Assembly (NCBI RefSeq): GCF_031127875.1
Contig: NZ_JARXIA010000024.1
Span: forward strand, 1 to 64,000
DNA: 64,000 bases
DNA from: Pelagicoccus sp. SDUM812005
GTDB lineage: Bacteria > Verrucomicrobiota > Verrucomicrobiia > Opitutales > Opitutaceae
Direction of reading: 5' to 3'
Positions 1-64,000 of the stretch are shown piece by piece. The notes beneath the pieces are model-generated. The model saw nothing but the letters and a program-made list of their open reading frames with translations, did not search any database and was not told where the DNA came from. The position numbers were made by a program, and so were the translations under genes. How positions within the stretch are numbered: position 1 is the stretch's first letter; every line of letters begins with the position of its first letter.

Positions 1-52
1 GGAGCTCTTGCTTCTGTTCTGCAGTGTATCGTTTTCCTCGTTCGGTGGACAT
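1..52 (-). CDS. Probable transposase OrfA, N-terminal fragment (runs off left edge)
   Basis: An ATG at 52 reads leftward through 17 open codons to the window edge, giving MSTERGKRYTAEQKQEL. This pattern (a few polar residues, then RYTAEQK-x-E-L) is how the helix-turn-helix OrfA proteins of IS3-type insertion sequences commonly begin. Only the first helix is visible, so the family cannot be fixed; a Tn3-type or other HTH protein is possible. No strong ribosome binding site precedes it. It sits beside AT-richer, family-less genes, which fits a mobile or accessory edge. Confidence 0.42.
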   Translation of the reverse strand, partial: MSTERGKRYTAEQKQEL

Positions 53-76
53 GAAGGAAAAATAGCGGATCGACGA

Positions 77-829
77 TCAAGCGTCTAGGGGGTGGATTTT
101 GTACCGCTTACCATGCTTGCTCGGAGCAGGCTGCGAATCCGGTTGGGGGGCGCTGGCTTGATGATCCGCCTCCAAGGCCTTTTGGCCCTGATGTTCGGGG
201 TCGGCTATTTTCGATTGTGCCTGAGCTCTTTCCAGTAGGCGTTCAGCGTTTAGCACTGTTTCCTTCATCTCGTCCCTGTATCCATGGCTCACTACAAACG
301 CACCAATGTGCCTAGCGGATCCAGAGGCGATCGAATCGGTATCGATGATTGGTTCTCCGATAATCGTCTCCACCGTTTCCATCGCCAGTTTCTGATATTT
401 GAAGGGGCGTAGGTCGATATGGGAGGAACCTCCTTCTGTGTATTTCGCTTCTTCATACGTCCTCTCGATGAAGTTCAAGAGGTGGGGAGCCGACTCGATC
501 GCATTGCGCTTCGTAACGACTCCCAATGCAGCGTACCTGGCTGCGGTAGAATCGTACATAATGAGATGAAGCCAATCAATCGAACCATTTTGCTCTTCGA
601 TCGCTCTTACCAAGTCTATTTTTTGGTGCTGCGTCCCGTACTCGATGACTTTGAGCAAGTATTCGGCGCGGGGGTCTGCTTGGGGCAGATCGAATGGCGA
701 TAAGCCCAAAGCATCCTTGGCGTCAGCAAAACTTATCTCTTGCCCGATCGCAACTTGCGTCGCCGGGGAGCTAAATGCGATGGCTAGAAACAATAGATGT
801 TTATGGATATTGGAGAGCCTCCCGATCAT
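77..829 (-). CDS. Exported protein of unknown function
   Basis: A 250-residue protein that I do not recognise. Residues 1-30 form a signal peptide (basic start, hydrophobic LLFLAIAF core, cleavage likely near VAIGQ), so it should be exported. The middle is predicted mostly helical with regularly spaced hydrophobics and could be a small alpha-helical repeat. The last 50 residues are rich in Gln, Pro, Ala and Ser and look disordered. Its ATG overlaps, as ATGA, the stop of a 42-codon reading frame at 826-954, which suggests it was or is translationally coupled to an upstream gene. It lies between a transposase-like fragment and another unknown exported protein. Confidence 0.6.
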   Translation of the reverse strand: MIGRLSNIHKHLLFLAIAFSSPATQVAIGQEISFADAKDALGLSPFDLPQADPRAEYLLKVIEYGTQHQKIDLVRAIEEQNGSIDWLHLIMYDSTAARYAALGVVTKRNAIESAPHLLNFIERTYEEAKYTEGGSSHIDLRPFKYQKLAMETVETIIGEPIIDTDSIASGSARHIGAFVVSHGYRDEMKETVLNAERLLERAQAQSKIADPEHQGQKALEADHQASAPQPDSQPAPSKHGKRYKIHPLDA

Positions 830-954
830 AGGGTTTCCGGCCAGTCATTGTTATCGGGGCCCCAAGTGGTGCCTCCCGAGGGATTGAGCTCCCATGTTAT
901 GTTGTTCCTCCAGTAGGTGTAATTCACTTTCCACTCAAAGTAGTCCGATACCAT
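826..954 (-). pseudogene. 42-codon coding-like fragment, possible 3' remnant of a lost gene
   Basis: Too short to stand out as an ORF, but the 42 codons from the ATG at 954 give a very protein-like, Trp/Tyr/Asn-rich peptide (for example YFEWKVNYTYWRNN and, near the end, WGPDNNDWPETL). Its TGA overlaps the ATG of the next gene as ATGA, as in a genuine operon. A TAG sits directly before its ATG, and the bases upstream are short tandem septamers. The simplest reading is the C-terminal end of a longer gene whose front was removed by rearrangement. A real small protein is the alternative. Confidence 0.4.
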
Positions 955-975
955 CTACCATCTAGCATCTAGATG
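950..975. repeat. Short tandem septamer array
   Basis: Three consecutive near-identical septamers (ATCTACC, ATCTAGC, ATCTAGA) lie exactly where the coding-like fragment at 826-954 begins and just beyond the stop of the next upstream gene (969). The array may mark an illegitimate recombination junction, or may be chance low-complexity sequence. Confidence 0.5.
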
Positions 976-1934
976 CGATCTGGCGAATTCTCAGCAGAAC
1001 TCTGCAAGAGGTTTCTCTTCGGATCAAACTCCACGTTTGTATCATTTTTGATCGGATTAACGTAAAAGGCAGAAAACTTAACAGCACATTTTCCATTGAT
1101 AGTTGGCTGAAACCTTATATCATCGTACAATTTCCCGTAATACGCTTCCTTTAGATTTCCGTCAGAGTCGTAAACAGGTCGAAGGAGAAGATAATAACCG
1201 ATTCCCTCTTGGTACGTGCTCTCACTTAACAAAACCTCATCTACCACACTTCGCTTGATACGATGCACAAGCCTATCCTCGTACTCAGACGGGTCTGGAG
1301 GAGCGCGGTACCCGGATTTAAGAACACTACCATCGTCATTCATCGAAAACCTAGAAAAACCGCCGTTTCCCATCGAAACGAACAGGTTCGCATCGACCTC
1401 GGTTCGATCTACTTTTCCAGAATATTGAAACAAAAGATCCGACATTTTTCCTTCCCCATAAGGGACAACCCAATCATCCACGAAAAGGTCGTAACCTACG
1501 GGTTCATTCAACACTGGCAGCAAAAGCTGAACATCGTCTCCCCGCGCGATCATCGGAATCGGATTTTTGATCTTATTAAGAACAATATCAACATGAGGAT
1601 TCTTAGGCTTAGAATAGCCATTTTCGTCTGACTCGTATAGATTGACTGGCTTTGCACTGGGATAATAACCCTCTTTTTTGACGAAGATAGAAACTTGAGT
1701 TTCACCTTTCGCACGCAGAGTTACATATCCACCGGAATCACTCCGCCCTTCAACCCTCACTGATTTAGAGCTTGAACCGAAAAAAACAAACGAAGCCTTA
1801 ACTGCTGCTCCTTCAACAGCAGTTCCATCCTGATCCGTAACAACTACCGACACTGCAAACTCTCGAGCGAACAAGCTCGTGCCGCAACAAAGCAAAAAAC
1901 AAAACGCGTATGCTTTTAATAACCTATTCTTCAT
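969..1934 (-). CDS. Exported protein with carboxypeptidase-regulatory/Ig-like N-terminal domain
   Basis: 321 residues. Residues 1-23 are a signal peptide ending near LFA. Residues 24-110 look like a carboxypeptidase-regulatory-like beta-sandwich: it begins with 'VSVVVTDQDGTAVEGAAVKA', has a 'SDSGGYVTL' strand and ends in a 'KKEGYYPSAKPV' strand. These modules are usually stalks or carbohydrate/protein-binding domains of cell-surface proteins. The remaining 200 residues match nothing I recognise. Codon use is visibly AT-richer than in the genes from 2.1 kb onward, suggesting recent acquisition. It lies upstream of, and on the same strand as, the other unknown exported gene. Confidence 0.6.
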   Translation of the reverse strand: MKNRLLKAYAFCFLLCCGTSLFAREFAVSVVVTDQDGTAVEGAAVKASFVFFGSSSKSVRVEGRSDSGGYVTLRAKGETQVSIFVKKEGYYPSAKPVNLYESDENGYSKPKNPHVDIVLNKIKNPIPMIARGDDVQLLLPVLNEPVGYDLFVDDWVVPYGEGKMSDLLFQYSGKVDRTEVDANLFVSMGNGGFSRFSMNDDGSVLKSGYRAPPDPSEYEDRLVHRIKRSVVDEVLLSESTYQEGIGYYLLLRPVYDSDGNLKEAYYGKLYDDIRFQPTINGKCAVKFSAFYVNPIKNDTNVEFDPKRNLLQSSAENSPDRI

Positions 1935-1985
1935 CTAATTTAGCAGTTAAAACCCAACGATCATAGAGTCGCGAAGACCAAACTA

Positions 1986-2011
1986 GAGGTCAATCCTTCC
2001 CCTTTGACCTC
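1986..2011. other. Inverted repeat between the accessory edge and comM
   Basis: GAGGTCAA and its exact complement TTGACCTC are separated by 10 bases. The site lies between the divergently transcribed 969-1934 gene and comM. There is no T-run, so it is more likely an operator or chance hairpin than a terminator. Confidence 0.3.
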
Positions 2012-2161
2012 CGCAGCGGATCGTCACTCCTCTTTCCCGGACAATCTAGCCATCTCCGATGGCACGCAAGCTATCGTCCTCCTTTTGGCTTGCCCGGGAG
2101 CGCGTCGAAAAGGCACACTCGCTTTTCTCCTCTGTTACCACCCCTTACCTCACTACGAACT

Positions 2162-3694
2162 ATGCTAGCCATCGTTTCTAGCGCGGCCCTGCAAGGAATC
2201 CAGGCCGTGCCCGTACTCGTGGAAGTCAATTCCGGCGAAAGCGGCGACCCGCGACTCGTGCTCGTCGGCCTGCCCGACGCCGCCGTCAAGGAGTCCGACG
2301 ACCGCGTCTTCTCCGCCCTCGCCAACTCCGGCTTCCGCAAGCCCCAAACCCGCACCACCATCAACCTCGCCCCTGGCGACCTGCGCAAGGAGGGCCCCAT
2401 GTACGACCTGCCCATCGCCCTCGGCATCCTGGCCGCCACCAACCAGCTCTCCGGCGAGCAGCGCCTCAAGGATTTCCTCATCGGCGGCGAACTTTCCCTC
2501 TCCGGCGCCACCCGCCCCATACGCGGCGGCCTCGCCTTCGCCCTGCAAGCCCGCGACTCGCAGAAGCGCGGCGTCATCCTCCCCCTCGCCTCGGCCCGCG
2601 AGGCCGCCTTGGTGGAAGGCATCGAGGTCTACGGCGTCGACTCCCTCAACCAAGCTCGCCGCTTCATCGAAGGCGAGCTGGAGCTGCCCAACCTTTCCGG
2701 CAAAACCGTCTTCGACCCCCAGCCTCAGGAAAGCGCCCTCGACTTCGCCGAAGTCAAAGGGCAGGCCTCCGTCAAGCGAGCCATCGAGATCGCCGTCAGC
2801 GGCGCCCATAACATCCTGCTTCTCGGCCCGCCGGGCTCCGGCAAGTCCATGATCGCCAAGCGGGTCCCCAGCGTCATGCCCGAGCCGAGCCTCGACGAAT
2901 TCCTGGAGATCCTGCAAATCGAGTCCGCCGCCGGCATCACCCGCAGCGCCAAAATTCGCAAGCACCGACCCTTCCGCTCCCCGCACCATACCATCTCCGA
3001 CGTGGGCCTGATCGGCGGCGGCAGCATCCCGGGCCCCGGCGAGATTTCCCTCGCCCACAACGGCGTGCTCTTCATGGACGAATTTCCCGAGTTCAAGCGC
3101 TCCGCCCTCGAAGTCATGCGCCAACCCCTCGAGGACGCTCAAGTCACCATTTCGCGCTCCGCCGGCAAGGTCACCCTGCCCTGTAACTTCATGCTCGTGG
3201 CAGCCATGAACCCCTGCCCCTGCGGCTACCTCGGCTCCCAGCAGAAGGAATGCATCTGCTCCCCCCATCAAGTGCAAAAATACCGCCAGCGCATCAGCGG
3301 CCCCCTGCTCGACCGCATCGACCTGCACGTCGAAGCCCCCGCCCTCTCCATCGGACAACTACGCCAGGCCAAGCCGGGCGAAAGCTCCCAGTCCATTCGC
3401 GAGCGGGTCGAAGCCGCCCGAGCCATCCAGCGTAACCGTTTCTCGAATACAGCGATTCGCTCCAATGCCGACATGGGCCACAAGGCCATCCAGCAGCACT
3501 GCGCCATCTCCGCCGAGCTGGGCGATATCCTGCAAAAAGCCATGGAACGGCTATCCCTCTCCGCCCGCGCCTACGACCGCATCCTCAAGGTGAGCCGCAC
3601 CATCGCCGACCTCGCCGCATCGTCCGAAATCCAGATGCCGCACCTGATGGAAGCCATCCAGTTCCGCTCCCTCGACCGCATGGGCAGCAGCTAG
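2162..3694 (+). CDS. comM: YifB/ComM family Mg-chelatase-like AAA+ ATPase
   Basis: 510 residues, the usual length for ComM, the AAA+ helicase that promotes branch migration during natural transformation. The start at 2162 gives the family N-terminus [13 protein letters not shown]; 24 codons of low-complexity sequence upstream were excluded. Visible features in order are the N-terminal ribosomal-S5-like domain with 'LPDAAVKES', Walker A 'GPPGSGKSM' at about residue 224, the Walker B region 'HNGVLFMDE', the '[10 protein letters not shown]' Cys-rich signature, the arginine-finger segment '[11 protein letters not shown]', and a C-terminal Mg-chelatase domain with '[19 protein letters not shown]'. 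The gene stands alone on its strand. Family assignment is firm; a role in DNA uptake is inferred from the family. Confidence 0.93.
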
Positions 3695-3756
3695 TTCTCA
3701 ACAAGCTCGCTTCCGCCAAAAAACCAGCCTAACAACGCTTCCCTTCCTTAAAGGTC

Positions 3757-3990
3757 ATGCCAATTACCCTCAACAAAGAACAAATGGCCGACGCCATTCC
3801 GGCCGTTCAACGTTACGTCGAAGAAGAGCTCGACCTCGAGATCGGGGAACTGAAGGCACGCTTCCTGATCGAGTTCTTCGCCAAGGAAATCGGTCCCCAC
3901 GCTTACAACCAAGGCGTAGACGACGCCGAAGCCTACTTTCGCGCCAAGCTCGAAGACCTGCGGGGGACTTGCTTCGAACCCAAGGACTAG
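3757..3990 (+). CDS. DUF2164 family protein
   Basis: 77 residues covering the whole of a typical DUF2164 protein. The hallmarks are 'AVQRYVEEELDLEIGELKA' and 'FFAKEIGPHAYNQGVDDA'; the YNQGV-x-DA block is the family signature. It is a small cytoplasmic, acidic, mostly helical protein of unknown role. It starts 62 bases after comM on the same strand and may be cotranscribed with it. Confidence 0.88.
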   Translation: MPITLNKEQMADAIPAVQRYVEEELDLEIGELKARFLIEFFAKEIGPHAYNQGVDDAEAYFRAKLEDLRGTCFEPKD

Positions 3991-4053
3991 CTGCGTCCGC
4001 CCTCAGACCAGGACCTTTGCAGCGACCTCTACTGGAGGTTAATCCGCGCCCCC

Positions 4054-4293
4054 CTAGTTCGCCTCCGGCCCGCGCGAATAGAACGGCACCAGCTCGTTGA
4101 GGTGCCCCTGCACGATCTTGGCGATGTGAGCCGGAGCCAGTTCCCGCTTGTGCAGCTCGAACAACGCGACCAAGAGGGCCAGTTCGATATCCGTCTTCTT
4201 GGCCGAAGTCGCCTGCATCTCCTTTACGATCTGCAGCGCCTTCGTTTCCGCTCGCTTGTAGTCCTCGAAATTCTTTTCGCTCGGTGTCGCCAT
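4054..4293 (-). CDS. Small conserved-looking hypothetical protein
   Basis: 79 residues from the ATG at 4293 (an upstream ATG would add 15 hydrophobic residues that look like non-coding sequence). It is helical and highly charged (KNFEDYKRAETKALQIVKEM) with no signal peptide or membrane segment. Its stop is 60 bases from the convergent DUF2164 gene, and it follows the large membrane-protein gene at 4342 on the same strand, so they probably share a transcript. I do not recognise the family. Confidence 0.6.
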   Translation of the reverse strand: MATPSEKNFEDYKRAETKALQIVKEMQATSAKKTDIELALLVALFELHKRELAPAHIAKIVQGHLNELVPFYSRGPEAN

Positions 4294-4341
4294 AGGAGAG
4301 GCAAACAGCCAAGTCAGCGGAGCGAGGTCAAACCACAAACG

Positions 4342-5760
4342 TCACTCCCCAACCGGACCGCCGACTCTCCTGAGCTGCAAAAAGGACCACGCGCTAGCTC
4401 CCAGCAAAATCAGCAAACTCAGGACCCAGTTCAGGAAAACCGAGTAGGCGATCGAGCTGGCATGGGCGATCCTGCCCGCCTCCAGGCTCCCCACCAGATC
4501 CATCAACTGCAGGTTCGCGTAAACGATCCAGCCCAGTCCTGCCGCCATGCAAAGAAGCAAGCCCCCGACCACCCGGCGCGGCGCCGCGTCCAGGCGGAGC
4601 GTAAACTCGAGCTCCTTCACGGTTTCGGAACGACTCGCTGACGTATGCAAAACGTCGTTGTAGCGGGATCGCTTCGACATGATCCACGCCACCCCCAGGC
4701 CGAAGGAGCAGGACACCAACAGCGGCATCAAGAACACGAACTCCTCCAAGTTCAAGGGAAGCCAATCCAAGGGGCCCAGCAGCTGAGCGATCGTTTCCTG
4801 GAAAGACAGAAAGGCCACCTCGATGTCCTCCTGCCGCTGCATGACCTCCGCTTCCGCCGCAACCAGGACCTGCAACTGAGACTCGATCGACGCCAGCACC
4901 GCCTCGTAACCCGCGTCCTCCATCAAGCGATCAATCATCCGATTCGAGCGCTGCAGCTCAAGCCCCTCGATCCCTTGCTTCCCTCCCGAAGTCCACCACC
5001 AACGCTCGTCCTCCGGAGTCGAAATCTGCAGCGAGCGCATCTTCGCCACCATAGCGTCGCTCGCCGCCTCCACGTCCGCCCAAAGCCTTTGCAGCTCCGG
5101 CGGAAGCGATTTCAGTCCCTTGGGATTCCATGTATTCAGTTTTTCGATATCCGCAATCGCCTCATCCACGAACTCACGAATCCCAGCATTGTATTCAGAA
5201 AACCTGACAGCCACAACTTCATCCTCCACCTTTCCTTGCAGCAGCTCGCGAGCTTCGCTCCAGCTTTGGGCCTCGCGCAAGGCCGCCCGCTCCTCTTCGT
5301 TCAAACCCAATTCCCTCGGTGGCGGCATCGACAAAGGTCCCACTTGCATCGCCTTGGACTGAACCCCATGCATCGGATCAAAAACCGGATCCCGTCCCCC
5401 GGTACCAGCCCCCTCGCCTAGATCCAAGTAAAGCGCCACCTCGAGCGTCAGGAACTGCAGGTCTTCGGCAATGTTGTCCATCATCGACGCCAAACGCCGT
5501 TCGACCTCGCCGGAAAGCCGGGCCCCCAATTCCCCGTAGGCCTCCCGCCTTTTCTCGATATTGCGAGCGATCGGTCCGTACACGCCCTGCTCCTGCTTCA
5601 CCTCCGCCAAACGGGTCTGCGCGGCGACGAAGGGATCGAAGATCAAGACCTGAAAGGCAAGCAAGGTCACCATCGACAGCAGCAGCCACCGCAGCGATTT
5701 CACGTAGGCAGAGCGACGTTCCTTAACGATCGCGAGAAGCGGTTCATGAATCGAGCTCAT
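4342..5760 (-). CDS. Large inner-membrane protein of unknown function
   Basis: 472 residues from the ATG at 5760 (MSSIHEPLLAIVKERR). An N-terminal membrane anchor at about residues 24-45 (WLLLSMVTLLAFQVLIFDPF) is followed by some 300 soluble, Glu- and Arg-rich, probably coiled-coil residues. Three further membrane helices follow near residues 345-365, 400-420 and 435-455. The long soluble insert between the first and second helices should face the periplasm, as in sensor-like or scaffold proteins, but no HAMP, kinase or cache domain is recognisable. The downstream gene at 4054-4293 follows after 48 bases. Confidence 0.7.
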   Translation of the reverse strand: MSSIHEPLLAIVKERRSAYVKSLRWLLLSMVTLLAFQVLIFDPFVAAQTRLAEVKQEQGVYGPIARNIEKRREAYGELGARLSGEVERRLASMMDNIAEDLQFLTLEVALYLDLGEGAGTGGRDPVFDPMHGVQSKAMQVGPLSMPPPRELGLNEEERAALREAQSWSEARELLQGKVEDEVVAVRFSEYNAGIREFVDEAIADIEKLNTWNPKGLKSLPPELQRLWADVEAASDAMVAKMRSLQISTPEDERWWWTSGGKQGIEGLELQRSNRMIDRLMEDAGYEAVLASIESQLQVLVAAEAEVMQRQEDIEVAFLSFQETIAQLLGPLDWLPLNLEEFVFLMPLLVSCSFGLGVAWIMSKRSRYNDVLHTSASRSETVKELEFTLRLDAAPRRVVGGLLLCMAAGLGWIVYANLQLMDLVGSLEAGRIAHASSIAYSVFLNWVLSLLILLGASAWSFLQLRRVGGPVGE

Positions 5761-5910
5761 AGGCGGGGAGGGTTGGAGGAAAGCGCGGGTGAACTCCCTG
5801 AGACCATCACTGCTAGGCCCCTGCAGCAATCACAAAGCGACCCGCCCCTGCCCGCGGAAGCGCGCCAATCTCCCGCAAAACACAATCAGGGCAGCCCCTC
5901 TTTCGTCTAT

Positions 5911-5918
5911 GGAGGGAT
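5911..5918 (+). promoter_or_regulatory. Ribosome binding site for the DUF5069 gene
   Basis: GGAGGG immediately precedes the ATG at 5919, with very short spacing. It is one of the few clear purine-rich Shine-Dalgarno sequences in the window and supports this start. Confidence 0.55.
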
Positions 5919-6377
5919 ATGAGCAACACCAACGAAACACCCACTCTATCCGCTAAGGATCTCACCAAGGAATTCCCCCGCAGCCCACGCGAAACCCTCG
6001 GCGGCTTCGTCGTCGCCGCCAGAGCGCTCGACAAATGCCGAGCCGTCGTAGCGGGAACCAACGGCGAGTATCACTTCAACTGTCCGCTGGACAGTACCTT
6101 CTTCGACTTCACCGGCATATCCGGGGACGACTTCAAAGACTTCGTCGCCACCGGAGCGAGCGACGAAGAAGTCGCGAAGTGGATACAGGAAAACTCGAAA
6201 GTCACCGAAAAGCGCGAAATCATCGCTTGGAACAACAAGATGCGCTACACCCGCCCGGTCGATATGCCCATCGAGCTCCAGGAATTCCTCGAAGGCTACA
6301 TCCCCCAATACATTCCTAGCAACAAGATCGTTCGCGTCTGGTTCGACGTCTACGACATCGAAGAAGGCCGCATCTAG
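5919..6377 (+). CDS. DUF5069 domain-containing protein
   Basis: 152 residues matching the DUF5069 family along its whole length. The signature is 'DLTKEFPRSPRETLGGFVV', followed by 'ALDKCRA', a 'FFDFTGI' strand and a Trp-rich tail. It is a small soluble protein common in Verrucomicrobiota and Planctomycetota; its function is unknown. The divergent membrane-protein gene at 5760 shares the 160-base upstream region. A hairpin at 6458-6484 is the likely transcription stop. Confidence 0.88.
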   Translation: MSNTNETPTLSAKDLTKEFPRSPRETLGGFVVAARALDKCRAVVAGTNGEYHFNCPLDSTFFDFTGISGDDFKDFVATGASDEEVAKWIQENSKVTEKREIIAWNNKMRYTRPVDMPIELQEFLEGYIPQYIPSNKIVRVWFDVYDIEEGRI

Positions 6378-6457
6378 AGCGGTCGCCTAGGTAGCCTCCG
6401 CCGGGCTTAGCGAACGAATCAACTCAGTTCGCTTCAGCCCTGAGCGTCCCACGCCGA

Positions 6458-6490
6458 ATGCAGAGCTATGCAAAAGCTCTGCATTTTTGT
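6458..6490 (+). terminator. Perfect 10-bp hairpin with T-run, overlapping the next start codon
   Basis: ATGCAGAGCT (6458-6467) pairs exactly with AGCTCTGCAT (6475-6484) around the 7-base loop ATGCAAA and runs into TTTTT. By shape it is a rho-independent terminator for the DUF5069 gene. The loop also contains the ATG of the small membrane protein that follows, so it may instead or also act as a translation switch. Confidence 0.7.
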
Positions 6491-6632
6491 GGCCATGACC
6501 CTCTTCAGCTACCTCGGCTGGTACTTGGGCGATTTAATGGGCGGCTTCATGACCGCCTTCCTCGTCAGCGGAGCGCTCTCCCTCGTCGGCGTTTGGGTTG
6601 GCTGGAAACTCCACCACAGCTACCTCTCCTGA
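6468..6632 (+). CDS. Small two-helix membrane protein (54 residues)
   Basis: Reading from the ATG at 6468 gives 54 residues beginning MQKLCIFVAMTLFSYLGWYLG and ending WKLHHSYLS. Two membrane helices (about residues 4-22 and 27-46) flank a Gly-rich turn, and the tail is basic. The layout of a 'YLGWYLG' helix, 'GFMTAFLVS' and a final 'GVWVGWKL' matches a widespread group of tiny membrane proteins of about 55 residues without an assigned role. It is too short for routine ORF calling, yet the hydrophobicity pattern and codon use are those of a real gene. The start lies in the loop of a terminator-like hairpin. Confidence 0.72.
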   Translation: MQKLCIFVAMTLFSYLGWYLGDLMGGFMTAFLVSGALSLVGVWVGWKLHHSYLS

Positions 6633-6720
6633 TCCAATTGCCGCCTAAGGCTACATAATAAGAGCGCCAGCTCCAAGGCCGCTCCTTGAACCCCAGCTCG
6701 GAATGGGCATGCTCTTTCGC

Positions 6721-7587
6721 ATGCCCAAGAAACGAATCATCGTAACCGGCGGCTCCGGCAAGGCCGGCCACTGGATCGTCAAACACCTCGTCGCAGAAGG
6801 ATACGACGTGATCAACGTCGACACCAAGGCTCCCGCCCAGCCGCTCTGCCACACCATCCACGCCGACCTCACCGACCTCGGCCAAGTCGTCAACGCCTTC
6901 TCTCCCTACAACACAGGATCTCGCGATCCCTACGTCGGCGTGATCCACATGGCCGCCATACCGCGGGCCCACGAGTTCCCCAACGAAGAGGTCTTCCGCG
7001 TCAATACGCTCTCCACCTACAACGTCCTCGAAGCCTGCGCCTTGCTCGGTATCCAAAAAGTGGTGATCGCCTCCTCGGAGTCGTCCTACGGAATCTGCTT
7101 CGCCACCGACTTCTTCGAACCGCAATACCTACCGGTCGACGAAGCCCATCCCCAGCTTCCCGAAGACTCCTACGGACTCTCCAAGGTCGTGAACGAAGCC
7201 TGCGCCGCCACCTTCCACCGCCGCACCGGCATGCAAGTCATCTCTCTCCGACTCGGCAACGTGCTCTGCCCGGAGGACCATGCCCCCACCATCGCCCGCT
7301 TCGACCACCCCGAAGATCGCCTGCGCATCCTCTGGTCCTATATCGACTCCCGCGATATCGCCATCGCCTGCCAGCTCGCCATCGAAAAGGACGGCCTCGG
7401 CTGCGAGGCAATCATCCTCGCCGCGGACGACGTCTCCTCGAACCTCGACGCCATGGAGCTCGCCAAACGCTACCTGCCGGGCGTCACCGACTTCCGCAAG
7501 GAACTCCCCGGCCGCGCCAGCCTCATGGACAGCTCCCGCGCGAAGGAACTCCTCGGCTGGAAGCAAAAATACTTCCTCGAATTCTAG
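6721..7587 (+). CDS. NAD-dependent epimerase/dehydratase (extended SDR) family protein
   Basis: 288 residues starting at 6721 (MPKKRIIVTGGSGKAGHWIV). The Rossmann fingerprint TGGSGKAG is at residues 9-16. 'GVIHMAAIP' follows strand 4, 'IASSESSYG' carries the catalytic Ser, and 'YGLSKVVNE' supplies the Tyr-x3-Lys pair. These place it among extended SDR enzymes acting on nucleotide sugars or related substrates. The substrate cannot be told from sequence; no glycosyltransferase or LPS genes are adjacent. Upstream ATG codons at 6703 and in the same frame add a short non-conserved leader. A GC-rich hairpin follows at 7624. Confidence 0.85.
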   Translation: MPKKRIIVTGGSGKAGHWIVKHLVAEGYDVINVDTKAPAQPLCHTIHADLTDLGQVVNAFSPYNTGSRDPYVGVIHMAAIPRAHEFPNEEVFRVNTLSTYNVLEACALLGIQKVVIASSESSYGICFATDFFEPQYLPVDEAHPQLPEDSYGLSKVVNEACAATFHRRTGMQVISLRLGNVLCPEDHAPTIARFDHPEDRLRILWSYIDSRDIAIACQLAIEKDGLGCEAIILAADDVSSNLDAMELAKRYLPGVTDFRKELPGRASLMDSSRAKELLGWKQKYFLEF

Positions 7588-7623
7588 CGGGAGAGCAACC
7601 CTCTCCACTTTTCGGATACACAA

Positions 7624-7649
7624 AAGCCGCGGCCCTCAGGCCGCGGCTT
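7624..7649. terminator. GC-rich hairpin between convergent genes
   Basis: An 11-bp perfect stem (AAGCCGCGGCC and its complement) with a CTCA loop lies between the convergent genes ending at 7587 (+) and 7674 (-). AAAA precedes it and a weak TT follows, so it can act in both directions. Confidence 0.72.
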
Positions 7650-7673
7650 CGTCATTGCTGAAATCAATACGTG

Positions 7674-8273
7674 TCAGCTACGCGCCCTGCCTTTCAGCAT
7701 TTGACGCCGTAAAATAAAAACTGTCGCGATGCCCAATCCAAGCATACCGAGCGTGGCGCCCGCATCCGGCACCTTGATCATCTCGACCTCCGCAACCAAG
7801 GACGCTTCCTTCAGGTAAAAGTCATTGTACTCCGCTTCGACCGAATAGGCGATCACCCCGTCCTGCAGGTCGTCCAGCGAAGCAGCCGAAAGGCTCGTGG
7901 AGTACCAGTCGTAAGAGTAAGGCGAGTTACTGTGCGACCCATCCACTTCCAACCAACTCCAAGGCGTTTCGCCCCCTACGCTCAAGGTCACGTACTCCTT
8001 CTTCCATCTCTTGTTGTCGCTGCGGTCATTGTGATCGTCGGCGAAAGCGAAAGAAACCACCGCGCTCACGATTCGCATCGAGGAAGGATCGAATCCGGCG
8101 CTCAGCAGATTGAAGGTCTTATTCCATGAGCTCGTGCCGCTGCTCGACATATACAGGTAGTCGGGCTCCCCTTCGTTCCCGTCCACATCCACGTCGCTGA
8201 AAGTCAGCGCCTTTGCCGCAGTCAAAAACGGTAAGCTCAGCAAAAGAGAGGCAAGTATCTTGTAAGGTTTCAT
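7674..8273 (-). CDS. Exported protein with VPDSG-type C-terminal sorting signal
   Basis: 199 residues from the ATG at 8273 (MKPYKILASLLLSLPFLTAAKA, a signal peptide). The body is a beta-rich domain with many Ser, Tyr and Asp residues. The C-terminus is a tripartite sorting signal: 'VPDAG', then a hydrophobic helix (ATLGMLGLGIATVFIL), then a basic tail RRQMLKGRARS. This is the verrucomicrobial VPDSG-CTERM signal recognised by an exosortase, here with Ala in place of the usual Ser. The protein is probably processed and displayed or released at the surface. Its ligand or role is unknown. The exosortase itself is not in this window. Confidence 0.8.
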   Translation of the reverse strand: MKPYKILASLLLSLPFLTAAKALTFSDVDVDGNEGEPDYLYMSSSGTSSWNKTFNLLSAGFDPSSMRIVSAVVSFAFADDHNDRSDNKRWKKEYVTLSVGGETPWSWLEVDGSHSNSPYSYDWYSTSLSAASLDDLQDGVIAYSVEAEYNDFYLKEASLVAEVEMIKVPDAGATLGMLGLGIATVFILRRQMLKGRARS

Positions 8274-8450
8274 AAGCAGCCGGTATCCGCGCTCCACCAA
8301 GGCCCATCCCCTAGTCAGCATTATTGCTACGTCCGAATACACCCCGGCTTTAGCGCCCTCTCCCCACTTGTCTCCAAAACCCACAAAACACCCCACCGCC
8401 CACTGAGCCCCATCCTCTAAGCCCTCCCCGCAACCCCACCACGATGCCCT

Positions 8451-8519
8451 CCGTAGCGCGGAGCTTCAGCCCGCGACCGCACAACCCATATCCCGCAACC
8501 CGAAGCCAACCAAAACCGC
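8451..8519. repeat. 69-base interspersed repeat, copy 1
   Basis: It begins CCGTAGCGCGGAGCTTCAGC and ends CCAAAACCGC. It aligns without gaps over all 69 bases with copy 2 at 8632-8700, with only a few mismatches. A degenerate relative lies at 52692. It is non-coding. Confidence 0.8.
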
Positions 8520-8570
8520 CCACCGCAACACAAAAAAGGTTCAACCGCACCGACAGCAAAACTCGCCAAT

Positions 8571-8600
8571 CGTAGGGCTGGAGCTTGCTCCACGCCGCAG
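8571..8600. repeat. Related repeat motif with GGAGCTTGCTCC palindrome
   Basis: CGTAGGGCTGGAGCTTGCTC followed by CACGCCGCAG shares the 'CGTAG..(C)GGAGCTT' opening with the flanking 69-base repeats and contains a perfect 12-base palindrome, GGAGCTTGCTCC. It looks like a second type of dispersed intergenic element. Confidence 0.55.
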
Positions 8601-8631
8601 AGCCCAAATCCTTTCTACCTCCTCCACTCCC

Positions 8632-8700
8632 CCGTAGCGCGGAGCTTCAGCCCGCGACCGCGCAACCCAAATTCCACACCCCGAAGCCAATCAAAACCGC
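8632..8700. repeat. 69-base interspersed repeat, copy 2
   Basis: Second gap-free copy of the 8451-8519 repeat, 181 bases downstream in the same orientation. Confidence 0.8.
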
Positions 8701-8722
8701 AGCCCCCCCCACAACACCAAAC

Positions 8723-8755
8723 AAAAAAAGGAGCCCGCCTTGCCGCGAGCTCCTT
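8723..8755 (-). terminator. Rho-independent terminator of hflK-hflC
   Basis: On the minus strand, AAGGAGC (from 8755) pairs with GCTCCTT (to 8728) and runs into a T-run at 8723-8729. It lies 30 bases beyond the hflC stop. Confidence 0.75.
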
Positions 8756-8785
8756 CAGTGAAAGTATTCGTTCTTTAACTACCTA

Positions 8786-9739
8786 TCAGTCGATTTTCTT
8801 CAGGTACTTGAAGAGCTCGCTCTCCGTGGTCAGGATCAAGGTCGTGTCGCCCTGAAGCACCGACTCGTAGGCCTCGAGCGACTTGATGAACTCGTAGAAC
8901 TCCACCGCAGCAGGCGACTGGTTGTAGGCATTCGCGTAAATCTCCGTCGCCTTCGCATCCGCATTGCCTCGAATTTCCAGCACCGTCCGGTACGCAACCG
9001 ACTCGATTTCCTGCAAGTCGCGACCGCGCTTACCGTTGATCTTCGCAGCCTCGCCGGCACCCTCGGAGCGGAAGCGTTCCGCGATCTGCTGTCGTTCAGA
9101 GATCATGCGCTGGTAGATGCTTCGCTCCACGTTGTCATGGTAGTTGACCCGCTTGAAGCGAACGTCGAGCAGCTCGATGCCGAGCTCCGTCAGCTTCTTC
9201 GAAGCTTCCTGGAAGATCTCCTCCTCTACCGCGATCCGCCCCTTCTCGATATCGGGCAGAACGCCGAGGCTGCTCGCTTGCGCGCTCAAGGTCTCGTCAA
9301 CCTGAGGCTTGCGGCCCTTGGTCGAGCGTACCATCTCGACCAGCTCATGCTTCGCGATCGCTTCCTTGGTCGCGGATCCGAGAATACCGTCCAATCTCGA
9401 CTGGGCGCTACGCTCGTCGCGCAAGCGCAGGAAGAACTGCTTCGGATCGGCGATACGCCAACGGCCAAAGGTATCCACCTCGATAAAGGTCTTGTCCTTA
9501 GTCGTCATTTCCGAGGCGCGTCCGTCCCAGCCAAGTATCCGCTTTTCCATGACATTCGGCTTTTGCACGAAGGGCACCATGAAATGCAGGCCAGACTCGA
9601 CGACCGGGTCGCCGACCACTTCCCCAAACTGAGTTAGGATCACTTGCTCGGTTTCCCGCACAGTGTAGATGGAATTATAACCCACGATAACGAGGGCCAA
9701 TAAAATGATAATCGAGAAAAATTGCGCTATTTGCTTCAT
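8786..9739 (-). CDS. hflC: Membrane protease modulator HflC (SPFH/band 7)
   Basis: 317 residues. One N-terminal membrane helix (IIILLALVIVGYNSIYTV) is followed by an SPFH domain with 'VILTQFGEVV...ESGLHFMVPFVQ' and a coiled-coil tail, so the bulk lies in the periplasm. HflC and HflK form the large ring complex that surrounds and restrains the membrane AAA protease FtsH. It is the second gene of an hflK-hflC pair with 24 bases between them, followed by a strong terminator. The length is slightly below that of the E. coli protein. Confidence 0.93.
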   Translation of the reverse strand: MKQIAQFFSIIILLALVIVGYNSIYTVRETEQVILTQFGEVVGDPVVESGLHFMVPFVQKPNVMEKRILGWDGRASEMTTKDKTFIEVDTFGRWRIADPKQFFLRLRDERSAQSRLDGILGSATKEAIAKHELVEMVRSTKGRKPQVDETLSAQASSLGVLPDIEKGRIAVEEEIFQEASKKLTELGIELLDVRFKRVNYHDNVERSIYQRMISERQQIAERFRSEGAGEAAKINGKRGRDLQEIESVAYRTVLEIRGNADAKATEIYANAYNQSPAAVEFYEFIKSLEAYESVLQGDTTLILTTESELFKYLKKID

Positions 9740-9763
9740 GCTAAATATCTCCGTTTACAGGGC

Positions 9764-10744
9764 TTAGTTCTGGTTCAGCTGCAAGAGCGGCAATACCGAA
9801 CTGGCATCGCTATCGAGCACGATCTTCTTGTCGATTCCCGAGACCACTTCCTGCATGGTCTCTAGATAGATGCGCCGCTTCGTCACCTCCGGCGCCTTAA
9901 CGTATTCCTTCAACATCGCCTCGAAACGGGCGACGTCACCCTGGGCCTCGTTGACGCGCTTGAGGGCGTAACCTTCCGCTTCCTGGATAGACTGGTTCGC
10001 CAGACCGCGGGCTCGCGGGATGACCTTGTTGTACTCGCCGTTGGCCACGTTGATCATGCTTTCGCGCTCCTGCTGGGCTTGGTTGACCTCGTTGAAGGAG
10101 GGACGCACCTGCTCCGGCGGATTCACGTTCTGCAGCTCCACCAAATCGATGCGCAGGCCGAGCTCGTACTTGTCGACCAAGGCTTGCATCATGTCCAGGG
10201 CCACCACCGACATTTCCTGGCGCCCGATGGTGATCACCTCGTCCACCGTGCGGTCGCCCACCACCGTGCGCATCACCGACTCCGAGATATACCGCAAGGT
10301 TTCCTCCGGATCCCGGACCTTGAACAGAAACAGCTTCGGATCCTCGATGCGATACTGCAAATTCCACTCCACCGAGGCAGCGTTCAAGTCACCCGTCACC
10401 ATACTGCGTTCGGCCAGCTGTTCCGTGCGGCTTGCCGAAAACTGAGTCCGATTCGTAGCGCCCGAGGAACCGAAACCGAACTCCTGCTTCATCTGGCGTT
10501 GCACAGCCACGATCTCCACCTGGTCGATGTTGAACGGCAGCTTGAAATGCAGACCGGGGTTCACGGTGTCCTTGTATTTGCCAAATCTCAGGACCACCCC
10601 TTCCGATTCGGCAGGCACCGTATATACGCTGGAAAAACCAGCCCAAATCAGCAATACGACAATCACGAGGCCAAATATGCCTCCAAACTGCCCCTTAAAA
10701 TTCTTAAATCCGTCTGGAACGTTTATTTCTATTCTATCCGCCAT
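9764..10744 (-). CDS. hflK: FtsH protease modulator HflK (SPFH/band 7)
   Basis: 326 residues. It lacks the long Gly-rich N-terminal tail of E. coli HflK. The order is a short cytoplasmic start, a membrane helix at about 24-43 (IFGLVIVVLLIWAGFSSVYTV), an SPFH domain with 'ESEGVVLRFGKYKDTVNPGLHFKLPF' and a helical C-terminus with 'NPPEQVRPSFNEVNQAQQERE', which is characteristic of HflK. It is the first gene of the pair, with a divergent promoter region shared with the haem protein gene at 10890. Confidence 0.93.
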   Translation of the reverse strand: MADRIEINVPDGFKNFKGQFGGIFGLVIVVLLIWAGFSSVYTVPAESEGVVLRFGKYKDTVNPGLHFKLPFNIDQVEIVAVQRQMKQEFGFGSSGATNRTQFSASRTEQLAERSMVTGDLNAASVEWNLQYRIEDPKLFLFKVRDPEETLRYISESVMRTVVGDRTVDEVITIGRQEMSVVALDMMQALVDKYELGLRIDLVELQNVNPPEQVRPSFNEVNQAQQERESMINVANGEYNKVIPRARGLANQSIQEAEGYALKRVNEAQGDVARFEAMLKEYVKAPEVTKRRIYLETMQEVVSGIDKKIVLDSDASSVLPLLQLNQN

Positions 10745-10889
10745 TCCCCCATACTCGGGGGGAGCTCATCCGGCGCAACGAATTTCGGACACTCTTATGA
10801 ATGTCCAACTTTCACCCCGACATCCGAGCTCTTACATTTGATGACTGTCGCGCCAACCGACATCGTACCCCAAAATTCAATACACGCCG

Positions 10890-13800
10890 ATGAAGCCCTA
10901 CCGACTCCTACTCCTGATCGCCGCCAGCCTAAGCGCCACCAGCCCAGCCCTCTTCCCGCAAGCTTTCGACGAGCTCCTAAAACCCAGCGAACACTGGCAG
11001 CGGGCCGATTCCATCGCTCTCTCGGCAGACTCGAGCAGCTTCGAAGCCAGCGACGCCCCAGACGGCGCCATCCTCTACACCCACGGCACCGCCGAAGGCG
11101 ACGGCTACCTCCTAAGCAAGTCGAACTACTCCGACCAGATCGTCTCCTTCGAATACCTTCTCCCCTCCGGCTCCCAAGCTGGGGTCTACCTGCAGGGACG
11201 CTACGAGCTCAAGCTCGCCACCGATTCCGCCGGAGCCCTCGCTAGCGGCTTCAACCCCGAGACCAACGCCCCGTTTCCCAGCGTCCCTCCCCTCGTCCAA
11301 GCCGCCAAGTCTGCCGGCGAATGGAACGCCATCTCGATCCGCTTCCGCACCTTCCGCCGCGACGAAACCTTCAACAAGCTTGCCAACGCCACCTTCCTCG
11401 AAGTCACCCTCAACGGCCAAACCGTACAGAGCGACGCCCAGATCCCCAACTTCACCGCCGGTTCCATCAAGCAATGGGAGCAATACGACGGCCCCCTCGC
11501 CTTCCGGGCGGCCAACGGGCCCATCGCGATCCGCAAGCTCCATATCGACCACGCCGACTACGACGGCGTCACCGTGCCCGCCCTCGGCGAAAAGACCAAC
11601 GCCCGCGAACTGATCGACCAAGTCCAGCTCGGCAAAGAGACCTTCACCGCCCTCGGCTGCATAGAATGCCACACCACCAAGAAAGGCGACACCTCCTTCA
11701 AGACCGGCCCCAACCTCTACGGACTCTTCCAACGCCCCCCCAAGAAACACGAGATCCACGAGCCCGCCTCGGACGCCCGCTTCACCATCGAAGCCGACCT
11801 CTCCTACGCCAAACGCTCCATCCGCACCCCCGCAGTCGAGCTGGCCATCGCCTCGAGCGGCCCGCAAGCCGGCCAGCCTTACCTCCCCATCATGGTCCCC
11901 TACAGCGAGGAGATCCTTTCCAACGCCAAGCTCGACGCCATCTACCGCTACCTCGCCACCCTCAACGACGCGCCCCAACGCGGCCCCGTAGAAGTGCTGG
12001 TCACCCAGGACGGCCCCACTGAATACAACCCGCTCGAAGACAAAAACGAGATCCTCGTCTCCGATCGTACCCGCATCCAACGCGGTTCCATGAGCGGCGT
12101 ATCCGGCCGTTCCATACATGTAGGCCTCCCCTTCGGGCTCAACTACACCTTCGACCCCCGCAGCCTCGCGATCGAAAAGATTTGGCAAGGCGGATTCCTC
12201 AATGCCGCCGGCGAGTGGGAAAACCGCGGCGGCAGCGGTTTCGTCCCCGGCTTCGAAAACAAGGAAATCAGCCTGCCAGAAAACCAAGGCCTCATCGCCC
12301 CGCTCGACGCCCAAGGAGAACGCATCGACTTTTCCTTCAAGGAAGCAAAGTTCCGCGATTTCGAAACCATCGAAGCCTCCCTGCGCAGCGAAAAGGACCA
12401 CCTGCAGCTCCTCGCGGAAATCGACGCCCAATTCCTCGGGTACACCCTCCCTTCTTCTCCCGCCGACGCGTCTCCAAGCTTTCACTACCGCATCGGCGAG
12501 AACCAGATTTCCGTCCAAGCGACTATCGCCAAGGATGGATCTACCCAAATCCAGCTCTCCGGTTCGCTCGCCTCCCCTCAAACCTTCGCCCTCAACCTAG
12601 CGACCCTCAAGCATGCCAAAGCGAGCAGCGGGTCGCTCAGAGAAAACGGCCATTGGACGCTCCCTGCCACTACTCAGCTCAAGGCGACCCTAAGCGGCAA
12701 GATCGGGCTCGCCGCCTACGCGTGGCGTCCCGAAAGCGCGAATACGGAATACCTACAACAAGAATTTTCCGTCGAAGCCACCCAAGCCCAGCTCCCCCGT
12801 GGCTACCACTCAGAACAGTATCTCCCCCCTCACAACAACTTCGGACGCGAGCTCCTCTTCGAGGCCACCGCCATCGACGTCGCCCCGGACGGCACGATCG
12901 TCGTCGGCACCCGCACCTCCGGCATCTGGAGAATCGTAGATGGCAAATGGATACGCTTCGCCGAAGGCCTCTTCGACTGTCTCGGCCTCGTGGTGGAAGA
13001 CCAGAAAGGCCTCACCATCGTAGCCGGACAAAAGCCGGAGCTCACCCGTATCTCCGACGTAGATGGCGACGGCATCGCAGACACCTTCGAAACGCTCTCC
13101 GACCAATTCAGCTTCCACAGCAACTATCACTCCTACCTGCACGGCCCCGTCCGCGACACCGCCGGAAACTACTACTACAACCTGAACCTCCTCCATACCG
13201 ACCAAGCCGTCTTCAAGGGAGAAGGCCTCTACATGGGCACCTCTGGCGGCTTCAGCGGCTGGACCATCAAAGTCACTCCCGAAGGCGATTTCATCCCCTG
13301 GGCCAACGGACTGCGCAGCCCCGCCAGCCTCGGCATCGACACCGACGACACCCTTTGGTACGCCGACAACCAAGGCGAATACGTCAGCACCTCCAAGCTC
13401 TTCGTCCTCCGGGCCCACAAATACTACGGGCACCCCTCCGGACTCGTCGACCTGCCCGGCCTCGGTCCCGACTCCCCCGAGCTGAGCTGGCCCGCAGCCG
13501 CCGCCAATCGAGAAAAAGCGGTCGCCCTCTTCCCGCACAACAAAGTCGCAAACTCCCCCGGCCACATGACCTGGGACACCACCGGCGGCGCCTTCGGCCC
13601 CTTCGCCGGTCAAATGTTCATCGGCGACCAAACCCAATCCAAGCTGCTACGCGTCGCCACTTACCAAATACAAGGCGAAACCAGAGCGGCAGTCATTCCC
13701 TTCGGCGAAAAGCTCCAATCCGGCATCATGCGTCCCGTATTCCTCCCCGACGGCAGCCTCCTGCTCGGACAAACCGGACGCGGCTGGCAAGCTCACGGCG

Positions 13801-14183
13801 GCAAGATCGCCAGCTTGCAACGCATCGTCTGGGACGGCCAAACCATTGCCCAAGCCATCCACTCCGCTCGACTGCATGACGACGAACAAACGATCAGCAT
13901 CGCCCTCACCCAAGCGATCGACGCCAGCGTAACCGCAGATCAACTACAGTCGCAGCTCTCCCTAACGTCCTGGACCTATCGAGACGCGCCCGACTACGGA
14001 TCCCCCGAGCTCGACACCACCGAGCACCGGATCCGCTCCGCAGCCCTTTCGGAAGACCGCCGGCAAATCACCCTTAACCTCGCTCCGGAAAGCTTCCAAG
14101 ACATCGAGTTCCAAACCAGTCGCGTCTACCACCTAAAGCTGCAACTCGACGAGCAATACGAAGCCTACATCACCGGGAAATAG
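10890..14183 (+). CDS. Exported DUF1080 / cytochrome c / DUF6797-like / beta-propeller fusion
   Basis: 1097 residues. A signal peptide (1-24) is followed by a concanavalin-like DUF1080 (3-keto-disaccharide hydrolase type) domain at about 40-220. A single haem c site, C257-I-E-C260-H261, comes next, with 'LPIMVPYSEEIL' as candidate sixth-ligand region. A central domain at about 370-620 resembles DUF6797. A beta-propeller with calcium-like 'DVDGDGIAD' loop at about 645-960 resembles sorbosone/PQQ-type dehydrogenases, and a beta-sandwich ends the protein. Such fusions are typical of Verrucomicrobiota and Planctomycetota and are thought to oxidise sugars in the periplasm. It stands alone; substrate and electron acceptor are unknown. 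Confidence 0.82.
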   Translation: MKPYRLLLLIAASLSATSPALFPQAFDELLKPSEHWQRADSIALSADSSSFEASDAPDGAILYTHGTAEGDGYLLSKSNYSDQIVSFEYLLPSGSQAGVYLQGRYELKLATDSAGALASGFNPETNAPFPSVPPLVQAAKSAGEWNAISIRFRTFRRDETFNKLANATFLEVTLNGQTVQSDAQIPNFTAGSIKQWEQYDGPLAFRAANGPIAIRKLHIDHADYDGVTVPALGEKTNARELIDQVQLGKETFTALGCIECHTTKKGDTSFKTGPNLYGLFQRPPKKHEIHEPASDARFTIEADLSYAKRSIRTPAVELAIASSGPQAGQPYLPIMVPYSEEILSNAKLDAIYRYLATLNDAPQRGPVEVLVTQDGPTEYNPLEDKNEILVSDRTRIQRGSMSGVSGRSIHVGLPFGLNYTFDPRSLAIEKIWQGGFLNAAGEWENRGGSGFVPGFENKEISLPENQGLIAPLDAQGERIDFSFKEAKFRDFETIEASLRSEKDHLQLLAEIDAQFLGYTLPSSPADASPSFHYRIGENQISVQATIAKDGSTQIQLSGSLASPQTFALNLATLKHAKASSGSLRENGHWTLPATTQLKATLSGKIGLAAYAWRPESANTEYLQQEFSVEATQAQLPRGYHSEQYLPPHNNFGRELLFEATAIDVAPDGTIVVGTRTSGIWRIVDGKWIRFAEGLFDCLGLVVEDQKGLTIVAGQKPELTRISDVDGDGIADTFETLSDQFSFHSNYHSYLHGPVRDTAGNYYYNLNLLHTDQAVFKGEGLYMGTSGGFSGWTIKVTPEGDFIPWANGLRSPASLGIDTDDTLWYADNQGEYVSTSKLFVLRAHKYYGHPSGLVDLPGLGPDSPELSWPAAAANREKAVALFPHNKVANSPGHMTWDTTGGAFGPFAGQMFIGDQTQSKLLRVATYQIQGETRAAVIPFGEKLQSGIMRPVFLPDGSLLLGQTGRGWQAHGGKIASLQRIVWDGQTIAQAIHSARLHDDEQTISIALTQAIDASVTADQLQSQLSLTSWTYRDAPDYGSPELDTTEHRIRSAALSEDRRQITLNLAPESFQDIEFQTSRVYHLKLQLDEQYEAYITGK

Positions 14184-14225
14184 CTCCGGCGCCAATCGAG
14201 TTCCAGCCCGCGTACCGCGGTTTCC

Positions 14226-16331
14226 CTAAACCACTCGCTGCAGCTGACCCCAGCTGTAGCGCTGGAACAAGGGACGCCACGATTCGTGCAGGTCGTCCGG
14301 ATCCAAGGTCCAAACCTCGCGATGCAGCCGACTCATCAAATTCGCGTCGCCCAGCACCAGCTTGCACTCGGAGGCGCGTAACCCTTCTACTCCCTTGTAG
14401 AGGAGCGATTCTTCCAATCGCTCGGAACTCCCAGCGTCCAAGCTCGACTCCGTCTCTCGAGCCAAAGCCACCCGAATCGCGTTCAAATACGGGTCCACCG
14501 CCGCATTCATCAAGCCGACCACTGGGTCCGACTCCTCGAAAATCCAATTCTTCCGCTTCCACTCCTGCTCGTTTTCCTTCACCGCCACCAGCTCCGGCTC
14601 GACCTTGTGCTCGACAGGCGTCACCAAAACGCCGATACGCCGCAGCCAAGCTCCGATGGAGGGCTTGCTCAATATCCAGGACACAAGCGGAGCCAAGACC
14701 ATAGCCCCGCTGACCGGCAAGGTCCAATAGAGAAACGACTCGCTCACCTGGCGAGCCAAGATGGTGAAGGCAACTCCCACCATGGCATGCCCCTTGTGGG
14801 CGGCAAACGCGTCCAGCAGGCTCAAGCCGTCTCCCGCCAAGCGGTTTTGAGTGCTCCAGCCCACTCCTTTCCCCAGCGCGGTGAACACCACGAACTGGCC
14901 ATGATAGAGCATCATGATAGGAGCGACCAAGGCGGAGCACACGATCTCGAGCAGGACGCTCAGGGAGCAGCGTAACCATCCTCCGAATACACGCGTCCTT
15001 CCGTCGCTCAAGAACGCGTCCAGCAGCGCCAGCACCTTCGGCAGGAACAGGAGACTAAACGTCACCCCGGCCACCAGCAACCCATGGTCGGACAAGGGGA
15101 TTTGAAACCAGTCCCCCACCCCCGAGGTCGGCAGCAAGGAAAGGCCGCTGCGTACCCGGTTATACATCAAGATTCCGCTCAGGATCAGGAACAAGCCCCA
15201 CAGCAAGGACGAAGCGTAGCCCATGATCCCGTTCGCCAAATGCAAGCGGCTGGCAAAGGTCAGTCCCCGCGAGAACAGAAGCCAAAAGTGCTGCATATTC
15301 CCTTGGCACCAACGGCGGTCGCGCTTGGCGTGCTCCACGATATCCTGCGGACACTCCTCGTAGCTCGCCTCCAAATCTTCCGCCAAGCGCACCTCGAATC
15401 CGGCCCGCTGCATCAGAGCAGCTTCCACGAAATCGTGGCTAAGGATCTTTCCGCCAAACGGCTCCCGCCCGGGCAAATCCGGCAAGGCGCAATGCTCCAT
15501 AAACGGAGCCATACGGATGATCGCGTTGTGGCCCCAGTAGTTGCCTTGCCCACCTTGCCAGAAGTTGAGGCCTGCGATAAAGACAGGGCCATAGAAGTGA
15601 TTGGAAAACTGCTGCAAGCGGCCCCAAAAGCTTTCCGAGTAGACGATCTTCGGCGCTGTCTGCAAAATCCCGATACGCGTGTCCGCCTCCATTCGTCGAT
15701 AGAGCGACATCAGAGTTTCGCCGCTCATGATACTGTCCGCGTCGAGCGTTACCATATAGCGGTAGCGAAGCCCCCAGCTCTCGCAAAATTCCAGCAAGTT
15801 ACCCGCCTTCTTGTCCGTATTCACAGAACGGCGACGGTAATAGATGCGACCAAAAGCCTTGAGGTCGCGACACAGGGACGCCCAGCTCTGCTCCTCCTCC
15901 AGCCACCGTTCCGGCTTCGTCGAATCGCTAAGGATATAAAAGTCGAACACCTCCGATCCAGCCTGTTGCTGCAAGGATTCGTACATCGCCTTCAGCCCCG
16001 CGAACACGCGGCGCGGATCTTCGTTGTACACCGGCAAAACGACCGCAACGCTACCGGGATTTTCCTTGTCGAGCGACACCTCAAGCGGCTTTCGGGCCTG
16101 TCGCCGACGCTTGAAAAAGCCCACCAAAGAATGCGTGGCGCCCCAAGAAATGTTCCAGGTGAGAATCGCGAACAGCAGGCTTACCGGCCACAGTCCTTCC
16201 TCGATGCCCACCCGCCAAAGCAGGTTTCCAAACAAGACCGTTGGAAACACCGTGAACAGCAAGGCCGTCACGAAAAAGAACAGTCGCTGCCAGTCGAAAA
16301 ACTGTCCGAAGCTTACATTTCCGCTTTTCAT
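14226..16331 (-). CDS. opgH: Glucans biosynthesis glucosyltransferase OpgH/MdoH
   Basis: 701 residues, shorter than the E. coli enzyme (about 850) mainly at the N-terminus. It is an inner-membrane family 2 glycosyltransferase that polymerises glucose from UDP-glucose into osmoregulated periplasmic glucans. Visible features are two N-terminal membrane helices, 'VAVVLPVYNEDPRRV' (nucleotide-sugar binding), 'VTLDADSIM' (metal-binding DxD), 'LSHDFVEAAL' (catalytic acid block), 'RDRRWCQGNMQH' (the Q/RxxRW block), and then a cluster of membrane helices. It is the last gene of the opgG operon, starting one base after the preceding stop. Confidence 0.92.
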   Translation of the reverse strand: MKSGNVSFGQFFDWQRLFFFVTALLFTVFPTVLFGNLLWRVGIEEGLWPVSLLFAILTWNISWGATHSLVGFFKRRRQARKPLEVSLDKENPGSVAVVLPVYNEDPRRVFAGLKAMYESLQQQAGSEVFDFYILSDSTKPERWLEEEQSWASLCRDLKAFGRIYYRRRSVNTDKKAGNLLEFCESWGLRYRYMVTLDADSIMSGETLMSLYRRMEADTRIGILQTAPKIVYSESFWGRLQQFSNHFYGPVFIAGLNFWQGGQGNYWGHNAIIRMAPFMEHCALPDLPGREPFGGKILSHDFVEAALMQRAGFEVRLAEDLEASYEECPQDIVEHAKRDRRWCQGNMQHFWLLFSRGLTFASRLHLANGIMGYASSLLWGLFLILSGILMYNRVRSGLSLLPTSGVGDWFQIPLSDHGLLVAGVTFSLLFLPKVLALLDAFLSDGRTRVFGGWLRCSLSVLLEIVCSALVAPIMMLYHGQFVVFTALGKGVGWSTQNRLAGDGLSLLDAFAAHKGHAMVGVAFTILARQVSESFLYWTLPVSGAMVLAPLVSWILSKPSIGAWLRRIGVLVTPVEHKVEPELVAVKENEQEWKRKNWIFEESDPVVGLMNAAVDPYLNAIRVALARETESSLDAGSSERLEESLLYKGVEGLRASECKLVLGDANLMSRLHREVWTLDPDDLHESWRPLFQRYSWGQLQRVV

Positions 16332-16332
16332 A

Positions 16333-16905
16333 TCAACGCAGCAAATACACCAATAAACCGATTCCGCCGAGGTACAGCGTCCAAACGAAAAGCGCCCCGA
16401 GAATCGGCCAGCGATCGATCACACGCCAGGTTTCGTCGGCCACCGCCGACACCGGTCCCAAGTCAATGTCACGCGGCGTCATGCGGGCCTTGCTAAACTC
16501 CGGCCCCGTGCTCAGGTAGGTCGCCTTCATCGCCTCCAGAAACTCAGCCGGCCAAGGTCCCGGATGAAGGAACTCGCTTTGCCAACGAGCCGGCATGTCG
16601 GCCAGAAACAAAGCCAATCGCCCTTGGGCTCCCAGTTCTCCATGCTCCACGCCCGCAGCGTCCAGCACGCGGCCGAACCAAGACTTCACCACCTCCTTGG
16701 CCTCTTCCATGGCCAGGACAGAAGCGGACTTAGGACTCCCCTCGTAGCGCTCCGCAGCCCGAGAAAGGATCTGGGCCACCAACTGGCTCAGCAGCAAGCG
16801 GTCGCGGATCTGCAAGGCGCAGAAGTAGCTTTCCACCCGCTCGTACGCTTCGCTCCAGTCCACGAAGCCCTCGCTCCGCGGGACGATCCTGTTCAACGTG
16901 TCCAT
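16333..16905 (-). CDS. Unknown protein with C-terminal membrane anchor, encoded between opgG and opgH
   Basis: 190 residues from the ATG at 16905, which overlaps the last 13 bases of opgG. The next gene, opgH, begins one base after its stop, so the three genes are translationally linked. Residues 1-160 are soluble, helical and acidic (SEAYERVESYFCALQIRDRLL). The last 22 residues are a membrane helix (LGALFVWTLYLGGIGLLVYLL), giving a tail-anchored topology. I do not recognise the family. Its position makes a role in assembling, localising or regulating the glucan synthase likely, but that is inference. Confidence 0.72.
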   Translation of the reverse strand: MDTLNRIVPRSEGFVDWSEAYERVESYFCALQIRDRLLLSQLVAQILSRAAERYEGSPKSASVLAMEEAKEVVKSWFGRVLDAAGVEHGELGAQGRLALFLADMPARWQSEFLHPGPWPAEFLEAMKATYLSTGPEFSKARMTPRDIDLGPVSAVADETWRVIDRWPILGALFVWTLYLGGIGLLVYLLR

Positions 16906-18410
16906 TGGTAGGCCCACACTTCCGAATTGCTTCCGTCGGGAAACAGCAGCTGGCAACGAACCTCAGCGGTGCCCTCTTCGCCTTGCCCTTCCAGTCGCAA
17001 CACCGCGCGCCAAGTATTTGAATACGGATTCCACATCACTTGGTCGTCGACCAGCTTAGCGGCGCCTTCTACCACCGATACCAGCTCAGGTAGCTCGGAT
17101 CCCTCGACTCCCGTGAAATCCACCACGAAGACATCCGTCCCCGGGTAGGAAGGGTCCTCTCCGGTACGCGTAGCCGTCACGATGGAGCTCGGATAGCGGG
17201 CAGGCGTGATTTCCGGAGTCCAGTGCAAGGCGTATTCAAAATCTAAGACAGTCCCCTTCGCCGGCAGTACAGCCGGCTCCCAAAACGCAATCACGTTGTC
17301 CTCGAACTCGGTCTCGGTCGGCAGCTCTACCAGCTTTACGAAGCCTTTGCCCCAATCTCCCTTGACGTCTACCCAGACCGATGGACGGCGATGGTACTGA
17401 GCTTCCAAGTCCTGGTAGCTGGCGAAATTCCGGTCGCGCTGCATCAGCCCGAATCCTCTCACCTTGCTAACGCCGAAGTAGGAAAGCCGGGTCTTCTCCG
17501 CCAAGTCGAGTGCCCGCCAAACGGGGTCCTGCCCCTCTTCCACGATGATCAAACCATCGCTGTCATGGACCTCCGGACGGTAGTCGCGCTCCTTGCTGGT
17601 CCGGTTCTCGCCACGCCAGTACATGCTGGTCAAGGGAGCGATGCCCAAACTGTCGACTGCGTCACGGAAGAAGAGCTTAGCCTTCACGTCCATCACCGTC
17701 GTGTCTCCCGGACGCACTACGAACTCGTAAGCGCCCGTCACGCTAGGACCATCGAGCAGGGCATAAATGATTACAGAGGTCGAATCCACCTGCGGCTTGC
17801 CCAGCCAGAGCTGCTTGAACTTCGGAAACTCCTCCGGCTGGCCTAGGCCCGCGTCAACCGCGATCCCTCGAGCCGAGGTCCCGTAGCGCGTGTCCAACCC
17901 CGTTCCGCGGAAATAGCTGGCGCCCAGAAAGGAGGTCACCTCGCGGTAGTCGGTCTTGCCGTCCACCGCGTAGGACAAGCGTATCCCCGCATAGTCCAGC
18001 GACGACGGGATCGCCGCCTTCAAAGCCTGGTCGTCGAAATCGAAGAATTCGCTCAAATAGCGGATATGCTGCTCGTGCGTCGGCGTGAATTCATGCACCT
18101 TCACCCGGTCCTTGTGCAGGAACCCCGGATGGAAAAATCCGAGGCTGAAGGGCAAGCCCTCGCTCTTCCACAAGTACTTGTCCGAGTTGTAGCGGATCTT
18201 TCGATACGCATCGTAGTCCAGCTCGCTCAAAACCTTGGGCAAGGGAGCAGGAGCCTTGTACTCCTCCTCGGCTAGGTCGGCGGCCAGTTCGGCCACGTAA
18301 GCGAAGTCCACTTCCACCCGCCGCATCGCGTCCAGAGAGGCGCAACCGGAAAGGAGAACAGCAAGCGAAGCGAAGAGAGGAGTACGTCCGAGATAGTTAG
18401 TTAAAACCAT
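16893..18410 (-). CDS. opgG: Periplasmic glucans biosynthesis protein OpgG/MdoG, predicted lipoprotein
   Basis: 505 residues, the usual OpgG size. It starts with a lipoprotein signal (LASLAVLLSGC, lipidated Cys near residue 23), unlike the soluble E. coli protein. Family blocks include 'YDAYRKIRYNSDKYLW', 'FHPGFLHKDRVKVHEF', 'FLGASYFRGTG', 'YGTSARGIAVDAG', 'SMYWRGENRTSKERDYRPEVHDSDGL' split over the middle, and 'FASYQDLEAQYHRRPS'. OpgG works in the periplasm in modification or release of the beta-glucan backbone made by OpgH. It is the first gene of the operon. Confidence 0.92.
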   Translation of the reverse strand: MVLTNYLGRTPLFASLAVLLSGCASLDAMRRVEVDFAYVAELAADLAEEEYKAPAPLPKVLSELDYDAYRKIRYNSDKYLWKSEGLPFSLGFFHPGFLHKDRVKVHEFTPTHEQHIRYLSEFFDFDDQALKAAIPSSLDYAGIRLSYAVDGKTDYREVTSFLGASYFRGTGLDTRYGTSARGIAVDAGLGQPEEFPKFKQLWLGKPQVDSTSVIIYALLDGPSVTGAYEFVVRPGDTTVMDVKAKLFFRDAVDSLGIAPLTSMYWRGENRTSKERDYRPEVHDSDGLIIVEEGQDPVWRALDLAEKTRLSYFGVSKVRGFGLMQRDRNFASYQDLEAQYHRRPSVWVDVKGDWGKGFVKLVELPTETEFEDNVIAFWEPAVLPAKGTVLDFEYALHWTPEITPARYPSSIVTATRTGEDPSYPGTDVFVVDFTGVEGSELPELVSVVEGAAKLVDDQVMWNPYSNTWRAVLRLEGQGEEGTAEVRCQLLFPDGSNSEVWAYQWTR

Positions 18411-18797
18411 AGGAAAAGAGGATTTTGTAGAAACAAAGAGTAGGATCAGACAAGCGGGATGTTAGGGCCCACAAATACCGTATCGAGCCTGAAATGTTCC
18501 GATTGCAAAGCGGGCAGTTCGAGTTTTTGCAGCAAAATGCAGTAGCTTCCGTTCATGGCTCCTCGCCTTTGCATTTCCTGAACCAACCTAAGCCGATTCC
18601 CTAGCCTTCCCCTCGAAAAAACTTTTATCGGCCCCCAAACCGCTTCCCCTGCCTCCGCGGCCCTCGTTGCAAGACGCATTTCGCCAGACGCCGAATTGCA
18701 AAATGCAATCCACGGCCCCTTGCGCGCAGGCAGATTCGAAATTTCATTGATTCGCGGCCCAAAAATTGCCTTCAATTCACCGCAAAGCACCACAAGT
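18411..18797. other. 387-base intergenic region upstream of opgG and the tRNA
   Basis: No credible gene is seen; a 115-codon minus-strand frame at 18446-18793 has no protein-like features. The part nearest 18411 should hold the opg operon promoter, and the part nearest 18798 the tRNA promoter. No clear consensus elements could be assigned by eye. Confidence 0.5.
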
Positions 18798-18876
<79 letters not shown>

Positions 18877-19014
18877 CTGCAAATGCGTAAGGCGTGTCAC
18901 GCAACGGCCGACGCTCCCAGCTTGAAGCAGCGGTTTGCCCTAGGCCTCATCCCTATCCCGCGCCGCCTACGCTTGCCATTCGGAACCTTTGGCACTCAAT
19001 TGCCGCTCCGAACC

Positions 19015-21561
<2,547 letters not shown>

Positions 21562-21594
21562 GATAGCGCTCCAGCAGGCGACCGCCACCCCAGA

Positions 21595-22779
21595 TTACAA
21601 GCCCACCGAAGCCAGCTCCTTGCTCTTCCTCCGGTAGGCGCTGGGAGTCGTGTGTGTCAGCCGTTTGAATACGACGCTCATGTACTCGGGATGCTCGAAG
21701 CCGGCCATCTCGGCGATATGGGCCAACGAGTATTCCGTCTCAGTCAACATCTGCTTGATCTGGATGACCTGGGCTTGGCGAATCTCCACCTGTGGCGAGC
21801 GGCCCACGTATTGGCGAAACCGCTTTTCCAGCAAGCTGCGAGAAATATGCACCGCCTTGGCGACCTCTTCCACCGTGATCCCCTTGCAAGCCCGTTCCCG
21901 GATTAAGTTCAAGGCCTGAGCCACCGCTTGATCCTCCACCGCCATGATGCTGGTCGATCGCCGCGTCACCACCTCCAGCGGATCGATCAAGGTCTCCTCC
22001 TTGAAGTCTAGCGGATCGGCGCCCGCGATCATGGCCTCCAAAGCCGCACCCGCGGCTCGGGCGTACTCGGAAACATCGATCGGAATACTGGATACAGACG
22101 GAGCGCTCAGCTCGCAGCGGGCGCTGTCGTTGTTCACACCCAAGATAGCAACCTCCTCCGGCACCCGAAAATCCGCCTGCTGGCAAGCGTTCACGATGTG
22201 CACCGCCCGCAGATCGTTGCAGGCGAAAACCGCTACCGGCTTCGGCAAGGTCTTCAGCCACCTCGCCATCTCGTCCTCCTCCGCAAACTCCCAAGCGGGC
22301 TGGCTTACCCCTGGATAAACAGTCTCGAAGGTGGTGCACTTCTTGCCAGCCAAGGCCAGCCCTTCCACGAAGCCGTCCCGCCGCTCCTCCGACCAACGGT
22401 CCCCCTCGAATCCGCAGAACGCGAAATGCCGGAAACCCTTTTCCACGAAATGCTCCGCACCCAAATGCCCCGCCGCCACGTTGTTCGGGCGAAACTTGGG
22501 GCAGCCCGCTCGCAGCGAACTGGAGTCCGACAAGTCCACGCAAGCGATCCCCCGCTCCCGGGCCTTGCGAAAGAGCTCGTCGGAATTCTCCTTGCAGATG
22601 ATCCCGTCCCAGCCCTGGTCCAGCAGCCAGTCCGGATCCTCCGCCCCGCGAGCGAGATCGTCCACGAATACGTGCCAATTCGCGTTGAAGCGTTTGAACT
22701 TTGCCAGGCTGTGCAGAAGGTTGAGGTTTTCCTCCAGCCAGCCCCTTAAAACGATAGCTACACGGGGGCGGTCAATCAT
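21595..22779 (-). CDS. XylR-type transcriptional regulator (LacI-like sensor + AraC DNA-binding domain)
   Basis: 394 residues from the ATG at 22779 (MIDRPRVAIVLRG). Residues 5-275 form a periplasmic-binding-protein-like sugar sensor ('WDGIICKENS', 'VFACNDLRAVHIVNACQQ', 'VAILGVNNDSARCELSAPSVSS'). Residues 285-390 form an AraC-type double helix-turn-helix with 'ISRSLLEKRFRQYVGRSPQVEIRQ' in pieces and 'IAEMAGFEHPEYMSVVFKR'. This architecture is that of XylR. It is divergent from the epimerase and phosphorylase genes, so the inducer is probably a mannose-containing sugar; xylose is possible from homology alone. Confidence 0.88.
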   Translation of the reverse strand: MIDRPRVAIVLRGWLEENLNLLHSLAKFKRFNANWHVFVDDLARGAEDPDWLLDQGWDGIICKENSDELFRKARERGIACVDLSDSSSLRAGCPKFRPNNVAAGHLGAEHFVEKGFRHFAFCGFEGDRWSEERRDGFVEGLALAGKKCTTFETVYPGVSQPAWEFAEEDEMARWLKTLPKPVAVFACNDLRAVHIVNACQQADFRVPEEVAILGVNNDSARCELSAPSVSSIPIDVSEYARAAGAALEAMIAGADPLDFKEETLIDPLEVVTRRSTSIMAVEDQAVAQALNLIRERACKGITVEEVAKAVHISRSLLEKRFRQYVGRSPQVEIRQAQVIQIKQMLTETEYSLAHIAEMAGFEHPEYMSVVFKRLTHTTPSAYRRKSKELASVGL

Positions 22780-22835
22780 GGTTCGTACAGGTTCGAAAAG
22801 CAGTGGTGACTCCCCTCCCATCCCACAAAAACGTG

Positions 22836-22862
22836 AATTGAGCAAAGGAAATTTACTCAATT
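22836..22862. promoter_or_regulatory. Inverted repeat in the regulator/epimerase intergenic region
   Basis: AATTGAG (22836-22842) and CTCAATT (22856-22862) are exact inverted copies, centre-to-centre 20 bases apart (about two helical turns). They lie in the only AT-rich stretch between the divergent regulator and epimerase genes. It is a candidate operator for the XylR-type protein. Confidence 0.4.
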
Positions 22863-22983
22863 TCTCATTACAATTTAGATTAATTACGGCTATAACGGGA
22901 CCACAAGCTCACAAGACTCGCCGCAATCGAGCCCTCGCCCGCCAATAAACAAACACTCCGCCGCCCCAGCCCTCCTCCGACCG

Positions 22984-24180
22984 ATGCCCCCTTCCCCTCT
23001 CAAGACTTTCCAGCAGGAGCTCCAAGCGGAATTGTTCGAAAACATTCTGCCCTACTGGCCCCGCCTGCGTACCACCGACAGCTTCATCCCTGCGCTCGAT
23101 TCCCTCAACCAGCCCGTCGCCGAAACGCCGCTGGGCTTGGTCATGGTCTCCCGCCTGCTCTGGACCTACAGCCGCGCCTATTCGCTCTACGGGAAGAAGG
23201 AATACCGGAAACTCGCCGACCACGCCAAGCACGTGCTCTGTATAAAGTTTTCCGATACGGAAAACGGCGGCTACTACTGGACCCTCACCCCAGACGGGCA
23301 AGCCCTCGAAACCAAGAAGCAATGCTACGGGCAGGCCTTCTGCATCTACGCCTTCTCCGAGCACTACCACGCCACCCGAGAGCAGGACAGCCTCGATCGA
23401 GCCTACTCCCTCTTTCGCCTCGTGGAAGCGAAAGCCTGGGACCCAGCCAGCGGCGGCTACTTGGAATCCTTCGAGGCAGACTGGACTCCATTAGCGAAAA
23501 TGAAGCTCGGCGACGGGGACCTCGAAGCCCCCAAGACGATGAACAACCACCTGCACATCATCGAAGCCTTCGCCAACCTGCAAAAAATATCCCCCTCGCC
23601 TGAAGTCGAAGCCGCCTGCCGCCGCACCCTGCAAACCATCGCCGACCGTATCATCCTGCCGGATACTCCACGCTTTGGCCTATTCTACGACAAGGACTGG
23701 AAGCTCCTCGACCCAGTCGTTTCGCCCGGCCACGACATCGAAGGCAGCTGGCTCCTGCACGAAGCCGCCACAATCATCGGCGACCCGGAGCAGGAAAAAG
23801 AATTCCAGAAACTCGCCCTCGAAATGGCCGAGCAAGTCCTCCGCAGCGGAATCGACCCGCACGACCACGGCGTCCACGACGAATTCCATCCCGGCCAGCC
23901 CCCGAACGGCAGCAAGTGCTGGTGGCCTCAGGCCGAAGGAATGGTTGGCTTCTACAATGCGTATCAGCTTTCCGGAGACACCCGCTACCTCGAAGCCTGC
24001 CTGCAAACCTGGGAGTATATCAAAAGCGCCTTCATCGACCGAACCAACGGAGAATGGCTTTGGGGACGCCAGGCGGACGGACGCCCCATGGACAAGGAGA
24101 AAGCCGGCCCCTGGAAGTCTTCCTACCACAATGGCCGGGCCTGCTTCGAGCTTTTGGAGCGAATTCAACGGGTTAATTAG
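22984..24180 (+). CDS. AGE-family disaccharide 2-epimerase (cellobiose/mannobiose type)
   Basis: 398 residues, an (alpha/alpha)6 barrel of the N-acylglucosamine 2-epimerase family. Blocks typical of the cellobiose/mannobiose branch are visible: 'QCYGQAFCIYAFSEHY', 'NNHLHIIEAFANL', 'SPGHDIEGSWLLHEA' (catalytic His), 'CWWPQAEGMVGFYNAY', and 'PWKSSYHNGRACFELLERI' near the end. These enzymes convert the reducing-end mannose of beta-1,4-mannobiose to glucose. The gene directly downstream is a mannosylglucose phosphorylase, which consumes that product, so mannobiose is the favoured substrate over cellobiose. Confidence 0.88.
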   Translation: MPPSPLKTFQQELQAELFENILPYWPRLRTTDSFIPALDSLNQPVAETPLGLVMVSRLLWTYSRAYSLYGKKEYRKLADHAKHVLCIKFSDTENGGYYWTLTPDGQALETKKQCYGQAFCIYAFSEHYHATREQDSLDRAYSLFRLVEAKAWDPASGGYLESFEADWTPLAKMKLGDGDLEAPKTMNNHLHIIEAFANLQKISPSPEVEAACRRTLQTIADRIILPDTPRFGLFYDKDWKLLDPVVSPGHDIEGSWLLHEAATIIGDPEQEKEFQKLALEMAEQVLRSGIDPHDHGVHDEFHPGQPPNGSKCWWPQAEGMVGFYNAYQLSGDTRYLEACLQTWEYIKSAFIDRTNGEWLWGRQADGRPMDKEKAGPWKSSYHNGRACFELLERIQRVN

Positions 24181-24256
24181 AACGCCCCCTGTCGCTCCAA
24201 GATCCTCCCAGTAAAACGCCCCTCGAACCCATCATAATTATATACCTTTCGAACCA

Positions 24257-25480
24257 ATGAGTACCTACGAAACCCGCCTCAACCAACTCGTCGAAGCCCA
24301 AGAAGCTTTGCTCGCCCAGCCTAACGCGCCCGTCGAGCCCGGCAACGGAATCTTCCACCGCTACCAAAACCCGGTCCTCACCGAAAAGCACGCCCCTCTC
24401 TTCTGGTCCTACGACCTCAACCCCGAGACCAACCCGCACCTCATGGAGCGCATCGGCGTGCACTGCGCCTTCAACGCCGGCGCCATCCAGCTCGCCGGCA
24501 CGTTCTACGTCGTAGCCCGCGTCGAAGGAAACGACCGCAAGTCCTTCTTCGCCATCGCCGAAAGCCCCAACGGGGTCGATAACTTCCGCTTCTGGGACCA
24601 CCCCGTCACCCTGCCGGAGACAGAGGTGCCCGACACCAACGTCTACGACATGCGACTCACCCAGCACCAAGACGGCTGGATCTACGGACTCTTCTGCACC
24701 GAGCGCAAGGATCCCAACGCCGCCCCCTTCGACCTCTCCTCCGCGGTCGCCCAATGCGGCATCGCCCGCACCAAGGACCTCAAGACCTGGGAGCGCCTGC
24801 CCGACCTGAAAACTCCCTCCGCCCAGCAGCGAAACGTCGTGCTCCACCCCGAGTTCGTCGACGGCAAGTACGCCCTCTACACCCGCCCCCAAGACGGCTT
24901 CATCGACGCCGGCTCCGGCGGCGGCATCGGCTGGGGGCTTTGCGAGGATATGGCCAACGCGGTGGTGGAAAAGGAAACCATCATCGATTCCCGCGCCTAC
25001 CACACTATCAAGGAAGTGAAGAACGGCCAAGGCGACGCCCCCATCAAGACGCCCCAAGGCTGGCTGCACATCGCCCACGGCGTGCGCGGCTGCGCCAGCG
25101 GCCTGCGCTACGTAATCTACGCCTTCATGACTTCGCTGGAAGATCCCAGCAAGCTCACCCACTCGCCCGGCGGCTTCCTCATCGCCCCCGAAGGCGATGA
25201 GCTGGTGGGCGACGTCATGAACGTCGCCTTCACCAACGGAACTATCGTCACCGAATCCGGCGATGTCTACATCTACTACGCCTCCAGCGACACCCGCTTG
25301 CACGTGGCCACTTCCACGGTAGAGAAGCTCGTCGACTACGTCACCCACACGCCCGCCGACCCGCTCTACAGCGCCAAGTGCGTCGCCCAGCGCAACGAGC
25401 TCATCGACAAGAACCTCGCCTTCATGGCCAAGGCCTCGAGCCCCCTCATCGATCGCATCCACGCGCTGCGAGCCAAGTGA
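24257..25480 (+). CDS. GH130 phosphorylase, 4-O-beta-D-mannosyl-D-glucose phosphorylase type
   Basis: 407 residues, a five-bladed beta-propeller of glycoside hydrolase family 130, subgroup 1. The characteristic opening is '[22 protein letters not shown]', followed by '[19 protein letters not shown]', '[14 protein letters not shown]', '[19 protein letters not shown]' (catalytic Asp block), 'GGIGWGLCE', and '[14 protein letters not shown]'. The enzyme splits Man-beta-1,4-Glc with phosphate into mannose-1-phosphate and glucose in the cytoplasm. It lies 76 bases after the epimerase gene, completing the mannobiose pathway. A terminator follows at 25509. Confidence 0.92.
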
Positions 25481-25508
25481 ACCCCGTTCGTATTCATTTT
25501 ATCCACAC

Positions 25509-25541
25509 AAAAGGCGCCGGTGCGAAGCGGACGCCTTTTTC
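25509..25541 (+). terminator. Terminator after the GH130 gene
   Basis: AAAAGGCG (25509-25516) pairs with CGCCTTTT (25532-25539) with further inner pairing (CCG/CGG) and ends in a T-run, 28 bases after the stop. Confidence 0.75.
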
Positions 25542-25653
25542 CGTAGGCTCCCAAAGGCTCCGCCTTCGATTTCCTGAAGGGATTCAACAACCAGAATTGT
25601 TAACCTAACACCGTCTCCGATCACCCTCACCCCTTACCACAAAAAGAAAACAT

Positions 25654-27045
25654 ATGCAGACCAGCCCCGAATCTTCGCACAAAGCGCCACCTTTGAAGAT
25701 GGTAGAGAAACTCGGATTCGCCTCCGGAGACTTAGCATCCTGTCTCTACTTCGGCGTCTTCATGAATTTCCTGCCGATCTTCTACACCGACGTATTCGGG
25801 TTATCCGCTGCCGCACTCGGCACCATGATCCTCGTCACCCGCACCTGGGACTGGATCAACGACCCGATCATGGGAATGATCGCCGACCGCACCAAGAGCC
25901 GGATGGGCAAGTTCCGCCCGTGGCTCCTCTGGGTCCTTCCCTTTTGGGCGATCCTCGGCGTGCTCACCTTCACCACCTTCGACCTAAGCCCCACCGGCAA
26001 GCTCATCTACGCCTACAGCACCTACACCCTCCTAATGATGGCCTACACCGCCATCAACGTTCCCTACTCCGCCCTCATGGGCGTGATGACGCCGCGATCC
26101 GACCAGCGCACCATCCTTTCCTCCTTCCGCTTCCTCGGAGCCTTCGCCGGCGTCTTCATCGTAAGCACCACTCTCCAACACCTCGTCAAGTTCTTCGGCG
26201 ACGGCGACGAGCAATTTGGATACACCGCTACCATCGCCGTATTCGCAACGGCATCCTCGCTCCTTTTCATCACGACCTTCGTCACCACCAAGGAACGCGT
26301 CGCCCCGCCCAAGAACCAAAAGTCGTCCATCCTCAAGGACCTCGGAGCCGCTGCCAAAAACGGACCTTGGCGGGCCCTTATCCTCATCAGCGTGATGACC
26401 ATCCTCTGGATCGCCATCCGCGGTGGCGCCACCATCCACTTCTTCAAATACGTCTCCGGCAACGAACTATGGGGCGGAACCTTCCTCGCCGTCGGCAGCG
26501 CCGTCCAACTCGTAGGCGTCATGCTAACCAAGCAGTTCACCCAAGTGTTCGGCGGCAAAAAGAAGACCTTCATCTCCGTAACGCTCATCAATGCCGTCTT
26601 CCTCTTCACCTTCTACTTCATCCCCACCGACAATTTCTACCTGATCATGGGGCACCAAGCGATCAGCGCCTTCATGACGGCTCCCTTGATGGCCTTGTTC
26701 TGGTCGATGATCGCCGACAGCGCCGACTACGGGCAATGGAAGCTCGGCCAACGTACGACCGGCCTCATCTTCTCCACCGGAACCTCCTCCATGAAGATCG
26801 GTTGGTCGATCGGCCCAGCCATTTCCATGTACCTGCTCACCTACTTCGGCTACCAGGCCAACGTCGACCAATCCCCGGAAACCGTCGAAGGCCTCAAGCT
26901 CATCATGTCCTTCATCCCCGCAGGCGTCGCCGTGCTCGCCGCCGGATCCGTTCTCTTCTACCGCATCGACGCCAAAATGGAGAAGGAAATGGAAGCCGCC
27001 ATCGCTGCCGAAGCCAAGGCCGACGCGGAGATGCCGACCTGCTAG
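25654..27045 (+). CDS. GPH-family (MelB-like) sugar transporter
   Basis: 463 residues with about 12 membrane helices. The glycoside-pentoside-hexuronide signature blocks are present: 'KLGFASGDLASCLYFGVF', 'WDWINDPIMGMIADRTKSRMGKFRPWLL' (in pieces) and 'NVPYSALMGVMTPRSDQRT'. These are cation symporters for oligosaccharides. Position after the epimerase and phosphorylase suggests it brings mannobiose or short manno-oligosaccharides into the cytoplasm. A paralogue lies convergently at 27258. Confidence 0.9.
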   Translation: MQTSPESSHKAPPLKMVEKLGFASGDLASCLYFGVFMNFLPIFYTDVFGLSAAALGTMILVTRTWDWINDPIMGMIADRTKSRMGKFRPWLLWVLPFWAILGVLTFTTFDLSPTGKLIYAYSTYTLLMMAYTAINVPYSALMGVMTPRSDQRTILSSFRFLGAFAGVFIVSTTLQHLVKFFGDGDEQFGYTATIAVFATASSLLFITTFVTTKERVAPPKNQKSSILKDLGAAAKNGPWRALILISVMTILWIAIRGGATIHFFKYVSGNELWGGTFLAVGSAVQLVGVMLTKQFTQVFGGKKKTFISVTLINAVFLFTFYFIPTDNFYLIMGHQAISAFMTAPLMALFWSMIADSADYGQWKLGQRTTGLIFSTGTSSMKIGWSIGPAISMYLLTYFGYQANVDQSPETVEGLKLIMSFIPAGVAVLAAGSVLFYRIDAKMEKEMEAAIAAEAKADAEMPTC

Positions 27046-27068
27046 GCAGCAAGCAACGCCAACAGACT

Positions 27069-27107
27069 TACGAAATCCCCGCTCCATCAGAGCGGGGACT
27101 TTTCGTA
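27069..27107 (+). terminator. Terminator after the first GPH transporter
   Basis: TCCCCGCT/AGCGGGGA stem around a 7-base loop, extended outside by TACGAAA/TTTCGTA with a CT bulge. It lies 24 bases after the transporter stop. Confidence 0.72.
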
Positions 27108-27197
27108 TCCAAATACAAGCGACAGTTCTCCTCGAAGAAGACGAAGTGACTTCAGCGAACAGCGGTTGGGGCTGCTCCTCCGCATTCGGCGACCACG

Positions 27198-27225
27198 AAA
27201 AAAGGCGCCCGCGATCGCAGGCGCC
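27198..27225 (-). terminator. Terminator after the second GPH transporter
   Basis: On the minus strand, GGCGCC (27225-27220) pairs with GGCGCC (27209-27204) and runs into TTTTTT. It lies about 33 bases beyond the stop at 27258, so the convergent transporter genes have one terminator each. Confidence 0.75.
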
Positions 27226-27257
27226 CTCCTTAAAAACGAGCGGAACGCCGCCGGCGA

Positions 27258-28703
27258 CTAGCTCTCGACCGTGCCTTCCGCTTCCTTGCGGGTAAGGAGT
27301 TCGTTCTCCATCTGCAGCTCCATCTTCCGGTTGATTCCATAGGTCAGCACCACCAAAGCCGCAATCGCCGCCAAGCCAGCCGGGAAGAAGGACATCATCA
27401 GCCGAAGCCCCTCGATCGTCCGCTCCGACTGCAAAACGTTGTCCTGATAACCATAGTAGCTCAGCGAATAAGCCGCCAGCGCCGGGCCCACCGCCCAGCC
27501 TAGCTTCATGGAAAAGGTCCCGGCCGAAAACGTCAGTCCGGTGAAACGGCGACCGAACTTCCACTCGGAATAGTCCGCCGTATCCGCGATCATCGACCAG
27601 AACAAAGGCATCAAGGGTCCCGTGATAATCGACAAGCTAATCCCAATCGTAAACATCAGCGTCACGTCCCCCGGTCCGCAGAGAAAGAACCCGGTTCCCA
27701 AGATGGCGCTTAGAACCGTCAACGAGAAGAAGGCGTTCTTTTTGCCGCGGAACAAGTCGGTAAAGTGCTTGGTGAAGTAGACCCCTGCGATGGTGCCCAC
27801 CGATCCGAGCACGTTGTACCAAGTGGCCAACTTGGTGAACCGCGCGTCGCTCTCCATGTCCGCCACCACGTAGTACTTGAAGTAATACAGCTGAGCCGCG
27901 TCGCGCATGGCGATCCACATGACCGTACCGATTCCCACGAAGATCAAGGCCACCCAAGGCTTGTTCTTGAACAGCTGAGCGAAGTCCTTCTTGAGGTCCA
28001 TCTCCTGCCCCTTGGGAGGCTGTACCCGCTCCTTGGTGCCTGCGAAGGTGGCTAGGAAAAGAAAGGAGGCGCAAATCCCATAGATGACCATCGACAAGAT
28101 GTAGCCCTGCTGGGTCTGCGTCCCGTCCTCGCTGCCGCCCAGCCCTACGACCAGATAAAGGATCGTCGCCTGCACCACCAGGTTCGCCGAAAACGAACCG
28201 TAGAAGCGAAACGAGGACAGCACCGTTCGCTCCGCGGAGTGAGGCGTCATCACGCCCATCAAAGCGCCGTAAGGAATGTTGATCGCCGTGTAGCCCAACA
28301 TCGCCAGCGAGTAGGTCGCGTAAACATAGACGATGGTCCAAGTGTCATCCAGCTCCGGCACCGTGAAGATGAGCACCCCACTCACCGCAAAGGGCAGGAT
28401 CATCCAACGCAGCCACGGACGGAACTTCCCGTGCGGCGATTCGGTACGGTCACAGATCACGCCCATCAACGGATCCGTAAACGCGTCGAAGACGCGCGTC
28501 ACCCACAGCATGGTCCCGATGATGGCCGCCTCGATTCCTATGATATCGGTGTAGAAGAACATCAGGAAGGAGGAGAATACCTTGAAGTAGAACACCGACG
28601 CCATATCACCGGCGGCATAGGCGAAGTTCTCCTTCATCGTGATGATCTTCTCAGGAACATGCGTCGCTCCTGAACTGCTGGAACCGTTTTGGATTGAGCT
28701 CAT
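27258..28703 (-). CDS. GPH-family (MelB-like) sugar transporter, paralogue
   Basis: 481 residues, about 12 membrane helices, clearly related to the convergent transporter at 25654. Shared blocks are 'YAAGDMASVFYFKVFSSFL', 'FDAFTDPLMGVICDRTESPHGKFRPWL' (in pieces), 'NIPYGALMGVMTPHSAERTVLSSFRF' and 'WSMIADTADYSEWKFGRRFTGL'. It differs in the loop near residue 275, which carries an extra charged insert (DMESDARFTKLATW). Two related symporters probably handle different oligosaccharides of one polymer. Its promoter lies within 28704-28948. Confidence 0.9.
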   Translation of the reverse strand: MSSIQNGSSSSGATHVPEKIITMKENFAYAAGDMASVFYFKVFSSFLMFFYTDIIGIEAAIIGTMLWVTRVFDAFTDPLMGVICDRTESPHGKFRPWLRWMILPFAVSGVLIFTVPELDDTWTIVYVYATYSLAMLGYTAINIPYGALMGVMTPHSAERTVLSSFRFYGSFSANLVVQATILYLVVGLGGSEDGTQTQQGYILSMVIYGICASFLFLATFAGTKERVQPPKGQEMDLKKDFAQLFKNKPWVALIFVGIGTVMWIAMRDAAQLYYFKYYVVADMESDARFTKLATWYNVLGSVGTIAGVYFTKHFTDLFRGKKNAFFSLTVLSAILGTGFFLCGPGDVTLMFTIGISLSIITGPLMPLFWSMIADTADYSEWKFGRRFTGLTFSAGTFSMKLGWAVGPALAAYSLSYYGYQDNVLQSERTIEGLRLMMSFFPAGLAAIAALVVLTYGINRKMELQMENELLTRKEAEGTVES

Positions 28704-28948
28704 AACATTGGCGAAGCGATCGGATCGAGGATGCGAATCCGCGCTTCAGATTGGGGTCTCTACATTGGGTCAAATACAGTCCGAAGCGCGATGTTCGCCC
28801 GAACTGCGGGAAGCCAGAACCCTTTCAGAGCCCTCCCCACAAGGCAAGCCACAGTAGCGGACAGTATTCGAAAACCGATTACAATTATATAAGAGTTCAG
28901 GGAACGAGCTGAATCCCGCCCCCAAAAACCTGGGCAGCAGTCCGACTA

Positions 28949-31900
28949 TCAGTTCGATCCGCGCCAAACCTGAGATCTCACGCTCAAGACAAGCGGCCCC
29001 GCCCCTTCGACCGGCTCCAGCTCGAAACGATAAACTCCAGATTCCAAGGCAACCGAGACCGCAGCGTCCTTATCGTGCAGGACCTTATCCTGGGAATCGC
29101 GCAAAACCAGGACCTCCGCTTGCGATGAAACATCGTTCGCACGCCAGTCCCCATTAGCTCCGACCTGCGTTTCGCTTCCGTTCTCAGCAAGAGCAAAAAC
29201 ACGGATCCGAGTGTCTCGGATTCCCATGCCTAAGCTGGCGCCTTCGCCCCAACAAAGAACCAGGGCCGGCTCTTCCACCTCGATTTCGACCTCCACGGAA
29301 AGCGTTTCGCCCTCTTGCAGGTCCGCATGGAAATCAGCGCCCAACAACGGCCCGACCCCTGCCATTCCGATACGATCGGAAGCAAGCACCCCTTGCTCTT
29401 CTCGACTCGGAAAAACCAGGTAAACCCCATCCTCTTCCTTGTAGCTCTCATCGTCGAAGCCAAAAATGCCCCGAACCCGTAAAGGCATGCCTTCCGAATC
29501 GAAACGCGTCAAGGTACTCGCCTCCCCATTGCGCAGCGTCGCCACGTGGCGGATCTCCTTTATCAACCCCGAGAAGCCGGAGTTCGCATGCCTCTGGTTA
29601 TGGGCGCGCAAAAAGGCCTCGACTCCCACCCGCGCGCCTAACGTGCGACCGATGAAATCGTCCGCCGCAACATGGATACCTCCATAGAGACGCGACACCC
29701 CTGCCTGGTCAGCGGCATCGTAGTAGGTCGCCCATTGAAGCGTTACATCGTCGCTTGGACCGTATTCAAATTCCAAGAACTCGCCCTTGGGAAAATGAAA
29801 CTCTCCCATTCCCCCCGGAAAGAACGGGCTCCCCGTCAAAAGCGTCATGACCTCTGCCCCCGTCCGGCTAAAGGTGCTATGCCCCGAAACATAAGCCGCA
29901 AACGCTGGAGTCACAAAGGTCCCGCGCTGATAGGGAAACCAATCCTCTGCAAGGATCCATTCAACTCCACCGAAATCGTTGCGCGAATCTTCCGGCTCAC
30001 CAGCCCATGCAAAAACCGCGATCTTGCCAAGGTCATCCGCCAGATGCGCATGCCGCTCCCCCTCCGCGGAACTGGCTTCCGTAACGACCTCAATCAATCC
30101 GGGCTCCAGCACGATCCCTTGCGGATGGTAGGACAAGCCATCCGGATCCGAAGACTGCCCCAGTCCCGCCAAGGCGCGGATCATGGAGATCGGCCGCGAG
30201 TAGTCGTATTGAGCCTTCAAAGTCCATGCCGCAACCGCTGCGTCGTGCATCCCGCCATTGAGAGCGAGATAAGCCCGTACATCCCACTCGAGCTCCGACA
30301 ATTCCTCGCCCTTCCCCATGTAACGACGCTCGAAACCTTCCATTTCCGTCACTTCGTTGTGCAGGGTATTCCAATGCCCCGGAGGCGTTTCAGAAGCCGG
30401 ACCATCAGCCCAGTACTCGGCTAAGATTCGTCCATAATCCGCCAGCTTCACCCAGTTCGCTTCATAGGCCTCGTTCGTCGCCGGATTAACAGCTCGCCCC
30501 ACTCCATCGTTGCTAGCCAAGGGATTGTTCAAACGCGTCCCAGGCGAAATATCGATGAGCGTATCGTCAGACGGGTCCAGATAAGAAGAGTATCGCAAAA
30601 CCTCCACCGCAGCTGCGACGAATTCGTCATGCGTGTCCGTTCCCCACAAGGGCGGCGGCCCCGGATCGAAGGCGATCGTATTCGCAGAAGTCTTACGCAT
30701 CGCAAAGGTCTCAACCTCCCGCCAACTCACACCTAAAAAACTCTGCACCAAGGTTCCGAGAGGTATCCCATTCTGGGATACGGCATAGTCAAAGGCGAGC
30801 GGTTGCCAACGATTGATGTCCACCATCTGAGTACCCGGCAAATCGAGGACGAGCGGATCGTTCACCGCCTCGTAACCATTCGTATCCGCGTAGTCGTTCA
30901 GTTCATTGGCCCCATCGTCGAAGTTTTCGTCCAAAACGCCCTTGCCGATTCGATTTCCAACTGCCGCAGCGCTCATGCCTTCCAAAGACAAGTTATCAGG
31001 GTCGTACCCCAGCCGTTCCATCAACCACCTAAACCCGAACAAAGATCGCTCTGCGCCTGGACTATCCTTGTATCGCTGATTCAGTACGGTAAACGCCGCA
31101 TGGCTAATGGCCTCCCGCTGAGCGGCCAGACGCTCTCCTCCCCAATGCTCCGGCAAGACGTCCTCGCGGTGAAACATGGGTTTCGCGTTCGTCCAAGCCT
31201 CTTCCTCATAAGCCCAAAAAGCATCCCACATCGCCGCGGAAACATGGTACAGGTTTCGCCCATGCTTCGTCGGATTCGGAAAATCCTTGCGGATCGCATC
31301 GAGCATAAACTCGTTCCAGACTCGAGCGACAGAGCGCCCATCAAGATCCAGGTCCAAGTCCACGACTGCCGCTGAGCTGTAAACGCTGCCCTGGCTGTTG
31401 GTGACCTTCGCTCGGTATTCGCCAGCGTCATACGGCGTCAGTTTCTTAACGTGGAATTCAAAGCCATGCCCACCAGGAATCGCTTCTCCATCCTTCTCCC
31501 ACGTCACTACCGGAGCAGGATCCCCGCTCGCCTCAACTGCTATCCTCAACGCGTCACCCACGTAAAAGCGTCCCCCCACTGGATCGCGTTCCACCTTAGG
31601 GATTCCGAGAGCAACGACTGGCTCGAGGATTTCGAGCACCTGATTGACCGCCACATTCTCCAAGGTCTGCCTCGTACCGGACGGCCAAGTCACTTCGATC
31701 GAATCCACCTTGCTCGCTCCCCCCAGCCCAAAATGCAAATAGGGCTCACGCTGTCCGAGGTAAGCGTTGCTGGGATTGTAGAGCTGCGTCTGTATTCGTT
31801 CACCTGCGGCAACCTTCACAATACAACCATATCCATCCCGATTCGAAGAAGTCCCCTCGAACGAGATCCTCAGATAATTATTTCCGTTACCCGAAGCATC

Positions 31901-33208
31901 GTTTCGGTACAGGATCGGATGATCCCCGGAATTCGTTATAAAGAGATCTTCGTCACCATCCTCTTCGTAATCAAAAACGACTACAGCCTTCCCCAACTTT
32001 CGATCAACCAAACCTGCAGCAACCGTTCTATTGAAAAAACGACCATCGGATTGGTTAATAAAAAGAGTGGTCGGATCGTCGACGGCGTCGACATATGGGT
32101 TCGTAAGCGGATTTAGCCCGGCAGAGACAATGGATCCATTGGTAACGACGAGATCCGAATCACCATCGTTGTCGTACTCAAAAAACGAGGTTCCCCACCC
32201 CCAACCGGTTCGCGATACGCCAGCCTCAGCAGCTACTTCCCTAAACGTTCGATTTCCTAGATACTTATAAAGTTTATTCCCTGTGTGCGTTCCGTCCCGA
32301 TTGATCGAGAATTGATCGAGAATGGAGCTAACGAAAACATCGAGCTTTCCGTCTTGGTCATAATCGACGATCGCGACCCCCATACCATTTTCATCCAAAC
32401 CCATGTTAGACTCATCGGTCGATTCCGTAAACGTCCCGTCTCCATTGTTCCAATACATCTTACTTGTGCCAAAATCCGACACAAGCACGAGGTCAGGCCA
32501 CCCGTCCCCATCCAAGTCACCCCATCCACTGGCAAACCCAAAGTGCATGCTCCCCTTGCCTGGTTGCGTAAGGCCTGCTTGCTCAGTGACATTTTCGAAA
32601 TGCGCAGGCTGGTCCGCACCCCTGTTTCGTAGGAGTACAGAGTGCTTATCGTTATCATCGTTGCTGCGCACACCCCATTCAGAAACATACACGTCCAGAT
32701 AGCCATCGAGATCGAAGTCTACAATGCCCACGCTGTATCCCCGGTGCGGCTCTAGCGTCGTTTCTACGGCAGCTCCTCGAACAACGGCTTCTTCCGCAAA
32801 TACCCCGGTGCCGTCATTGATAAATAGATAAAATCGGTTCCCCAGTCTCGGAGATACAAACAGATCCGCGTCACCATCATTGTCGAAGTCCCCCGAGCCA
32901 AAACCACCCACGTTCAGTATGTTTCCTAGGCCGCGGGAAGCCCCTTCCTCGGTAAATGTCCCATTGCCCTTGTTCACAAAAAGCAAGGGAGTCTTTTCGT
33001 CCCTAGCCACCAAAATATCCGTGAACCCATCGCCATTTACATCGACTGCCGCTGCCCCGCCGTGCTTGGTACTCTTCGAATCTGCTTGTACGTAATCGAG
33101 GCCAGATCCGAGCGTACGATCGCTAAACTCAGCCATCGCCCAATTCGGGGACAGGAGGAGGTATCCTAAAAGGACAAAAAACGAATAAAGTAAGAAGAAA
33201 CGGTTCAT
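28949..33208 (-). CDS. Exported FG-GAP / ASPIC-UnbV / Ig / vanadium-haloperoxidase-like fusion
   Basis: 1419 residues from the ATG at 33208 (MNRFFLLYSFFVLLGYLLL, signal peptide). Residues 30-435 carry seven calcium-loop motifs (DVNGDGFTD, DFDNDGDAD, DFDLDGYLD, DLDGDGWPD, DYDQDGKLD, EYDNDGDSD, DYEEDGDED) of an FG-GAP propeller. An ASPIC/UnbV module follows ('AYLGQREPYLHFGLGG'), then an Ig-like domain (535-620). Residues 620-1215 form a PAP2/vanadium-haloperoxidase fold with all three anion-binding motifs intact: K998-x6-R1005-P, S1108-G-H1110 and S-R1173-x5-H1179-x3-D. A beta-rich tail ends it. Catalysis could be halide oxidation or phosphate ester hydrolysis. It follows a TonB receptor gene on the same strand after 90 bases. 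Confidence 0.85.
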   Translation of the reverse strand: MNRFFLLYSFFVLLGYLLLSPNWAMAEFSDRTLGSGLDYVQADSKSTKHGGAAAVDVNGDGFTDILVARDEKTPLLFVNKGNGTFTEEGASRGLGNILNVGGFGSGDFDNDGDADLFVSPRLGNRFYLFINDGTGVFAEEAVVRGAAVETTLEPHRGYSVGIVDFDLDGYLDVYVSEWGVRSNDDNDKHSVLLRNRGADQPAHFENVTEQAGLTQPGKGSMHFGFASGWGDLDGDGWPDLVLVSDFGTSKMYWNNGDGTFTESTDESNMGLDENGMGVAIVDYDQDGKLDVFVSSILDQFSINRDGTHTGNKLYKYLGNRTFREVAAEAGVSRTGWGWGTSFFEYDNDGDSDLVVTNGSIVSAGLNPLTNPYVDAVDDPTTLFINQSDGRFFNRTVAAGLVDRKLGKAVVVFDYEEDGDEDLFITNSGDHPILYRNDASGNGNNYLRISFEGTSSNRDGYGCIVKVAAGERIQTQLYNPSNAYLGQREPYLHFGLGGASKVDSIEVTWPSGTRQTLENVAVNQVLEILEPVVALGIPKVERDPVGGRFYVGDALRIAVEASGDPAPVVTWEKDGEAIPGGHGFEFHVKKLTPYDAGEYRAKVTNSQGSVYSSAAVVDLDLDLDGRSVARVWNEFMLDAIRKDFPNPTKHGRNLYHVSAAMWDAFWAYEEEAWTNAKPMFHREDVLPEHWGGERLAAQREAISHAAFTVLNQRYKDSPGAERSLFGFRWLMERLGYDPDNLSLEGMSAAAVGNRIGKGVLDENFDDGANELNDYADTNGYEAVNDPLVLDLPGTQMVDINRWQPLAFDYAVSQNGIPLGTLVQSFLGVSWREVETFAMRKTSANTIAFDPGPPPLWGTDTHDEFVAAAVEVLRYSSYLDPSDDTLIDISPGTRLNNPLASNDGVGRAVNPATNEAYEANWVKLADYGRILAEYWADGPASETPPGHWNTLHNEVTEMEGFERRYMGKGEELSELEWDVRAYLALNGGMHDAAVAAWTLKAQYDYSRPISMIRALAGLGQSSDPDGLSYHPQGIVLEPGLIEVVTEASSAEGERHAHLADDLGKIAVFAWAGEPEDSRNDFGGVEWILAEDWFPYQRGTFVTPAFAAYVSGHSTFSRTGAEVMTLLTGSPFFPGGMGEFHFPKGEFLEFEYGPSDDVTLQWATYYDAADQAGVSRLYGGIHVAADDFIGRTLGARVGVEAFLRAHNQRHANSGFSGLIKEIRHVATLRNGEASTLTRFDSEGMPLRVRGIFGFDDESYKEEDGVYLVFPSREEQGVLASDRIGMAGVGPLLGADFHADLQEGETLSVEVEIEVEEPALVLCWGEGASLGMGIRDTRIRVFALAENGSETQVGANGDWRANDVSSQAEVLVLRDSQDKVLHDKDAAVSVALESGVYRFELEPVEGAGPLVLSVRSQVWRGSN

Positions 33209-33240
33209 GGCGCTAGGCCGAAGCAGACTTTCCAAAACGA

Positions 33241-33267
33241 TAAAACGGCGCCCGTTAAGGCGCCGTT
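33241..33267 (-). terminator. Terminator between the TonB receptor and the haloperoxidase-like gene
   Basis: On the minus strand, AACGGCGC (33267-33260) pairs with GCGCCGTT (33251-33244) around an 8-base loop and ends in TTTTA. It is placed 32 bases after the receptor stop and 33 bases before the next start, so it may be a partial terminator within an operon. Confidence 0.78.
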
Positions 33268-33298
33268 AGATAAAACAATACTACTAATCGCTCAAGTT

Positions 33299-36200
33299 CT
33301 AGAACGAGAAGGTATTAGCAAGCACCCAGGTCCTTTGCGGAGCGATACGAGATGTCGCGGCCGAACCGTCTACGCTAACAGTGACCGGGATCAGCTCCTT
33401 GTCCGCTGTCACGTTGCTTACGTTGAGCTGGATCTTCCAGTCGACGCTGTCGGAAAGCTTGACCGTGTAGTTAGCCCAAAGGTCGAGCGACGTCTGGGAT
33501 GGTCCCATGTAGGGGTTGCTGATGTCGTACAATTCGTCGCCGATTTCGAGTCCGAACTCCTCGATCGCTTCGGTAGCTGTCGTGCCGGGGTACCCGATTG
33601 CAACCTCGTCCTGCCAACGAATCGCGCCACCGACATTGAGTCCCGCCAAGCGGCCCTCGCGGAAGCTGTAGTTGGTGATCAAGTTTGCTCTCCATTCGCG
33701 AAGCTCGGGAACCTGCGATCGATTAATAAGAACCCCTGCAAGATAGTTTGCATAGAACTCGCTTCCGTACTTGTAACGAAGGGTCTCCGGATCCGACGAC
33801 TCACCGTTATACAGCTTCAAGTCGCCATAGGGGCCCTTGTACAGTTCCCAGCGCTCTTTCACGTAATTCGCGTAGGAGCTTGCAATATTGAAGCGTTGGG
33901 CATTGATCTTAGCCGCATTGAACATGATGTTCCAGTTGTCCGTCGGCTGGTAGAAAAGCTCAATCTCAGTACCTTTGGATACGAAATCACTGGTAACGGC
34001 GAAACTTGCCGGCTCACCTGCCCATGCATTGGCTTGGTCCGGGCCACCCCAAGTGTCATCGCCTGTAAGCGCGTCCCAATTCTGTCCCCAGAATTCTTCG
34101 ATCGCCTTACTGGGGCGATTAGCCGGATCGAACACAGCGGCGAGCGCTGCCTCTTGGCGATTGTAGGCAGCCTGAACTGCAGCCGCCTGGGCCTCGGGTG
34201 ATAGACCTGCCCGATCTTGCGCCCAACTGGTACCGTCAAACTCGCCGGGGTTCGGCTCGTAGCGGAGAACCTCAATCTCAGGATTGATCAAAGGATTCGT
34301 TGTCGCGTCGAATGGAGCAGTCGGATCCATCAAAGCGTAGTTTTCGGTGAAGCCATGGACGCCTTTTTGCGTTTGCAAACCACCCCAACGAACCAAGCCC
34401 TCTCCAAATCCAATCATGTAGGAATTTCCAAACGAGGAGTCAGACAAGGTAGCGTTCTTAACGTTCGTTTCGTACCGGTTGATCTTGAGGTGCAACCGGC
34501 TGTCCGCAGATGCGATAGTGAGGCCGAACTCTTCGGTATCGCCAATCTGGTTGGGTACCGCAACACCGTCGATGCCACGACGGCTCGCATCGGGCGAGAA
34601 ATTCTCCGAGTTCGCATAGGACAAGCTCAGCTTCGTACCTCCCAAAGCGTCGGATACGGACTGAGGAGCATGCCAAACCAGACTCATGGTCGAGGTGGTT
34701 TCGCTTACCGAATTGAAGGTCGCTCCATTGGTGCTGTTAGCTGCATCCGAAGCGCTTGTCGGCAGGTCCCAGTTGTTAGCGTACGGTAGCACTGACCCCG
34801 CTCGCGATCCCGCCGGAGCAGAGCCGGCGTTCAGCGCATCAGAGGAATCCTTACGCACTGCGAACATGGGGACAAGGGTATCGTTGAACAACCAGCTTTG
34901 CCAGATGAGGGCAGACGACTCAATATCATCCCTCGACTTCGTGGCGCGCTTGTAGAGCTCCGCCAAATCCCCGTTATCATAGCTGATAATAGAGAAGGGA
35001 GTGTTCACTCCTGCGCTTGTCTCAATCGTCAGCTGCGTATCATGCGGAACAAGACGATGCTGGATCGGAGGAATGTACGCGCCTGATGCAGAACTCCTTC
35101 CCGACAGGTCACCGCTCAAGTAGACTACGTTCGACAAATAGCGGGCCGCGCCGTCGATCGATCCTGTGCCAATACCGTCGGCTACACTACGAACCCAAGT
35201 CGTATCCAGCTTGTTGATCTCTTGCTTTGAATAGAGACCCGTAAACAGGTGGCGACCGAGGAATCCTAGAGATTCATTGCCAGAATCCCGGAAATCGTAT
35301 TCATAGAATCCGGTTACGCGGAAAGAATCTCTATCAGTGCTATCGTTGTGGTTGTTTTGAGTTTCACCACCCGCAATCGCTCTTCCCGCATTCGGATTAA
35401 TGCCGCCATCTGGATAATGCGATACGATATCAACCGAGATAGACTGTCCCCAATTATCCATGATATTCACCTGGCCATCCGTATAGTCCTGGTTATCGAA
35501 ACCAACTTCCAGGCCGAGAGCATCGTCCATCCAAGTGTGCGAATAGGTGATATTATAAGCCTCCCACTCCTGCCACTCACGCTTGTTGTCGCCATCAAGC
35601 ATGTTATTATAGAAGTCAAAGATGGTCGGATCCGAAAGCGTTTTGCTCTTATAACCCCCGATACTCGAGTACGGAAGCCCCACCTTCGCAGCAGCATCGC
35701 TCGCGTCGTCAATTCCGAGATAATTAACTCCGTCCACCGCTGCCATCTTGTAGTAAGAGGGCGTTCCCGCTCCATCGTAGAAAGCAACTGGCCCATTGAA
35801 GATACGGCCGAGGACTTCATTGCCGATGTATTGGCTTCCTGGCTCTCCCGAATTGGCGAATGCCATGAGCTCCGGAGAGGTGAAGGTCTGCTTAGCGAGA
35901 CCCGTATTAGCAGAATTAAACCAAGGAGTTATACGGTCAATCGGCGGCAATACGCGCGGCCGGTTCGCCATGATATCTCCCTCTTCGTAGTTGGCTGTGA
36001 ACCTGCCACGAGAGGAATCCGCGCTCAAGAACTCGGGAGCCCACTGAGCGGACAAGTAGATACGGCTATTTTCTTCGAACGCTTGTTTTTGGCGGAAGCC
36101 CTTTTCGGACTCGAGGGCCGCAAAACGCACCGCCAACTGATCCTCGATCAGAACATGGTTCAAATCAACCGTAGCGCGCCAAGTTCCGTCATTGCCGAAA

Positions 36201-36811
36201 TCGATACCAACGGAACCTTCATTTGCGAAATTCGCTGTTTTTAGTCCGGCATTGATAACGCCCGCTGGACTCCCCAAACCAAAGAGAACGGAGTTCGGAC
36301 CGCGCTGAATATCGATGCGATTAACGTTGAAAGAATCCCAAGGAATATCCGTAGCGTAGAAGCCGCGCGTGCTATCCGCAGCAGCCAAGCCACGCACACG
36401 ATTCGCGGCGCTAGGATTCTTGCGTTGGCTATCAGTATCGACGCGCCCACCGTCTCCACCTCCCGCGAAATTACCAGCGGAACCACCCACCTCCGTGCCG
36501 AGGGTGTAAAGTAGCAGCGACTCGTTGTCAGTAGATCCGGTATCCTCAAGAAACTCCTCAGTCACAACAGAGATCGCTGTCCCAATGTCCTTAAGGTCAG
36601 TTCGGATACGAGTACCGGCAAGCGTCGAAGTCGCCCGGTATCCCGATTCCTCTCCACCTTGAACGGTGAAGGGCGAAAGGTTATAAACATCCTCATCCTC
36701 TTCTTGGGCGGAAACAAGAGGAGCAACTAGAAGTGCCGCGCCCAAAGCGATTGCTCCGGATGCAGATCTAGGACGTGCATATCTGCTTATTAGTTTGATC
36801 GATTTATTCAT
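33299..36811 (-). CDS. TonB-dependent outer-membrane receptor
   Basis: 1170 residues from the ATG at 36811 (MNKSIKLISRYARPRS). A signal peptide ends near VSAQ, and a TonB-box-like stretch 'VYNLSPFTVQ' follows, a form common in Verrucomicrobiota. The plug domain is at about 45-200 ('ISVVTEEFLEDTG', 'DIQRGPNSVLFGLGSPAGVINA' in pieces), and the rest is a 22-strand barrel ending in a terminal aromatic, 'WVLANTFSF'. It imports a large or scarce ligand using TonB energy. The neighbour, a haloperoxidase-like fusion, suggests the two handle the same exogenous compound, but the substrate cannot be read from sequence. Confidence 0.93.
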   Translation of the reverse strand: MNKSIKLISRYARPRSASGAIALGAALLVAPLVSAQEEDEDVYNLSPFTVQGGEESGYRATSTLAGTRIRTDLKDIGTAISVVTEEFLEDTGSTDNESLLLYTLGTEVGGSAGNFAGGGDGGRVDTDSQRKNPSAANRVRGLAAADSTRGFYATDIPWDSFNVNRIDIQRGPNSVLFGLGSPAGVINAGLKTANFANEGSVGIDFGNDGTWRATVDLNHVLIEDQLAVRFAALESEKGFRQKQAFEENSRIYLSAQWAPEFLSADSSRGRFTANYEEGDIMANRPRVLPPIDRITPWFNSANTGLAKQTFTSPELMAFANSGEPGSQYIGNEVLGRIFNGPVAFYDGAGTPSYYKMAAVDGVNYLGIDDASDAAAKVGLPYSSIGGYKSKTLSDPTIFDFYNNMLDGDNKREWQEWEAYNITYSHTWMDDALGLEVGFDNQDYTDGQVNIMDNWGQSISVDIVSHYPDGGINPNAGRAIAGGETQNNHNDSTDRDSFRVTGFYEYDFRDSGNESLGFLGRHLFTGLYSKQEINKLDTTWVRSVADGIGTGSIDGAARYLSNVVYLSGDLSGRSSASGAYIPPIQHRLVPHDTQLTIETSAGVNTPFSIISYDNGDLAELYKRATKSRDDIESSALIWQSWLFNDTLVPMFAVRKDSSDALNAGSAPAGSRAGSVLPYANNWDLPTSASDAANSTNGATFNSVSETTSTMSLVWHAPQSVSDALGGTKLSLSYANSENFSPDASRRGIDGVAVPNQIGDTEEFGLTIASADSRLHLKINRYETNVKNATLSDSSFGNSYMIGFGEGLVRWGGLQTQKGVHGFTENYALMDPTAPFDATTNPLINPEIEVLRYEPNPGEFDGTSWAQDRAGLSPEAQAAAVQAAYNRQEAALAAVFDPANRPSKAIEEFWGQNWDALTGDDTWGGPDQANAWAGEPASFAVTSDFVSKGTEIELFYQPTDNWNIMFNAAKINAQRFNIASSYANYVKERWELYKGPYGDLKLYNGESSDPETLRYKYGSEFYANYLAGVLINRSQVPELREWRANLITNYSFREGRLAGLNVGGAIRWQDEVAIGYPGTTATEAIEEFGLEIGDELYDISNPYMGPSQTSLDLWANYTVKLSDSVDWKIQLNVSNVTADKELIPVTVSVDGSAATSRIAPQRTWVLANTFSF

Positions 36812-36819
36812 AGGGTAGT

Positions 36820-36835
36820 GTGAATCTAGATTCAC
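36820..36835. promoter_or_regulatory. Perfect 16-bp palindrome just upstream of the TonB receptor start
   Basis: GTGAATCTAGATTCAC is fully self-complementary and lies 8-24 bases before the receptor ATG at 36811, where the ribosome would bind. It could be an operator for a dimeric regulator or a 5' hairpin limiting translation. No Shine-Dalgarno sequence is visible in the remaining gap. Confidence 0.55.
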
Positions 36836-37188
36836 CATTAGGGTTGTGGTCTGCCAGCCCTCCTCGAGGGCCTGCAAATTATATGAATTGCAACAAGGGA
36901 TTCCGTAATTGAATTGTCGCTACAAACGAAAGAGTTGGGGTCGCCTGGAAAATTCGATCGGGCAAACGATCTCGATACGATGGGAGTCAAATGGATTTAT
37001 GGGGGATTTCAGAGGAGAACCCTAGTCCCCTGCCATACCCTTCACATTTTTTTCATTAGTAACACTACGACTGAACTTAGGCTCGGAATCCCTCTAAAAC
37101 GGTTCTCCTTCACCTGAATCGAAGTACCTCTCGACTCTCCTCGCAACTTGCTCTTGCCCGATCTATAAGGCATGGCAACAGTACCCAA
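36836..37188. other. 353-base divergent promoter region between the TonB receptor and modA
   Basis: No credible gene. On the minus strand a TATAAT followed by TTG occurs at about 36878-36890, upstream of the receptor and a plausible -10 element, though no good -35 is at the right distance. No ModE-type operator could be recognised near modA. Confidence 0.4.
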
Positions 37189-37902
37189 ATGTACCGCATC
37201 CTTCTCGCCCTCTTCGCCGCATGGGCTCTCTGCTCGCCCCTTCTAGGGAAGAGCTCGCTGAGGATCGCCGTCGCCTCGAACTTCCATCCAACCCTCGTCC
37301 AAATCGCCGCCGCTTACCAAGAAAGCCATCCGGACACCGAACTCACCCTCATCCCCGGATCCAGCGGCAAACTTTACGCCCAGATCGCCAACGGGGCCAC
37401 CTTCGACGCCTTCTTCTCGGCCGACTCGGAACGCCCCCAGAAGCTCGAAAACGCTGGGATCGCCCTCGCCGACACCCGCTTCACCTTCGCCCTCGGCATC
37501 CTCGCCTTCTGGCAACCGGGATCCCCTGCCGCCGACCTTTCCAAAACCCAAACCCTCGCCCTCGCCAACCCCAAGCTAGCCCCCTTCGGCCTCGCCGCCA
37601 CGCAAGCCCGCGACTCCCTCCCCTTTCCCCCGCACCGCAGCGTCACCGCCTCCAGCGTCTCCCAAGCCTTCACCTTCGCCCAAAGCGGCGCTGCCGATTC
37701 CGCCTTCGTATCCTACTCCCAACTACGCCAGCTCGAGATTCCTGCAGCCGAATACATCTTGATCGATCCCGAACGCTACGCCCCTATCGAACAGCAAGCC
37801 ATCGCCTTAAAAGCGAGCCACCAGCTACTCGAGTTCCTCGCCTACTGCCAAAGCCCCGAAGCGCAAGCCACCATCGCCGCAGCCGGCTACCGAGTCCCAT
37901 GA
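37189..37902 (+). CDS. modA: Molybdate ABC transporter substrate-binding protein
   Basis: 237 residues with a signal peptide (1-21, ending near LLGKS). The ModA fold is visible as 'LRIAVASNFHPTLVQIAAAYQ', 'LTLIPGSSGKLYAQIANGATFDAFFSAD' in pieces, 'YSQLRQLEIPAAEYILI' and 'CQSPEAQATIAAAGY'. Ser residues in 'ASN' and 'GSSG' are the usual oxyanion ligands. It binds molybdate or tungstate in the periplasm and delivers it to ModBC. Its TGA overlaps the modB ATG. Confidence 0.93.
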   Translation: MYRILLALFAAWALCSPLLGKSSLRIAVASNFHPTLVQIAAAYQESHPDTELTLIPGSSGKLYAQIANGATFDAFFSADSERPQKLENAGIALADTRFTFALGILAFWQPGSPAADLSKTQTLALANPKLAPFGLAATQARDSLPFPPHRSVTASSVSQAFTFAQSGAADSAFVSYSQLRQLEIPAAEYILIDPERYAPIEQQAIALKASHQLLEFLAYCQSPEAQATIAAAGYRVP

Positions 37903-38579
37903 ACGTATCCGATATCTGGATTCCCCTCGCCCTCACCCTGAAGCTGGCCGCCGTCACCACCGTCCTGCTCCTGCTGCTCTGCGCCCCTCTGGCCTGGTGG
38001 CTAGCCCACACCCGCTCCCGCGTCCGCCCCCTTTTCGAGGCTGTCCTCTCCCTGCCCATCGTGCTCCCGCCCAGCGTCCTCGGCTTCTACCTGCTCGTCG
38101 CCCTTTCCCCCACCGGCCCCATCGGCAAACTCTCAGAAGCCCTAGGCGGCCCAGCCCTCGTCTTTTCCTTCACCGGACTCGTCATCGGTTCCCTCATCTA
38201 CTCCCTGCCCTTCGTCGCCCAGCCCCTGCAAAACGCCTTCTCCGCCCTCCCCCGAGATCAGCTCGAAGCAGCCAGCACCCTCGGAGCCTCCCCCGTCGAC
38301 CGCTTCTTCAGCATCGCCCTCCCGCAAGCCAAGCGCGGCATCCTCTCCGCCGCCGTGCTCGGCTTCGCCCACACCCTTGGCGAATTCGGGGTCGTGCTCA
38401 TGATCGGCGGCAGCATCCCGGGCGAAACCCGCACCCTCTCCATCGCTATCTACGAAAGCGTGGAAATGCTCGACTACGGCCAAGCCCATCTCCTCGCCGG
38501 CACCGTCCTGCTGATCAGCTTCCTGCTGCTCGTATTCATCTACACCCTCAACCGGGCCAGCAGCCCCTTCAAGCGATGA
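37899..38579 (+). CDS. modB: Molybdate ABC transporter permease
   Basis: 226 residues starting at the ATG that overlaps the modA stop (ATGA at 37899-37902). Five or six membrane helices; the cytoplasmic coupling (EAA) loop reads 'EAASTLGASPVDRFFSIALPQAKRGI' in pieces, followed by 'GFAHTLGEFGVVLMIGGSIPGETRTL', the hallmark of ModB. It forms the membrane channel with ModC. The same ATGA coupling joins it to modC, so the three subunits are translated together. Confidence 0.95.
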   Translation: MNVSDIWIPLALTLKLAAVTTVLLLLLCAPLAWWLAHTRSRVRPLFEAVLSLPIVLPPSVLGFYLLVALSPTGPIGKLSEALGGPALVFSFTGLVIGSLIYSLPFVAQPLQNAFSALPRDQLEAASTLGASPVDRFFSIALPQAKRGILSAAVLGFAHTLGEFGVVLMIGGSIPGETRTLSIAIYESVEMLDYGQAHLLAGTVLLISFLLLVFIYTLNRASSPFKR

Positions 38580-39640
38580 AAGTCAGCTTCGACCTCCAGC
38601 TGCAAAAAGGCGCCTTCTCCCTCGCCGCCAAGGCCGACCTTCCGGCCGACTCCGTCACCACCATCGTCGGCCACTCCGGTGCCGGCAAGTCAACCTTGCT
38701 CCGCTGCCTGGCTGGACTCGAAAAGGGCGCCCGCGGCGCCATCCAGGTCGGGGAAGAAGCCTGGCTGGAAAACGGCCGCAGCCTTCCGCCCCACCTGCGC
38801 AGGATCGGCTACGTCTTCCAGCATGCCGCGCTCTTCGAGCACCTCAGCGTCTCCCAAAACCTACGCTACGCCCGCCAGCGAGCCCTCGACTCCGACCTCT
38901 TCACCCTCGAGGAAATCGCCCAAGCCACCCGCATCCAGCACCTGCTCGAACGCGCCCCCGCCACCCTCTCGGGAGGAGAGCGCCAGCGCGTCGCCATCGC
39001 CCGAGCCATCGCCTCCAACCCTCAAATCCTCTTCCTCGACGAACCCCTCTCCGCCGTTGACGAAACCGCTCGCAACCAGCTCGCCCACGAGCTCGAGCAA
39101 ATCTTCCGCAGCTTCCAAATCCCCGCCCTCTACGTTACCCACAACCTCGCCGAAGCCGCCCGCCTCAGCTCCCACGCCCTCCGCCTTGAAAGCGGACGCG
39201 TCACCGCCAACGCCGCGACCCGACAAGTCCTCGCCCCTACCGACCTCCACGACGGCAGCGATCCCTTCTCCATCCTGGAAATTCGCGCCCGCCGCGACCT
39301 CGCCGAGGAAGCTCTCACCGAGCTCGACACCGCGATCGGTCCCCTGCTCGTTTCCACCTCCAGCATTCCCCGCAACCTGCCCCAGCGAATCCTCGTGCGC
39401 GCCCGCGACGTCGGCCTCAGCCTCGACCCGCTTCCCGCCACCAGCTTCCTCAACCAAATCCCCGCCAGCATCCACGCCCTCCACGAGCACTCCGCCAGCC
39501 AAGTCCTAGCCCAACTCTCCTGCCAAGGGGGAACCCTCTACGCCCTCGTAACCCGACGCTCCGCCCAAAAGCTGCTGCTGGCTCCCGGCCATCCCGTCCA
39601 CGCCCTCATCAAAAGCGTCACACTCCAAGCCGAAGCTTGA
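38576..39640 (+). CDS. modC: Molybdate ABC transporter ATP-binding protein
   Basis: 354 residues from the ATG overlapping the modB stop (38576). Walker A 'GHSGAGKST' is at about residue 32, followed by the Q-loop 'YVFQHAALF', the ABC signature 'LSGGERQRVAIARAI', Walker B 'ILFLDEPLSAVD' and the H-loop 'YVTHN'. The C-terminal 120 residues contain a TOBE (mop-like) domain ('QIPASIHALHEHSASQVLAQL'), which in ModC binds oxyanion and allows feedback. It is the last gene of modABC. Confidence 0.95.
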   Translation: MKVSFDLQLQKGAFSLAAKADLPADSVTTIVGHSGAGKSTLLRCLAGLEKGARGAIQVGEEAWLENGRSLPPHLRRIGYVFQHAALFEHLSVSQNLRYARQRALDSDLFTLEEIAQATRIQHLLERAPATLSGGERQRVAIARAIASNPQILFLDEPLSAVDETARNQLAHELEQIFRSFQIPALYVTHNLAEAARLSSHALRLESGRVTANAATRQVLAPTDLHDGSDPFSILEIRARRDLAEEALTELDTAIGPLLVSTSSIPRNLPQRILVRARDVGLSLDPLPATSFLNQIPASIHALHEHSASQVLAQLSCQGGTLYALVTRRSAQKLLLAPGHPVHALIKSVTLQAEA

Positions 39641-39779
39641 AGCCCCCACCCTCATCTGTAAAAGTCGCCCCCCAATAGGGAACCAATCCCTCCCCCAACC
39701 CTTCTAAATGGAGAAGCGCTATCGACTTTTGCCTTCCTCTCTCCACACTCACTCCTAAATAACACCCAGTAATACAGTT

Positions 39780-40454
39780 ATGAAATTACGAATCACACTC
39801 GCAACACTCTCTATCGCCGGTTTCATGGCGCTCGGCGGCTGCTCCAAAGGCCCCGACCCTGAAACGCTCGCCGAACTCGAAGCCGCCAAGGCCGCCGTCG
39901 CGGAAAGCCAAGCCCGCGCCGAAGCGGAAGCCAAGCGCGCCGCAGCCCTAGCCGAAGCCAACGAGCTCGCCAAGCAAGCGGCCGAAAAAGCCGCGGAAGC
40001 CGAAGCGGCCCGCCGCGCCGAGCTGGCCGCCCAAGTCGAGCGCGACAAGGCCGAAAAGGCCCGCCTCGCCGGTCTCGTGCAAAACCTGAATTCCCAGGCG
40101 GAAGCCAACACCAAGACCAAGGCAGAGCTGGAAGCCCAACTCGCCAAGGCCAAGGCCGAGCGCGAAGCCGCCGCCAAGGCAGCAGAAGCCAAGGTCAAGG
40201 AGGCCCAAGCTAAAATCGCCGCCGTCGAAGCGAGCAAGGCAGCCGAAATCCAAGCCGCCCGCGAAGCCGCGATCGCCGAAGCCACCGCCCAGATGGAAGC
40301 TCGCGCCAAAGCGAGCGGACGCACCGCGCCTACCGAACTGGTCACCGACCGCCGCAAGGAAAGCGTCAGCGCCTTCCTCGCCGTCGAAATCCCCGAGCGC
40401 AACTTCCGCAACAACACCCGACGCCACGCCCAACGCATCGAAGCGGGCGAGTAA
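39780..40454 (+). CDS. Coiled-coil lipoprotein rich in Ala, Glu and Lys
   Basis: 224 residues. A lipoprotein signal (LSIAGFMALGGC, lipidated Cys at about 21) is followed by some 150 residues of Ala/Glu/Lys/Arg heptads (AELEAAKAAVAESQARAEAE), a single long helix or coiled coil. A non-repetitive 40-residue tail (ELVTDRRKESVSAFLAVEIP) ends it. The build resembles envelope spacer lipoproteins, but no named family is evident. A strong terminator follows at 40484. Confidence 0.75.
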   Translation: MKLRITLATLSIAGFMALGGCSKGPDPETLAELEAAKAAVAESQARAEAEAKRAAALAEANELAKQAAEKAAEAEAARRAELAAQVERDKAEKARLAGLVQNLNSQAEANTKTKAELEAQLAKAKAEREAAAKAAEAKVKEAQAKIAAVEASKAAEIQAAREAAIAEATAQMEARAKASGRTAPTELVTDRRKESVSAFLAVEIPERNFRNNTRRHAQRIEAGE

Positions 40455-40483
40455 GCGCAGGGCATTCCCCTCGAAACTTTCCA

Positions 40484-40514
40484 GAATGCGCGGACTAAAG
40501 TCCGCGCATTCTTT
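40484..40514 (+). terminator. Strong rho-independent terminator
   Basis: A 12-13 bp perfect stem (GAATGCGCGGAC and complement) with a tight TAAA-type loop followed by TTTAT. It closes the coiled-coil lipoprotein gene 30 bases after its stop and lies 15 bases before the CPBP gene. Confidence 0.82.
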
Positions 40515-40528
40515 ATGCCAACAGCCTC

Positions 40529-41299
40529 ATGAAAGAGCCGCTCGAGCTGAGCCGACCCTGGCGCCGCCTCTTCCCCACCCCCCTCTCCCTAGTCCTCGTA
40601 CTCTTCGTAGTCCTGACCGGATTTCGCGCCTACGGCTACTTCGGCAGCGACCTCCTCCAAGGACCGCCCATCATGATCGGCTTCGTGCTGATGTGGTTCG
40701 TCCCGCTCGTTTTCCTCACCCGCTACGGACGCGAGCAAATCGGCCTGCACCAGCCGTTCTCCTACCGGTGGCTGCTCCTCGGCATCCTGCTCGGAGCCGC
40801 AGCCGCCGCGTTCTGCTACCTGCTCGGCCTCCTGCTCTACGGCAAGAGCGACCAACATTGGTTCGTAAGCGTCGCCTACGCCTTCCAGACCGACGAACGC
40901 ATCGCCCAGCTCCCGCGGCACATCGCCTTCATCGCCTTCACCGTTCCCGCCATGCTGGCCAGCCCCATCGGCGAAGAGATCTTCTTTCGCGGCGTCACCG
41001 AGGAAGCCAACCGCGACCGCCTATCGGGCCGAGGCGCCGCCTGCTTCGCAGCCGCCCTCTTCGCCCTCGCCCACCTCATCCACCATGGAATCTACCGCGG
41101 GCAAAACGGCATCGAAGTCATGCCCGTTTCCGGAGCAATCTGGTTCGCCCTCATGTTCGCCACCAGCCTCCTCTTCAGCTACCTCCGCCGAAAAGGGCAA
41201 TCCATCTGGACCGCCATCGCCGCCCACGCCGCCTTCAACCTCGTCATGAACGTCACTATCTTCTACTCCCTCTTCGTCTCCACCCCCAGAACCCACTAA
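40529..41299 (+). CDS. CPBP-family intramembrane glutamic protease
   Basis: 256 residues with about seven membrane helices. The ABI/CPBP motifs are intact: E149-E150-x3-R154 ('IGEEIFFRGVTEE'), then 'ALFALAHLIHHG' with His at 182/185, and 'WTAIAAHAAFNLVMN' near the end, supplying the third motif. Family members include Rce1-type prenyl-protein proteases and bacteriocin self-protection proteins. The substrate is unknown. It is probably transcribed from its own promoter because a terminator directly precedes it. Confidence 0.88.
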   Translation: MKEPLELSRPWRRLFPTPLSLVLVLFVVLTGFRAYGYFGSDLLQGPPIMIGFVLMWFVPLVFLTRYGREQIGLHQPFSYRWLLLGILLGAAAAAFCYLLGLLLYGKSDQHWFVSVAYAFQTDERIAQLPRHIAFIAFTVPAMLASPIGEEIFFRGVTEEANRDRLSGRGAACFAAALFALAHLIHHGIYRGQNGIEVMPVSGAIWFALMFATSLLFSYLRRKGQSIWTAIAAHAAFNLVMNVTIFYSLFVSTPRTH

Positions 41300-41369
41300 A
41301 AGAAGTTGCTGAAATCTCGCGCTTCTACTAACCTCCCGCCTCCCCCCAACCCCTATCAATAAAAAGACG

Positions 41370-42122
41370 ATGAATCGCTCGCTACTGAAAACCATCAGCC
41401 TCTGCTGCGTCGCATTCGCAGCATCCGTCCTAAACGCAGCCCCTAGCACCCTGGCCACCAAGATCGTTATCGAGTCGGTCGCCGCCAAGGATTTCCCCTC
41501 CGACGCTCCCTGCTTCATCGTCTACCCCGAAGGCGAAGCCTTCCAAGTCCTCAAGGACTCGGGAGCAACTGCCAACATTGAAAAAGCGATTTCCAAGATG
41601 GGCTACACCATCGTCGAGAAAGACAGCGACGCCATCGTCTACATCCGAGTCGGCTTCACCCAGCACGAGCCCTACTCGCGCGAAATCGAAATCAAGCAAC
41701 GCGAGCAGATCGACTACTCCAACTCCGCCAGCGCCACCAACTACGCAGCCACCCTCAACAACGGCCGCTACACGCAGCTAGCCAACCCCACCTCCCAGGA
41801 AAACGCGACCGATCCCAGCTCCATCCTCGGCCCCAACGGCGAAGTCATCCAAATGAACGAGCAAAAGGAAAAGGGCACCGTGATCACCGAAGGCGAACGG
41901 CAAAAGCTCGAGACCACCATCTACCCCATGAGCTTCCAAGTTTCCGCCTGGACCTTCTCCAAGGACGAAACCGGCGTGCATCCCCACCAGCTCTGGGGAG
42001 TGCTCGCGTCCTACAACAACCTGCGCGACGAGGAACCCCACCCGCAGCTGCTCGACATCAGCAAGGCCGCCGCCCGCTACTTCGGCAAGCAGCTCAAGAA
42101 AGAAAAGCGCGTCGTCCGCTAG
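41370..42122 (+). CDS. Exported protein of unknown function, tandem paralogue 1
   Basis: 250 residues with a signal peptide (1-24, ending LNAAP). It is clearly homologous along its whole length to the next gene: shared blocks include 'TKIVIE(S)VA', 'GYTIVEKDSDAIVYIRVGF', 'DYSNSASATNYAA', 'NGRYTQLANPT', 'ILGPNGE' and 'YNNLRDEE'. The first 110 residues (a strand-helix-strand domain with 'IEKAISKMGY') recall DUF4136-like envelope proteins, but the match is weak. A periplasmic location is likely. Both copies are 250 residues. Confidence 0.72.
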   Translation: MNRSLLKTISLCCVAFAASVLNAAPSTLATKIVIESVAAKDFPSDAPCFIVYPEGEAFQVLKDSGATANIEKAISKMGYTIVEKDSDAIVYIRVGFTQHEPYSREIEIKQREQIDYSNSASATNYAATLNNGRYTQLANPTSQENATDPSSILGPNGEVIQMNEQKEKGTVITEGERQKLETTIYPMSFQVSAWTFSKDETGVHPHQLWGVLASYNNLRDEEPHPQLLDISKAAARYFGKQLKKEKRVVR

Positions 42123-42215
42123 GCAAGCGCCCAGCCTGATTCGCGGCCCATCGACTTTGGTTGATAAATCCGCGTTTGCCCGTACCTTTTAAGCGTTCAG
42201 CTGAAGAGGTACCCC

Positions 42216-42968
42216 ATGAAAACGACAGTCACACTCATCTTCGCAGCCCTGTTCCTGCTCGCGGCCACCGCGACCGCTCAGGTCGCCAACAAGTTTAAGA
42301 CCAAGATCGTGGTCGAGGCCGTCGCGATTGAGAACTACCCCCAAAGCGCCCCCGCCTTCGTCATCTACCCCGTAGGCGAAAATCTGGAAATCCTACGGCA
42401 ATCGGAAGCTATTCCCCCCTTGGAAAAGGCCCTCGAAAAGCTCGGTTACTCCCTCGTCAAAGAAGAGTCCCAAGCCGCCGTCTTCATCCGCGTAGCCTAC
42501 AGCGAACTGGAACCCTACGCCACCGACATCCAATACCGAAACCGCCCCACCCTCGACTACTCGAACTCCCCCTCCACCGCCAACTACGCCGCCATGATCG
42601 GCGGCGGTCGCTACAAGCAACTGGCCAACCCCACCAGGAACCGGGAGCAAAACAACGTGGAAGCCATCCTCGGCCCCAATGGCGAACCCATGAATCTCGC
42701 CGATCAGGAAGATCGCCAAACCAAGATCATCAAGTCCAAGGAAGAAACCCTCTCCGCCACCATCTACCCCATTTCGCTCGAAGTCTCAGCCTGGAAAATC
42801 GACCAAGACCAGCTGGAGCTCCCGCCCGAACAGCTCTGGGCCGTACGCGCCTCCTACAACAACCTGCGCGACGAAGAAACCCAGCCCCAGCTCTTCGACC
42901 TCGGCAAGACCGTCAACCGCTTCCTCGGAAAGAACCTCAAAAAGGAAAAGCTGGTCTCCCGAAAATAA
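42216..42968 (+). CDS. Exported protein of unknown function, tandem paralogue 2
   Basis: 250 residues, signal peptide 1-21 (ATATAQ). Same layout as the gene 93 bases upstream: 'TKIVVEAVAIENYP', 'KALEKLGYSLVKEESQAAVFIRVAY', 'DYSNSPSTANYAAMIGGGRYKQLANPT' in pieces, 'ILGPNGEPMN', 'YPISLEVSAWKI' and 'YNNLRDEETQPQLFDL'. The copies have diverged substantially, so the duplication is old and both are under selection. It ends with a basic KKEKLVSRK tail in common with its partner. Confidence 0.72.
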   Translation: MKTTVTLIFAALFLLAATATAQVANKFKTKIVVEAVAIENYPQSAPAFVIYPVGENLEILRQSEAIPPLEKALEKLGYSLVKEESQAAVFIRVAYSELEPYATDIQYRNRPTLDYSNSPSTANYAAMIGGGRYKQLANPTRNREQNNVEAILGPNGEPMNLADQEDRQTKIIKSKEETLSATIYPISLEVSAWKIDQDQLELPPEQLWAVRASYNNLRDEETQPQLFDLGKTVNRFLGKNLKKEKLVSRK

Positions 42969-42985
42969 GGGGAGCAACCCAATAC

Positions 42986-43741
42986 CTACTCGGCGGACCC
43001 CAGCTGCAGGCTCATGCTGATCCCGCCGCGCCAGCGCCCGGGCAGCCACCGCGAAATGCGATCGCACACCCGATCGAAACGCTTCCCGTCCACCAAGTTA
43101 CTATCCAGCCACAGCCCTTCCACCTGCAAGCCGCAGCCCAGGGCGTATCGCTTCAAGTCCGCCACCGTCAGCTCCCGAAAATGTCCGGGATTTCCGCGAT
43201 CCAGACGGATCAGCTCGTAAGGATTGCGGCCCGACAAAAGCCGTAGCCGCTTCTTCAGGGCCGCCGCGTTCGGCGTCTGCACCAAGATTCGCCCGCCCGG
43301 ACGCAAGAGCTGCTTCAAGCAATTCAGAACCTGCTCGGGCGAAGTGTAGAGGTGCTCGATCACCTCCGCGAAAACGATCAGGTCGTACCCATCCCCCTCC
43401 GGCGACGGCCATTTCTCCGGATAGTAGGCATCGTTCAGATCCATCTCGATATGCCGAGAACCCTCTCCAGCCGAGAAACGATGATCGTAAAAGCCAAGCG
43501 TATCCACTTGTGAATACGGAAGCAAGGCCTTCAGCAAAACCGTCTGGAAAGAGTTCCCCACGTCTAGCAAGCGATAGTCGCTGCTCTCCGGTGCCGTGCG
43601 ACAGGAGAATTCCGCCAGCCACGCGAAGCGCTTGCGATGCAAGCTCCAGTAGCGGGCTGCCTCCGCATCCAAGGTAGAAGCGAAGCGGTCGACCTCCGCC
43701 AAGGCTTCGCCTATCCCGCTCTGGTCGTTCCCTTCGCCCAC
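42986..43741 (-). CDS. Class I SAM-dependent methyltransferase
   Basis: 251 residues. SAM-binding motif I is 'YRLLDVGNSFQTVLL' (atypical: the Gly-x-Gly loop is replaced by GNSFQT). Motif IV is 'YDLIVFAEVIEHLYTSPEQVL', and 'LRPGGRILVQTPN' is the post-I strand typical of family 11/UbiE-like enzymes. The acceptor is unknown. It lies 16 bases after the RNA methyltransferase gene on the same strand, so the two are probably cotranscribed. Confidence 0.82.
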   Translation of the reverse strand: MGEGNDQSGIGEALAEVDRFASTLDAEAARYWSLHRKRFAWLAEFSCRTAPESSDYRLLDVGNSFQTVLLKALLPYSQVDTLGFYDHRFSAGEGSRHIEMDLNDAYYPEKWPSPEGDGYDLIVFAEVIEHLYTSPEQVLNCLKQLLRPGGRILVQTPNAAALKKRLRLLSGRNPYELIRLDRGNPGHFRELTVADLKRYALGCGLQVEGLWLDSNLVDGKRFDRVCDRISRWLPGRWRGGISMSLQLGSAE

Positions 43742-43757
43742 CGTATCTGAAAAGCAA

Positions 43758-44711
43758 TTACGCCTCCACCAGGTACTTCTGCAAAAGCAGAGCCGCCTCC
43801 ATAGCCACGTCGAGCCGGTCGATGGCTCCGCTGCCGGGAATCCCGACCAAGGCCGCGCATTCCTGCTTCGTCGAATCGAGCAAGCCGCTCTCCTCGTTGC
43901 CGATCACGATCGCCACCGGCTTGTCGATGTCCTCCTCCGGACAGATCGCCATGTGCTCGGGCAAAGGCAGCCCCTCCAAGTCCACGCCGATCACGAAGTG
44001 CGTCTTGCGCACCCCCTTCAGGAAACTGGGCACGTTGTCCACCAACCGAAGGTCAACCATATCCAATCCGCCGCGAGCCGCCCGGTAGGCGACCTCGTTG
44101 GGACGAGCCTGCTTGCGCGACGCAGCGATCAGGAACTTCTCCACCCCGAAGTAGGCCGAGGCGCGAGCCAAACGCCCGAGGTTCTCCGGACTCTGCACCC
44201 CGTCGAGGATGAGAAGCGGCATGCCTTCCTTCGCCCAAAACTCAGCCGCCTTGGTCGTCGCCACTTCCGGCTGCCGGCGCCGCGCGATCGCCACCACGCC
44301 GCCGTGATGGGTCGTTCCCGCCTGGCGAGTCAGCTCGTCGAACTCCACTTGGTTGTAAGGCTTCTTCTCGCCGGCCAAAAACTTGCAGATCTCGCCAAAC
44401 ATGGGCGCCAGCTCCGCGTCGAAGTACAGGCGCTCCACGATGAACGGCTTGCAGTGAAAAAGGCTGCCCACCGCATGCACGCCGCAGACCGGCTCCAGCC
44501 ACTGGTCGCCCTGGGCCGTGCGGATCACTTCCGGCTTGGGCGCCTCCCGCTTGGCCGGCGGACGACCTCCGCGCTGCGGACGATCCTTCGAACGCCCCTC
44601 AGGACGCTTCCCCGGACCACGGCTCTTCTTGAAGTCACGACGCTCGCTCGGACCGCGACTCTCGCTCGGCCCCTTGCGTCCCCAAGGTGAATCTGACTGC
44701 TCCTTTTTCAA
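43758..44711 (-). CDS. TrmH/SpoU-family RNA 2'-O-methyltransferase with long basic N-terminal tail
   Basis: 317 residues. Residues 1-72 are a disordered Arg/Lys/Gly/Pro/Ser tail likely to bind RNA. A substrate-binding domain follows ('VCGVHAVGSLFHCKP'), and then the SPOUT domain with motif 1 'LDGVQSPENLGRLARAS', motif 2 'PVAIVIGNEESGLLDSTKQEC' in pieces and motif 3 'IPGSGAIDRLDVAMEAALLL'. Motif 3 normally reads S-L-N-V-S/A; here it is R-L-D-V-A, losing the Asn. The target may be 23S rRNA or tRNA. The family is firm, the exact nucleotide is not known. Confidence 0.87.
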   Translation of the reverse strand: MKKEQSDSPWGRKGPSESRGPSERRDFKKSRGPGKRPEGRSKDRPQRGGRPPAKREAPKPEVIRTAQGDQWLEPVCGVHAVGSLFHCKPFIVERLYFDAELAPMFGEICKFLAGEKKPYNQVEFDELTRQAGTTHHGGVVAIARRRQPEVATTKAAEFWAKEGMPLLILDGVQSPENLGRLARASAYFGVEKFLIAASRKQARPNEVAYRAARGGLDMVDLRLVDNVPSFLKGVRKTHFVIGVDLEGLPLPEHMAICPEEDIDKPVAIVIGNEESGLLDSTKQECAALVGIPGSGAIDRLDVAMEAALLLQKYLVEA

Positions 44712-44776
44712 CGAGCTAGAAACACACGCGTTCCTGATCGCTTAGCAAGGCGAAAGCGGAACGAGCCGAGACTCGC

Positions 44777-45913
44777 CTACTTGACCAGCTCGACCAGAGC
44801 GTGGAAGGCTTGCTTCGGCTGGTAATTCCGGTCGAAAAGCAGCGGATAATCGGTGCGGCCCGCCATCGGCCAAGAGTTTCTCCAACTCGAACCGTCCTCC
44901 ACTCCCCAGAAAGTCACTCGTGAGATCGTTTCGCTATGACGCAAAAAGAGCTCGAACAGACGGGAATAGCCGTCGGCAAGCTCCTTGCCCACCTCCGCAG
45001 GCAGGCCCGCCGCATATGGGTTAAACTCCTCCTGGAGTTCGAAATCCAAACTGATATCAGCGCCCATCTTCTCCTGGTCGGGAAACGGAAGCACCGAGAT
45101 ATCGAGCTCCGTAAACATGACCTGCAGCCCCGTTTCCTTCACGGCCAAGATGCTCGCTTCCAGATTTCCCAGATCCGGACCGCCTAGGCCATAATGCCCC
45201 TGGAAGCCGACGCCGTCGATCCGCACGCCCTTTTCCAGCAAAGCCTTGACCATGCTCATCACCCCAGAGCGCTTGGCGGCTTTGAACATATTGTAATCGT
45301 TGTAATAAAGCTCAGCCTCGGGATCGGCCGCCGCCGCGTAGCGAAAAGCCTGCTCGATGTAGTCCGGACCAATGATCTCGAACCACTTGGATTTCCGCCA
45401 AGAGCCGTCTTCCTCGAAGGCCTCGTTAACCACGTCCCAGCCTTGGACACGCCCCTTGTACCGTCCCACTACCGTCTCGATGTGATGCTTCAAGCGACTC
45501 AACAAAAGCTCGCGGGACGCGGGCTTCCCGTTCTCGTCCTCGAAAACCCATGCGGGCGTTTGCTGGTGCCAGAGCAGAGTGTGCCCGACCACGAAAATGC
45601 CGTTCTCTTCGCTGAACGCAACCAGCGCGTCCGCCGACCGAAAATCGAACTGCCCCGGCTCCGGCTGGATCTGCTCCCACTTCATGTCGTTCTCCGCCGT
45701 GAGCGTATTGAACTGGGCCGCCACCAAGGCCTGCCCCTCCGCGTCCGTTCCCATGATGTGCCCCGTATTCACCGCCGCCCCGATCATGAAATGCTCGGAG
45801 TAACGGTCTTTCAAACTTGCCGACTCCGACGAGCAACCCGCGGAGGAAATCAAAATTACGCCGCTAACGATCGAAGCGACAAAAGAAGAAAGCAGTTTTC
45901 TTGAAGGTGTCAT
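44777..45913 (-). CDS. GH10 endo-beta-1,4-xylanase, lipoprotein
   Basis: 378 residues from the ATG at 45913. A lipoprotein signal ends 'LISSAGC' (Cys27), so it is probably anchored in a membrane. A single GH10 barrel follows: 'NTLTAENDMKWEQIQPEPGQF', 'VVGHTLLWHQQTPAWVF', acid/base E164 in 'GWDVVNEAF', 'YYNDYNM', 'GFQGHYGL', nucleophile E269 in 'MFTELDISVLP', and 'VTFWGVEDGSSW'. It cleaves beta-1,4-xylan into oligosaccharides. No carbohydrate-binding module is attached. It stands alone, 16 kb from the sugar cluster. Confidence 0.95.
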   Translation of the reverse strand: MTPSRKLLSSFVASIVSGVILISSAGCSSESASLKDRYSEHFMIGAAVNTGHIMGTDAEGQALVAAQFNTLTAENDMKWEQIQPEPGQFDFRSADALVAFSEENGIFVVGHTLLWHQQTPAWVFEDENGKPASRELLLSRLKHHIETVVGRYKGRVQGWDVVNEAFEEDGSWRKSKWFEIIGPDYIEQAFRYAAAADPEAELYYNDYNMFKAAKRSGVMSMVKALLEKGVRIDGVGFQGHYGLGGPDLGNLEASILAVKETGLQVMFTELDISVLPFPDQEKMGADISLDFELQEEFNPYAAGLPAEVGKELADGYSRLFELFLRHSETISRVTFWGVEDGSSWRNSWPMAGRTDYPLLFDRNYQPKQAFHALVELVK

Positions 45914-46027
45914 AAGAGGGGCGGAGCTACGGATCGCTTCGCGAAGAAACGAATCAGGATAGAAAAATAAATCGAAGGGCCCAACCATCGGGCCAAAGCG
46001 GCCCACCCGCAATATTGAGCGCTCACA

Positions 46028-46040
46028 TTAGCCGCGCTAA
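46028..46040. promoter_or_regulatory. LacI-type operator-like palindrome upstream of the xylanase
   Basis: TTAGC-CGC-GCTAA, flanked by CA and CG, is one base away from the classic TTAGCGCTAA form bound by LacI-family sugar repressors. It lies about 115 bases upstream of the xylanase start and 139 bases upstream of the BON gene, in the 265-base divergent intergenic region. Confidence 0.35.
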
Positions 46041-46178
46041 CGATAGACCTAGCCCGCTCCCGAGACGGATCTTGCCGGAACCGTCCTACAAATATTCTGA
46101 CACAGAGAGGAAGGGATTGAACAAGCGCCGCACTTCGGCGATTTTGGCAATTACGGCAATCCTGCACCGCCCTCCCTA

Positions 46179-46958
46179 ATGAAAACCTTCTTTCTCGCTC
46201 TCATTCTTGGCATCTTTATCGGCTCGATCGTCACCAACTACTTCGCCGACCCGCAAGCCTACCAGCACCTGAAGGAAGCAAAAGCGCGCCTCTTCGAAGA
46301 AGACGCCGCCCCCGAAGCCGAAACCAGCCTAGCCGACACCAGCGCCACCTCCGAACCCGCCCAATTCCAAGTCGGCAGCGGAGACCTCGCAGCGAAGCGA
46401 GCCGCCGAGGAAGAAGAAAGCGCAAAACCGCTGCCGCTGCCCAAGCCTTCAACCAAAGCGAAAGCAGAACCCGAAGCGAAAGCAGACCCCAAAGCGAAAG
46501 CTGAACCCGAAGCGGAAACGCCCACCGCCCCAGAGGGCGACGCAGTCGAAACGGCCCCCGAGACCGAGTCCCCTTCCGCGCCCGAAACGTCCACCCAGGA
46601 AAGCGACTCTAGCCAAGAAAGCGCTCCCAAATCCCGCTCCGAAGCAATCATCGAAGAAGGAACGAAAAAGGCGGAGGAAATCGCTAAAAGCGTATCCGAA
46701 AAGGCCAAGGAAGTGGCCGAAGACGCCAAGCCGCTGCTCGAGGACGGGATCGACCTCACCATCGCCGCCGCCATCCGAGCCCAATACAAGCTCGAGCGCG
46801 GCATCGACTCCGACGCCATCGCCCTTTCCGTAAAAGACAAGATCGTCACCCTCTCCGGCACCGTCGCATCGGAAGCCGCCAAGCAGCGGGCCATCGAAAT
46901 CGCCGTCTTCACCAAAGGCGTGCACGGCGTGGAAGAGACTTTGAGCATCGCCGAATAA
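46179..46958 (+). CDS. Membrane-anchored BON-domain protein with repetitive Lys/Ala/Glu/Pro linker
   Basis: 259 residues. An N-terminal membrane segment (FFLALILGIFIGSIVTNYF) is followed by a low-complexity linker (about 40-150) containing tandem KAEPEAKADPKAKAEPEAE-type repeats. A helical stretch (150-195) and a C-terminal BON domain follow ('AIALSVKDKIVTLSGTVASEA', 'VHGVEETLSI'). BON domains bind membranes or hydrophobic ligands in osmotic-stress proteins such as OsmY. The build suggests a periplasmic domain on a flexible stalk. It precedes the glycerate kinase gene by 51 bases. Confidence 0.82.
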   Translation: MKTFFLALILGIFIGSIVTNYFADPQAYQHLKEAKARLFEEDAAPEAETSLADTSATSEPAQFQVGSGDLAAKRAAEEEESAKPLPLPKPSTKAKAEPEAKADPKAKAEPEAETPTAPEGDAVETAPETESPSAPETSTQESDSSQESAPKSRSEAIIEEGTKKAEEIAKSVSEKAKEVAEDAKPLLEDGIDLTIAAAIRAQYKLERGIDSDAIALSVKDKIVTLSGTVASEAAKQRAIEIAVFTKGVHGVEETLSIAE

Positions 46959-47009
46959 AGCGGGCCACTTGGAACGGGGCCTGCTCCCCAAGAGACCACT
47001 GCCTCTTCC

Positions 47010-48176
47010 ATGAAAAACGCCCTCATCGCTTTCGATAAGTTCAAAGACGCCCTCACCGCCCACCAAGCCTGCGAGGCAGCTGCCTCCGCCCTCGCCCAGG
47101 CGCAACCGAGCTGGCAAATCGCCACCTCCCCCCTCGCCGACGGCGGGGACGGATTTTGCGACACCCTCACTCGCCTCTGCGACGGCGAGTTCCTTGACTG
47201 CCAAGTCCGCGGTCCCCTCGGGCAAACGACGACTGCCCGCTACGGGCTGGTCGAAACCGCTCGGATTTCAGCTGCCGCCGCCCAGCGCCTGGCCCTCCCA
47301 GACTCGCTGCAAACCCTCGCCATCGTCGAATTCGCCCAATCCAGCGGCATCGCCCTCGTCCCCCAAGAGCAACGCTCTCCCTGGACAACGACCAGCTACG
47401 GGCTCGGCCAGACCATCGCCCACGCCCAAGAACGCGGAGCCCAAGCCATCCTCGTCGGACTCGGCGGCTCCGCCACCAACGACCTCGCTCTCGGAGCCCT
47501 GCAAGCCCTCGGATACCGCTTCCTCGACAGCCAAGGCCAAGACATCGATACCTGCGCAGCGCCTGAAACCTGGCAGCAGATCGCCCGTATCCAAGCTCCG
47601 GATGCGCGCTTCGACCTTCCGCTCCGCATCGCTTGCGACGTCGAAAACCCGCTCCTGGGGGAGAATGGAGCGACCGCCGTCTTCGGCCCCCAAAAAGGAC
47701 TCAAGCCTGAGGACTTCCCGACCTTGGAAGCCGAAATGAAACGCCTCGCCGCACTCCTTTGCCACGCCACCGACGCCGACCTGTCCACCATGGCCACGCC
47801 CGGCAGCGGAGCAGCAGGAGGAGCCGCCTTCGGACTCATGCTGGGGCTCGGAGGACAATTGGTCCAGGGCGCCGAACTCGTTTTCGACTGGTCGGACCTC
47901 CACTCGAAGCTGGACGCAGCCGATTTAGTCATCACCGGCGAAGGCCGCTTCGACGCCTCTTCCCTGCAAGGAAAGGGCCCCGGCTCCCTCGCCACCCTTT
48001 GCCTCGACCGAAATAAGGAACTATTGGTGCTCGCCGGCAGTCTAGGAACTCTGCCCAACTCCGAGCTCGCGTCCAAGGCCCGCGCCATTACGCCGCCCGG
48101 AACGCCCCTGCCACAAGCGATCGCGGAAACCGAAAGCAACATCCGGGCCGCCATCGCCCAGGAGCTCTCTCCGTAA
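47010..48176 (+). CDS. Glycerate kinase (GK-II type)
   Basis: 388 residues, the normal length for the GlxK/GarK family. Signature blocks are 'LIAFDKFKDALTAHQACEA' at the start, 'PLADGGDGFCDTL', 'IVEFAQSSGIALV', 'ILVGLGGSATNDLALGALQALGY' in pieces, 'FGPQKGLKPEDFP', 'GAAGGAAFGLMLGLGGQLVQGAELV' in pieces, and 'VITGEGRFDASSLQGKGP'. It phosphorylates D-glycerate with ATP to 2-phosphoglycerate, linking glycolate, glyoxylate or sugar-acid catabolism to glycolysis. No other glyoxylate-pathway gene is adjacent. Confidence 0.93.
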   Translation: MKNALIAFDKFKDALTAHQACEAAASALAQAQPSWQIATSPLADGGDGFCDTLTRLCDGEFLDCQVRGPLGQTTTARYGLVETARISAAAAQRLALPDSLQTLAIVEFAQSSGIALVPQEQRSPWTTTSYGLGQTIAHAQERGAQAILVGLGGSATNDLALGALQALGYRFLDSQGQDIDTCAAPETWQQIARIQAPDARFDLPLRIACDVENPLLGENGATAVFGPQKGLKPEDFPTLEAEMKRLAALLCHATDADLSTMATPGSGAAGGAAFGLMLGLGGQLVQGAELVFDWSDLHSKLDAADLVITGEGRFDASSLQGKGPGSLATLCLDRNKELLVLAGSLGTLPNSELASKARAITPPGTPLPQAIAETESNIRAAIAQELSP

Positions 48177-48360
48177 AGCCTGCGCAAAGCGTCAATATTC
48201 AGCAAAAGCGAGCCCGCCCAATCAAGGCACGCCCCCAATCGTCGAGTTAAATAGCCAGCCCACTGGGCGCCTGCGTTTATCGCGCTAAGTTAAATTCAGG
48301 CCGACGATCGAGGATTTCCTTGATCGAGCCCCCTCGCTAAAGCATTAACTCCCACCCGAA

Positions 48361-48927
48361 ATGATGAGTACCGTCGAATCCGAGAAACGTCACGATGAAG
48401 AGCATCGCTCTCGCGTACACTCTCGCATCCGACGCACAAAGAAATTTCTCCGCCCCCTGCCCCGACGCGCCAACCTGCATCGCTGGCCCGTCATCAAATG
48501 GTTCGCCAAGGCCGCCCGCAAGACGCCGCACCTCTGGAAATTCGGCGAGCGCGAAGTCCGCATGGCCATCTACGTCGGCAGCATCATCGCCTTCCTCCCC
48601 ATCTTCGGAGCCCAGTTCGCGGTCGCCTTCCTCGTAGCCCTCGCCCTGCGCGCCAACCTGCTCGTGATCATGTCCGTGCAGCTCATCACCAACCCCATCA
48701 CCTTCGCACCCATCTACCTCCTCACGAAAATGTTCGGAGCATGGCTGGTCGACATCTGGGGACTGCCCTCCTTGCACTCCGGTATTTCCAAAGGAGCCTA
48801 CGAAATGATCATCGGCGGACTGGTCGTCGGCGTCATCTTCGGATTCATCCTCGACCTCATCTTCCGCTTCTTCGTATTCAGACGCCTAAATAAGAGCGTA
48901 AACGTTAAGCGGATGCTGAAAAGTTAG
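48361..48927 (+). CDS. DUF2062 membrane protein
   Basis: 188 residues. A basic N-terminal 60 residues precede the DUF2062 domain with its hallmark '[24 protein letters not shown]' (in pieces) and a preceding '[20 protein letters not shown]' helix. About three to four membrane helices in all. Proteins of this family are found near envelope and glycosylation genes but have no set function. The adjacent NamZ-like gene begins 41 bases downstream and is probably in the same operon. Confidence 0.85.
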
Positions 48928-48968
48928 GTTTGCCCAAACCGCAACGGCGCTCCAATTTCGCCAACTTC

Positions 48969-50264
48969 ATGCGGAGCGAACCAACGAACAAACGGGGAGC
49001 CGCGCCTCTCCCCCATGCCCTACTCGCCGTGCTGGCCCTCTTCTGCCTGCATTTCGCAGCCTCGGCACAGCATATCCAACATTCCAATACTAGCGGCAAA
49101 ACGCAGCTCGGAATCGACGTCCTGGAAGCGAACCGCTTCGCCGAACTGAAGGGCAAACGAGTCGGACTGCTCACCCATCCCGCCGGCGTGAACCAAAACG
49201 GGATCAGCACCATCCACGTCCTGCACTCCGCTCGATCCGTCAACCTCACCACCCTCTTCGGCCCCGAGCACGGCATCTACGGCAACGAAAAGGCCGACGT
49301 CCCCGTCCTGGACAAAGTCGATTCCCGCACCGGCCTGCCCGTCTACTCGCTCTACGGCAAGTACCGCAAGCCCACCCCGGAGATGCTGGCCAACATCGAC
49401 ACCCTCGTCATCGACCTGCAAGACGTCGGCACCCGCAGCTACACCTTCGTCAGCTGCATGAAGCTCGCCCTCGAAGCCTGCTTCCAAAACGGCAAGGAAG
49501 TCATCGTGCTCGACCGCCCCAACCCGCTCGGAGGACTCAAGGTCGACGGCCCCCCCCTCGAAGCCCAGTGGCAAAGCTACGTCGGCGCCTTCCAGGTCCC
49601 CTACGTCCACGGCCTCACCATCGGCGAACTCGCCCGCATGGCCGTATCCAAGCCAGGGATACTCAACATCACCGACGCCGAACGGCAGTCCGGCATCCTC
49701 AAAGTCGTCACCATGGAGAACTGGAACCGCTACATGAGCTGGCCGCAAACCGGACTCAAATGGGTGCCCACCTCCCCCTACATTCCCGACTTCGAATCCG
49801 TCGTCGGCTACCCCATGACCGGGCTCGGCGCCCAGCTCGGCGGCTTCAAGCACGGCATCGGCTCCGAGTACCCCTTCCGCTGCCTGCGCTACGAAGGCGT
49901 CGACATCGACCAGCTGCTCGCCGAACTGGAAGCCTGCCACATCCCGGGAATCGCCTTCGTCAAAAGGAAGACCAACCAAGGCACCGGCCTCTACGTCCGC
50001 GTTACCGATTGGCAAAAGTGGCGACCCACCGAGCTCAGCTTCTACATGATGCAGCTCACCGCTAAGCTCGAAGGCAGCAACCCCTTCGCCGCCGCCACCG
50101 AATCCCAAGCCAGCCTCTTCAACAAGCACACCGGCTCCACCAGCTGGTGGAACGAACTCGTCGCCAAAGGCGCCCGAGCCAACGTCAACGGATACATCAC
50201 CCTCTGGCAACGCCAAGCCAAGCAATTCCAGATCGAAAGCCGACGCTACTGGCTCTACGACTAG
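48969..50264 (+). CDS. DUF1343 exo-beta-N-acetylmuramidase (NamZ-like)
   Basis: 431 residues from the ATG at 48969; a TTG at 48930 would add 13 residues ahead of the signal peptide and is less likely. The signal peptide ends near 'AASAQ', so it acts in the periplasm. DUF1343 blocks are '[15 protein letters not shown]', '[18 protein letters not shown]', '[16 protein letters not shown]', '[19 protein letters not shown]', '[16 protein letters not shown]' and '[15 protein letters not shown]'. The Bacillus homologue NamZ removes terminal N-acetylmuramic acid from peptidoglycan fragments. A role in cell-wall recycling or in scavenging muramic acid is inferred. Confidence 0.9.
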
Positions 50265-50390
50265 TCGATCTGCTAGGTGACATGTATCCGCTTTTCGGAT
50301 AAGCTCCGCCGCGCCGCCCGCAAAAGGCGCCCCCTTTCCTTACTCCAAATCTAGAACCCAAAACCAATCACCCAAAAAACGAATCAAGAG

Positions 50391-51434
50391 ATGCCAAGAC
50401 CCGTCACACTCTTCACCGGCCAATGGGCCGACCTCTCACTCGCGGAACTCGCTCCGCTCGCCAAGCAAATGGGCTACGACGGCCTCGAGCTCGCCTGCTG
50501 GGGAGACCACTTCGACGTCGCCCAAGCCGCCAAGAGCAAAAAGTACTGCCAAGACAAGTGGGCCCTGCTCGAAGAGCACGGACTCACCTGCTACTCCATC
50601 TCCAACCACCTCGTCGGCCAAGCCGTCTGCGACAATATCGACGAACGCCACAAGGCCATCCTCTCCCCTGAAATCTGGGGCGACGGAGAACCCGAAGGCG
50701 TACGCAAGCGCGCCGCCAAGGAAATGATCCGCACCGCCAAGGCCGCCCGCAAGTTCTTCGACTGCAAGCCAGGCCGCGGCAAGACCGACGACTTCCCCGT
50801 CTGCGTCAACGGCTTCACCGGATCCTCCATCTGGCACGCCCTCTACGCCTTCCCGCCCACGGACCAAGCCTTCCTCGACAAAGGCTACGACGACTTCGCC
50901 AAGCGCTGGATTCCCATCCTCAACGCCTTCGACAAGGTAAACGTAAACTTCGGCCTCGAAGTCCACCCCACCGAAATTGCCTTCGACACCGCCTCCGCCC
51001 GCCGCGCCATCAAGGCCGTCAAGGGACACAAGCGCTTCGGCTTCAACTACGATCCCTCCCACCTCGGCTACCAAGGCGTCGACTACGTTCGCTTCATCCG
51101 CGAATTCTCCGACCGCATCTACCACGTCCACATGAAGGACGTCTGGTGGGGACACGGCGACGGCTCCGTAGGCGTCTTCGGCGGGCATACCAATTTCGGC
51201 GACCCCAAACGCTACTGGGACTTCCGCTCCCTCGGCCACGGCGACATCAACTTCGAGGAAATCATCGTCGCCCTCAATGACATCGGCTACCAAGGCCCCC
51301 TCTCCGTGGAATGGGAAGACATCCGCATGGACCGCGTGCACGGCGGATCGGAAGCCTCCGACTTCGTTCGCGCCGTCGACTTCCCACCCAGCAACGTCGC
51401 CTTCGACGCTGCCTTCGACAAGGAGAAGCAGTAA
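50391..51434 (+). CDS. Sugar phosphate isomerase/epimerase family TIM-barrel protein
   Basis: 347 residues of the AP-endonuclease-2-like xylose-isomerase-like TIM-barrel family. Metal-ligand positions are in '[12 protein letters not shown]' (Glu), '[12 protein letters not shown]' (Asp, His), '[10 protein letters not shown]' (His) and '[11 protein letters not shown]' (Glu). The substrate is probably a free or keto sugar or cyclitol. It begins 40 bases before the Gfo/Idh/MocA oxidoreductase, a pairing seen in pathways for inositol and for 3-keto-glycosides. Family firm, substrate unknown. Confidence 0.88.
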
Positions 51435-51474
51435 GCCCCAACCCAGCAGCTAGAACCCAACACCCAATTTTGTA

Positions 51475-52632
51475 ATGAAAAGAAAACTACGCATGGGAAT
51501 GGTAGGAGGCGGACAAGGAGCCTTTATCGGAGCCGTCCACCGCGCCGCCGCCAACCTCGACGGACAAATCGAACTCGTAGCCGGAGCATTCTCCTCCGAC
51601 CCGAAACGCTCCAAGGATTCCGGCAAGGAACTCTACGTCGCGCCCGACCGCTGCTACTCCAGCTACCAGGAGATGGCTAAGGCCGAAGCCGCCCTACCCG
51701 CCGACCAACGGATCGATTTCGTATCCATCGTCACCCCTAACCACACGCACTTCGACGTATCCAAGACCTTCCTACAAGCAGGCTTCAACGTCATCTGCGA
51801 CAAGCCCGCCACCTTCGATCTCGCCGAAGCTAAAAAGCTCCGCACCATCGTGAAGAAGTCCGGCAAGGTCTACGCCCTCACCCACAACTACACCGGATAC
51901 CCCATGGTCAAGGAAGCCCGCGACATGGTATCCAAGGGCAAGATCGGCAAGGTCCTCAAGATCGTAGCCGAGTACCCGCAAGGCTGGTTGCTCTCCGCCC
52001 TCGAAAAAGAAGACCAAAAGCAAGCCGCCTGGCGCACCGACCCGAAACGGGCCGGAGCCTCATGCTGTATCGGAGATATCGGTACGCACGCCGAAAACCT
52101 AGCCCGCTACATCACCGGGCTCAAGATTACCGAGCTCTGCGCCGACTTCACCACCTTCGTTCCCGGCCGCCTCCTGGAAGACGACGGAAACATGCTCGTC
52201 CACTACGACAACGGAGCTCGCGGCGTCCTCTACGCCTCACAGATCTCCGCCGGTGAAGAGAACAACCTGAACATTCGCATCTACGGCGAGAAAGCCTCCC
52301 TCGAGTGGTTCCAGGAGCATCCCAACGAGCTCATCGTCAAATACAACGACAAGCCACGCCAAATCCTGCGCCGCGGCAACGCCTACCTAAGCAAGGCCGC
52401 CCAGGAAGCCAGCCGCATCCCAGCCGGCCACCAGGAAGCCTTCCTCGAGGCCTTCGCTAACATCTACCGAGCCGCCGCCAAGGCCATCGATTGCGAAGTC
52501 CACGGCAGGAAGCTCCCCAAGAACCTAGACTTCCCCACCATCGAGGACGGAGTCGAAGGCATGGCCTTCATCGAAACCGCCGTAAAGTCCGCCAAGGCCA
52601 AGGCCAAGTGGACCAAGTTCGTCAAAGCCTAG
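51475..52632 (+). CDS. Gfo/Idh/MocA family NAD(P)-dependent oxidoreductase
   Basis: 385 residues. The Rossmann domain opens 'MGMVGGGQGAFIGAVHRAAA', 'VSIVTPNHTHFDVSKTFL' is the dinucleotide-loop strand, and 'VICDKPAT' (EKP-type motif with Asp) carries the conserved Lys. The second domain has 'GASCCIGDIGTHAENLARYITG' in pieces with the GDIGTH catalytic His. The enzyme oxidises or reduces a sugar or cyclitol carbon. It is the second gene of a two-gene operon with the TIM-barrel isomerase, closed by a terminator at 52662. Confidence 0.92.
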   Translation: MKRKLRMGMVGGGQGAFIGAVHRAAANLDGQIELVAGAFSSDPKRSKDSGKELYVAPDRCYSSYQEMAKAEAALPADQRIDFVSIVTPNHTHFDVSKTFLQAGFNVICDKPATFDLAEAKKLRTIVKKSGKVYALTHNYTGYPMVKEARDMVSKGKIGKVLKIVAEYPQGWLLSALEKEDQKQAAWRTDPKRAGASCCIGDIGTHAENLARYITGLKITELCADFTTFVPGRLLEDDGNMLVHYDNGARGVLYASQISAGEENNLNIRIYGEKASLEWFQEHPNELIVKYNDKPRQILRRGNAYLSKAAQEASRIPAGHQEAFLEAFANIYRAAAKAIDCEVHGRKLPKNLDFPTIEDGVEGMAFIETAVKSAKAKAKWTKFVKA

Positions 52633-52661
52633 AAAAGCGGACGAACCTAAAAAATACTTTC

Positions 52662-52692
52662 AAAGGACGCCTCCCGCAGGCGTCCTTTTTTT
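52662..52692 (+). terminator. Strong rho-independent terminator
   Basis: An 11-bp perfect stem AAAGGACGCCT/AGGCGTCCTTT around a 5-base loop, followed by a T-run. It lies 30 bases after the oxidoreductase stop. Confidence 0.85.
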
Positions 52693-52730
52693 CGTAGCGC
52701 TGAGCCTTAGCCAGCCGCCGCGACGCCCAA
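52692..52730. repeat. Degenerate copy of the 8451/8632 repeat
   Basis: TCGTAGCGCTGAGCCTTAGC and the following GCCGCCGCGACGCCCAA resemble the first half of the 69-base repeats at 8451 and 8632 with scattered mismatches. It begins directly at the T-run of the terminator and lies in the short convergent gap before lysR. Confidence 0.45.
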
Positions 52731-52737
52731 CAGCCCC

Positions 52738-53637
52738 TTACTTCGCATCGATCGAATACGCCACCTCGCGTATCAGGTCTACGAATACGCGAGCCCCCGG
52801 CGACAAGTAGCGACGCGAGTGGGTCAAAGCGAACAGCAAGCGCGTCATCCGCTCCGACACCAAGGAACGGTAGACGATATCGAACGGCAAGTGCTCCTCC
52901 TTCGCCATAGCCGGCAAGATCGCCACCCCCATGCCGAGGTTCACCATCTCCTTAACCGAACGCACCTGGGAGCAAAGCCCCACCACCTTGGGCTGGATGT
53001 TCATGCGATCGAAGAAATCGAAAACCTTGTCACCCAAAGTCGCCGACTCTCCCAACATCACCAAAGGCTCGTCCTTAAAGTCGTCGATCGAAACCTTCGA
53101 CTCCTGAGTCGCCAAGCGGTGATGCTTCGAAACCGCCAGCACCAAGTCCTCCCTCAAGATCGGCTCCGCGTCGATCGTCGGCGTATCGCCCGTATAGGAC
53201 GAGATGGCGACCTCGATCTGCCCGCTCGAAACGTCGTCGATCAAACGCCGTCGCAAGCTCTCCTGCACGTGCACCTCCAAGTTCGGATAGCGCTCCCGGC
53301 ACATGCGGATGATCGGCGGAATAAAGTACGGCGTCACCGAAGGCGTGACCCCCACCTTCACCACTCCGGATATGTCCTCCTCGTTCTCCTTGATCTGACG
53401 CTCGGCGTTCTCCACCTCCATCAAGATGTTGCGGGCCCGCTTCTCCAAAAACTCGCCCGCCCGCGTCAACTCAGCCCGACGGCCCAGGCGATTGAAGAGC
53501 TTCTGCCCCAGCTCGCCCTCCAGCTTGATGATTTGCGCGCTCAATGAAGGCTGCGACACAAAGCATTTCTCCGCCGCCCGCGTGAAGTTTCCCTCCTCCG
53601 CCACCGCCAAAAAGTACCTGAGCTGATGTAGTTCCAT
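52738..53637 (-). CDS. LysR-family transcriptional regulator
   Basis: 299 residues. A winged helix-turn-helix (MELHQLRYFLAVAEEGNFTRAAE, then VSQPSLSAQIIKLEGELG) and a linker helix precede the two-lobed effector domain ('VKVGVTPSVTPYFIPPII', 'GMGVAILPAMA'). The sequence is closest to the OxyR/CysB-like branch, but the position matching the peroxidatic Cys199 of OxyR reads 'GESATLGD', so redox sensing of that type is absent. It is divergent from a small membrane gene across an intergenic region holding a strong inverted repeat. Confidence 0.93.
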   Translation of the reverse strand: MELHQLRYFLAVAEEGNFTRAAEKCFVSQPSLSAQIIKLEGELGQKLFNRLGRRAELTRAGEFLEKRARNILMEVENAERQIKENEEDISGVVKVGVTPSVTPYFIPPIIRMCRERYPNLEVHVQESLRRRLIDDVSSGQIEVAISSYTGDTPTIDAEPILREDLVLAVSKHHRLATQESKVSIDDFKDEPLVMLGESATLGDKVFDFFDRMNIQPKVVGLCSQVRSVKEMVNLGMGVAILPAMAKEEHLPFDIVYRSLVSERMTRLLFALTHSRRYLSPGARVFVDLIREVAYSIDAK

Positions 53638-53660
53638 AGTCGAATCCTATGGATTGCATA

Positions 53661-53686
53661 ATTTATTAGTATTTCAACTTATAAAT
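53661..53686. promoter_or_regulatory. 26-bp inverted repeat, likely LysR-type operator
   Basis: ATTTATTAGT-ATTTCA-ACTTATAAAT: the 10-base arms match at nine positions as an inverted repeat. It is 24 bases upstream of the lysR start and 45 bases upstream of the divergent gene, the usual place of a LysR autoregulatory site, and contains a T-N11-A arrangement. A second short inverted repeat, AATCC-TAT-GGATT, lies at 53643-53655. Confidence 0.6.
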
Positions 53687-53730
53687 GAAATCCGATATAG
53701 TACCCACGCTGGCAACACCAGCATCCAACA

Positions 53731-53943
53731 ATGAACACACACTACACCAGACACATAATCGTAGCATCCTTGATCGCCTTCGTAGCCGGTCTCGGAATTC
53801 TGAACCTCTACACCGGTTCGGAAATGCTTACAGCGAGTACTGCGGTCATCGTAGCACTCGGATTCCTAGGAGCGCTCGAGCTGCGCCGGGGGACTGGCTC
53901 CCGTTTGAAACCACGCCAGGTGAAGAAACGCTCGCACGCTTAA
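53731..53943 (+). CDS. Small membrane protein of unknown function
   Basis: 70 residues (MNTHYTRHIIVASLIAFVAGLG...). Two hydrophobic helices at about 9-27 and 36-50 are followed by a strongly basic tail (RRGTGSRLKPRQVKKRSHA), giving an inside C-terminus. It is divergent from lysR and therefore a candidate target of that regulator. No family recognised. A hairpin resembling a terminator follows at 53998. Confidence 0.6.
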   Translation: MNTHYTRHIIVASLIAFVAGLGILNLYTGSEMLTASTAVIVALGFLGALELRRGTGSRLKPRQVKKRSHA

Positions 53944-53997
53944 ATAGCCGATCTCGAATTAAAGAAAACGATAGGGACCAACATCCCGACTAAAACC

Positions 53998-54027
53998 AAA
54001 GCCCTCAGCTTCACCGCTGGGGGTTTT
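53998..54027 (+). terminator. Terminator after the small membrane protein gene
   Basis: AAAGCCCTCAGC pairs with GCTGGGGGTTTT (including G-U pairs) around the loop TTCACC and ends in a T-run. Confidence 0.65.
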
Positions 54028-54106
54028 GCAATTTCCAGGTTCCGTCTCCCCCAAGCCCCCATCCCCTCCCCCCCAGAAAGCAAGCCCTCACCCGAAGCGC
54101 TTTACA

Positions 54107-54142
54107 TAACAACGTTGTTGGAAAAAGCGCACGCCTCCCGAG
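54107..54142. promoter_or_regulatory. Palindrome-containing repeat, copy 1
   Basis: It contains the perfect 12-bp palindrome AACAACGTTGTT (54108-54119) followed by a GAAAAAGCGCACGC tail that is shared, with few mismatches, with copy 2 at 54192. The form is like a LacI-family operator. Confidence 0.5.
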
Positions 54143-54191
54143 CTCACGCCTCCTAGTCGCCCCAGCCGCCCTCCCGACTGCGCAGTTTTCG

Positions 54192-54227
54192 TATCAACGT
54201 TGATGACAAAAGCGCGCGCTTCTCGAT
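54192..54227. promoter_or_regulatory. Palindrome-containing repeat, copy 2
   Basis: It contains the perfect 12-bp palindrome ATCAACGTTGAT (54193-54204) followed by GACAAAAGCGCGCGC. The centre lies 85 bases (about eight helical turns) from that of copy 1, in the same orientation, as expected for paired operators that loop. Confidence 0.5.
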
Positions 54228-54444
54228 CCTTGCATTTCCTTATTTTTTCTCGCCTTGCCTTTCCTGCCTCCCCCGTGGGCGTGTTTATTCAAGGCAGCGG
54301 GCCTGCCTCGCGCCCACGGAGCGGACGCCCCACTTCGCTGCAGCCAAGACCGAAACTCTCGAGTCGAAACCGGCGCTGAGCTAAAAATCCCATCGTTCGA
54401 GCCGATTACTCACTCAAGGCCATGCGCCTTGCGAAATTTCATCG

Positions 54445-55173
54445 ATGATCGCCTCAGTCAGCAGCGCCAGCTTCGCCTCCTACGGCAGGTCGAGTCACTC
54501 CCAAGGTGACCGCTCTTCCGACGCGTTCCGCGCCCCTGACGAAGAGCTCGACCCGAAAGACGCTCTCAGAAACGCCAAGCAGAAGAAGACAGAAAAGGAA
54601 ACGGCCGCCAATCCGCAGCAGCTCGACGAGGCGGAAAAGAAGCAGGTCGAGGACCTCAAAAAGCGGGACGCCGAAGTCCGCGCCCACGAGCAGGCCCACA
54701 TGGCCGCTGCCGGCAGCCTCGCTCAAGGCGGCCCCAACTACGTTTTCCAAATCGGTCCCGACGGACGCCAATACGCCATCGGCGGGAGCGTCAAGATAGA
54801 CACCTCCCCCGGCAATACGCCCGAGGAAACCGCTCGCAAGGCCCAACAAATTCGAGCCGCCGCCCTCGCCCCAACCGATCCCTCCGGCCAAGACCTCAAG
54901 GTGGCCGCAGCCGCCGCGAGCATGGAAGTGGAAGCTGCCAGCAAGGAAGCCGGAAAAACGGAAAAGGACTCCCCTAAATTTGGCCGAAGTTCCGACAGCG
55001 ACACCGACGGACCGCGCGGCGAGATCACTTCCTCCCGCCAAGTCTTCTCCGCCTCGCACAGCGACAGCGAGCAAGGCGAAACCGGCGACGGCGACTCGCG
55101 CCCCCGCCCCAACGCCTACCAGATCCAAGCCGCCCAACGCTACCGCAGCCAACAAGCTCCGGCAGGATTCTAG
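54445..55173 (+). CDS. SprA-related / CJM1_0395-family putative metalloprotease
   Basis: 242 residues. No signal peptide; the N-terminal 75 residues are charged and disordered. The conserved block is 'KRDAEVRAHEQAHMAAAG', with zinc-binding-like H81-E82-x2-H85. It is followed by 'GGPNYVFQIGPDGRQYAIGGSVKID' in pieces and 'EETARKAQQIRAAALAPTDPSGQDLKVAAAA' in pieces, which together define this family. The C-terminal 80 residues are a Ser/Asp/Gly-rich disordered tail. The family is called a putative metalloprotease on the HEQAH motif only; activity is not shown. Confidence 0.85.
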   Translation: MIASVSSASFASYGRSSHSQGDRSSDAFRAPDEELDPKDALRNAKQKKTEKETAANPQQLDEAEKKQVEDLKKRDAEVRAHEQAHMAAAGSLAQGGPNYVFQIGPDGRQYAIGGSVKIDTSPGNTPEETARKAQQIRAAALAPTDPSGQDLKVAAAAASMEVEAASKEAGKTEKDSPKFGRSSDSDTDGPRGEITSSRQVFSASHSDSEQGETGDGDSRPRPNAYQIQAAQRYRSQQAPAGF

Positions 55174-55177
55174 CCGC

Positions 55178-56398
55178 CTAGATCAGGGCCTGCTTCTTCA
55201 GCCCCGAACGGAAAGCGCCTCGATACATCCAGTGGTTGATCAATGCCATCAGCGGCACCGCGACGGCGCCGGCCACGGGAACCAGCTGCAGTAGCGCCAA
55301 AACCAGCAGGAGCAGACGAACCAACCACTTGGTCACGAAGCCCTTGCTCCACGGAAGGTAGCGACGGTAGGGAGCCACCAGCTGGATGCGGTAATAAATA
55401 ACACCTGCGATCAGTCCGAGCAAAGGCACCAGGCCCAAAGCCGCCGAAACGATCAAAACCTTCGGCAAGCGAGCGTCCACCGTCTTGAAATACTGCTCGT
55501 TGACCGCCTTGTCGCCAAAGATGGCCACCCCATCCTCCTTGCAGACGATGTCGGCTCCACGCCCCTTCACCTTTTCACCCGACTTGGGCGAACGCTTCAG
55601 CTCGATCAGGCGCACCTTCTGGGCCGTCGGGTCGCTTTGCTTCTCTTCCAGCATCCCTCCCAGACAGCCGAGGGCCACCGGATTTTCGTTCGGAGTATCG
55701 CAGTTCAAGCAGGCCGTGGCGAAGCAGTGGATTTTCGTCTGGCACTTCGGGCACTCGATGCGAGCGGCCTCCATCTTGCCCTCGTGACGCTTGCGAATCA
55801 GGTAGAGGACTCCAAAAACGACCCCGTTGAGCAGCACCACCGCAGCCGGAATCGCCAACAGCACCCAGACCCCGAAGGTCGCCCAGATCTCCTCGCACCA
55901 GCTGATGAACTTTCGCATCCCCAGCGAATCGTCCTCGTCCGCCTCGCTCAAAATGCCCACCACCCCGTTGCGCGTCATGGTGAGGAAAAACGTCAAACCG
56001 CCGGAAATGGCAGCCGGGATGGAATCCCAGAATCCTGCCTGGGAAACCAAGTCGCCCACCACTTCCGCGTCAGCGGCGCTGAGCAACCCATAGCTGGTCG
56101 CCGCCGAAAGTCCCGTCTTCGCGTACACCAAGCCCTCGTCCAGCAGCTCCCGAATCTCTGGCGAACGTTCCGCCAGCATTTCCGCCAGCGCCAGTGCCCC
56201 CAGGCTCCAAACGACGGCCGGATGGGTGAACCAAGTCGGCGCGTCCGACATCTTCTGCACGAACTCGATTTTGCCCAACCAAGGCACCAAGTGCCCGTAC
56301 TTCATGGCAAAGGCGGCGGCAAAGGCGGGAAGGAAGGCGCGGGAGGCGAAAAATCCGGAAAGACCGGTAGCGTAGAGCAGGCTATTGATAAATTCCAT
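55178..56398 (-). CDS. DUF4126-type membrane protein with zinc ribbon
   Basis: 406 residues. The N-terminal 200 residues with four to five membrane helices carry the DUF4126 pattern ('ATGLSGFFASRAFLPAFAAAFA', 'ISGGLTFFLTMTRNGVV'). A cytoplasmic four-Cys zinc ribbon follows (C216-x2-C219 and C230-x2-C233). An amphipathic domain and two further membrane helices (about 335-395) end it. Function unknown. Its gene converges on the putative metalloprotease gene with 4 bases between the stops and follows the 56450 gene on its own strand. Confidence 0.78.
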   Translation of the reverse strand: MEFINSLLYATGLSGFFASRAFLPAFAAAFAMKYGHLVPWLGKIEFVQKMSDAPTWFTHPAVVWSLGALALAEMLAERSPEIRELLDEGLVYAKTGLSAATSYGLLSAADAEVVGDLVSQAGFWDSIPAAISGGLTFFLTMTRNGVVGILSEADEDDSLGMRKFISWCEEIWATFGVWVLLAIPAAVVLLNGVVFGVLYLIRKRHEGKMEAARIECPKCQTKIHCFATACLNCDTPNENPVALGCLGGMLEEKQSDPTAQKVRLIELKRSPKSGEKVKGRGADIVCKEDGVAIFGDKAVNEQYFKTVDARLPKVLIVSAALGLVPLLGLIAGVIYYRIQLVAPYRRYLPWSKGFVTKWLVRLLLLVLALLQLVPVAGAVAVPLMALINHWMYRGAFRSGLKKQALI

Positions 56399-56449
56399 CG
56401 AGGCCGAAGCTGCCCGCTTCCTCAGCTTTTGCCAATGCGAATCTGATCG

Positions 56450-56716
56450 CTAAGCCTTGGCAGACAAGAGGCTGCCCACAGTGGCCTCCCCCATGAGCGC
56501 GCCCTGCTGATTGTAGCCGCGACGGTGGTCCACCATGCGATTCAGCTTGGCCCGAGCCACCTTGAGCAAGGTGTCCTGCGAGATGTTTACCGACTGCCGA
56601 CTGCGCGAACGCTCCTCCGGCGACTCGTAAGCGCTGCGCCCACGCGAATCCCGAGCGAAACTCTCGTCCCGCCCATAGGCAACTCGGTTCACAGGTATAG
56701 CGCTATCAAAAGACAT
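56450..56716 (-). CDS. Small basic protein of unknown function
   Basis: 88 residues rich in Arg and Ser (EERSRSRQSVNISQDTLLKVARAKLNRMV). The last half looks helical, the first half disordered; no membrane segment. The 'TLLKVARAKLNRMV' helix could bind a partner or nucleic acid. It precedes the DUF4126-type gene by 51 bases on the same strand. The upstream region has a 10-bp inverted repeat. I do not recognise a family. Confidence 0.6.
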   Translation of the reverse strand: MSFDSAIPVNRVAYGRDESFARDSRGRSAYESPEERSRSRQSVNISQDTLLKVARAKLNRMVDHRRGYNQQGALMGEATVGSLLSAKA

Positions 56717-56720
56717 CTAC

Positions 56721-56756
56721 CTATTGTTTTAGCGCATTGGCCTAACAAAACAATAG
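56721..56756. promoter_or_regulatory. 10-bp inverted repeat upstream of the small basic protein gene
   Basis: CTATTGTTTT (56721-56730) and AAAACAATAG (56747-56756) are perfect inverted copies with a 16-base spacer, starting 4 bases upstream of the ATG at 56716. It is a candidate operator or attenuating hairpin. Confidence 0.5.
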
Positions 56757-56827
56757 AGTATAGCGCTCAATTTACTAAGTTTTCTTAGGTTCTAGCCGCT
56801 AAGGTCGCCAAAACCTAAATATAAACC

Positions 56828-57409
56828 CTAGGCTTTCGAGCAAATCTCTCGCAGGCGCTTGGCGATGGCGTTGGCGTTGAAGTCGCTGCCTCGGCCGTCG
56901 AAATGGATCCCGTCCGGACGCGTGGAGTCCGCTCGCGAGGCCGCTTTCACGATTCCGTAGAGATCGACCACCGCAACTCCCAACATGCGAGCCACCGCTT
57001 TCGCCTCTTCATTATAGAGCGAGATCGTCTCGTTGTCGTAGCCAAACTCATCCTCTCCCTGCACATGGCGAGCGTCGACCGGAGGCATCGTCACCCAAAC
57101 CGGAGTCGAAGTGGTCTGCTCGAGCACGATCTTCAGGATGCAACGCACGTTGCGGGCAAACGTGGTCAATGGAACCAGGCGCTCGTTCTCGCCAAAGCAA
57201 ATCTTGCGAGTATCCAGGATTCCCGAGGCGAAAACCGCCATCTCCGGCTGGCGCGGCAGCACCCAATCCTTCACGCCCAACAAATGGTCCACGGAAGTCC
57301 CCACGACCTTGGGAGCGAGCCAGAGCTCGGCCTCCGCCTTCAGAAGTGCGGCCAACACCGGACAATAGTCCGAGCAAACCTCGTCGCCTAACATCACAAT
57401 TCGTTTCAT
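56828..57409 (-). CDS. SGNH/GDSL-hydrolase-like protein lacking the block I serine
   Basis: 193 residues. The start MKRIVMLGDEVCSDYCPVLA matches SGNH block I (GDS) except that Ser is replaced by Glu10. 'VKDWVLPRQPEMAVFASGILD' is the block II/III region, and 'DGIHFDGRGSDFNANAI' carries the block V Asp166/His169 pair. There is no signal peptide. Without the nucleophile it may be a binding protein or a degenerate enzyme. It starts 56 bases after the rapA stop, beyond the rapA terminator. Confidence 0.72.
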   Translation of the reverse strand: MKRIVMLGDEVCSDYCPVLAALLKAEAELWLAPKVVGTSVDHLLGVKDWVLPRQPEMAVFASGILDTRKICFGENERLVPLTTFARNVRCILKIVLEQTTSTPVWVTMPPVDARHVQGEDEFGYDNETISLYNEEAKAVARMLGVAVVDLYGIVKAASRADSTRPDGIHFDGRGSDFNANAIAKRLREICSKA

Positions 57410-57425
57410 GACCTATCGGATTGAA

Positions 57426-57458
57426 GAAAAAAAGCTAGCGCGGCAGCGGCCCGCTAGC
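57426..57458 (-). terminator. Rho-independent terminator of rapA
   Basis: On the minus strand, GCTAGCG (57458-57452) pairs with CGCTAGC (57440-57434), with extra inner pairing, and runs into a TTTTTTT tract. It lies just after the rapA stop. Confidence 0.8.
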
Positions 57459-57464
57459 AACTCA

Positions 57465-60326
57465 TCAGCTTGGCTGAAGCCCATCGACTTCGCCCTCCAC
57501 CACCAAACGCAGCGAATCCAAGCGCAAGCGGGCCTCGTCGATCGCTTCCCGCACGCCCGCAAGCTCGGCCTTGGCGATCGCGATCTCCTCCTCGCTCACG
57601 TTGTCGTTGATCTTTTGCAAGTCCTCCAAGCGCTCGATCTCCGACTCCAAGATCTTCTTGGCCTTCGACTTGGCAGCCGTCTTCAGGCTCTTGGCTCGCT
57701 TGTTGGCGATCTCCTCGGCGCCGCCGATCATCGCCTCCAAAAACTCGCGGTTGAAACCGGGACGCTCCAGAAAACGGTTTACGTCGCCCGGCTCCAGATT
57801 CTCCTCGGCCCATTCCAGCGGCCGCTCCTCGGTCAAGTCGTTGCCGCGAATATCCACCACCACGCGAATCGGCGTGGGCGACAGGAACCGGTCCACGTGC
57901 AAATGCGAAAGCGCCACCGTTTCTACGACGAAGACAACTTCCACGCTCAAGCCCGGCTCATCGCTTTCGTGTAACGAAAAAGCCGATACGCCCTTCTCGG
58001 AATTCACCAGCAAGTCGATCGAATCGCCCACCAAGGAATGGTCCGGAGTGATGAAGGTCATGTCCTCGCGCGTGATCGCTCGCTGACGCTCGAAGGTCGC
58101 CAAGGCTCCCTCCGCCGGAAGCGAGGGGAAGGACTCCACGTAAGCATGCGAAGGATCGAGGATCACGTCCCCGTCTTCCTGCTCGTCAACGCGAACGCCG
58201 TAGAAATCCAGCAAGTCGTACAAGAAGGCCTTCAGCTTCGAATCATGCTCCGCCGCCCGAACCTTTTTCACCACATCGTCCGCGACTGCCGCGTCGAAAG
58301 AATTCAGCTCCAGCAAGCGGTCGCGCCCTTTCGCCAAACGAGCCGAAATTTCCTCCCGAAAAACCTGCGTCTCTTCGATAAACGCTTCCAGCTTGTCGCG
58401 ATTCGCCTTCTTGCTCTCTCCGTATTCAATAGCCAACGACACCAGAGCTTCGCCAAATTTTGCCAGGTACTCGTTTCCGCCGTGCACGCAGCTCTCGAAG
58501 CCATCAAGCCCCTGGTGACACCACTCCGCAATACACTCCTGCGGCGAGCCGACCACATACGGCACGTGAATCTGAATCGTACTTGTTTGTCCAATACGGT
58601 CGAGACGCCCGATGCGTTGTTCCAAAAGCCCGGGATTGATCGGCAAGTCGAAAAGCACCAGGTGATGGGCGAACTGGAAGTTGCGCCCTTCGCTCCCGAT
58701 CTCGGAACAGATGAGCAACTGAGCTCCGTCCTCCTCCGCGAACCAAGCCGCATTGCGGTCGCGCTGCACCAACTGCAGCTCCTCGTGAAACAGGCCAACG
58801 TTGATATTGAGCACCTCCTTCAAGGCCGCATCGAGCGCGATCGCCTTCTGGCGGGACTTGCAGATCAACAGCGTCTTCGCCCCCTTGCGCGCCTTCAGGA
58901 AGGAGACGAGCCACTCCAAACGCGGGTCCCCCTTGAAGTTGTAGCGAATGTCCGACTCGCTGTTGGAAGTCTCCGCTTGCAGCTCCCGCACCAGCTTCGC
59001 CAGCAAGACCTTGTCTCCTCCGCTCTTGAGCGGCGCCGGACAATACATGCGCTTGGGAAAGCCTTTCATATTGGCCCGCGTGTTTCGGAAGACCACCCGC
59101 CCCGTGCCGTGCTCGTCCAGCAGCGCCTTCAGCAAAGACTCCCGAGCGCCCTTCTTCTTGGCGGCCAAATCCTTGAGACGCTTCTTCAACCCCTCCCGGT
59201 CGCGATGGAAAATCTCCTGCAGAGCCGCTTCGTCGGCAGCGTCCAAAGCTTCCTGATCGATGATCTTCCCAGCAATCTCCGCCACGCGTCCGAAGTCGGC
59301 AACCTCCTCCTGGAATGTATCCAAATCCGAATACCGATCCGGATCCAGCAAACGCAAGCGGGCGAAGTGGCCCGCCAGCCCGAGCTGGGTTGGCGTAGCC
59401 GTCAAAAGCAGCAGCCCCGGGCTCTTCTGCCCGAGCGCTTCCACCAACTGGTACTCCTTGCTCGCTTCCTCGGGCGACCACTCGAGGTGGTGAGCCTCGT
59501 CCACGATCACGATATCCCAGCCAGCGTCTATCGCCTGGGCGCTGCGCACTTCGCTATGGGCCAAGTAATCCACGCTGCAAAGCACCAGCTGTTCGTCGAG
59601 GAAGGGATTCTCGCCGCCGTTGCTGGCCTCTAGGGCGCGGCAACGGGCTTCGTCGAAAATGCCGAACCAGAGCCCGAAGCGGCGCAGCAACTCCACGAAC
59701 CACTGGTGCACCAACGCTTCAGGCACCAAGATCAACGCCCGCTGGGCTCGGCCCACCGCTCGCAGGCGCTGCAGGATCAAGCAGGCTTCGATCGTCTTGC
59801 CCAAGCCGACCTCGTCCGAAAGCAGGACTCGCGGCAACTGGCGGGAGGAAACTTCCTTCAATATATAGTACTGGTGCGGGATCAGGTCCAAACGGCCGCC
59901 GAAAAATCCCCTCAGCTCGGAGCTGCGCAGCTCGTTCTGCAACTGCAAGGCCCGCTGTCGAAGGTCGAAGACCTCGTTGTCGTCCACCTGCCCCGCCATC
60001 AAGCGATCCTGCGGATGGTTGAAGCTTCCCGCCGCTACCAGCTCGTCCTCGCAAATCGACTGCCCCCCGCCCTTGTAGGTCACCAAGCCATCCGCATCTT
60101 CCAGAGCTTCCACCGTGAAGGAAACGCCCGACTTGGAATTCACCCGCTCGCCTTCGCGAAAAAGCACGCGCTTGAGGACGGACGCGCCTGCGGCGTAGAT
60201 GCGGCGTTCGCCCGATGCCGGAAAGCCCAAGGTGACGCGAAAACCGTCCACTTCCTCCACAATTCCCAAACCGAGCTCCGGCTCCGGTTCGCTCACAAAT
60301 CGTTGACCTACTACGTACTTGTTCAT
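57465..60326 (-). CDS. rapA: RNA polymerase-associated ATPase RapA (SWI2/SNF2 family)
   Basis: 953 residues from the ATG at 60326 (MNKYVVGQRFVSEPEPELGLG); the E. coli protein has 968. Two N-terminal Tudor-like domains are followed by the helicase core: Walker A 'SDEVGLGKT' (GLGKT 174-178), DEAHH at 276-280, 'LLLTATPTQLG', then lobe 2 with 'LLICSEIGSEGRNFQFAHHLVLFDLP' in pieces and 'LEQRIGRLDRIGQTSTI'. A C-terminal RapA domain ends in coiled coil. RapA recycles RNA polymerase after stalled or post-termination complexes. The upstream ORF extension overlaps the divergent cheV promoter region and was excluded. Confidence 0.93.
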   Translation of the reverse strand: MNKYVVGQRFVSEPEPELGLGIVEEVDGFRVTLGFPASGERRIYAAGASVLKRVLFREGERVNSKSGVSFTVEALEDADGLVTYKGGGQSICEDELVAAGSFNHPQDRLMAGQVDDNEVFDLRQRALQLQNELRSSELRGFFGGRLDLIPHQYYILKEVSSRQLPRVLLSDEVGLGKTIEACLILQRLRAVGRAQRALILVPEALVHQWFVELLRRFGLWFGIFDEARCRALEASNGGENPFLDEQLVLCSVDYLAHSEVRSAQAIDAGWDIVIVDEAHHLEWSPEEASKEYQLVEALGQKSPGLLLLTATPTQLGLAGHFARLRLLDPDRYSDLDTFQEEVADFGRVAEIAGKIIDQEALDAADEAALQEIFHRDREGLKKRLKDLAAKKKGARESLLKALLDEHGTGRVVFRNTRANMKGFPKRMYCPAPLKSGGDKVLLAKLVRELQAETSNSESDIRYNFKGDPRLEWLVSFLKARKGAKTLLICKSRQKAIALDAALKEVLNINVGLFHEELQLVQRDRNAAWFAEEDGAQLLICSEIGSEGRNFQFAHHLVLFDLPINPGLLEQRIGRLDRIGQTSTIQIHVPYVVGSPQECIAEWCHQGLDGFESCVHGGNEYLAKFGEALVSLAIEYGESKKANRDKLEAFIEETQVFREEISARLAKGRDRLLELNSFDAAVADDVVKKVRAAEHDSKLKAFLYDLLDFYGVRVDEQEDGDVILDPSHAYVESFPSLPAEGALATFERQRAITREDMTFITPDHSLVGDSIDLLVNSEKGVSAFSLHESDEPGLSVEVVFVVETVALSHLHVDRFLSPTPIRVVVDIRGNDLTEERPLEWAEENLEPGDVNRFLERPGFNREFLEAMIGGAEEIANKRAKSLKTAAKSKAKKILESEIERLEDLQKINDNVSEEEIAIAKAELAGVREAIDEARLRLDSLRLVVEGEVDGLQPS

Positions 60327-60553
60327 TCGGCGGGGTAGCTTGCGTGAAACATCCGAAAAATCTATGCGAAATCCCACAACTTGCGAATTCTTCGCGAGGC
60401 CATCCCGAGAATTACGCGCCGCCCACAGGGACATAACCCTAGAATCTCGATTTTCTCCCTTAAAAAAAACGGCTCCCAGCCGATGAAAACAAAGGCGGAC
60501 TCCCTCCCGGCTCCGCTCCGCATTCCCCACCCCACCCAGAACGCTCGCTCCCC

Positions 60554-61525
60554 ATGGCAACACTCAACAGCTCACGCGACTCGATCCTGCTCGAGTCTGG
60601 CACCAACGAAGTCGAATTCATAGAATTCTTCCTCGGTTCAGTCAGCTACGGAATCAACGTTTCCAAGGTCCAGAGGGTGCTCGCCCGAGCGGGAGTGGAA
60701 ATCACCGGAGTCGCCCAAGCCCCCTACGGCGCCATTGGCATGATCCATATCCAAGAGCAGCCCATCATGCTCATGGACCTGAAGATGTCGCTCGGCATCC
60801 CCTTCGACCCCGAGTCCATCGACCACGAGCGCCAGCTCATCCTCGTCACCACCTTCAACAAGCAAACCACCGCCTTCCTCATCGACGGCATCTCCAAGAT
60901 CCACCGCACCTCCTGGGAAAACTTCGAGCCGCTCAACGAAAAGGTCACCAGCGAAGGGGCCGGCGGCTACTCCACCGGTACCGTCACCTTCGACGACAAC
61001 ATCATCGTCATCCTCGACCTCGAGCGCCTCATGCTCGCCCTCTTCCCCTCCTCCCACGGAAACATCGGCGTGCTCGAGTCCGTGGAATCCCGCCCGGAAC
61101 GCGCCGCCGTGCGCATCCTCTACGCCGAAGATTCCAAGATGGTCCGCGGCATCACCGAAGACATTCTCAACAGCTCCGGCTACGTCCAAGTCGACTCCTT
61201 CGAGAACGGCGAGGACGCCTACAATTTCCTCCAGAAACGCATCCGCGAAGGCGACTTCGACGGCCTCGGCCCCTACGACCTCGTCCTCACCGACATCGAA
61301 ATGCCAAAGATGGACGGGCTCACCCTCTGCCGTCGCGTCAAAACCGAAGCCTGCTCCGAGACCCCGCCGAAAGTCGTGGTCTACTCTTCGCTCATCAACA
61401 AGGAGATGGCCCTCAAGTGCATTTCCGTAGGAGCCGACGCCCAACTGGCCAAACCCGACGTTCGCGAAATCGTGGACCTGATCGACTCGCTCTGCCTCGA
61501 GGCTCCCGCGAACCTGGAAGCCTAG
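60554..61525 (+). CDS. cheV: Chemotaxis coupling protein CheV (CheW + receiver domains)
   Basis: 323 residues. A CheW-like coupling domain (about 15-165; 'EVEFIEFFLGSVSYGINVSKVQRV' in pieces) is fused to a response-regulator receiver domain (185-315). The receiver residues are all present: acidic pair E192/D193, phospho-acceptor D247 in 'LVLTDIEMPKMDG', S278 and K300 ('AQLAKPD'). CheV links chemoreceptors to the kinase CheA and tunes adaptation through its phosphorylation. No cheA or cheW is in this window. Confidence 0.93.
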   Translation: MATLNSSRDSILLESGTNEVEFIEFFLGSVSYGINVSKVQRVLARAGVEITGVAQAPYGAIGMIHIQEQPIMLMDLKMSLGIPFDPESIDHERQLILVTTFNKQTTAFLIDGISKIHRTSWENFEPLNEKVTSEGAGGYSTGTVTFDDNIIVILDLERLMLALFPSSHGNIGVLESVESRPERAAVRILYAEDSKMVRGITEDILNSSGYVQVDSFENGEDAYNFLQKRIREGDFDGLGPYDLVLTDIEMPKMDGLTLCRRVKTEACSETPPKVVVYSSLINKEMALKCISVGADAQLAKPDVREIVDLIDSLCLEAPANLEA

Positions 61526-61541
61526 CCGGCCGCCGCGCCGC

Positions 61542-62534
61542 TCAAACCCGCGCTGCGCCGACCACCTTGCGGGAGGCGTAGTCCCAAAAGACTCCCGACT
61601 CCGCGTCGACCTTGAATCCCCCCAGCCAACGCTCGGGAAAGGAACCGCCCAAATAGTTTCCCCGCCCCTCGAGCAAGGCTTCGCCACGCTCCGTCAAGAC
61701 GAGCTCCTGGGCATCGAAGGCCTCGAAGGCCAAATCGCGCGGCGGACACAGGAACGGCTTGCCAGAAGCCGTCTTCAAAAGCGGATCGCTGCCCGAGCAT
61801 AGTCCGTCCACCAAGGCCCAAAATTCCCAATCGATGCGAAACGGCGGCGCTTCCGTCGCTTGGACCGCCGCGAAAAGCGACCGCGGCGCCCGTACGCCCA
61901 AACGCACCGCGTCCAAAGTCTGCGCCTGGCTGATCGAAAGCCCGTTCTCCTGGCTGGGCAACTCCTGCAGCCAACGAGCCAGTCCCGCCGCCAAGGATTC
62001 CAGCCCCTCGATCGACGCTCGCTCGAGCGCCGCCTCCACCGCGAAAGGATCCGGACCGGATACCGCGTCCCACGCGATCGCGTAGATGGCGTGCACTCCC
62101 GCCGGGATCGTCTCCGCGACCTTGGCGATTTCCAGCAAAGCTCCGTCACCAAAAACAGAAAGCGGCCCGTCGACCTGCATCAGCTTCGCCTTGGCCTGCT
62201 CCAAGATCGGCCGTTCGCTCAACCAACCCAAGATCTGGGCCAACTGCAGCTGGTCGGTCAGGCTCCCTCCAAACAGCAGGCAAACGTCCTCGCCCGATTC
62301 GAAGGCGGATGTCAGCTCCATGTTGCGGAGCTTGAAGTCCTCCTCGACGATATTGTCCTCGTCCCAATGGGCCGCCGCGTAGGCGAAGGAGCGAGCGTTG
62401 GCGAAAGCTTCCAAATCGTTGCCGGCAAGCAAGCGCCCGAAAGCGAGCGGGTCCTGCCACGCTGTCGCCTTCACTCGGTCGTCCGCCCTTTCCAGAGCGT
62501 TCACCGTCGCTACTTCATTTGTAAAAATCCGCAT
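61542..62534 (-). CDS. Hypothetical protein
   Basis: 330 residues, acidic, soluble, without signal peptide or membrane segment. The blocks 'GEDVCLLFGGSLTDQLQLAQILGWL', 'SISQAQTLDAVRLG', 'FWALVDGLCSG' and 'LTERGEALLEGRGNYLGG' give the order of a domain-end pattern seen in DUF1835-like proteins, but the resemblance is weak and from memory only. It lies between cheV (convergent) and the CheX-domain gene on the same strand, so a signalling link is possible. No firm function. Confidence 0.62.
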   Translation of the reverse strand: MRIFTNEVATVNALERADDRVKATAWQDPLAFGRLLAGNDLEAFANARSFAYAAAHWDEDNIVEEDFKLRNMELTSAFESGEDVCLLFGGSLTDQLQLAQILGWLSERPILEQAKAKLMQVDGPLSVFGDGALLEIAKVAETIPAGVHAIYAIAWDAVSGPDPFAVEAALERASIEGLESLAAGLARWLQELPSQENGLSISQAQTLDAVRLGVRAPRSLFAAVQATEAPPFRIDWEFWALVDGLCSGSDPLLKTASGKPFLCPPRDLAFEAFDAQELVLTERGEALLEGRGNYLGGSFPERWLGGFKVDAESGVFWDYASRKVVGAARV

Positions 62535-62650
62535 CGGTCTGGCAATAGGTGTGCCGAATCCCCCTCTTCGTCAAATCCGATTTCCAGTCTGCAGGACTGC
62601 AAACCGCGCTCGCGAACCCACGATTGCCGCCCCGCGATGGCGCTCCCTCC

Positions 62651-63184
62651 CTACTCGCAGCAAAAATCGATCATCAACTGGCTGCCAAACCCCTCGAAAG
62701 TATACTGGCTGCGAAAGCACATGGCCGCGGTATCGACCTTCATGCGCCTGTTCTTCAAGACCTTCGGAGTGGTCAGGGCCAAATTCGGATACCACTTGGT
62801 AAGCCCGCCTTTGACCAGCCCTACCATCATGTTTCCAAGTTCCCCTAGCGTATCTTGCAGGGCCTCTTCGCTATCCCCTTCCAGCCAGTCGAGACTGGGC
62901 AGGTCAAAGAGCTTCAAAGCGAAACGCTCCGCCGCCGCCTTGGGCAGCACCAGCATCACCTTGCCGGAAGCATCGCCGACCCAACTTACCACGATCGCGT
63001 ACAGTCCGTCCGCAATCGGCAGGCTCGTGAGCAGGTCGCCCTCGGGGTTCTCGATCAGGCAAGATCGCTCCTTCCAGGTAACGTCCTCGCCTACCATGGA
63101 GTCGAATACGGTCACCACCGCTTCCCTAGCTAAATTGTCCAGTCGTTCCGTCGGTATGTTTTCGGTAGGCATGCTTTGATTCAT
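62651..63184 (-). CDS. CheX/CheC-family chemotaxis protein
   Basis: 177 residues. 'EEALQDTLGELGNMMVGLVKGGL' is a CheC/CheX/FliY-type helix with E-x2-N pattern (here ELGNMM), preceded by 'SGKVMLVLPKAAAERFA' and followed by a second beta-alpha half. CheX and CheC dephosphorylate CheY-P; alternatively, proteins of this fold bind other partners. The E and N of the active helix are intact in the first half only. Located near cheV and an HDOD protein, it belongs to the same signalling group. Confidence 0.78.
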   Translation of the reverse strand: MNQSMPTENIPTERLDNLAREAVVTVFDSMVGEDVTWKERSCLIENPEGDLLTSLPIADGLYAIVVSWVGDASGKVMLVLPKAAAERFALKLFDLPSLDWLEGDSEEALQDTLGELGNMMVGLVKGGLTKWYPNLALTTPKVLKNRRMKVDTAAMCFRSQYTFEGFGSQLMIDFCCE

Positions 63185-63481
63185 TCGTTGGGGTACTTTG
63201 CTAGGCGGATTCGGACAAAATCAGCGGATAAACTCTAATCGGCACCCGCAGCCGCTTCTGAACAGCTCCCCGCATATGCTGCGTAAAAACCCTCAAAACC
63301 ACCAAAAAGACCCGGGAGCTTGGAATTTCCACCCCAGATAAAAACCGCGCTCTCCATGGAGGGAGAAAGAGGATTTTACTTAATGACGGCCTTAGTTGCG
63401 CCGAAGAGAAAGAGAGGTGTAATAATCGGAGGCACGAACACCCGAAAGCTCCTGATACCACCTAAAGCAGCAACTCCTCAA
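63185..63481. other. 297-base divergent intergenic region
   Basis: No credible gene; an 86-codon minus-strand frame at 63201-63461 lacks protein-like composition. It should hold promoters for the CheX-domain gene and the HDOD gene. No clear consensus element could be assigned. Confidence 0.5.
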
Positions 63482-64000
63482 ATGCCGGACCAGCCAGATA
63501 CAACCACTCCCGTACAGACCGTGGCCAACGCCATCGTCCAAGGAATCAAGGCAGGAAAGCTCGAGCTTCCCGTCATGCCCGCCGTTGCCGGCAAGATCCT
63601 CTCCCTGACCAACGACCCAAACGCCGACATGGCGGAGCTCTCCAAGCTCATCCACGGAGACCAGTCCATCGCGTCCCAAACCCTGCGCATCGCCAACTCC
63701 GCAGGCTACGCCAGCGGCGAACCCATCGTTTCCCTCCAGCAAGCCGTCACTCGACTCGGCATGAAGCTCCTCGGCGAAATCGCCATCGCCGTCTCCATCC
63801 AAAGCGACATCTTCAAAGCCCCCGGCTTCGAGAAGCAAATCAAGAGCCTCCTGCGGCACGCCCTCGCCGCCGGCGCCTACGGCCGCGAGATCGCCCGCAA
63901 GCGCCGCCGCAACGTCGAAGGCCAATTCCTCTGCGGACTCCTCCACTCCGTGGGCCGACCGATCGCCCTGCAATTGGTGGCCAAAGTGCAAGACCGCCTC
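63482..64000 (+). CDS. HDOD-domain protein, 3' end beyond the window
   Basis: 173 codons from the ATG at 63482 to the right edge without a stop. After 24 residues the HDOD core begins: 'KLELPVMPAVAGKILSLTNDP', 'AELSKLIHGDQSIASQTLRIANSAGYA' in pieces, 'SLQQAVTRLGMKLLGEIAIAVSIQ' in pieces, and 'GQFLCGLLHSVGRPIALQ', where the HD pair of true phosphohydrolases is His-Ser, as in HDOD proteins. Such proteins often act in motility and c-di-GMP or chemotaxis signalling, which fits CheV and CheX nearby. C-terminal domains cannot be seen. Confidence 0.85.
   Translation, partial: MPDQPDTTTPVQTVANAIVQGIKAGKLELPVMPAVAGKILSLTNDPNADMAELSKLIHGDQSIASQTLRIANSAGYASGEPIVSLQQAVTRLGMKLLGEIAIAVSIQSDIFKAPGFEKQIKSLLRHALAAGAYGREIARKRRRNVEGQFLCGLLHSVGRPIALQLVAKVQDRL

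Follow-up and report, generated by a model that had tools for sequence, protein, structure and literature searches.

The active-site motifs KX6RP, SGH and SRX5HX3D are common to vanadium haloperoxidases (VHPOs) and class A phosphatases, and outside Streptomyces most bacterial VHPOs have, to our knowledge, no clearly assigned purpose. The bacterial enzymes NapH1 (PDB 3w35/3w36), XhnO11 (9l8x), NapH3 (8cxl) and the Zobellia iodoperoxidase (4cit/4usz), together with the fungal VCPO (1vnc), have the same two-bundle fold as the one predicted here. A propeller with an ASPIC module is found in murine CRTAC1 and in bacterial 'CRTAC1 family' FG-GAP/ASPIC proteins, and the accessible parts of the literature searched give the bacterial members no role. 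In one case, a CRTAC1-type gene adjoins hydrazine-synthase homologues (PMC12758564, in the portion available). By analogy, SusC/SusD glycan uptake systems place a TonB receptor and an exported partner beside carbohydrate genes. Here, we describe a VHPO that shares with the solved VHPOs, taken as a group, the vanadate ligands and the VCPO-type Asp292 and Trp350 positions. Unlike them, it is joined to a CRTAC1-type propeller, or paired with one in relatives, lies near importers and shows only 17-24% identity to them in structural alignment. In the literature searched, no vanadium haloperoxidase was treated together with CRTAC1, no vanadium-dependent haloperoxidase together with FG-GAP, UnbV and haloperoxidase were not found together, and no work combined three of CRTAC1, SusD, TonB-dependent receptor and FG-GAP repeat. 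UnbV and TonB merely both stand among many listed paralogues in the accessible part of PMC3174227; the words haloperoxidase, polysaccharide utilization loci and vanadium occur in PMC12188728 in the reference list only, and the available part of PMC13274419 holds neither CRTAC1 nor FG-GAP.

The window, a stretch of 64,000 nucleotides from Pelagicoccus sp. SDUM812005, carries the fusion gene on the minus strand at 28949..33208. The open reading frame spans 28949-33235 and the ATG at 33208 gives a protein of 1419 residues. ORF, motif and Pfam checks and a structure model confirmed what had been proposed from the letters of the sequence, that is an exported protein with seven loops, an ASPIC/UnbV module, an Ig domain and a catalytic part of the PAP2-fold type. 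The N-terminus reads, by eye and with a crude pattern, as a plain Sec-type signal with no lipobox, and the protein is probably exported and extracytoplasmic. The propeller-ASPIC module (residues 27-530; 31619..33130) has seven calcium-type Dx[DN]xDG loops at residues 56, 107, 164, 231, 282, 344 and 413. It is followed by an I-set Ig domain with linkers (residues 531-620; 31349..31618), the VHPO domain (residues 621-1215; 29564..31348) and a C-terminal tail (residues 1216-1419; 28952..29563). The Pfam scan of the fusion protein gave matches above cut-off for FG-GAP_3, UnbV_ASPIC (459-525), I-set (538-615) and DUF6851 (656-803), and none in the tail of about 200 residues; NCBIfam named no family for the protein at E values up to 0.1.

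The model of the propeller-ASPIC module with the Ig domain has murine CRTAC1 as its best structural match (9etn; Z 42.5 over 454 residues, rmsd 2.3), the next-best structure reaching Z 31.8. With FG-GAP repeats and UnbV_ASPIC above cut-off and a predicted CRTAC1 propeller-ASPIC core, the module is of the CRTAC1 type. A match of the propeller to aldos-2-ulose dehydratase is a lead only and not an identity, because many unrelated propellers score similarly. Unlike CRTAC1, the fusion continues with an Ig and a haloperoxidase domain and stands beside a TonB receptor. The hydrazine-synthase case (PMC12758564) resembles it, in the accessible text, in that a CRTAC1-family gene is kept beside genes of an extracytoplasmic redox enzyme; it differs in that the enzyme is another one and no fusion or receptor is described there.

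The AlphaFold2 model of the VHPO domain is confident (pLDDT 93.6) and predicts a two-helix-bundle fold across the entire catalytic domain. In the structural search it aligned with NapH1 over 438 residues at Z 34.4 and rmsd 2.3. Acid phosphatases of class A reached only Z 10.8-12.9 over 192-201 residues, and the domain, with 595 residues, does not match the size of a compact single-bundle phosphatase (about 200-250 residues). The KX6RP, SGH and SRX5HX3D motifs are intact, and K998-x6-R1005-P, S1108-G-H1110 and S1172-R1173-x5-H1179-x3-D1183 each occur once in the protein. The VCPO ligands K353, R360, S402, G403, H404, R490 and H496 correspond to K998, R1005, S1108, G1109, H1110, R1173 and H1179, and in the profile alignment D292 and W350 fall on D935 and W995. 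The VCPO positions Asp292, Trp350 and Phe397 are all retained, of which Trp350 and Phe397 are putative halide-site residues (PMC9144378, in the part available). In an alignment of the window protein with 55 of the 80 named VHPO loci, the best of at least 568 relatives, D935, W995, K998, R1005, F1103, S1108, H1110, R1173 and H1179 are invariant in 56 of 56 rows and G1109 is kept in 55. Since Pfam VCPO_2nd (1079-1210; 24.5 bits, cut-off 27) and PAP2 (15.3 bits, cut-off 27.2) stay below their thresholds in the window protein, the VHPO assignment rests on the structure model and on the profile match to solved VHPOs; the protein of locus L022 reaches 27.4 bits for VCPO_2nd. A single-sequence search with the catalytic stretch retrieved no VHPO, and the profile search used instead matched solved VHPOs. 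The model, compared for fold and residues, showed no collapsed site, and a plain class A phosphatase was rejected on its predicted whole two-bundle fold. The sequence-only reading had offered halogenation and dephosphorylation side by side. Its shared site stands, with every motif residue kept in relatives, and the choice between the two leans to the haloperoxidase on predicted fold and residues.

The link between VHPO and propeller recurs well beyond the window. Among the 80 named VHPO loci, the best of at least 568 relatives in at least 583 pattern matches and a selection that leans to near kin, 20 are fused to a propeller, 14 more have a CRTAC1-type frame at most 300 bases off on the same strand, and 42 show no propeller. 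Of these 42, 21 are flanked by 3 kb or more on each side and the other 21 are truncated by contig ends. Among the 14 same-strand partners, two need a caveat: that of L106 is weak, with the propeller apparently split over frames, and that of L125 is a frame of 192 residues, full-length propeller genes lying farther off on the other strand. In a slot test restricted to frames 600 bases or longer, propellers occupied 14 of 107 immediate neighbour slots of the VHPO versus 5 of 382 other slots (Fisher p 1.2e-6); this set also comprises 14 loci, L115 and L121 (opposite strand) replacing L106 and L125. On the VHPO tree the labels for fusion and adjacency group by shared descent and the linked loci sit together, so the counts are not independent; nor are the named-VHPO and fusion-locus sets independent of each other, since they come partly from the same genomes (e.g. 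L062 and L032). None of the 15 pattern matches on viral contigs encodes a relative. All 14 Chloroflexota and Acidimicrobiia loci that hold VHPO and propeller contain the sugar ABC-importer clusters c3 and/or c4. The importer nearby can be a TonB receptor in Opitutales and a sugar ABC importer in Chloroflexota and Acidimicrobiia, and a propeller of the CRTAC1 type, whether part of the same protein or encoded separately, is a more widespread partner of the VHPO than the receptor. Since relatives in other phyla keep VHPO and propeller near sugar importers, the locus looks like an undescribed enzyme-plus-uptake arrangement and not a one-off.

The TonB-dependent receptor claimed ahead of the fusion was found as described (33299..36811, minus strand, ATG at 36811, 1170 residues). 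Plug is its only Pfam match (32.9 bits, cut-off 23.9); six NCBIfam matches are all siderophore-receptor models far under cut-off, and no SusC model is among them. The 90-base gap to the fusion contains a terminator-like hairpin (33267-33244, minus strand), which may be chance because 12 such sites were found versus 9.1 (sd 2.9) expected. In 27 assessable fusion loci (L047 lies at a contig end and is excluded) a receptor is directly adjacent in 11, one gene off in 5 and in neither position in 11, receptors unlike P0002 possibly having escaped these counts. Loci without a propeller (L056), with a VHPO alone (L058) or with a propeller only (L059-L061) are not counted as fusions; L058 combines an unfused VHPO with a receptor and has no propeller at all. 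Adjacency occurs with the receptor first (window, L022, L032, L035, L053, L054) and with the fusion first (L033, L034, L036, L038, L041), mostly in one genus or family. The expectation that the two genes are neighbours elsewhere therefore held, but the receptor is optional, and a fixed receptor-enzyme operon was dropped as the central claim, given the 11 of 27 fusion loci that have no receptor in either position.

Within the host genome, receptor and propeller appear to belong together. On a tree of 65 listed receptors, from a host genome that has at least that many, all six that adjoin ASPIC genes belong to a single clade of 10 members, a clustering that none of 500 shuffles equalled; two of the six pairs (L027, L029) are not on the same strand. 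The VHPO of the window groups with same-genus loci, and its propeller and receptor group with L035, the groups in the AU tests having been named after the trees were seen. Judged from these trees, the window locus is a mosaic in which receptor and propeller have one history and the VHPO another, with the switch inside the Ig domain. At the Pelagicoccus mobilis locus L068/L034 the VHPO is 78% identical to that of the window, the propeller only 55%. Joint exchange is not proof of binding because receptor and propeller are contiguous. The module swap can serve as a natural experiment for tracing recognition of the receptor to one part of the fusion.

Immediately downstream of the fusion, and likewise on the minus strand, lies a gene for a sugar-type MFS_2 symporter (27258..28703), which is possibly a later step of the same pathway; its cluster recurs in five loci (window, L032, L039, L040, L043). 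The interval 21595..27045 holds an AraC-type regulator with a sugar-binding domain (minus strand) and, on the plus strand, a GlcNAc 2-epimerase family protein, a GH130 and a second MFS_2 symporter. Unlike in SusC/SusD, the partner of the receptor is a propeller, no SusD match was found among the window neighbours scanned, and the receptor matches no SusC model.

We think it possible, at somewhat short of an even chance, that the fusion is an uptake-coupled, extracytoplasmic VHPO on a propeller-ASPIC module, and that it oxidises a substrate containing carbohydrate ahead of uptake. The propeller would be a docking or capture module that pairs with the adjacent receptor and, through the Ig linker, would bring the VHPO to it. 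With vanadate, H2O2 and halide the VHPO would make hypohalite or a bound oxidant, which may oxidise, halogenate or loosen the substrate, perhaps a glycoside or a glycan decorated with phenol or sulfate. What is set free would then be taken up by the receptor and passed on to the sugar symporter, and in Chloroflexota and Acidimicrobiia the unfused VHPO and propeller would play the same role beside a sugar ABC importer. No precedent for a haloperoxidase in sugar uptake was found in the literature searched. Retention of the pair close to importers in several phyla, whether as a fusion or as neighbouring genes, suggests for both families a joint and testable role in nutrient oxidation before uptake; if true, haloperoxidases would belong to nutrient acquisition too, besides secondary metabolism and algal defence.

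The same site could instead hold phosphate in place of vanadate and cleave the phosphate from an extracytoplasmic (sugar) phosphate ester, yielding a product fit for import. This fits simply with the nearby sugar importers, the site motifs are shared with class A phosphatases, and apo-VCPO can dephosphorylate according to the title of PDB 3bb0. We consider it unlikely, given that the predicted domain is a whole two-bundle VHPO of which phosphatases match about one third at far lower Z, and that both putative halide-site positions (PMC9144378, in the part available) are invariant. A VHPO homologue with other chemistry is very improbable: NapH3, which by its PDB title performs a rearrangement with no halogenation, is among the closest structures, but in the alignments SGH is without its His in NapH3 and XhnO11, whereas the VHPO family of the fusion keeps it in 56 of 56 rows.

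Two further explanations concern the neighbourhood. The enzyme might serve defence or detoxification, directing hypohalite against competitors or removing H2O2 and iodide of an algal host, with importers adjacent for other reasons. The host genus includes named marine members, and fresh brown alga induces a vanadium iodoperoxidase in Zobellia, which is discussed as a means of coping with algal defence (PMC9296495, in the accessible part). This would account neither for the sugar ABC genes that all 14 Chloroflexota and Acidimicrobiia loci with VHPO and propeller hold nor for the receptors near 16 of the 27 fusion loci, and we regard it as distinctly unlikely. That the receptor neighbourhood is an inherited gene order with no functional meaning seems very unlikely too. 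The concentration of receptor-adjacent loci in one genus or family, the contiguity that could account for joint exchange and the hairpin between the two genes would agree with it, but adjacency is kept in both gene orders and the ASPIC-adjacent receptors cluster on their tree.

A wider version of the uptake-coupled reading gives CRTAC1-type propellers a SusD-like role, as an interchangeable module for capture that serves bacterial uptake systems in general, the VHPO being one catalytic cargo that would oxidatively pre-process glycoconjugates at the importer. We hold this to be doubtful; it draws on the receptor clade pairing in Opitutales and on the adjacent sugar ABC importers in Chloroflexota and Acidimicrobiia. 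The host genome contains 15 ASPIC genes.

The window carries a minus-strand gene (28949-33208) for a fusion protein of 1419 residues, and upstream of it, also on the minus strand, a gene for a TonB receptor of 1170 residues (33299-36811). The sequence-only reading had described this pair as adjoining genes on the same strand, and both are real. The seven calcium-type loops and three anion-binding motifs that it placed in the fusion are found at the same positions. Pfam assigns FG-GAP repeats, UnbV_ASPIC, an Ig domain and DUF6851 to the fusion, while a VCPO_2nd match falls slightly below the cut-off. The N-terminus looks like a Sec-type signal without a lipobox, and export is likely. With a crude pattern, a lipobox-like stretch was seen in 4 of 30 fusion or vanadium haloperoxidase (VHPO) frames (relatives' loci L034, L041, L046 and L050).

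An AlphaFold2 model of residues 621-1215, computed from 56 input sequences, reached a pLDDT of 93.6 and a pTM of 0.94. Its top structural match is the vanadium chloroperoxidase NapH1 (Z 34.4, 438 residues, rmsd 2.3), followed by XhnO11 (Z 34.2), NapH3 (33.3), the Zobellia iodoperoxidase (29.3) and the fungal vanadium chloroperoxidase VCPO (23.9). A rival explanation is that the enzyme is a phosphatase acting on sugar phosphates, but class A acid phosphatases match the model only with Z 10.8-12.9 over 192-201 residues. D935, W995, K998 and R1005 of the fusion are the aligned counterparts of VCPO D292, W350, K353 and R360, and the F-x4-SGH stretch, with F1103 as its Phe, aligns to the Zobellia enzyme. 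According to a review (PMC9144378), the Zobellia enzyme keeps the Phe397 position, to which F1103 corresponds in the fusion; the review treats halide-site roles as follows: Trp350 and Phe397 are putative halide-site residues, with halide choice left open. In an alignment of the window and 55 of the 80 named loci, D935, W995, K998, R1005, F1103, S1108, H1110, R1173 and H1179 are identical in all 56 rows, and G1109 and D1183 are each kept in 55. The K, R, SGH, R, H and D of the motifs are kept throughout the window and 29 relatives, in six of which the Ser preceding the last motif Arg is Ala. Because the modelled fold match is of VHPO type and the active-site residues are conserved, the domain is a VHPO by predicted fold and residues, and it may oxidise halides.

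Residues 27-620 were modelled with a pLDDT of 90.9, and murine CRTAC1 is the top match (Z 42.5, 454 residues; the next propeller scores 31.8). As modelled, this part is a CRTAC1-type propeller-ASPIC module followed by the Ig domain. The second Foldseek match is the fungal, sugar-processing aldos-2-ulose dehydratase (4a7k, E 1.7e-9), which might hint at sugar binding by the propeller; other propellers score alike.

Linkage of VHPO and propeller extends beyond this locus. Matches at E up to 1e-100 were found in 18 of the 115 genomes searched (own genome counted), and in 15 of the 18 propeller and VHPO share one frame, with three copies in the own genome. The nearest kin of the window's VHPO among the named relatives are from Pelagicoccus. 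Among the 80 named loci, the best 80 of 568 relatives, 20 have a fused VHPO-propeller, 14 a CRTAC1-type frame at most 300 bases away on the same strand and four such a frame nearby in another arrangement; 21 have no propeller despite at least 3 kb on either side, and in another 21, cut by contig ends, none was seen. A Pfam scan of six unfused partner genes gave FG-GAP plus ASPIC in five and FG-GAP alone in the sixth, from L100. For unfused VHPOs, a propeller gene occupies 14/107 immediate-neighbour slots versus 5/382 other slots (Fisher p 1.2e-6). On the VHPO tree, one starred clade holds 20 of 21 fused rows and one non-fused member, and one Chloroflexota/Actinomycetota clade holds 14 of 18 adjacent rows and four rows cut by contig ends. 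Since fused and adjacent rows cluster in this way, the linkage counts are not independent events; the state of being linked to a propeller changed at least five times on the tree. Myxococcota VHPOs of this family (L090, L093, L102, L116, L119, L122) carry an N-terminal extension of roughly 370-445 residues, without a Pfam match in L090, the one scanned.

Importer genes occur near many of these loci. With L047 left out, 27 of the 28 fusion loci can be assessed; 11 of these have an adjoining same-strand TonB receptor (window, L022, L032-L036, L038, L041, L053, L054) and five have one a gene away, beyond a TPR protein (L039, L040, L042, L043) or a sulfatase (L048); no receptor lies within one gene in the other 11. 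Among the best 80 of 568 relatives, a same-strand receptor of the window type within 2 kb occurs in 6/20 fused loci (contig ends cut several of these) and in 0/60 unfused ones. Each of the 14 Chloroflexota/Acidimicrobiia loci that have both VHPO and propeller holds gene cluster c3 (representative Peripla_BP_4) and/or c4 (BPD_transp_2), and both are absent from the 42 propeller-less named loci, of which contig ends cut 21. When 79 of the 112 frames listed from the 14 loci were tallied by Pfam match, the counts were Peripla_BP_4 11, BPD_transp_2 9, ABC_tran 7, and FGGY, ROK and xylose-isomerase-like 3 each. The gene immediately downstream of the fusion in the window encodes a sugar-type symporter; beyond it come genes for another symporter, GH130, a GlcNAc 2-epimerase family protein and an AraC regulator that has a sugar-binding domain. 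These sugar ABC clusters and window genes make carbohydrate uptake a common setting of VHPO plus propeller, and we infer that this uptake is linked to the enzyme. In six Chloroflexota/Acidimicrobiia loci a conserved gene of cluster c8 directly follows the propeller gene (e.g. L096:6956-8332); two members scanned had no Pfam match, and by eye it resembles M24/creatinase-type peptidases.

What the analysis shows is the make-up, associations and history of the locus; the fusion probably acts by capture or docking, oxidation and import. The propeller-ASPIC module would capture the substrate and/or dock on the importer, the Ig domain would serve as linker, the VHPO would oxidise or halogenate a carbohydrate-containing substrate, and the importer would take up the product. 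Rival explanations are a defence or detoxification role, other VHPO chemistry and, for the receptor neighbourhood, inherited gene order. Every component is of a known family. We found no description of the enzyme-propeller pairing in literature mostly outside subscription journals; hydrazine-synthase homologues with an adjoining CRTAC1-type gene were noted previously in one paper (PMC12758564).

The own genome bears on the place of the receptor. It has 15 ASPIC genes (19 domain hits), and six receptors have an ASPIC neighbour gene. In four of these pairs both genes share a strand; the pair at L027 is divergent and that at L029 convergent. In a FastTree tree, with long branches, of 65 own-genome receptors among the matches listed, these six share one 10-member clade (support 100), a clustering equalled in 0/500 shuffles. 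The neighbour is a VHPO fusion for two (window, L022); the neighbours of the other four (L025, L026, L027, L029) matched FG-GAP/ASPIC in the scan but not VHPO. The receptor clade is thus associated more with the propeller than with the enzyme. However, at L058 (6735-12465) an unfused 713-residue VHPO adjoins a TonB receptor without a propeller gene, and the L039-L043 receptors belong to another branch. A family of about 810 residues occurs near CRTAC1-type genes or receptors (L033:15588-18014, L026, L027, L029, L034, L036), by eye with a polytopic N-terminus and a TPR-like end, and without a Pfam match in two members scanned.

Trees of the 16 loci having a receptor point to a module swap at the window locus. 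By VHPO, the window groups with the same-genus L032, L033, L034 and L036 (100/98); by propeller (100/99) and receptor (100/100), with L032 and the other-genus L035. AU tests, on groups named after the trees were seen, rejected the swapped groupings, with p 2.5e-4 for the VHPO, 4.2e-6 for the propeller and 6.3e-6 for the receptor. Identity to the window is 74% for L035 versus 58/55/53% for L033/L034/L036 in the propeller, 73% versus 52/52/53% in the receptor, and 65% versus 78/78/74% in the VHPO. In sliding windows the ranking flips between residues 551 and 592, inside the Ig domain. The receptor comes first in the window, L032 and L035, and the fusion in L033, L034, L036 and L038. Receptor and propeller seem to have been exchanged together as a unit, which would leave the receptor matched to its own propeller while the VHPO stayed; contiguity alone could be the cause of the joint move.

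The window also holds a xylanase-type glycoside hydrolase family 10 gene (44780-46012, minus strand). Molybdate-type ABC genes, including an SBP_bac_11 protein, lie at 37189-39640 on the plus strand, and such an oxyanion importer might be relevant to a vanadate enzyme. An ABC_tran plus TOBE homologue was found in L062, and in four loci of the same genus (window, L032, L033, L036) such genes are next to the receptor/fusion pair in divergent orientation.
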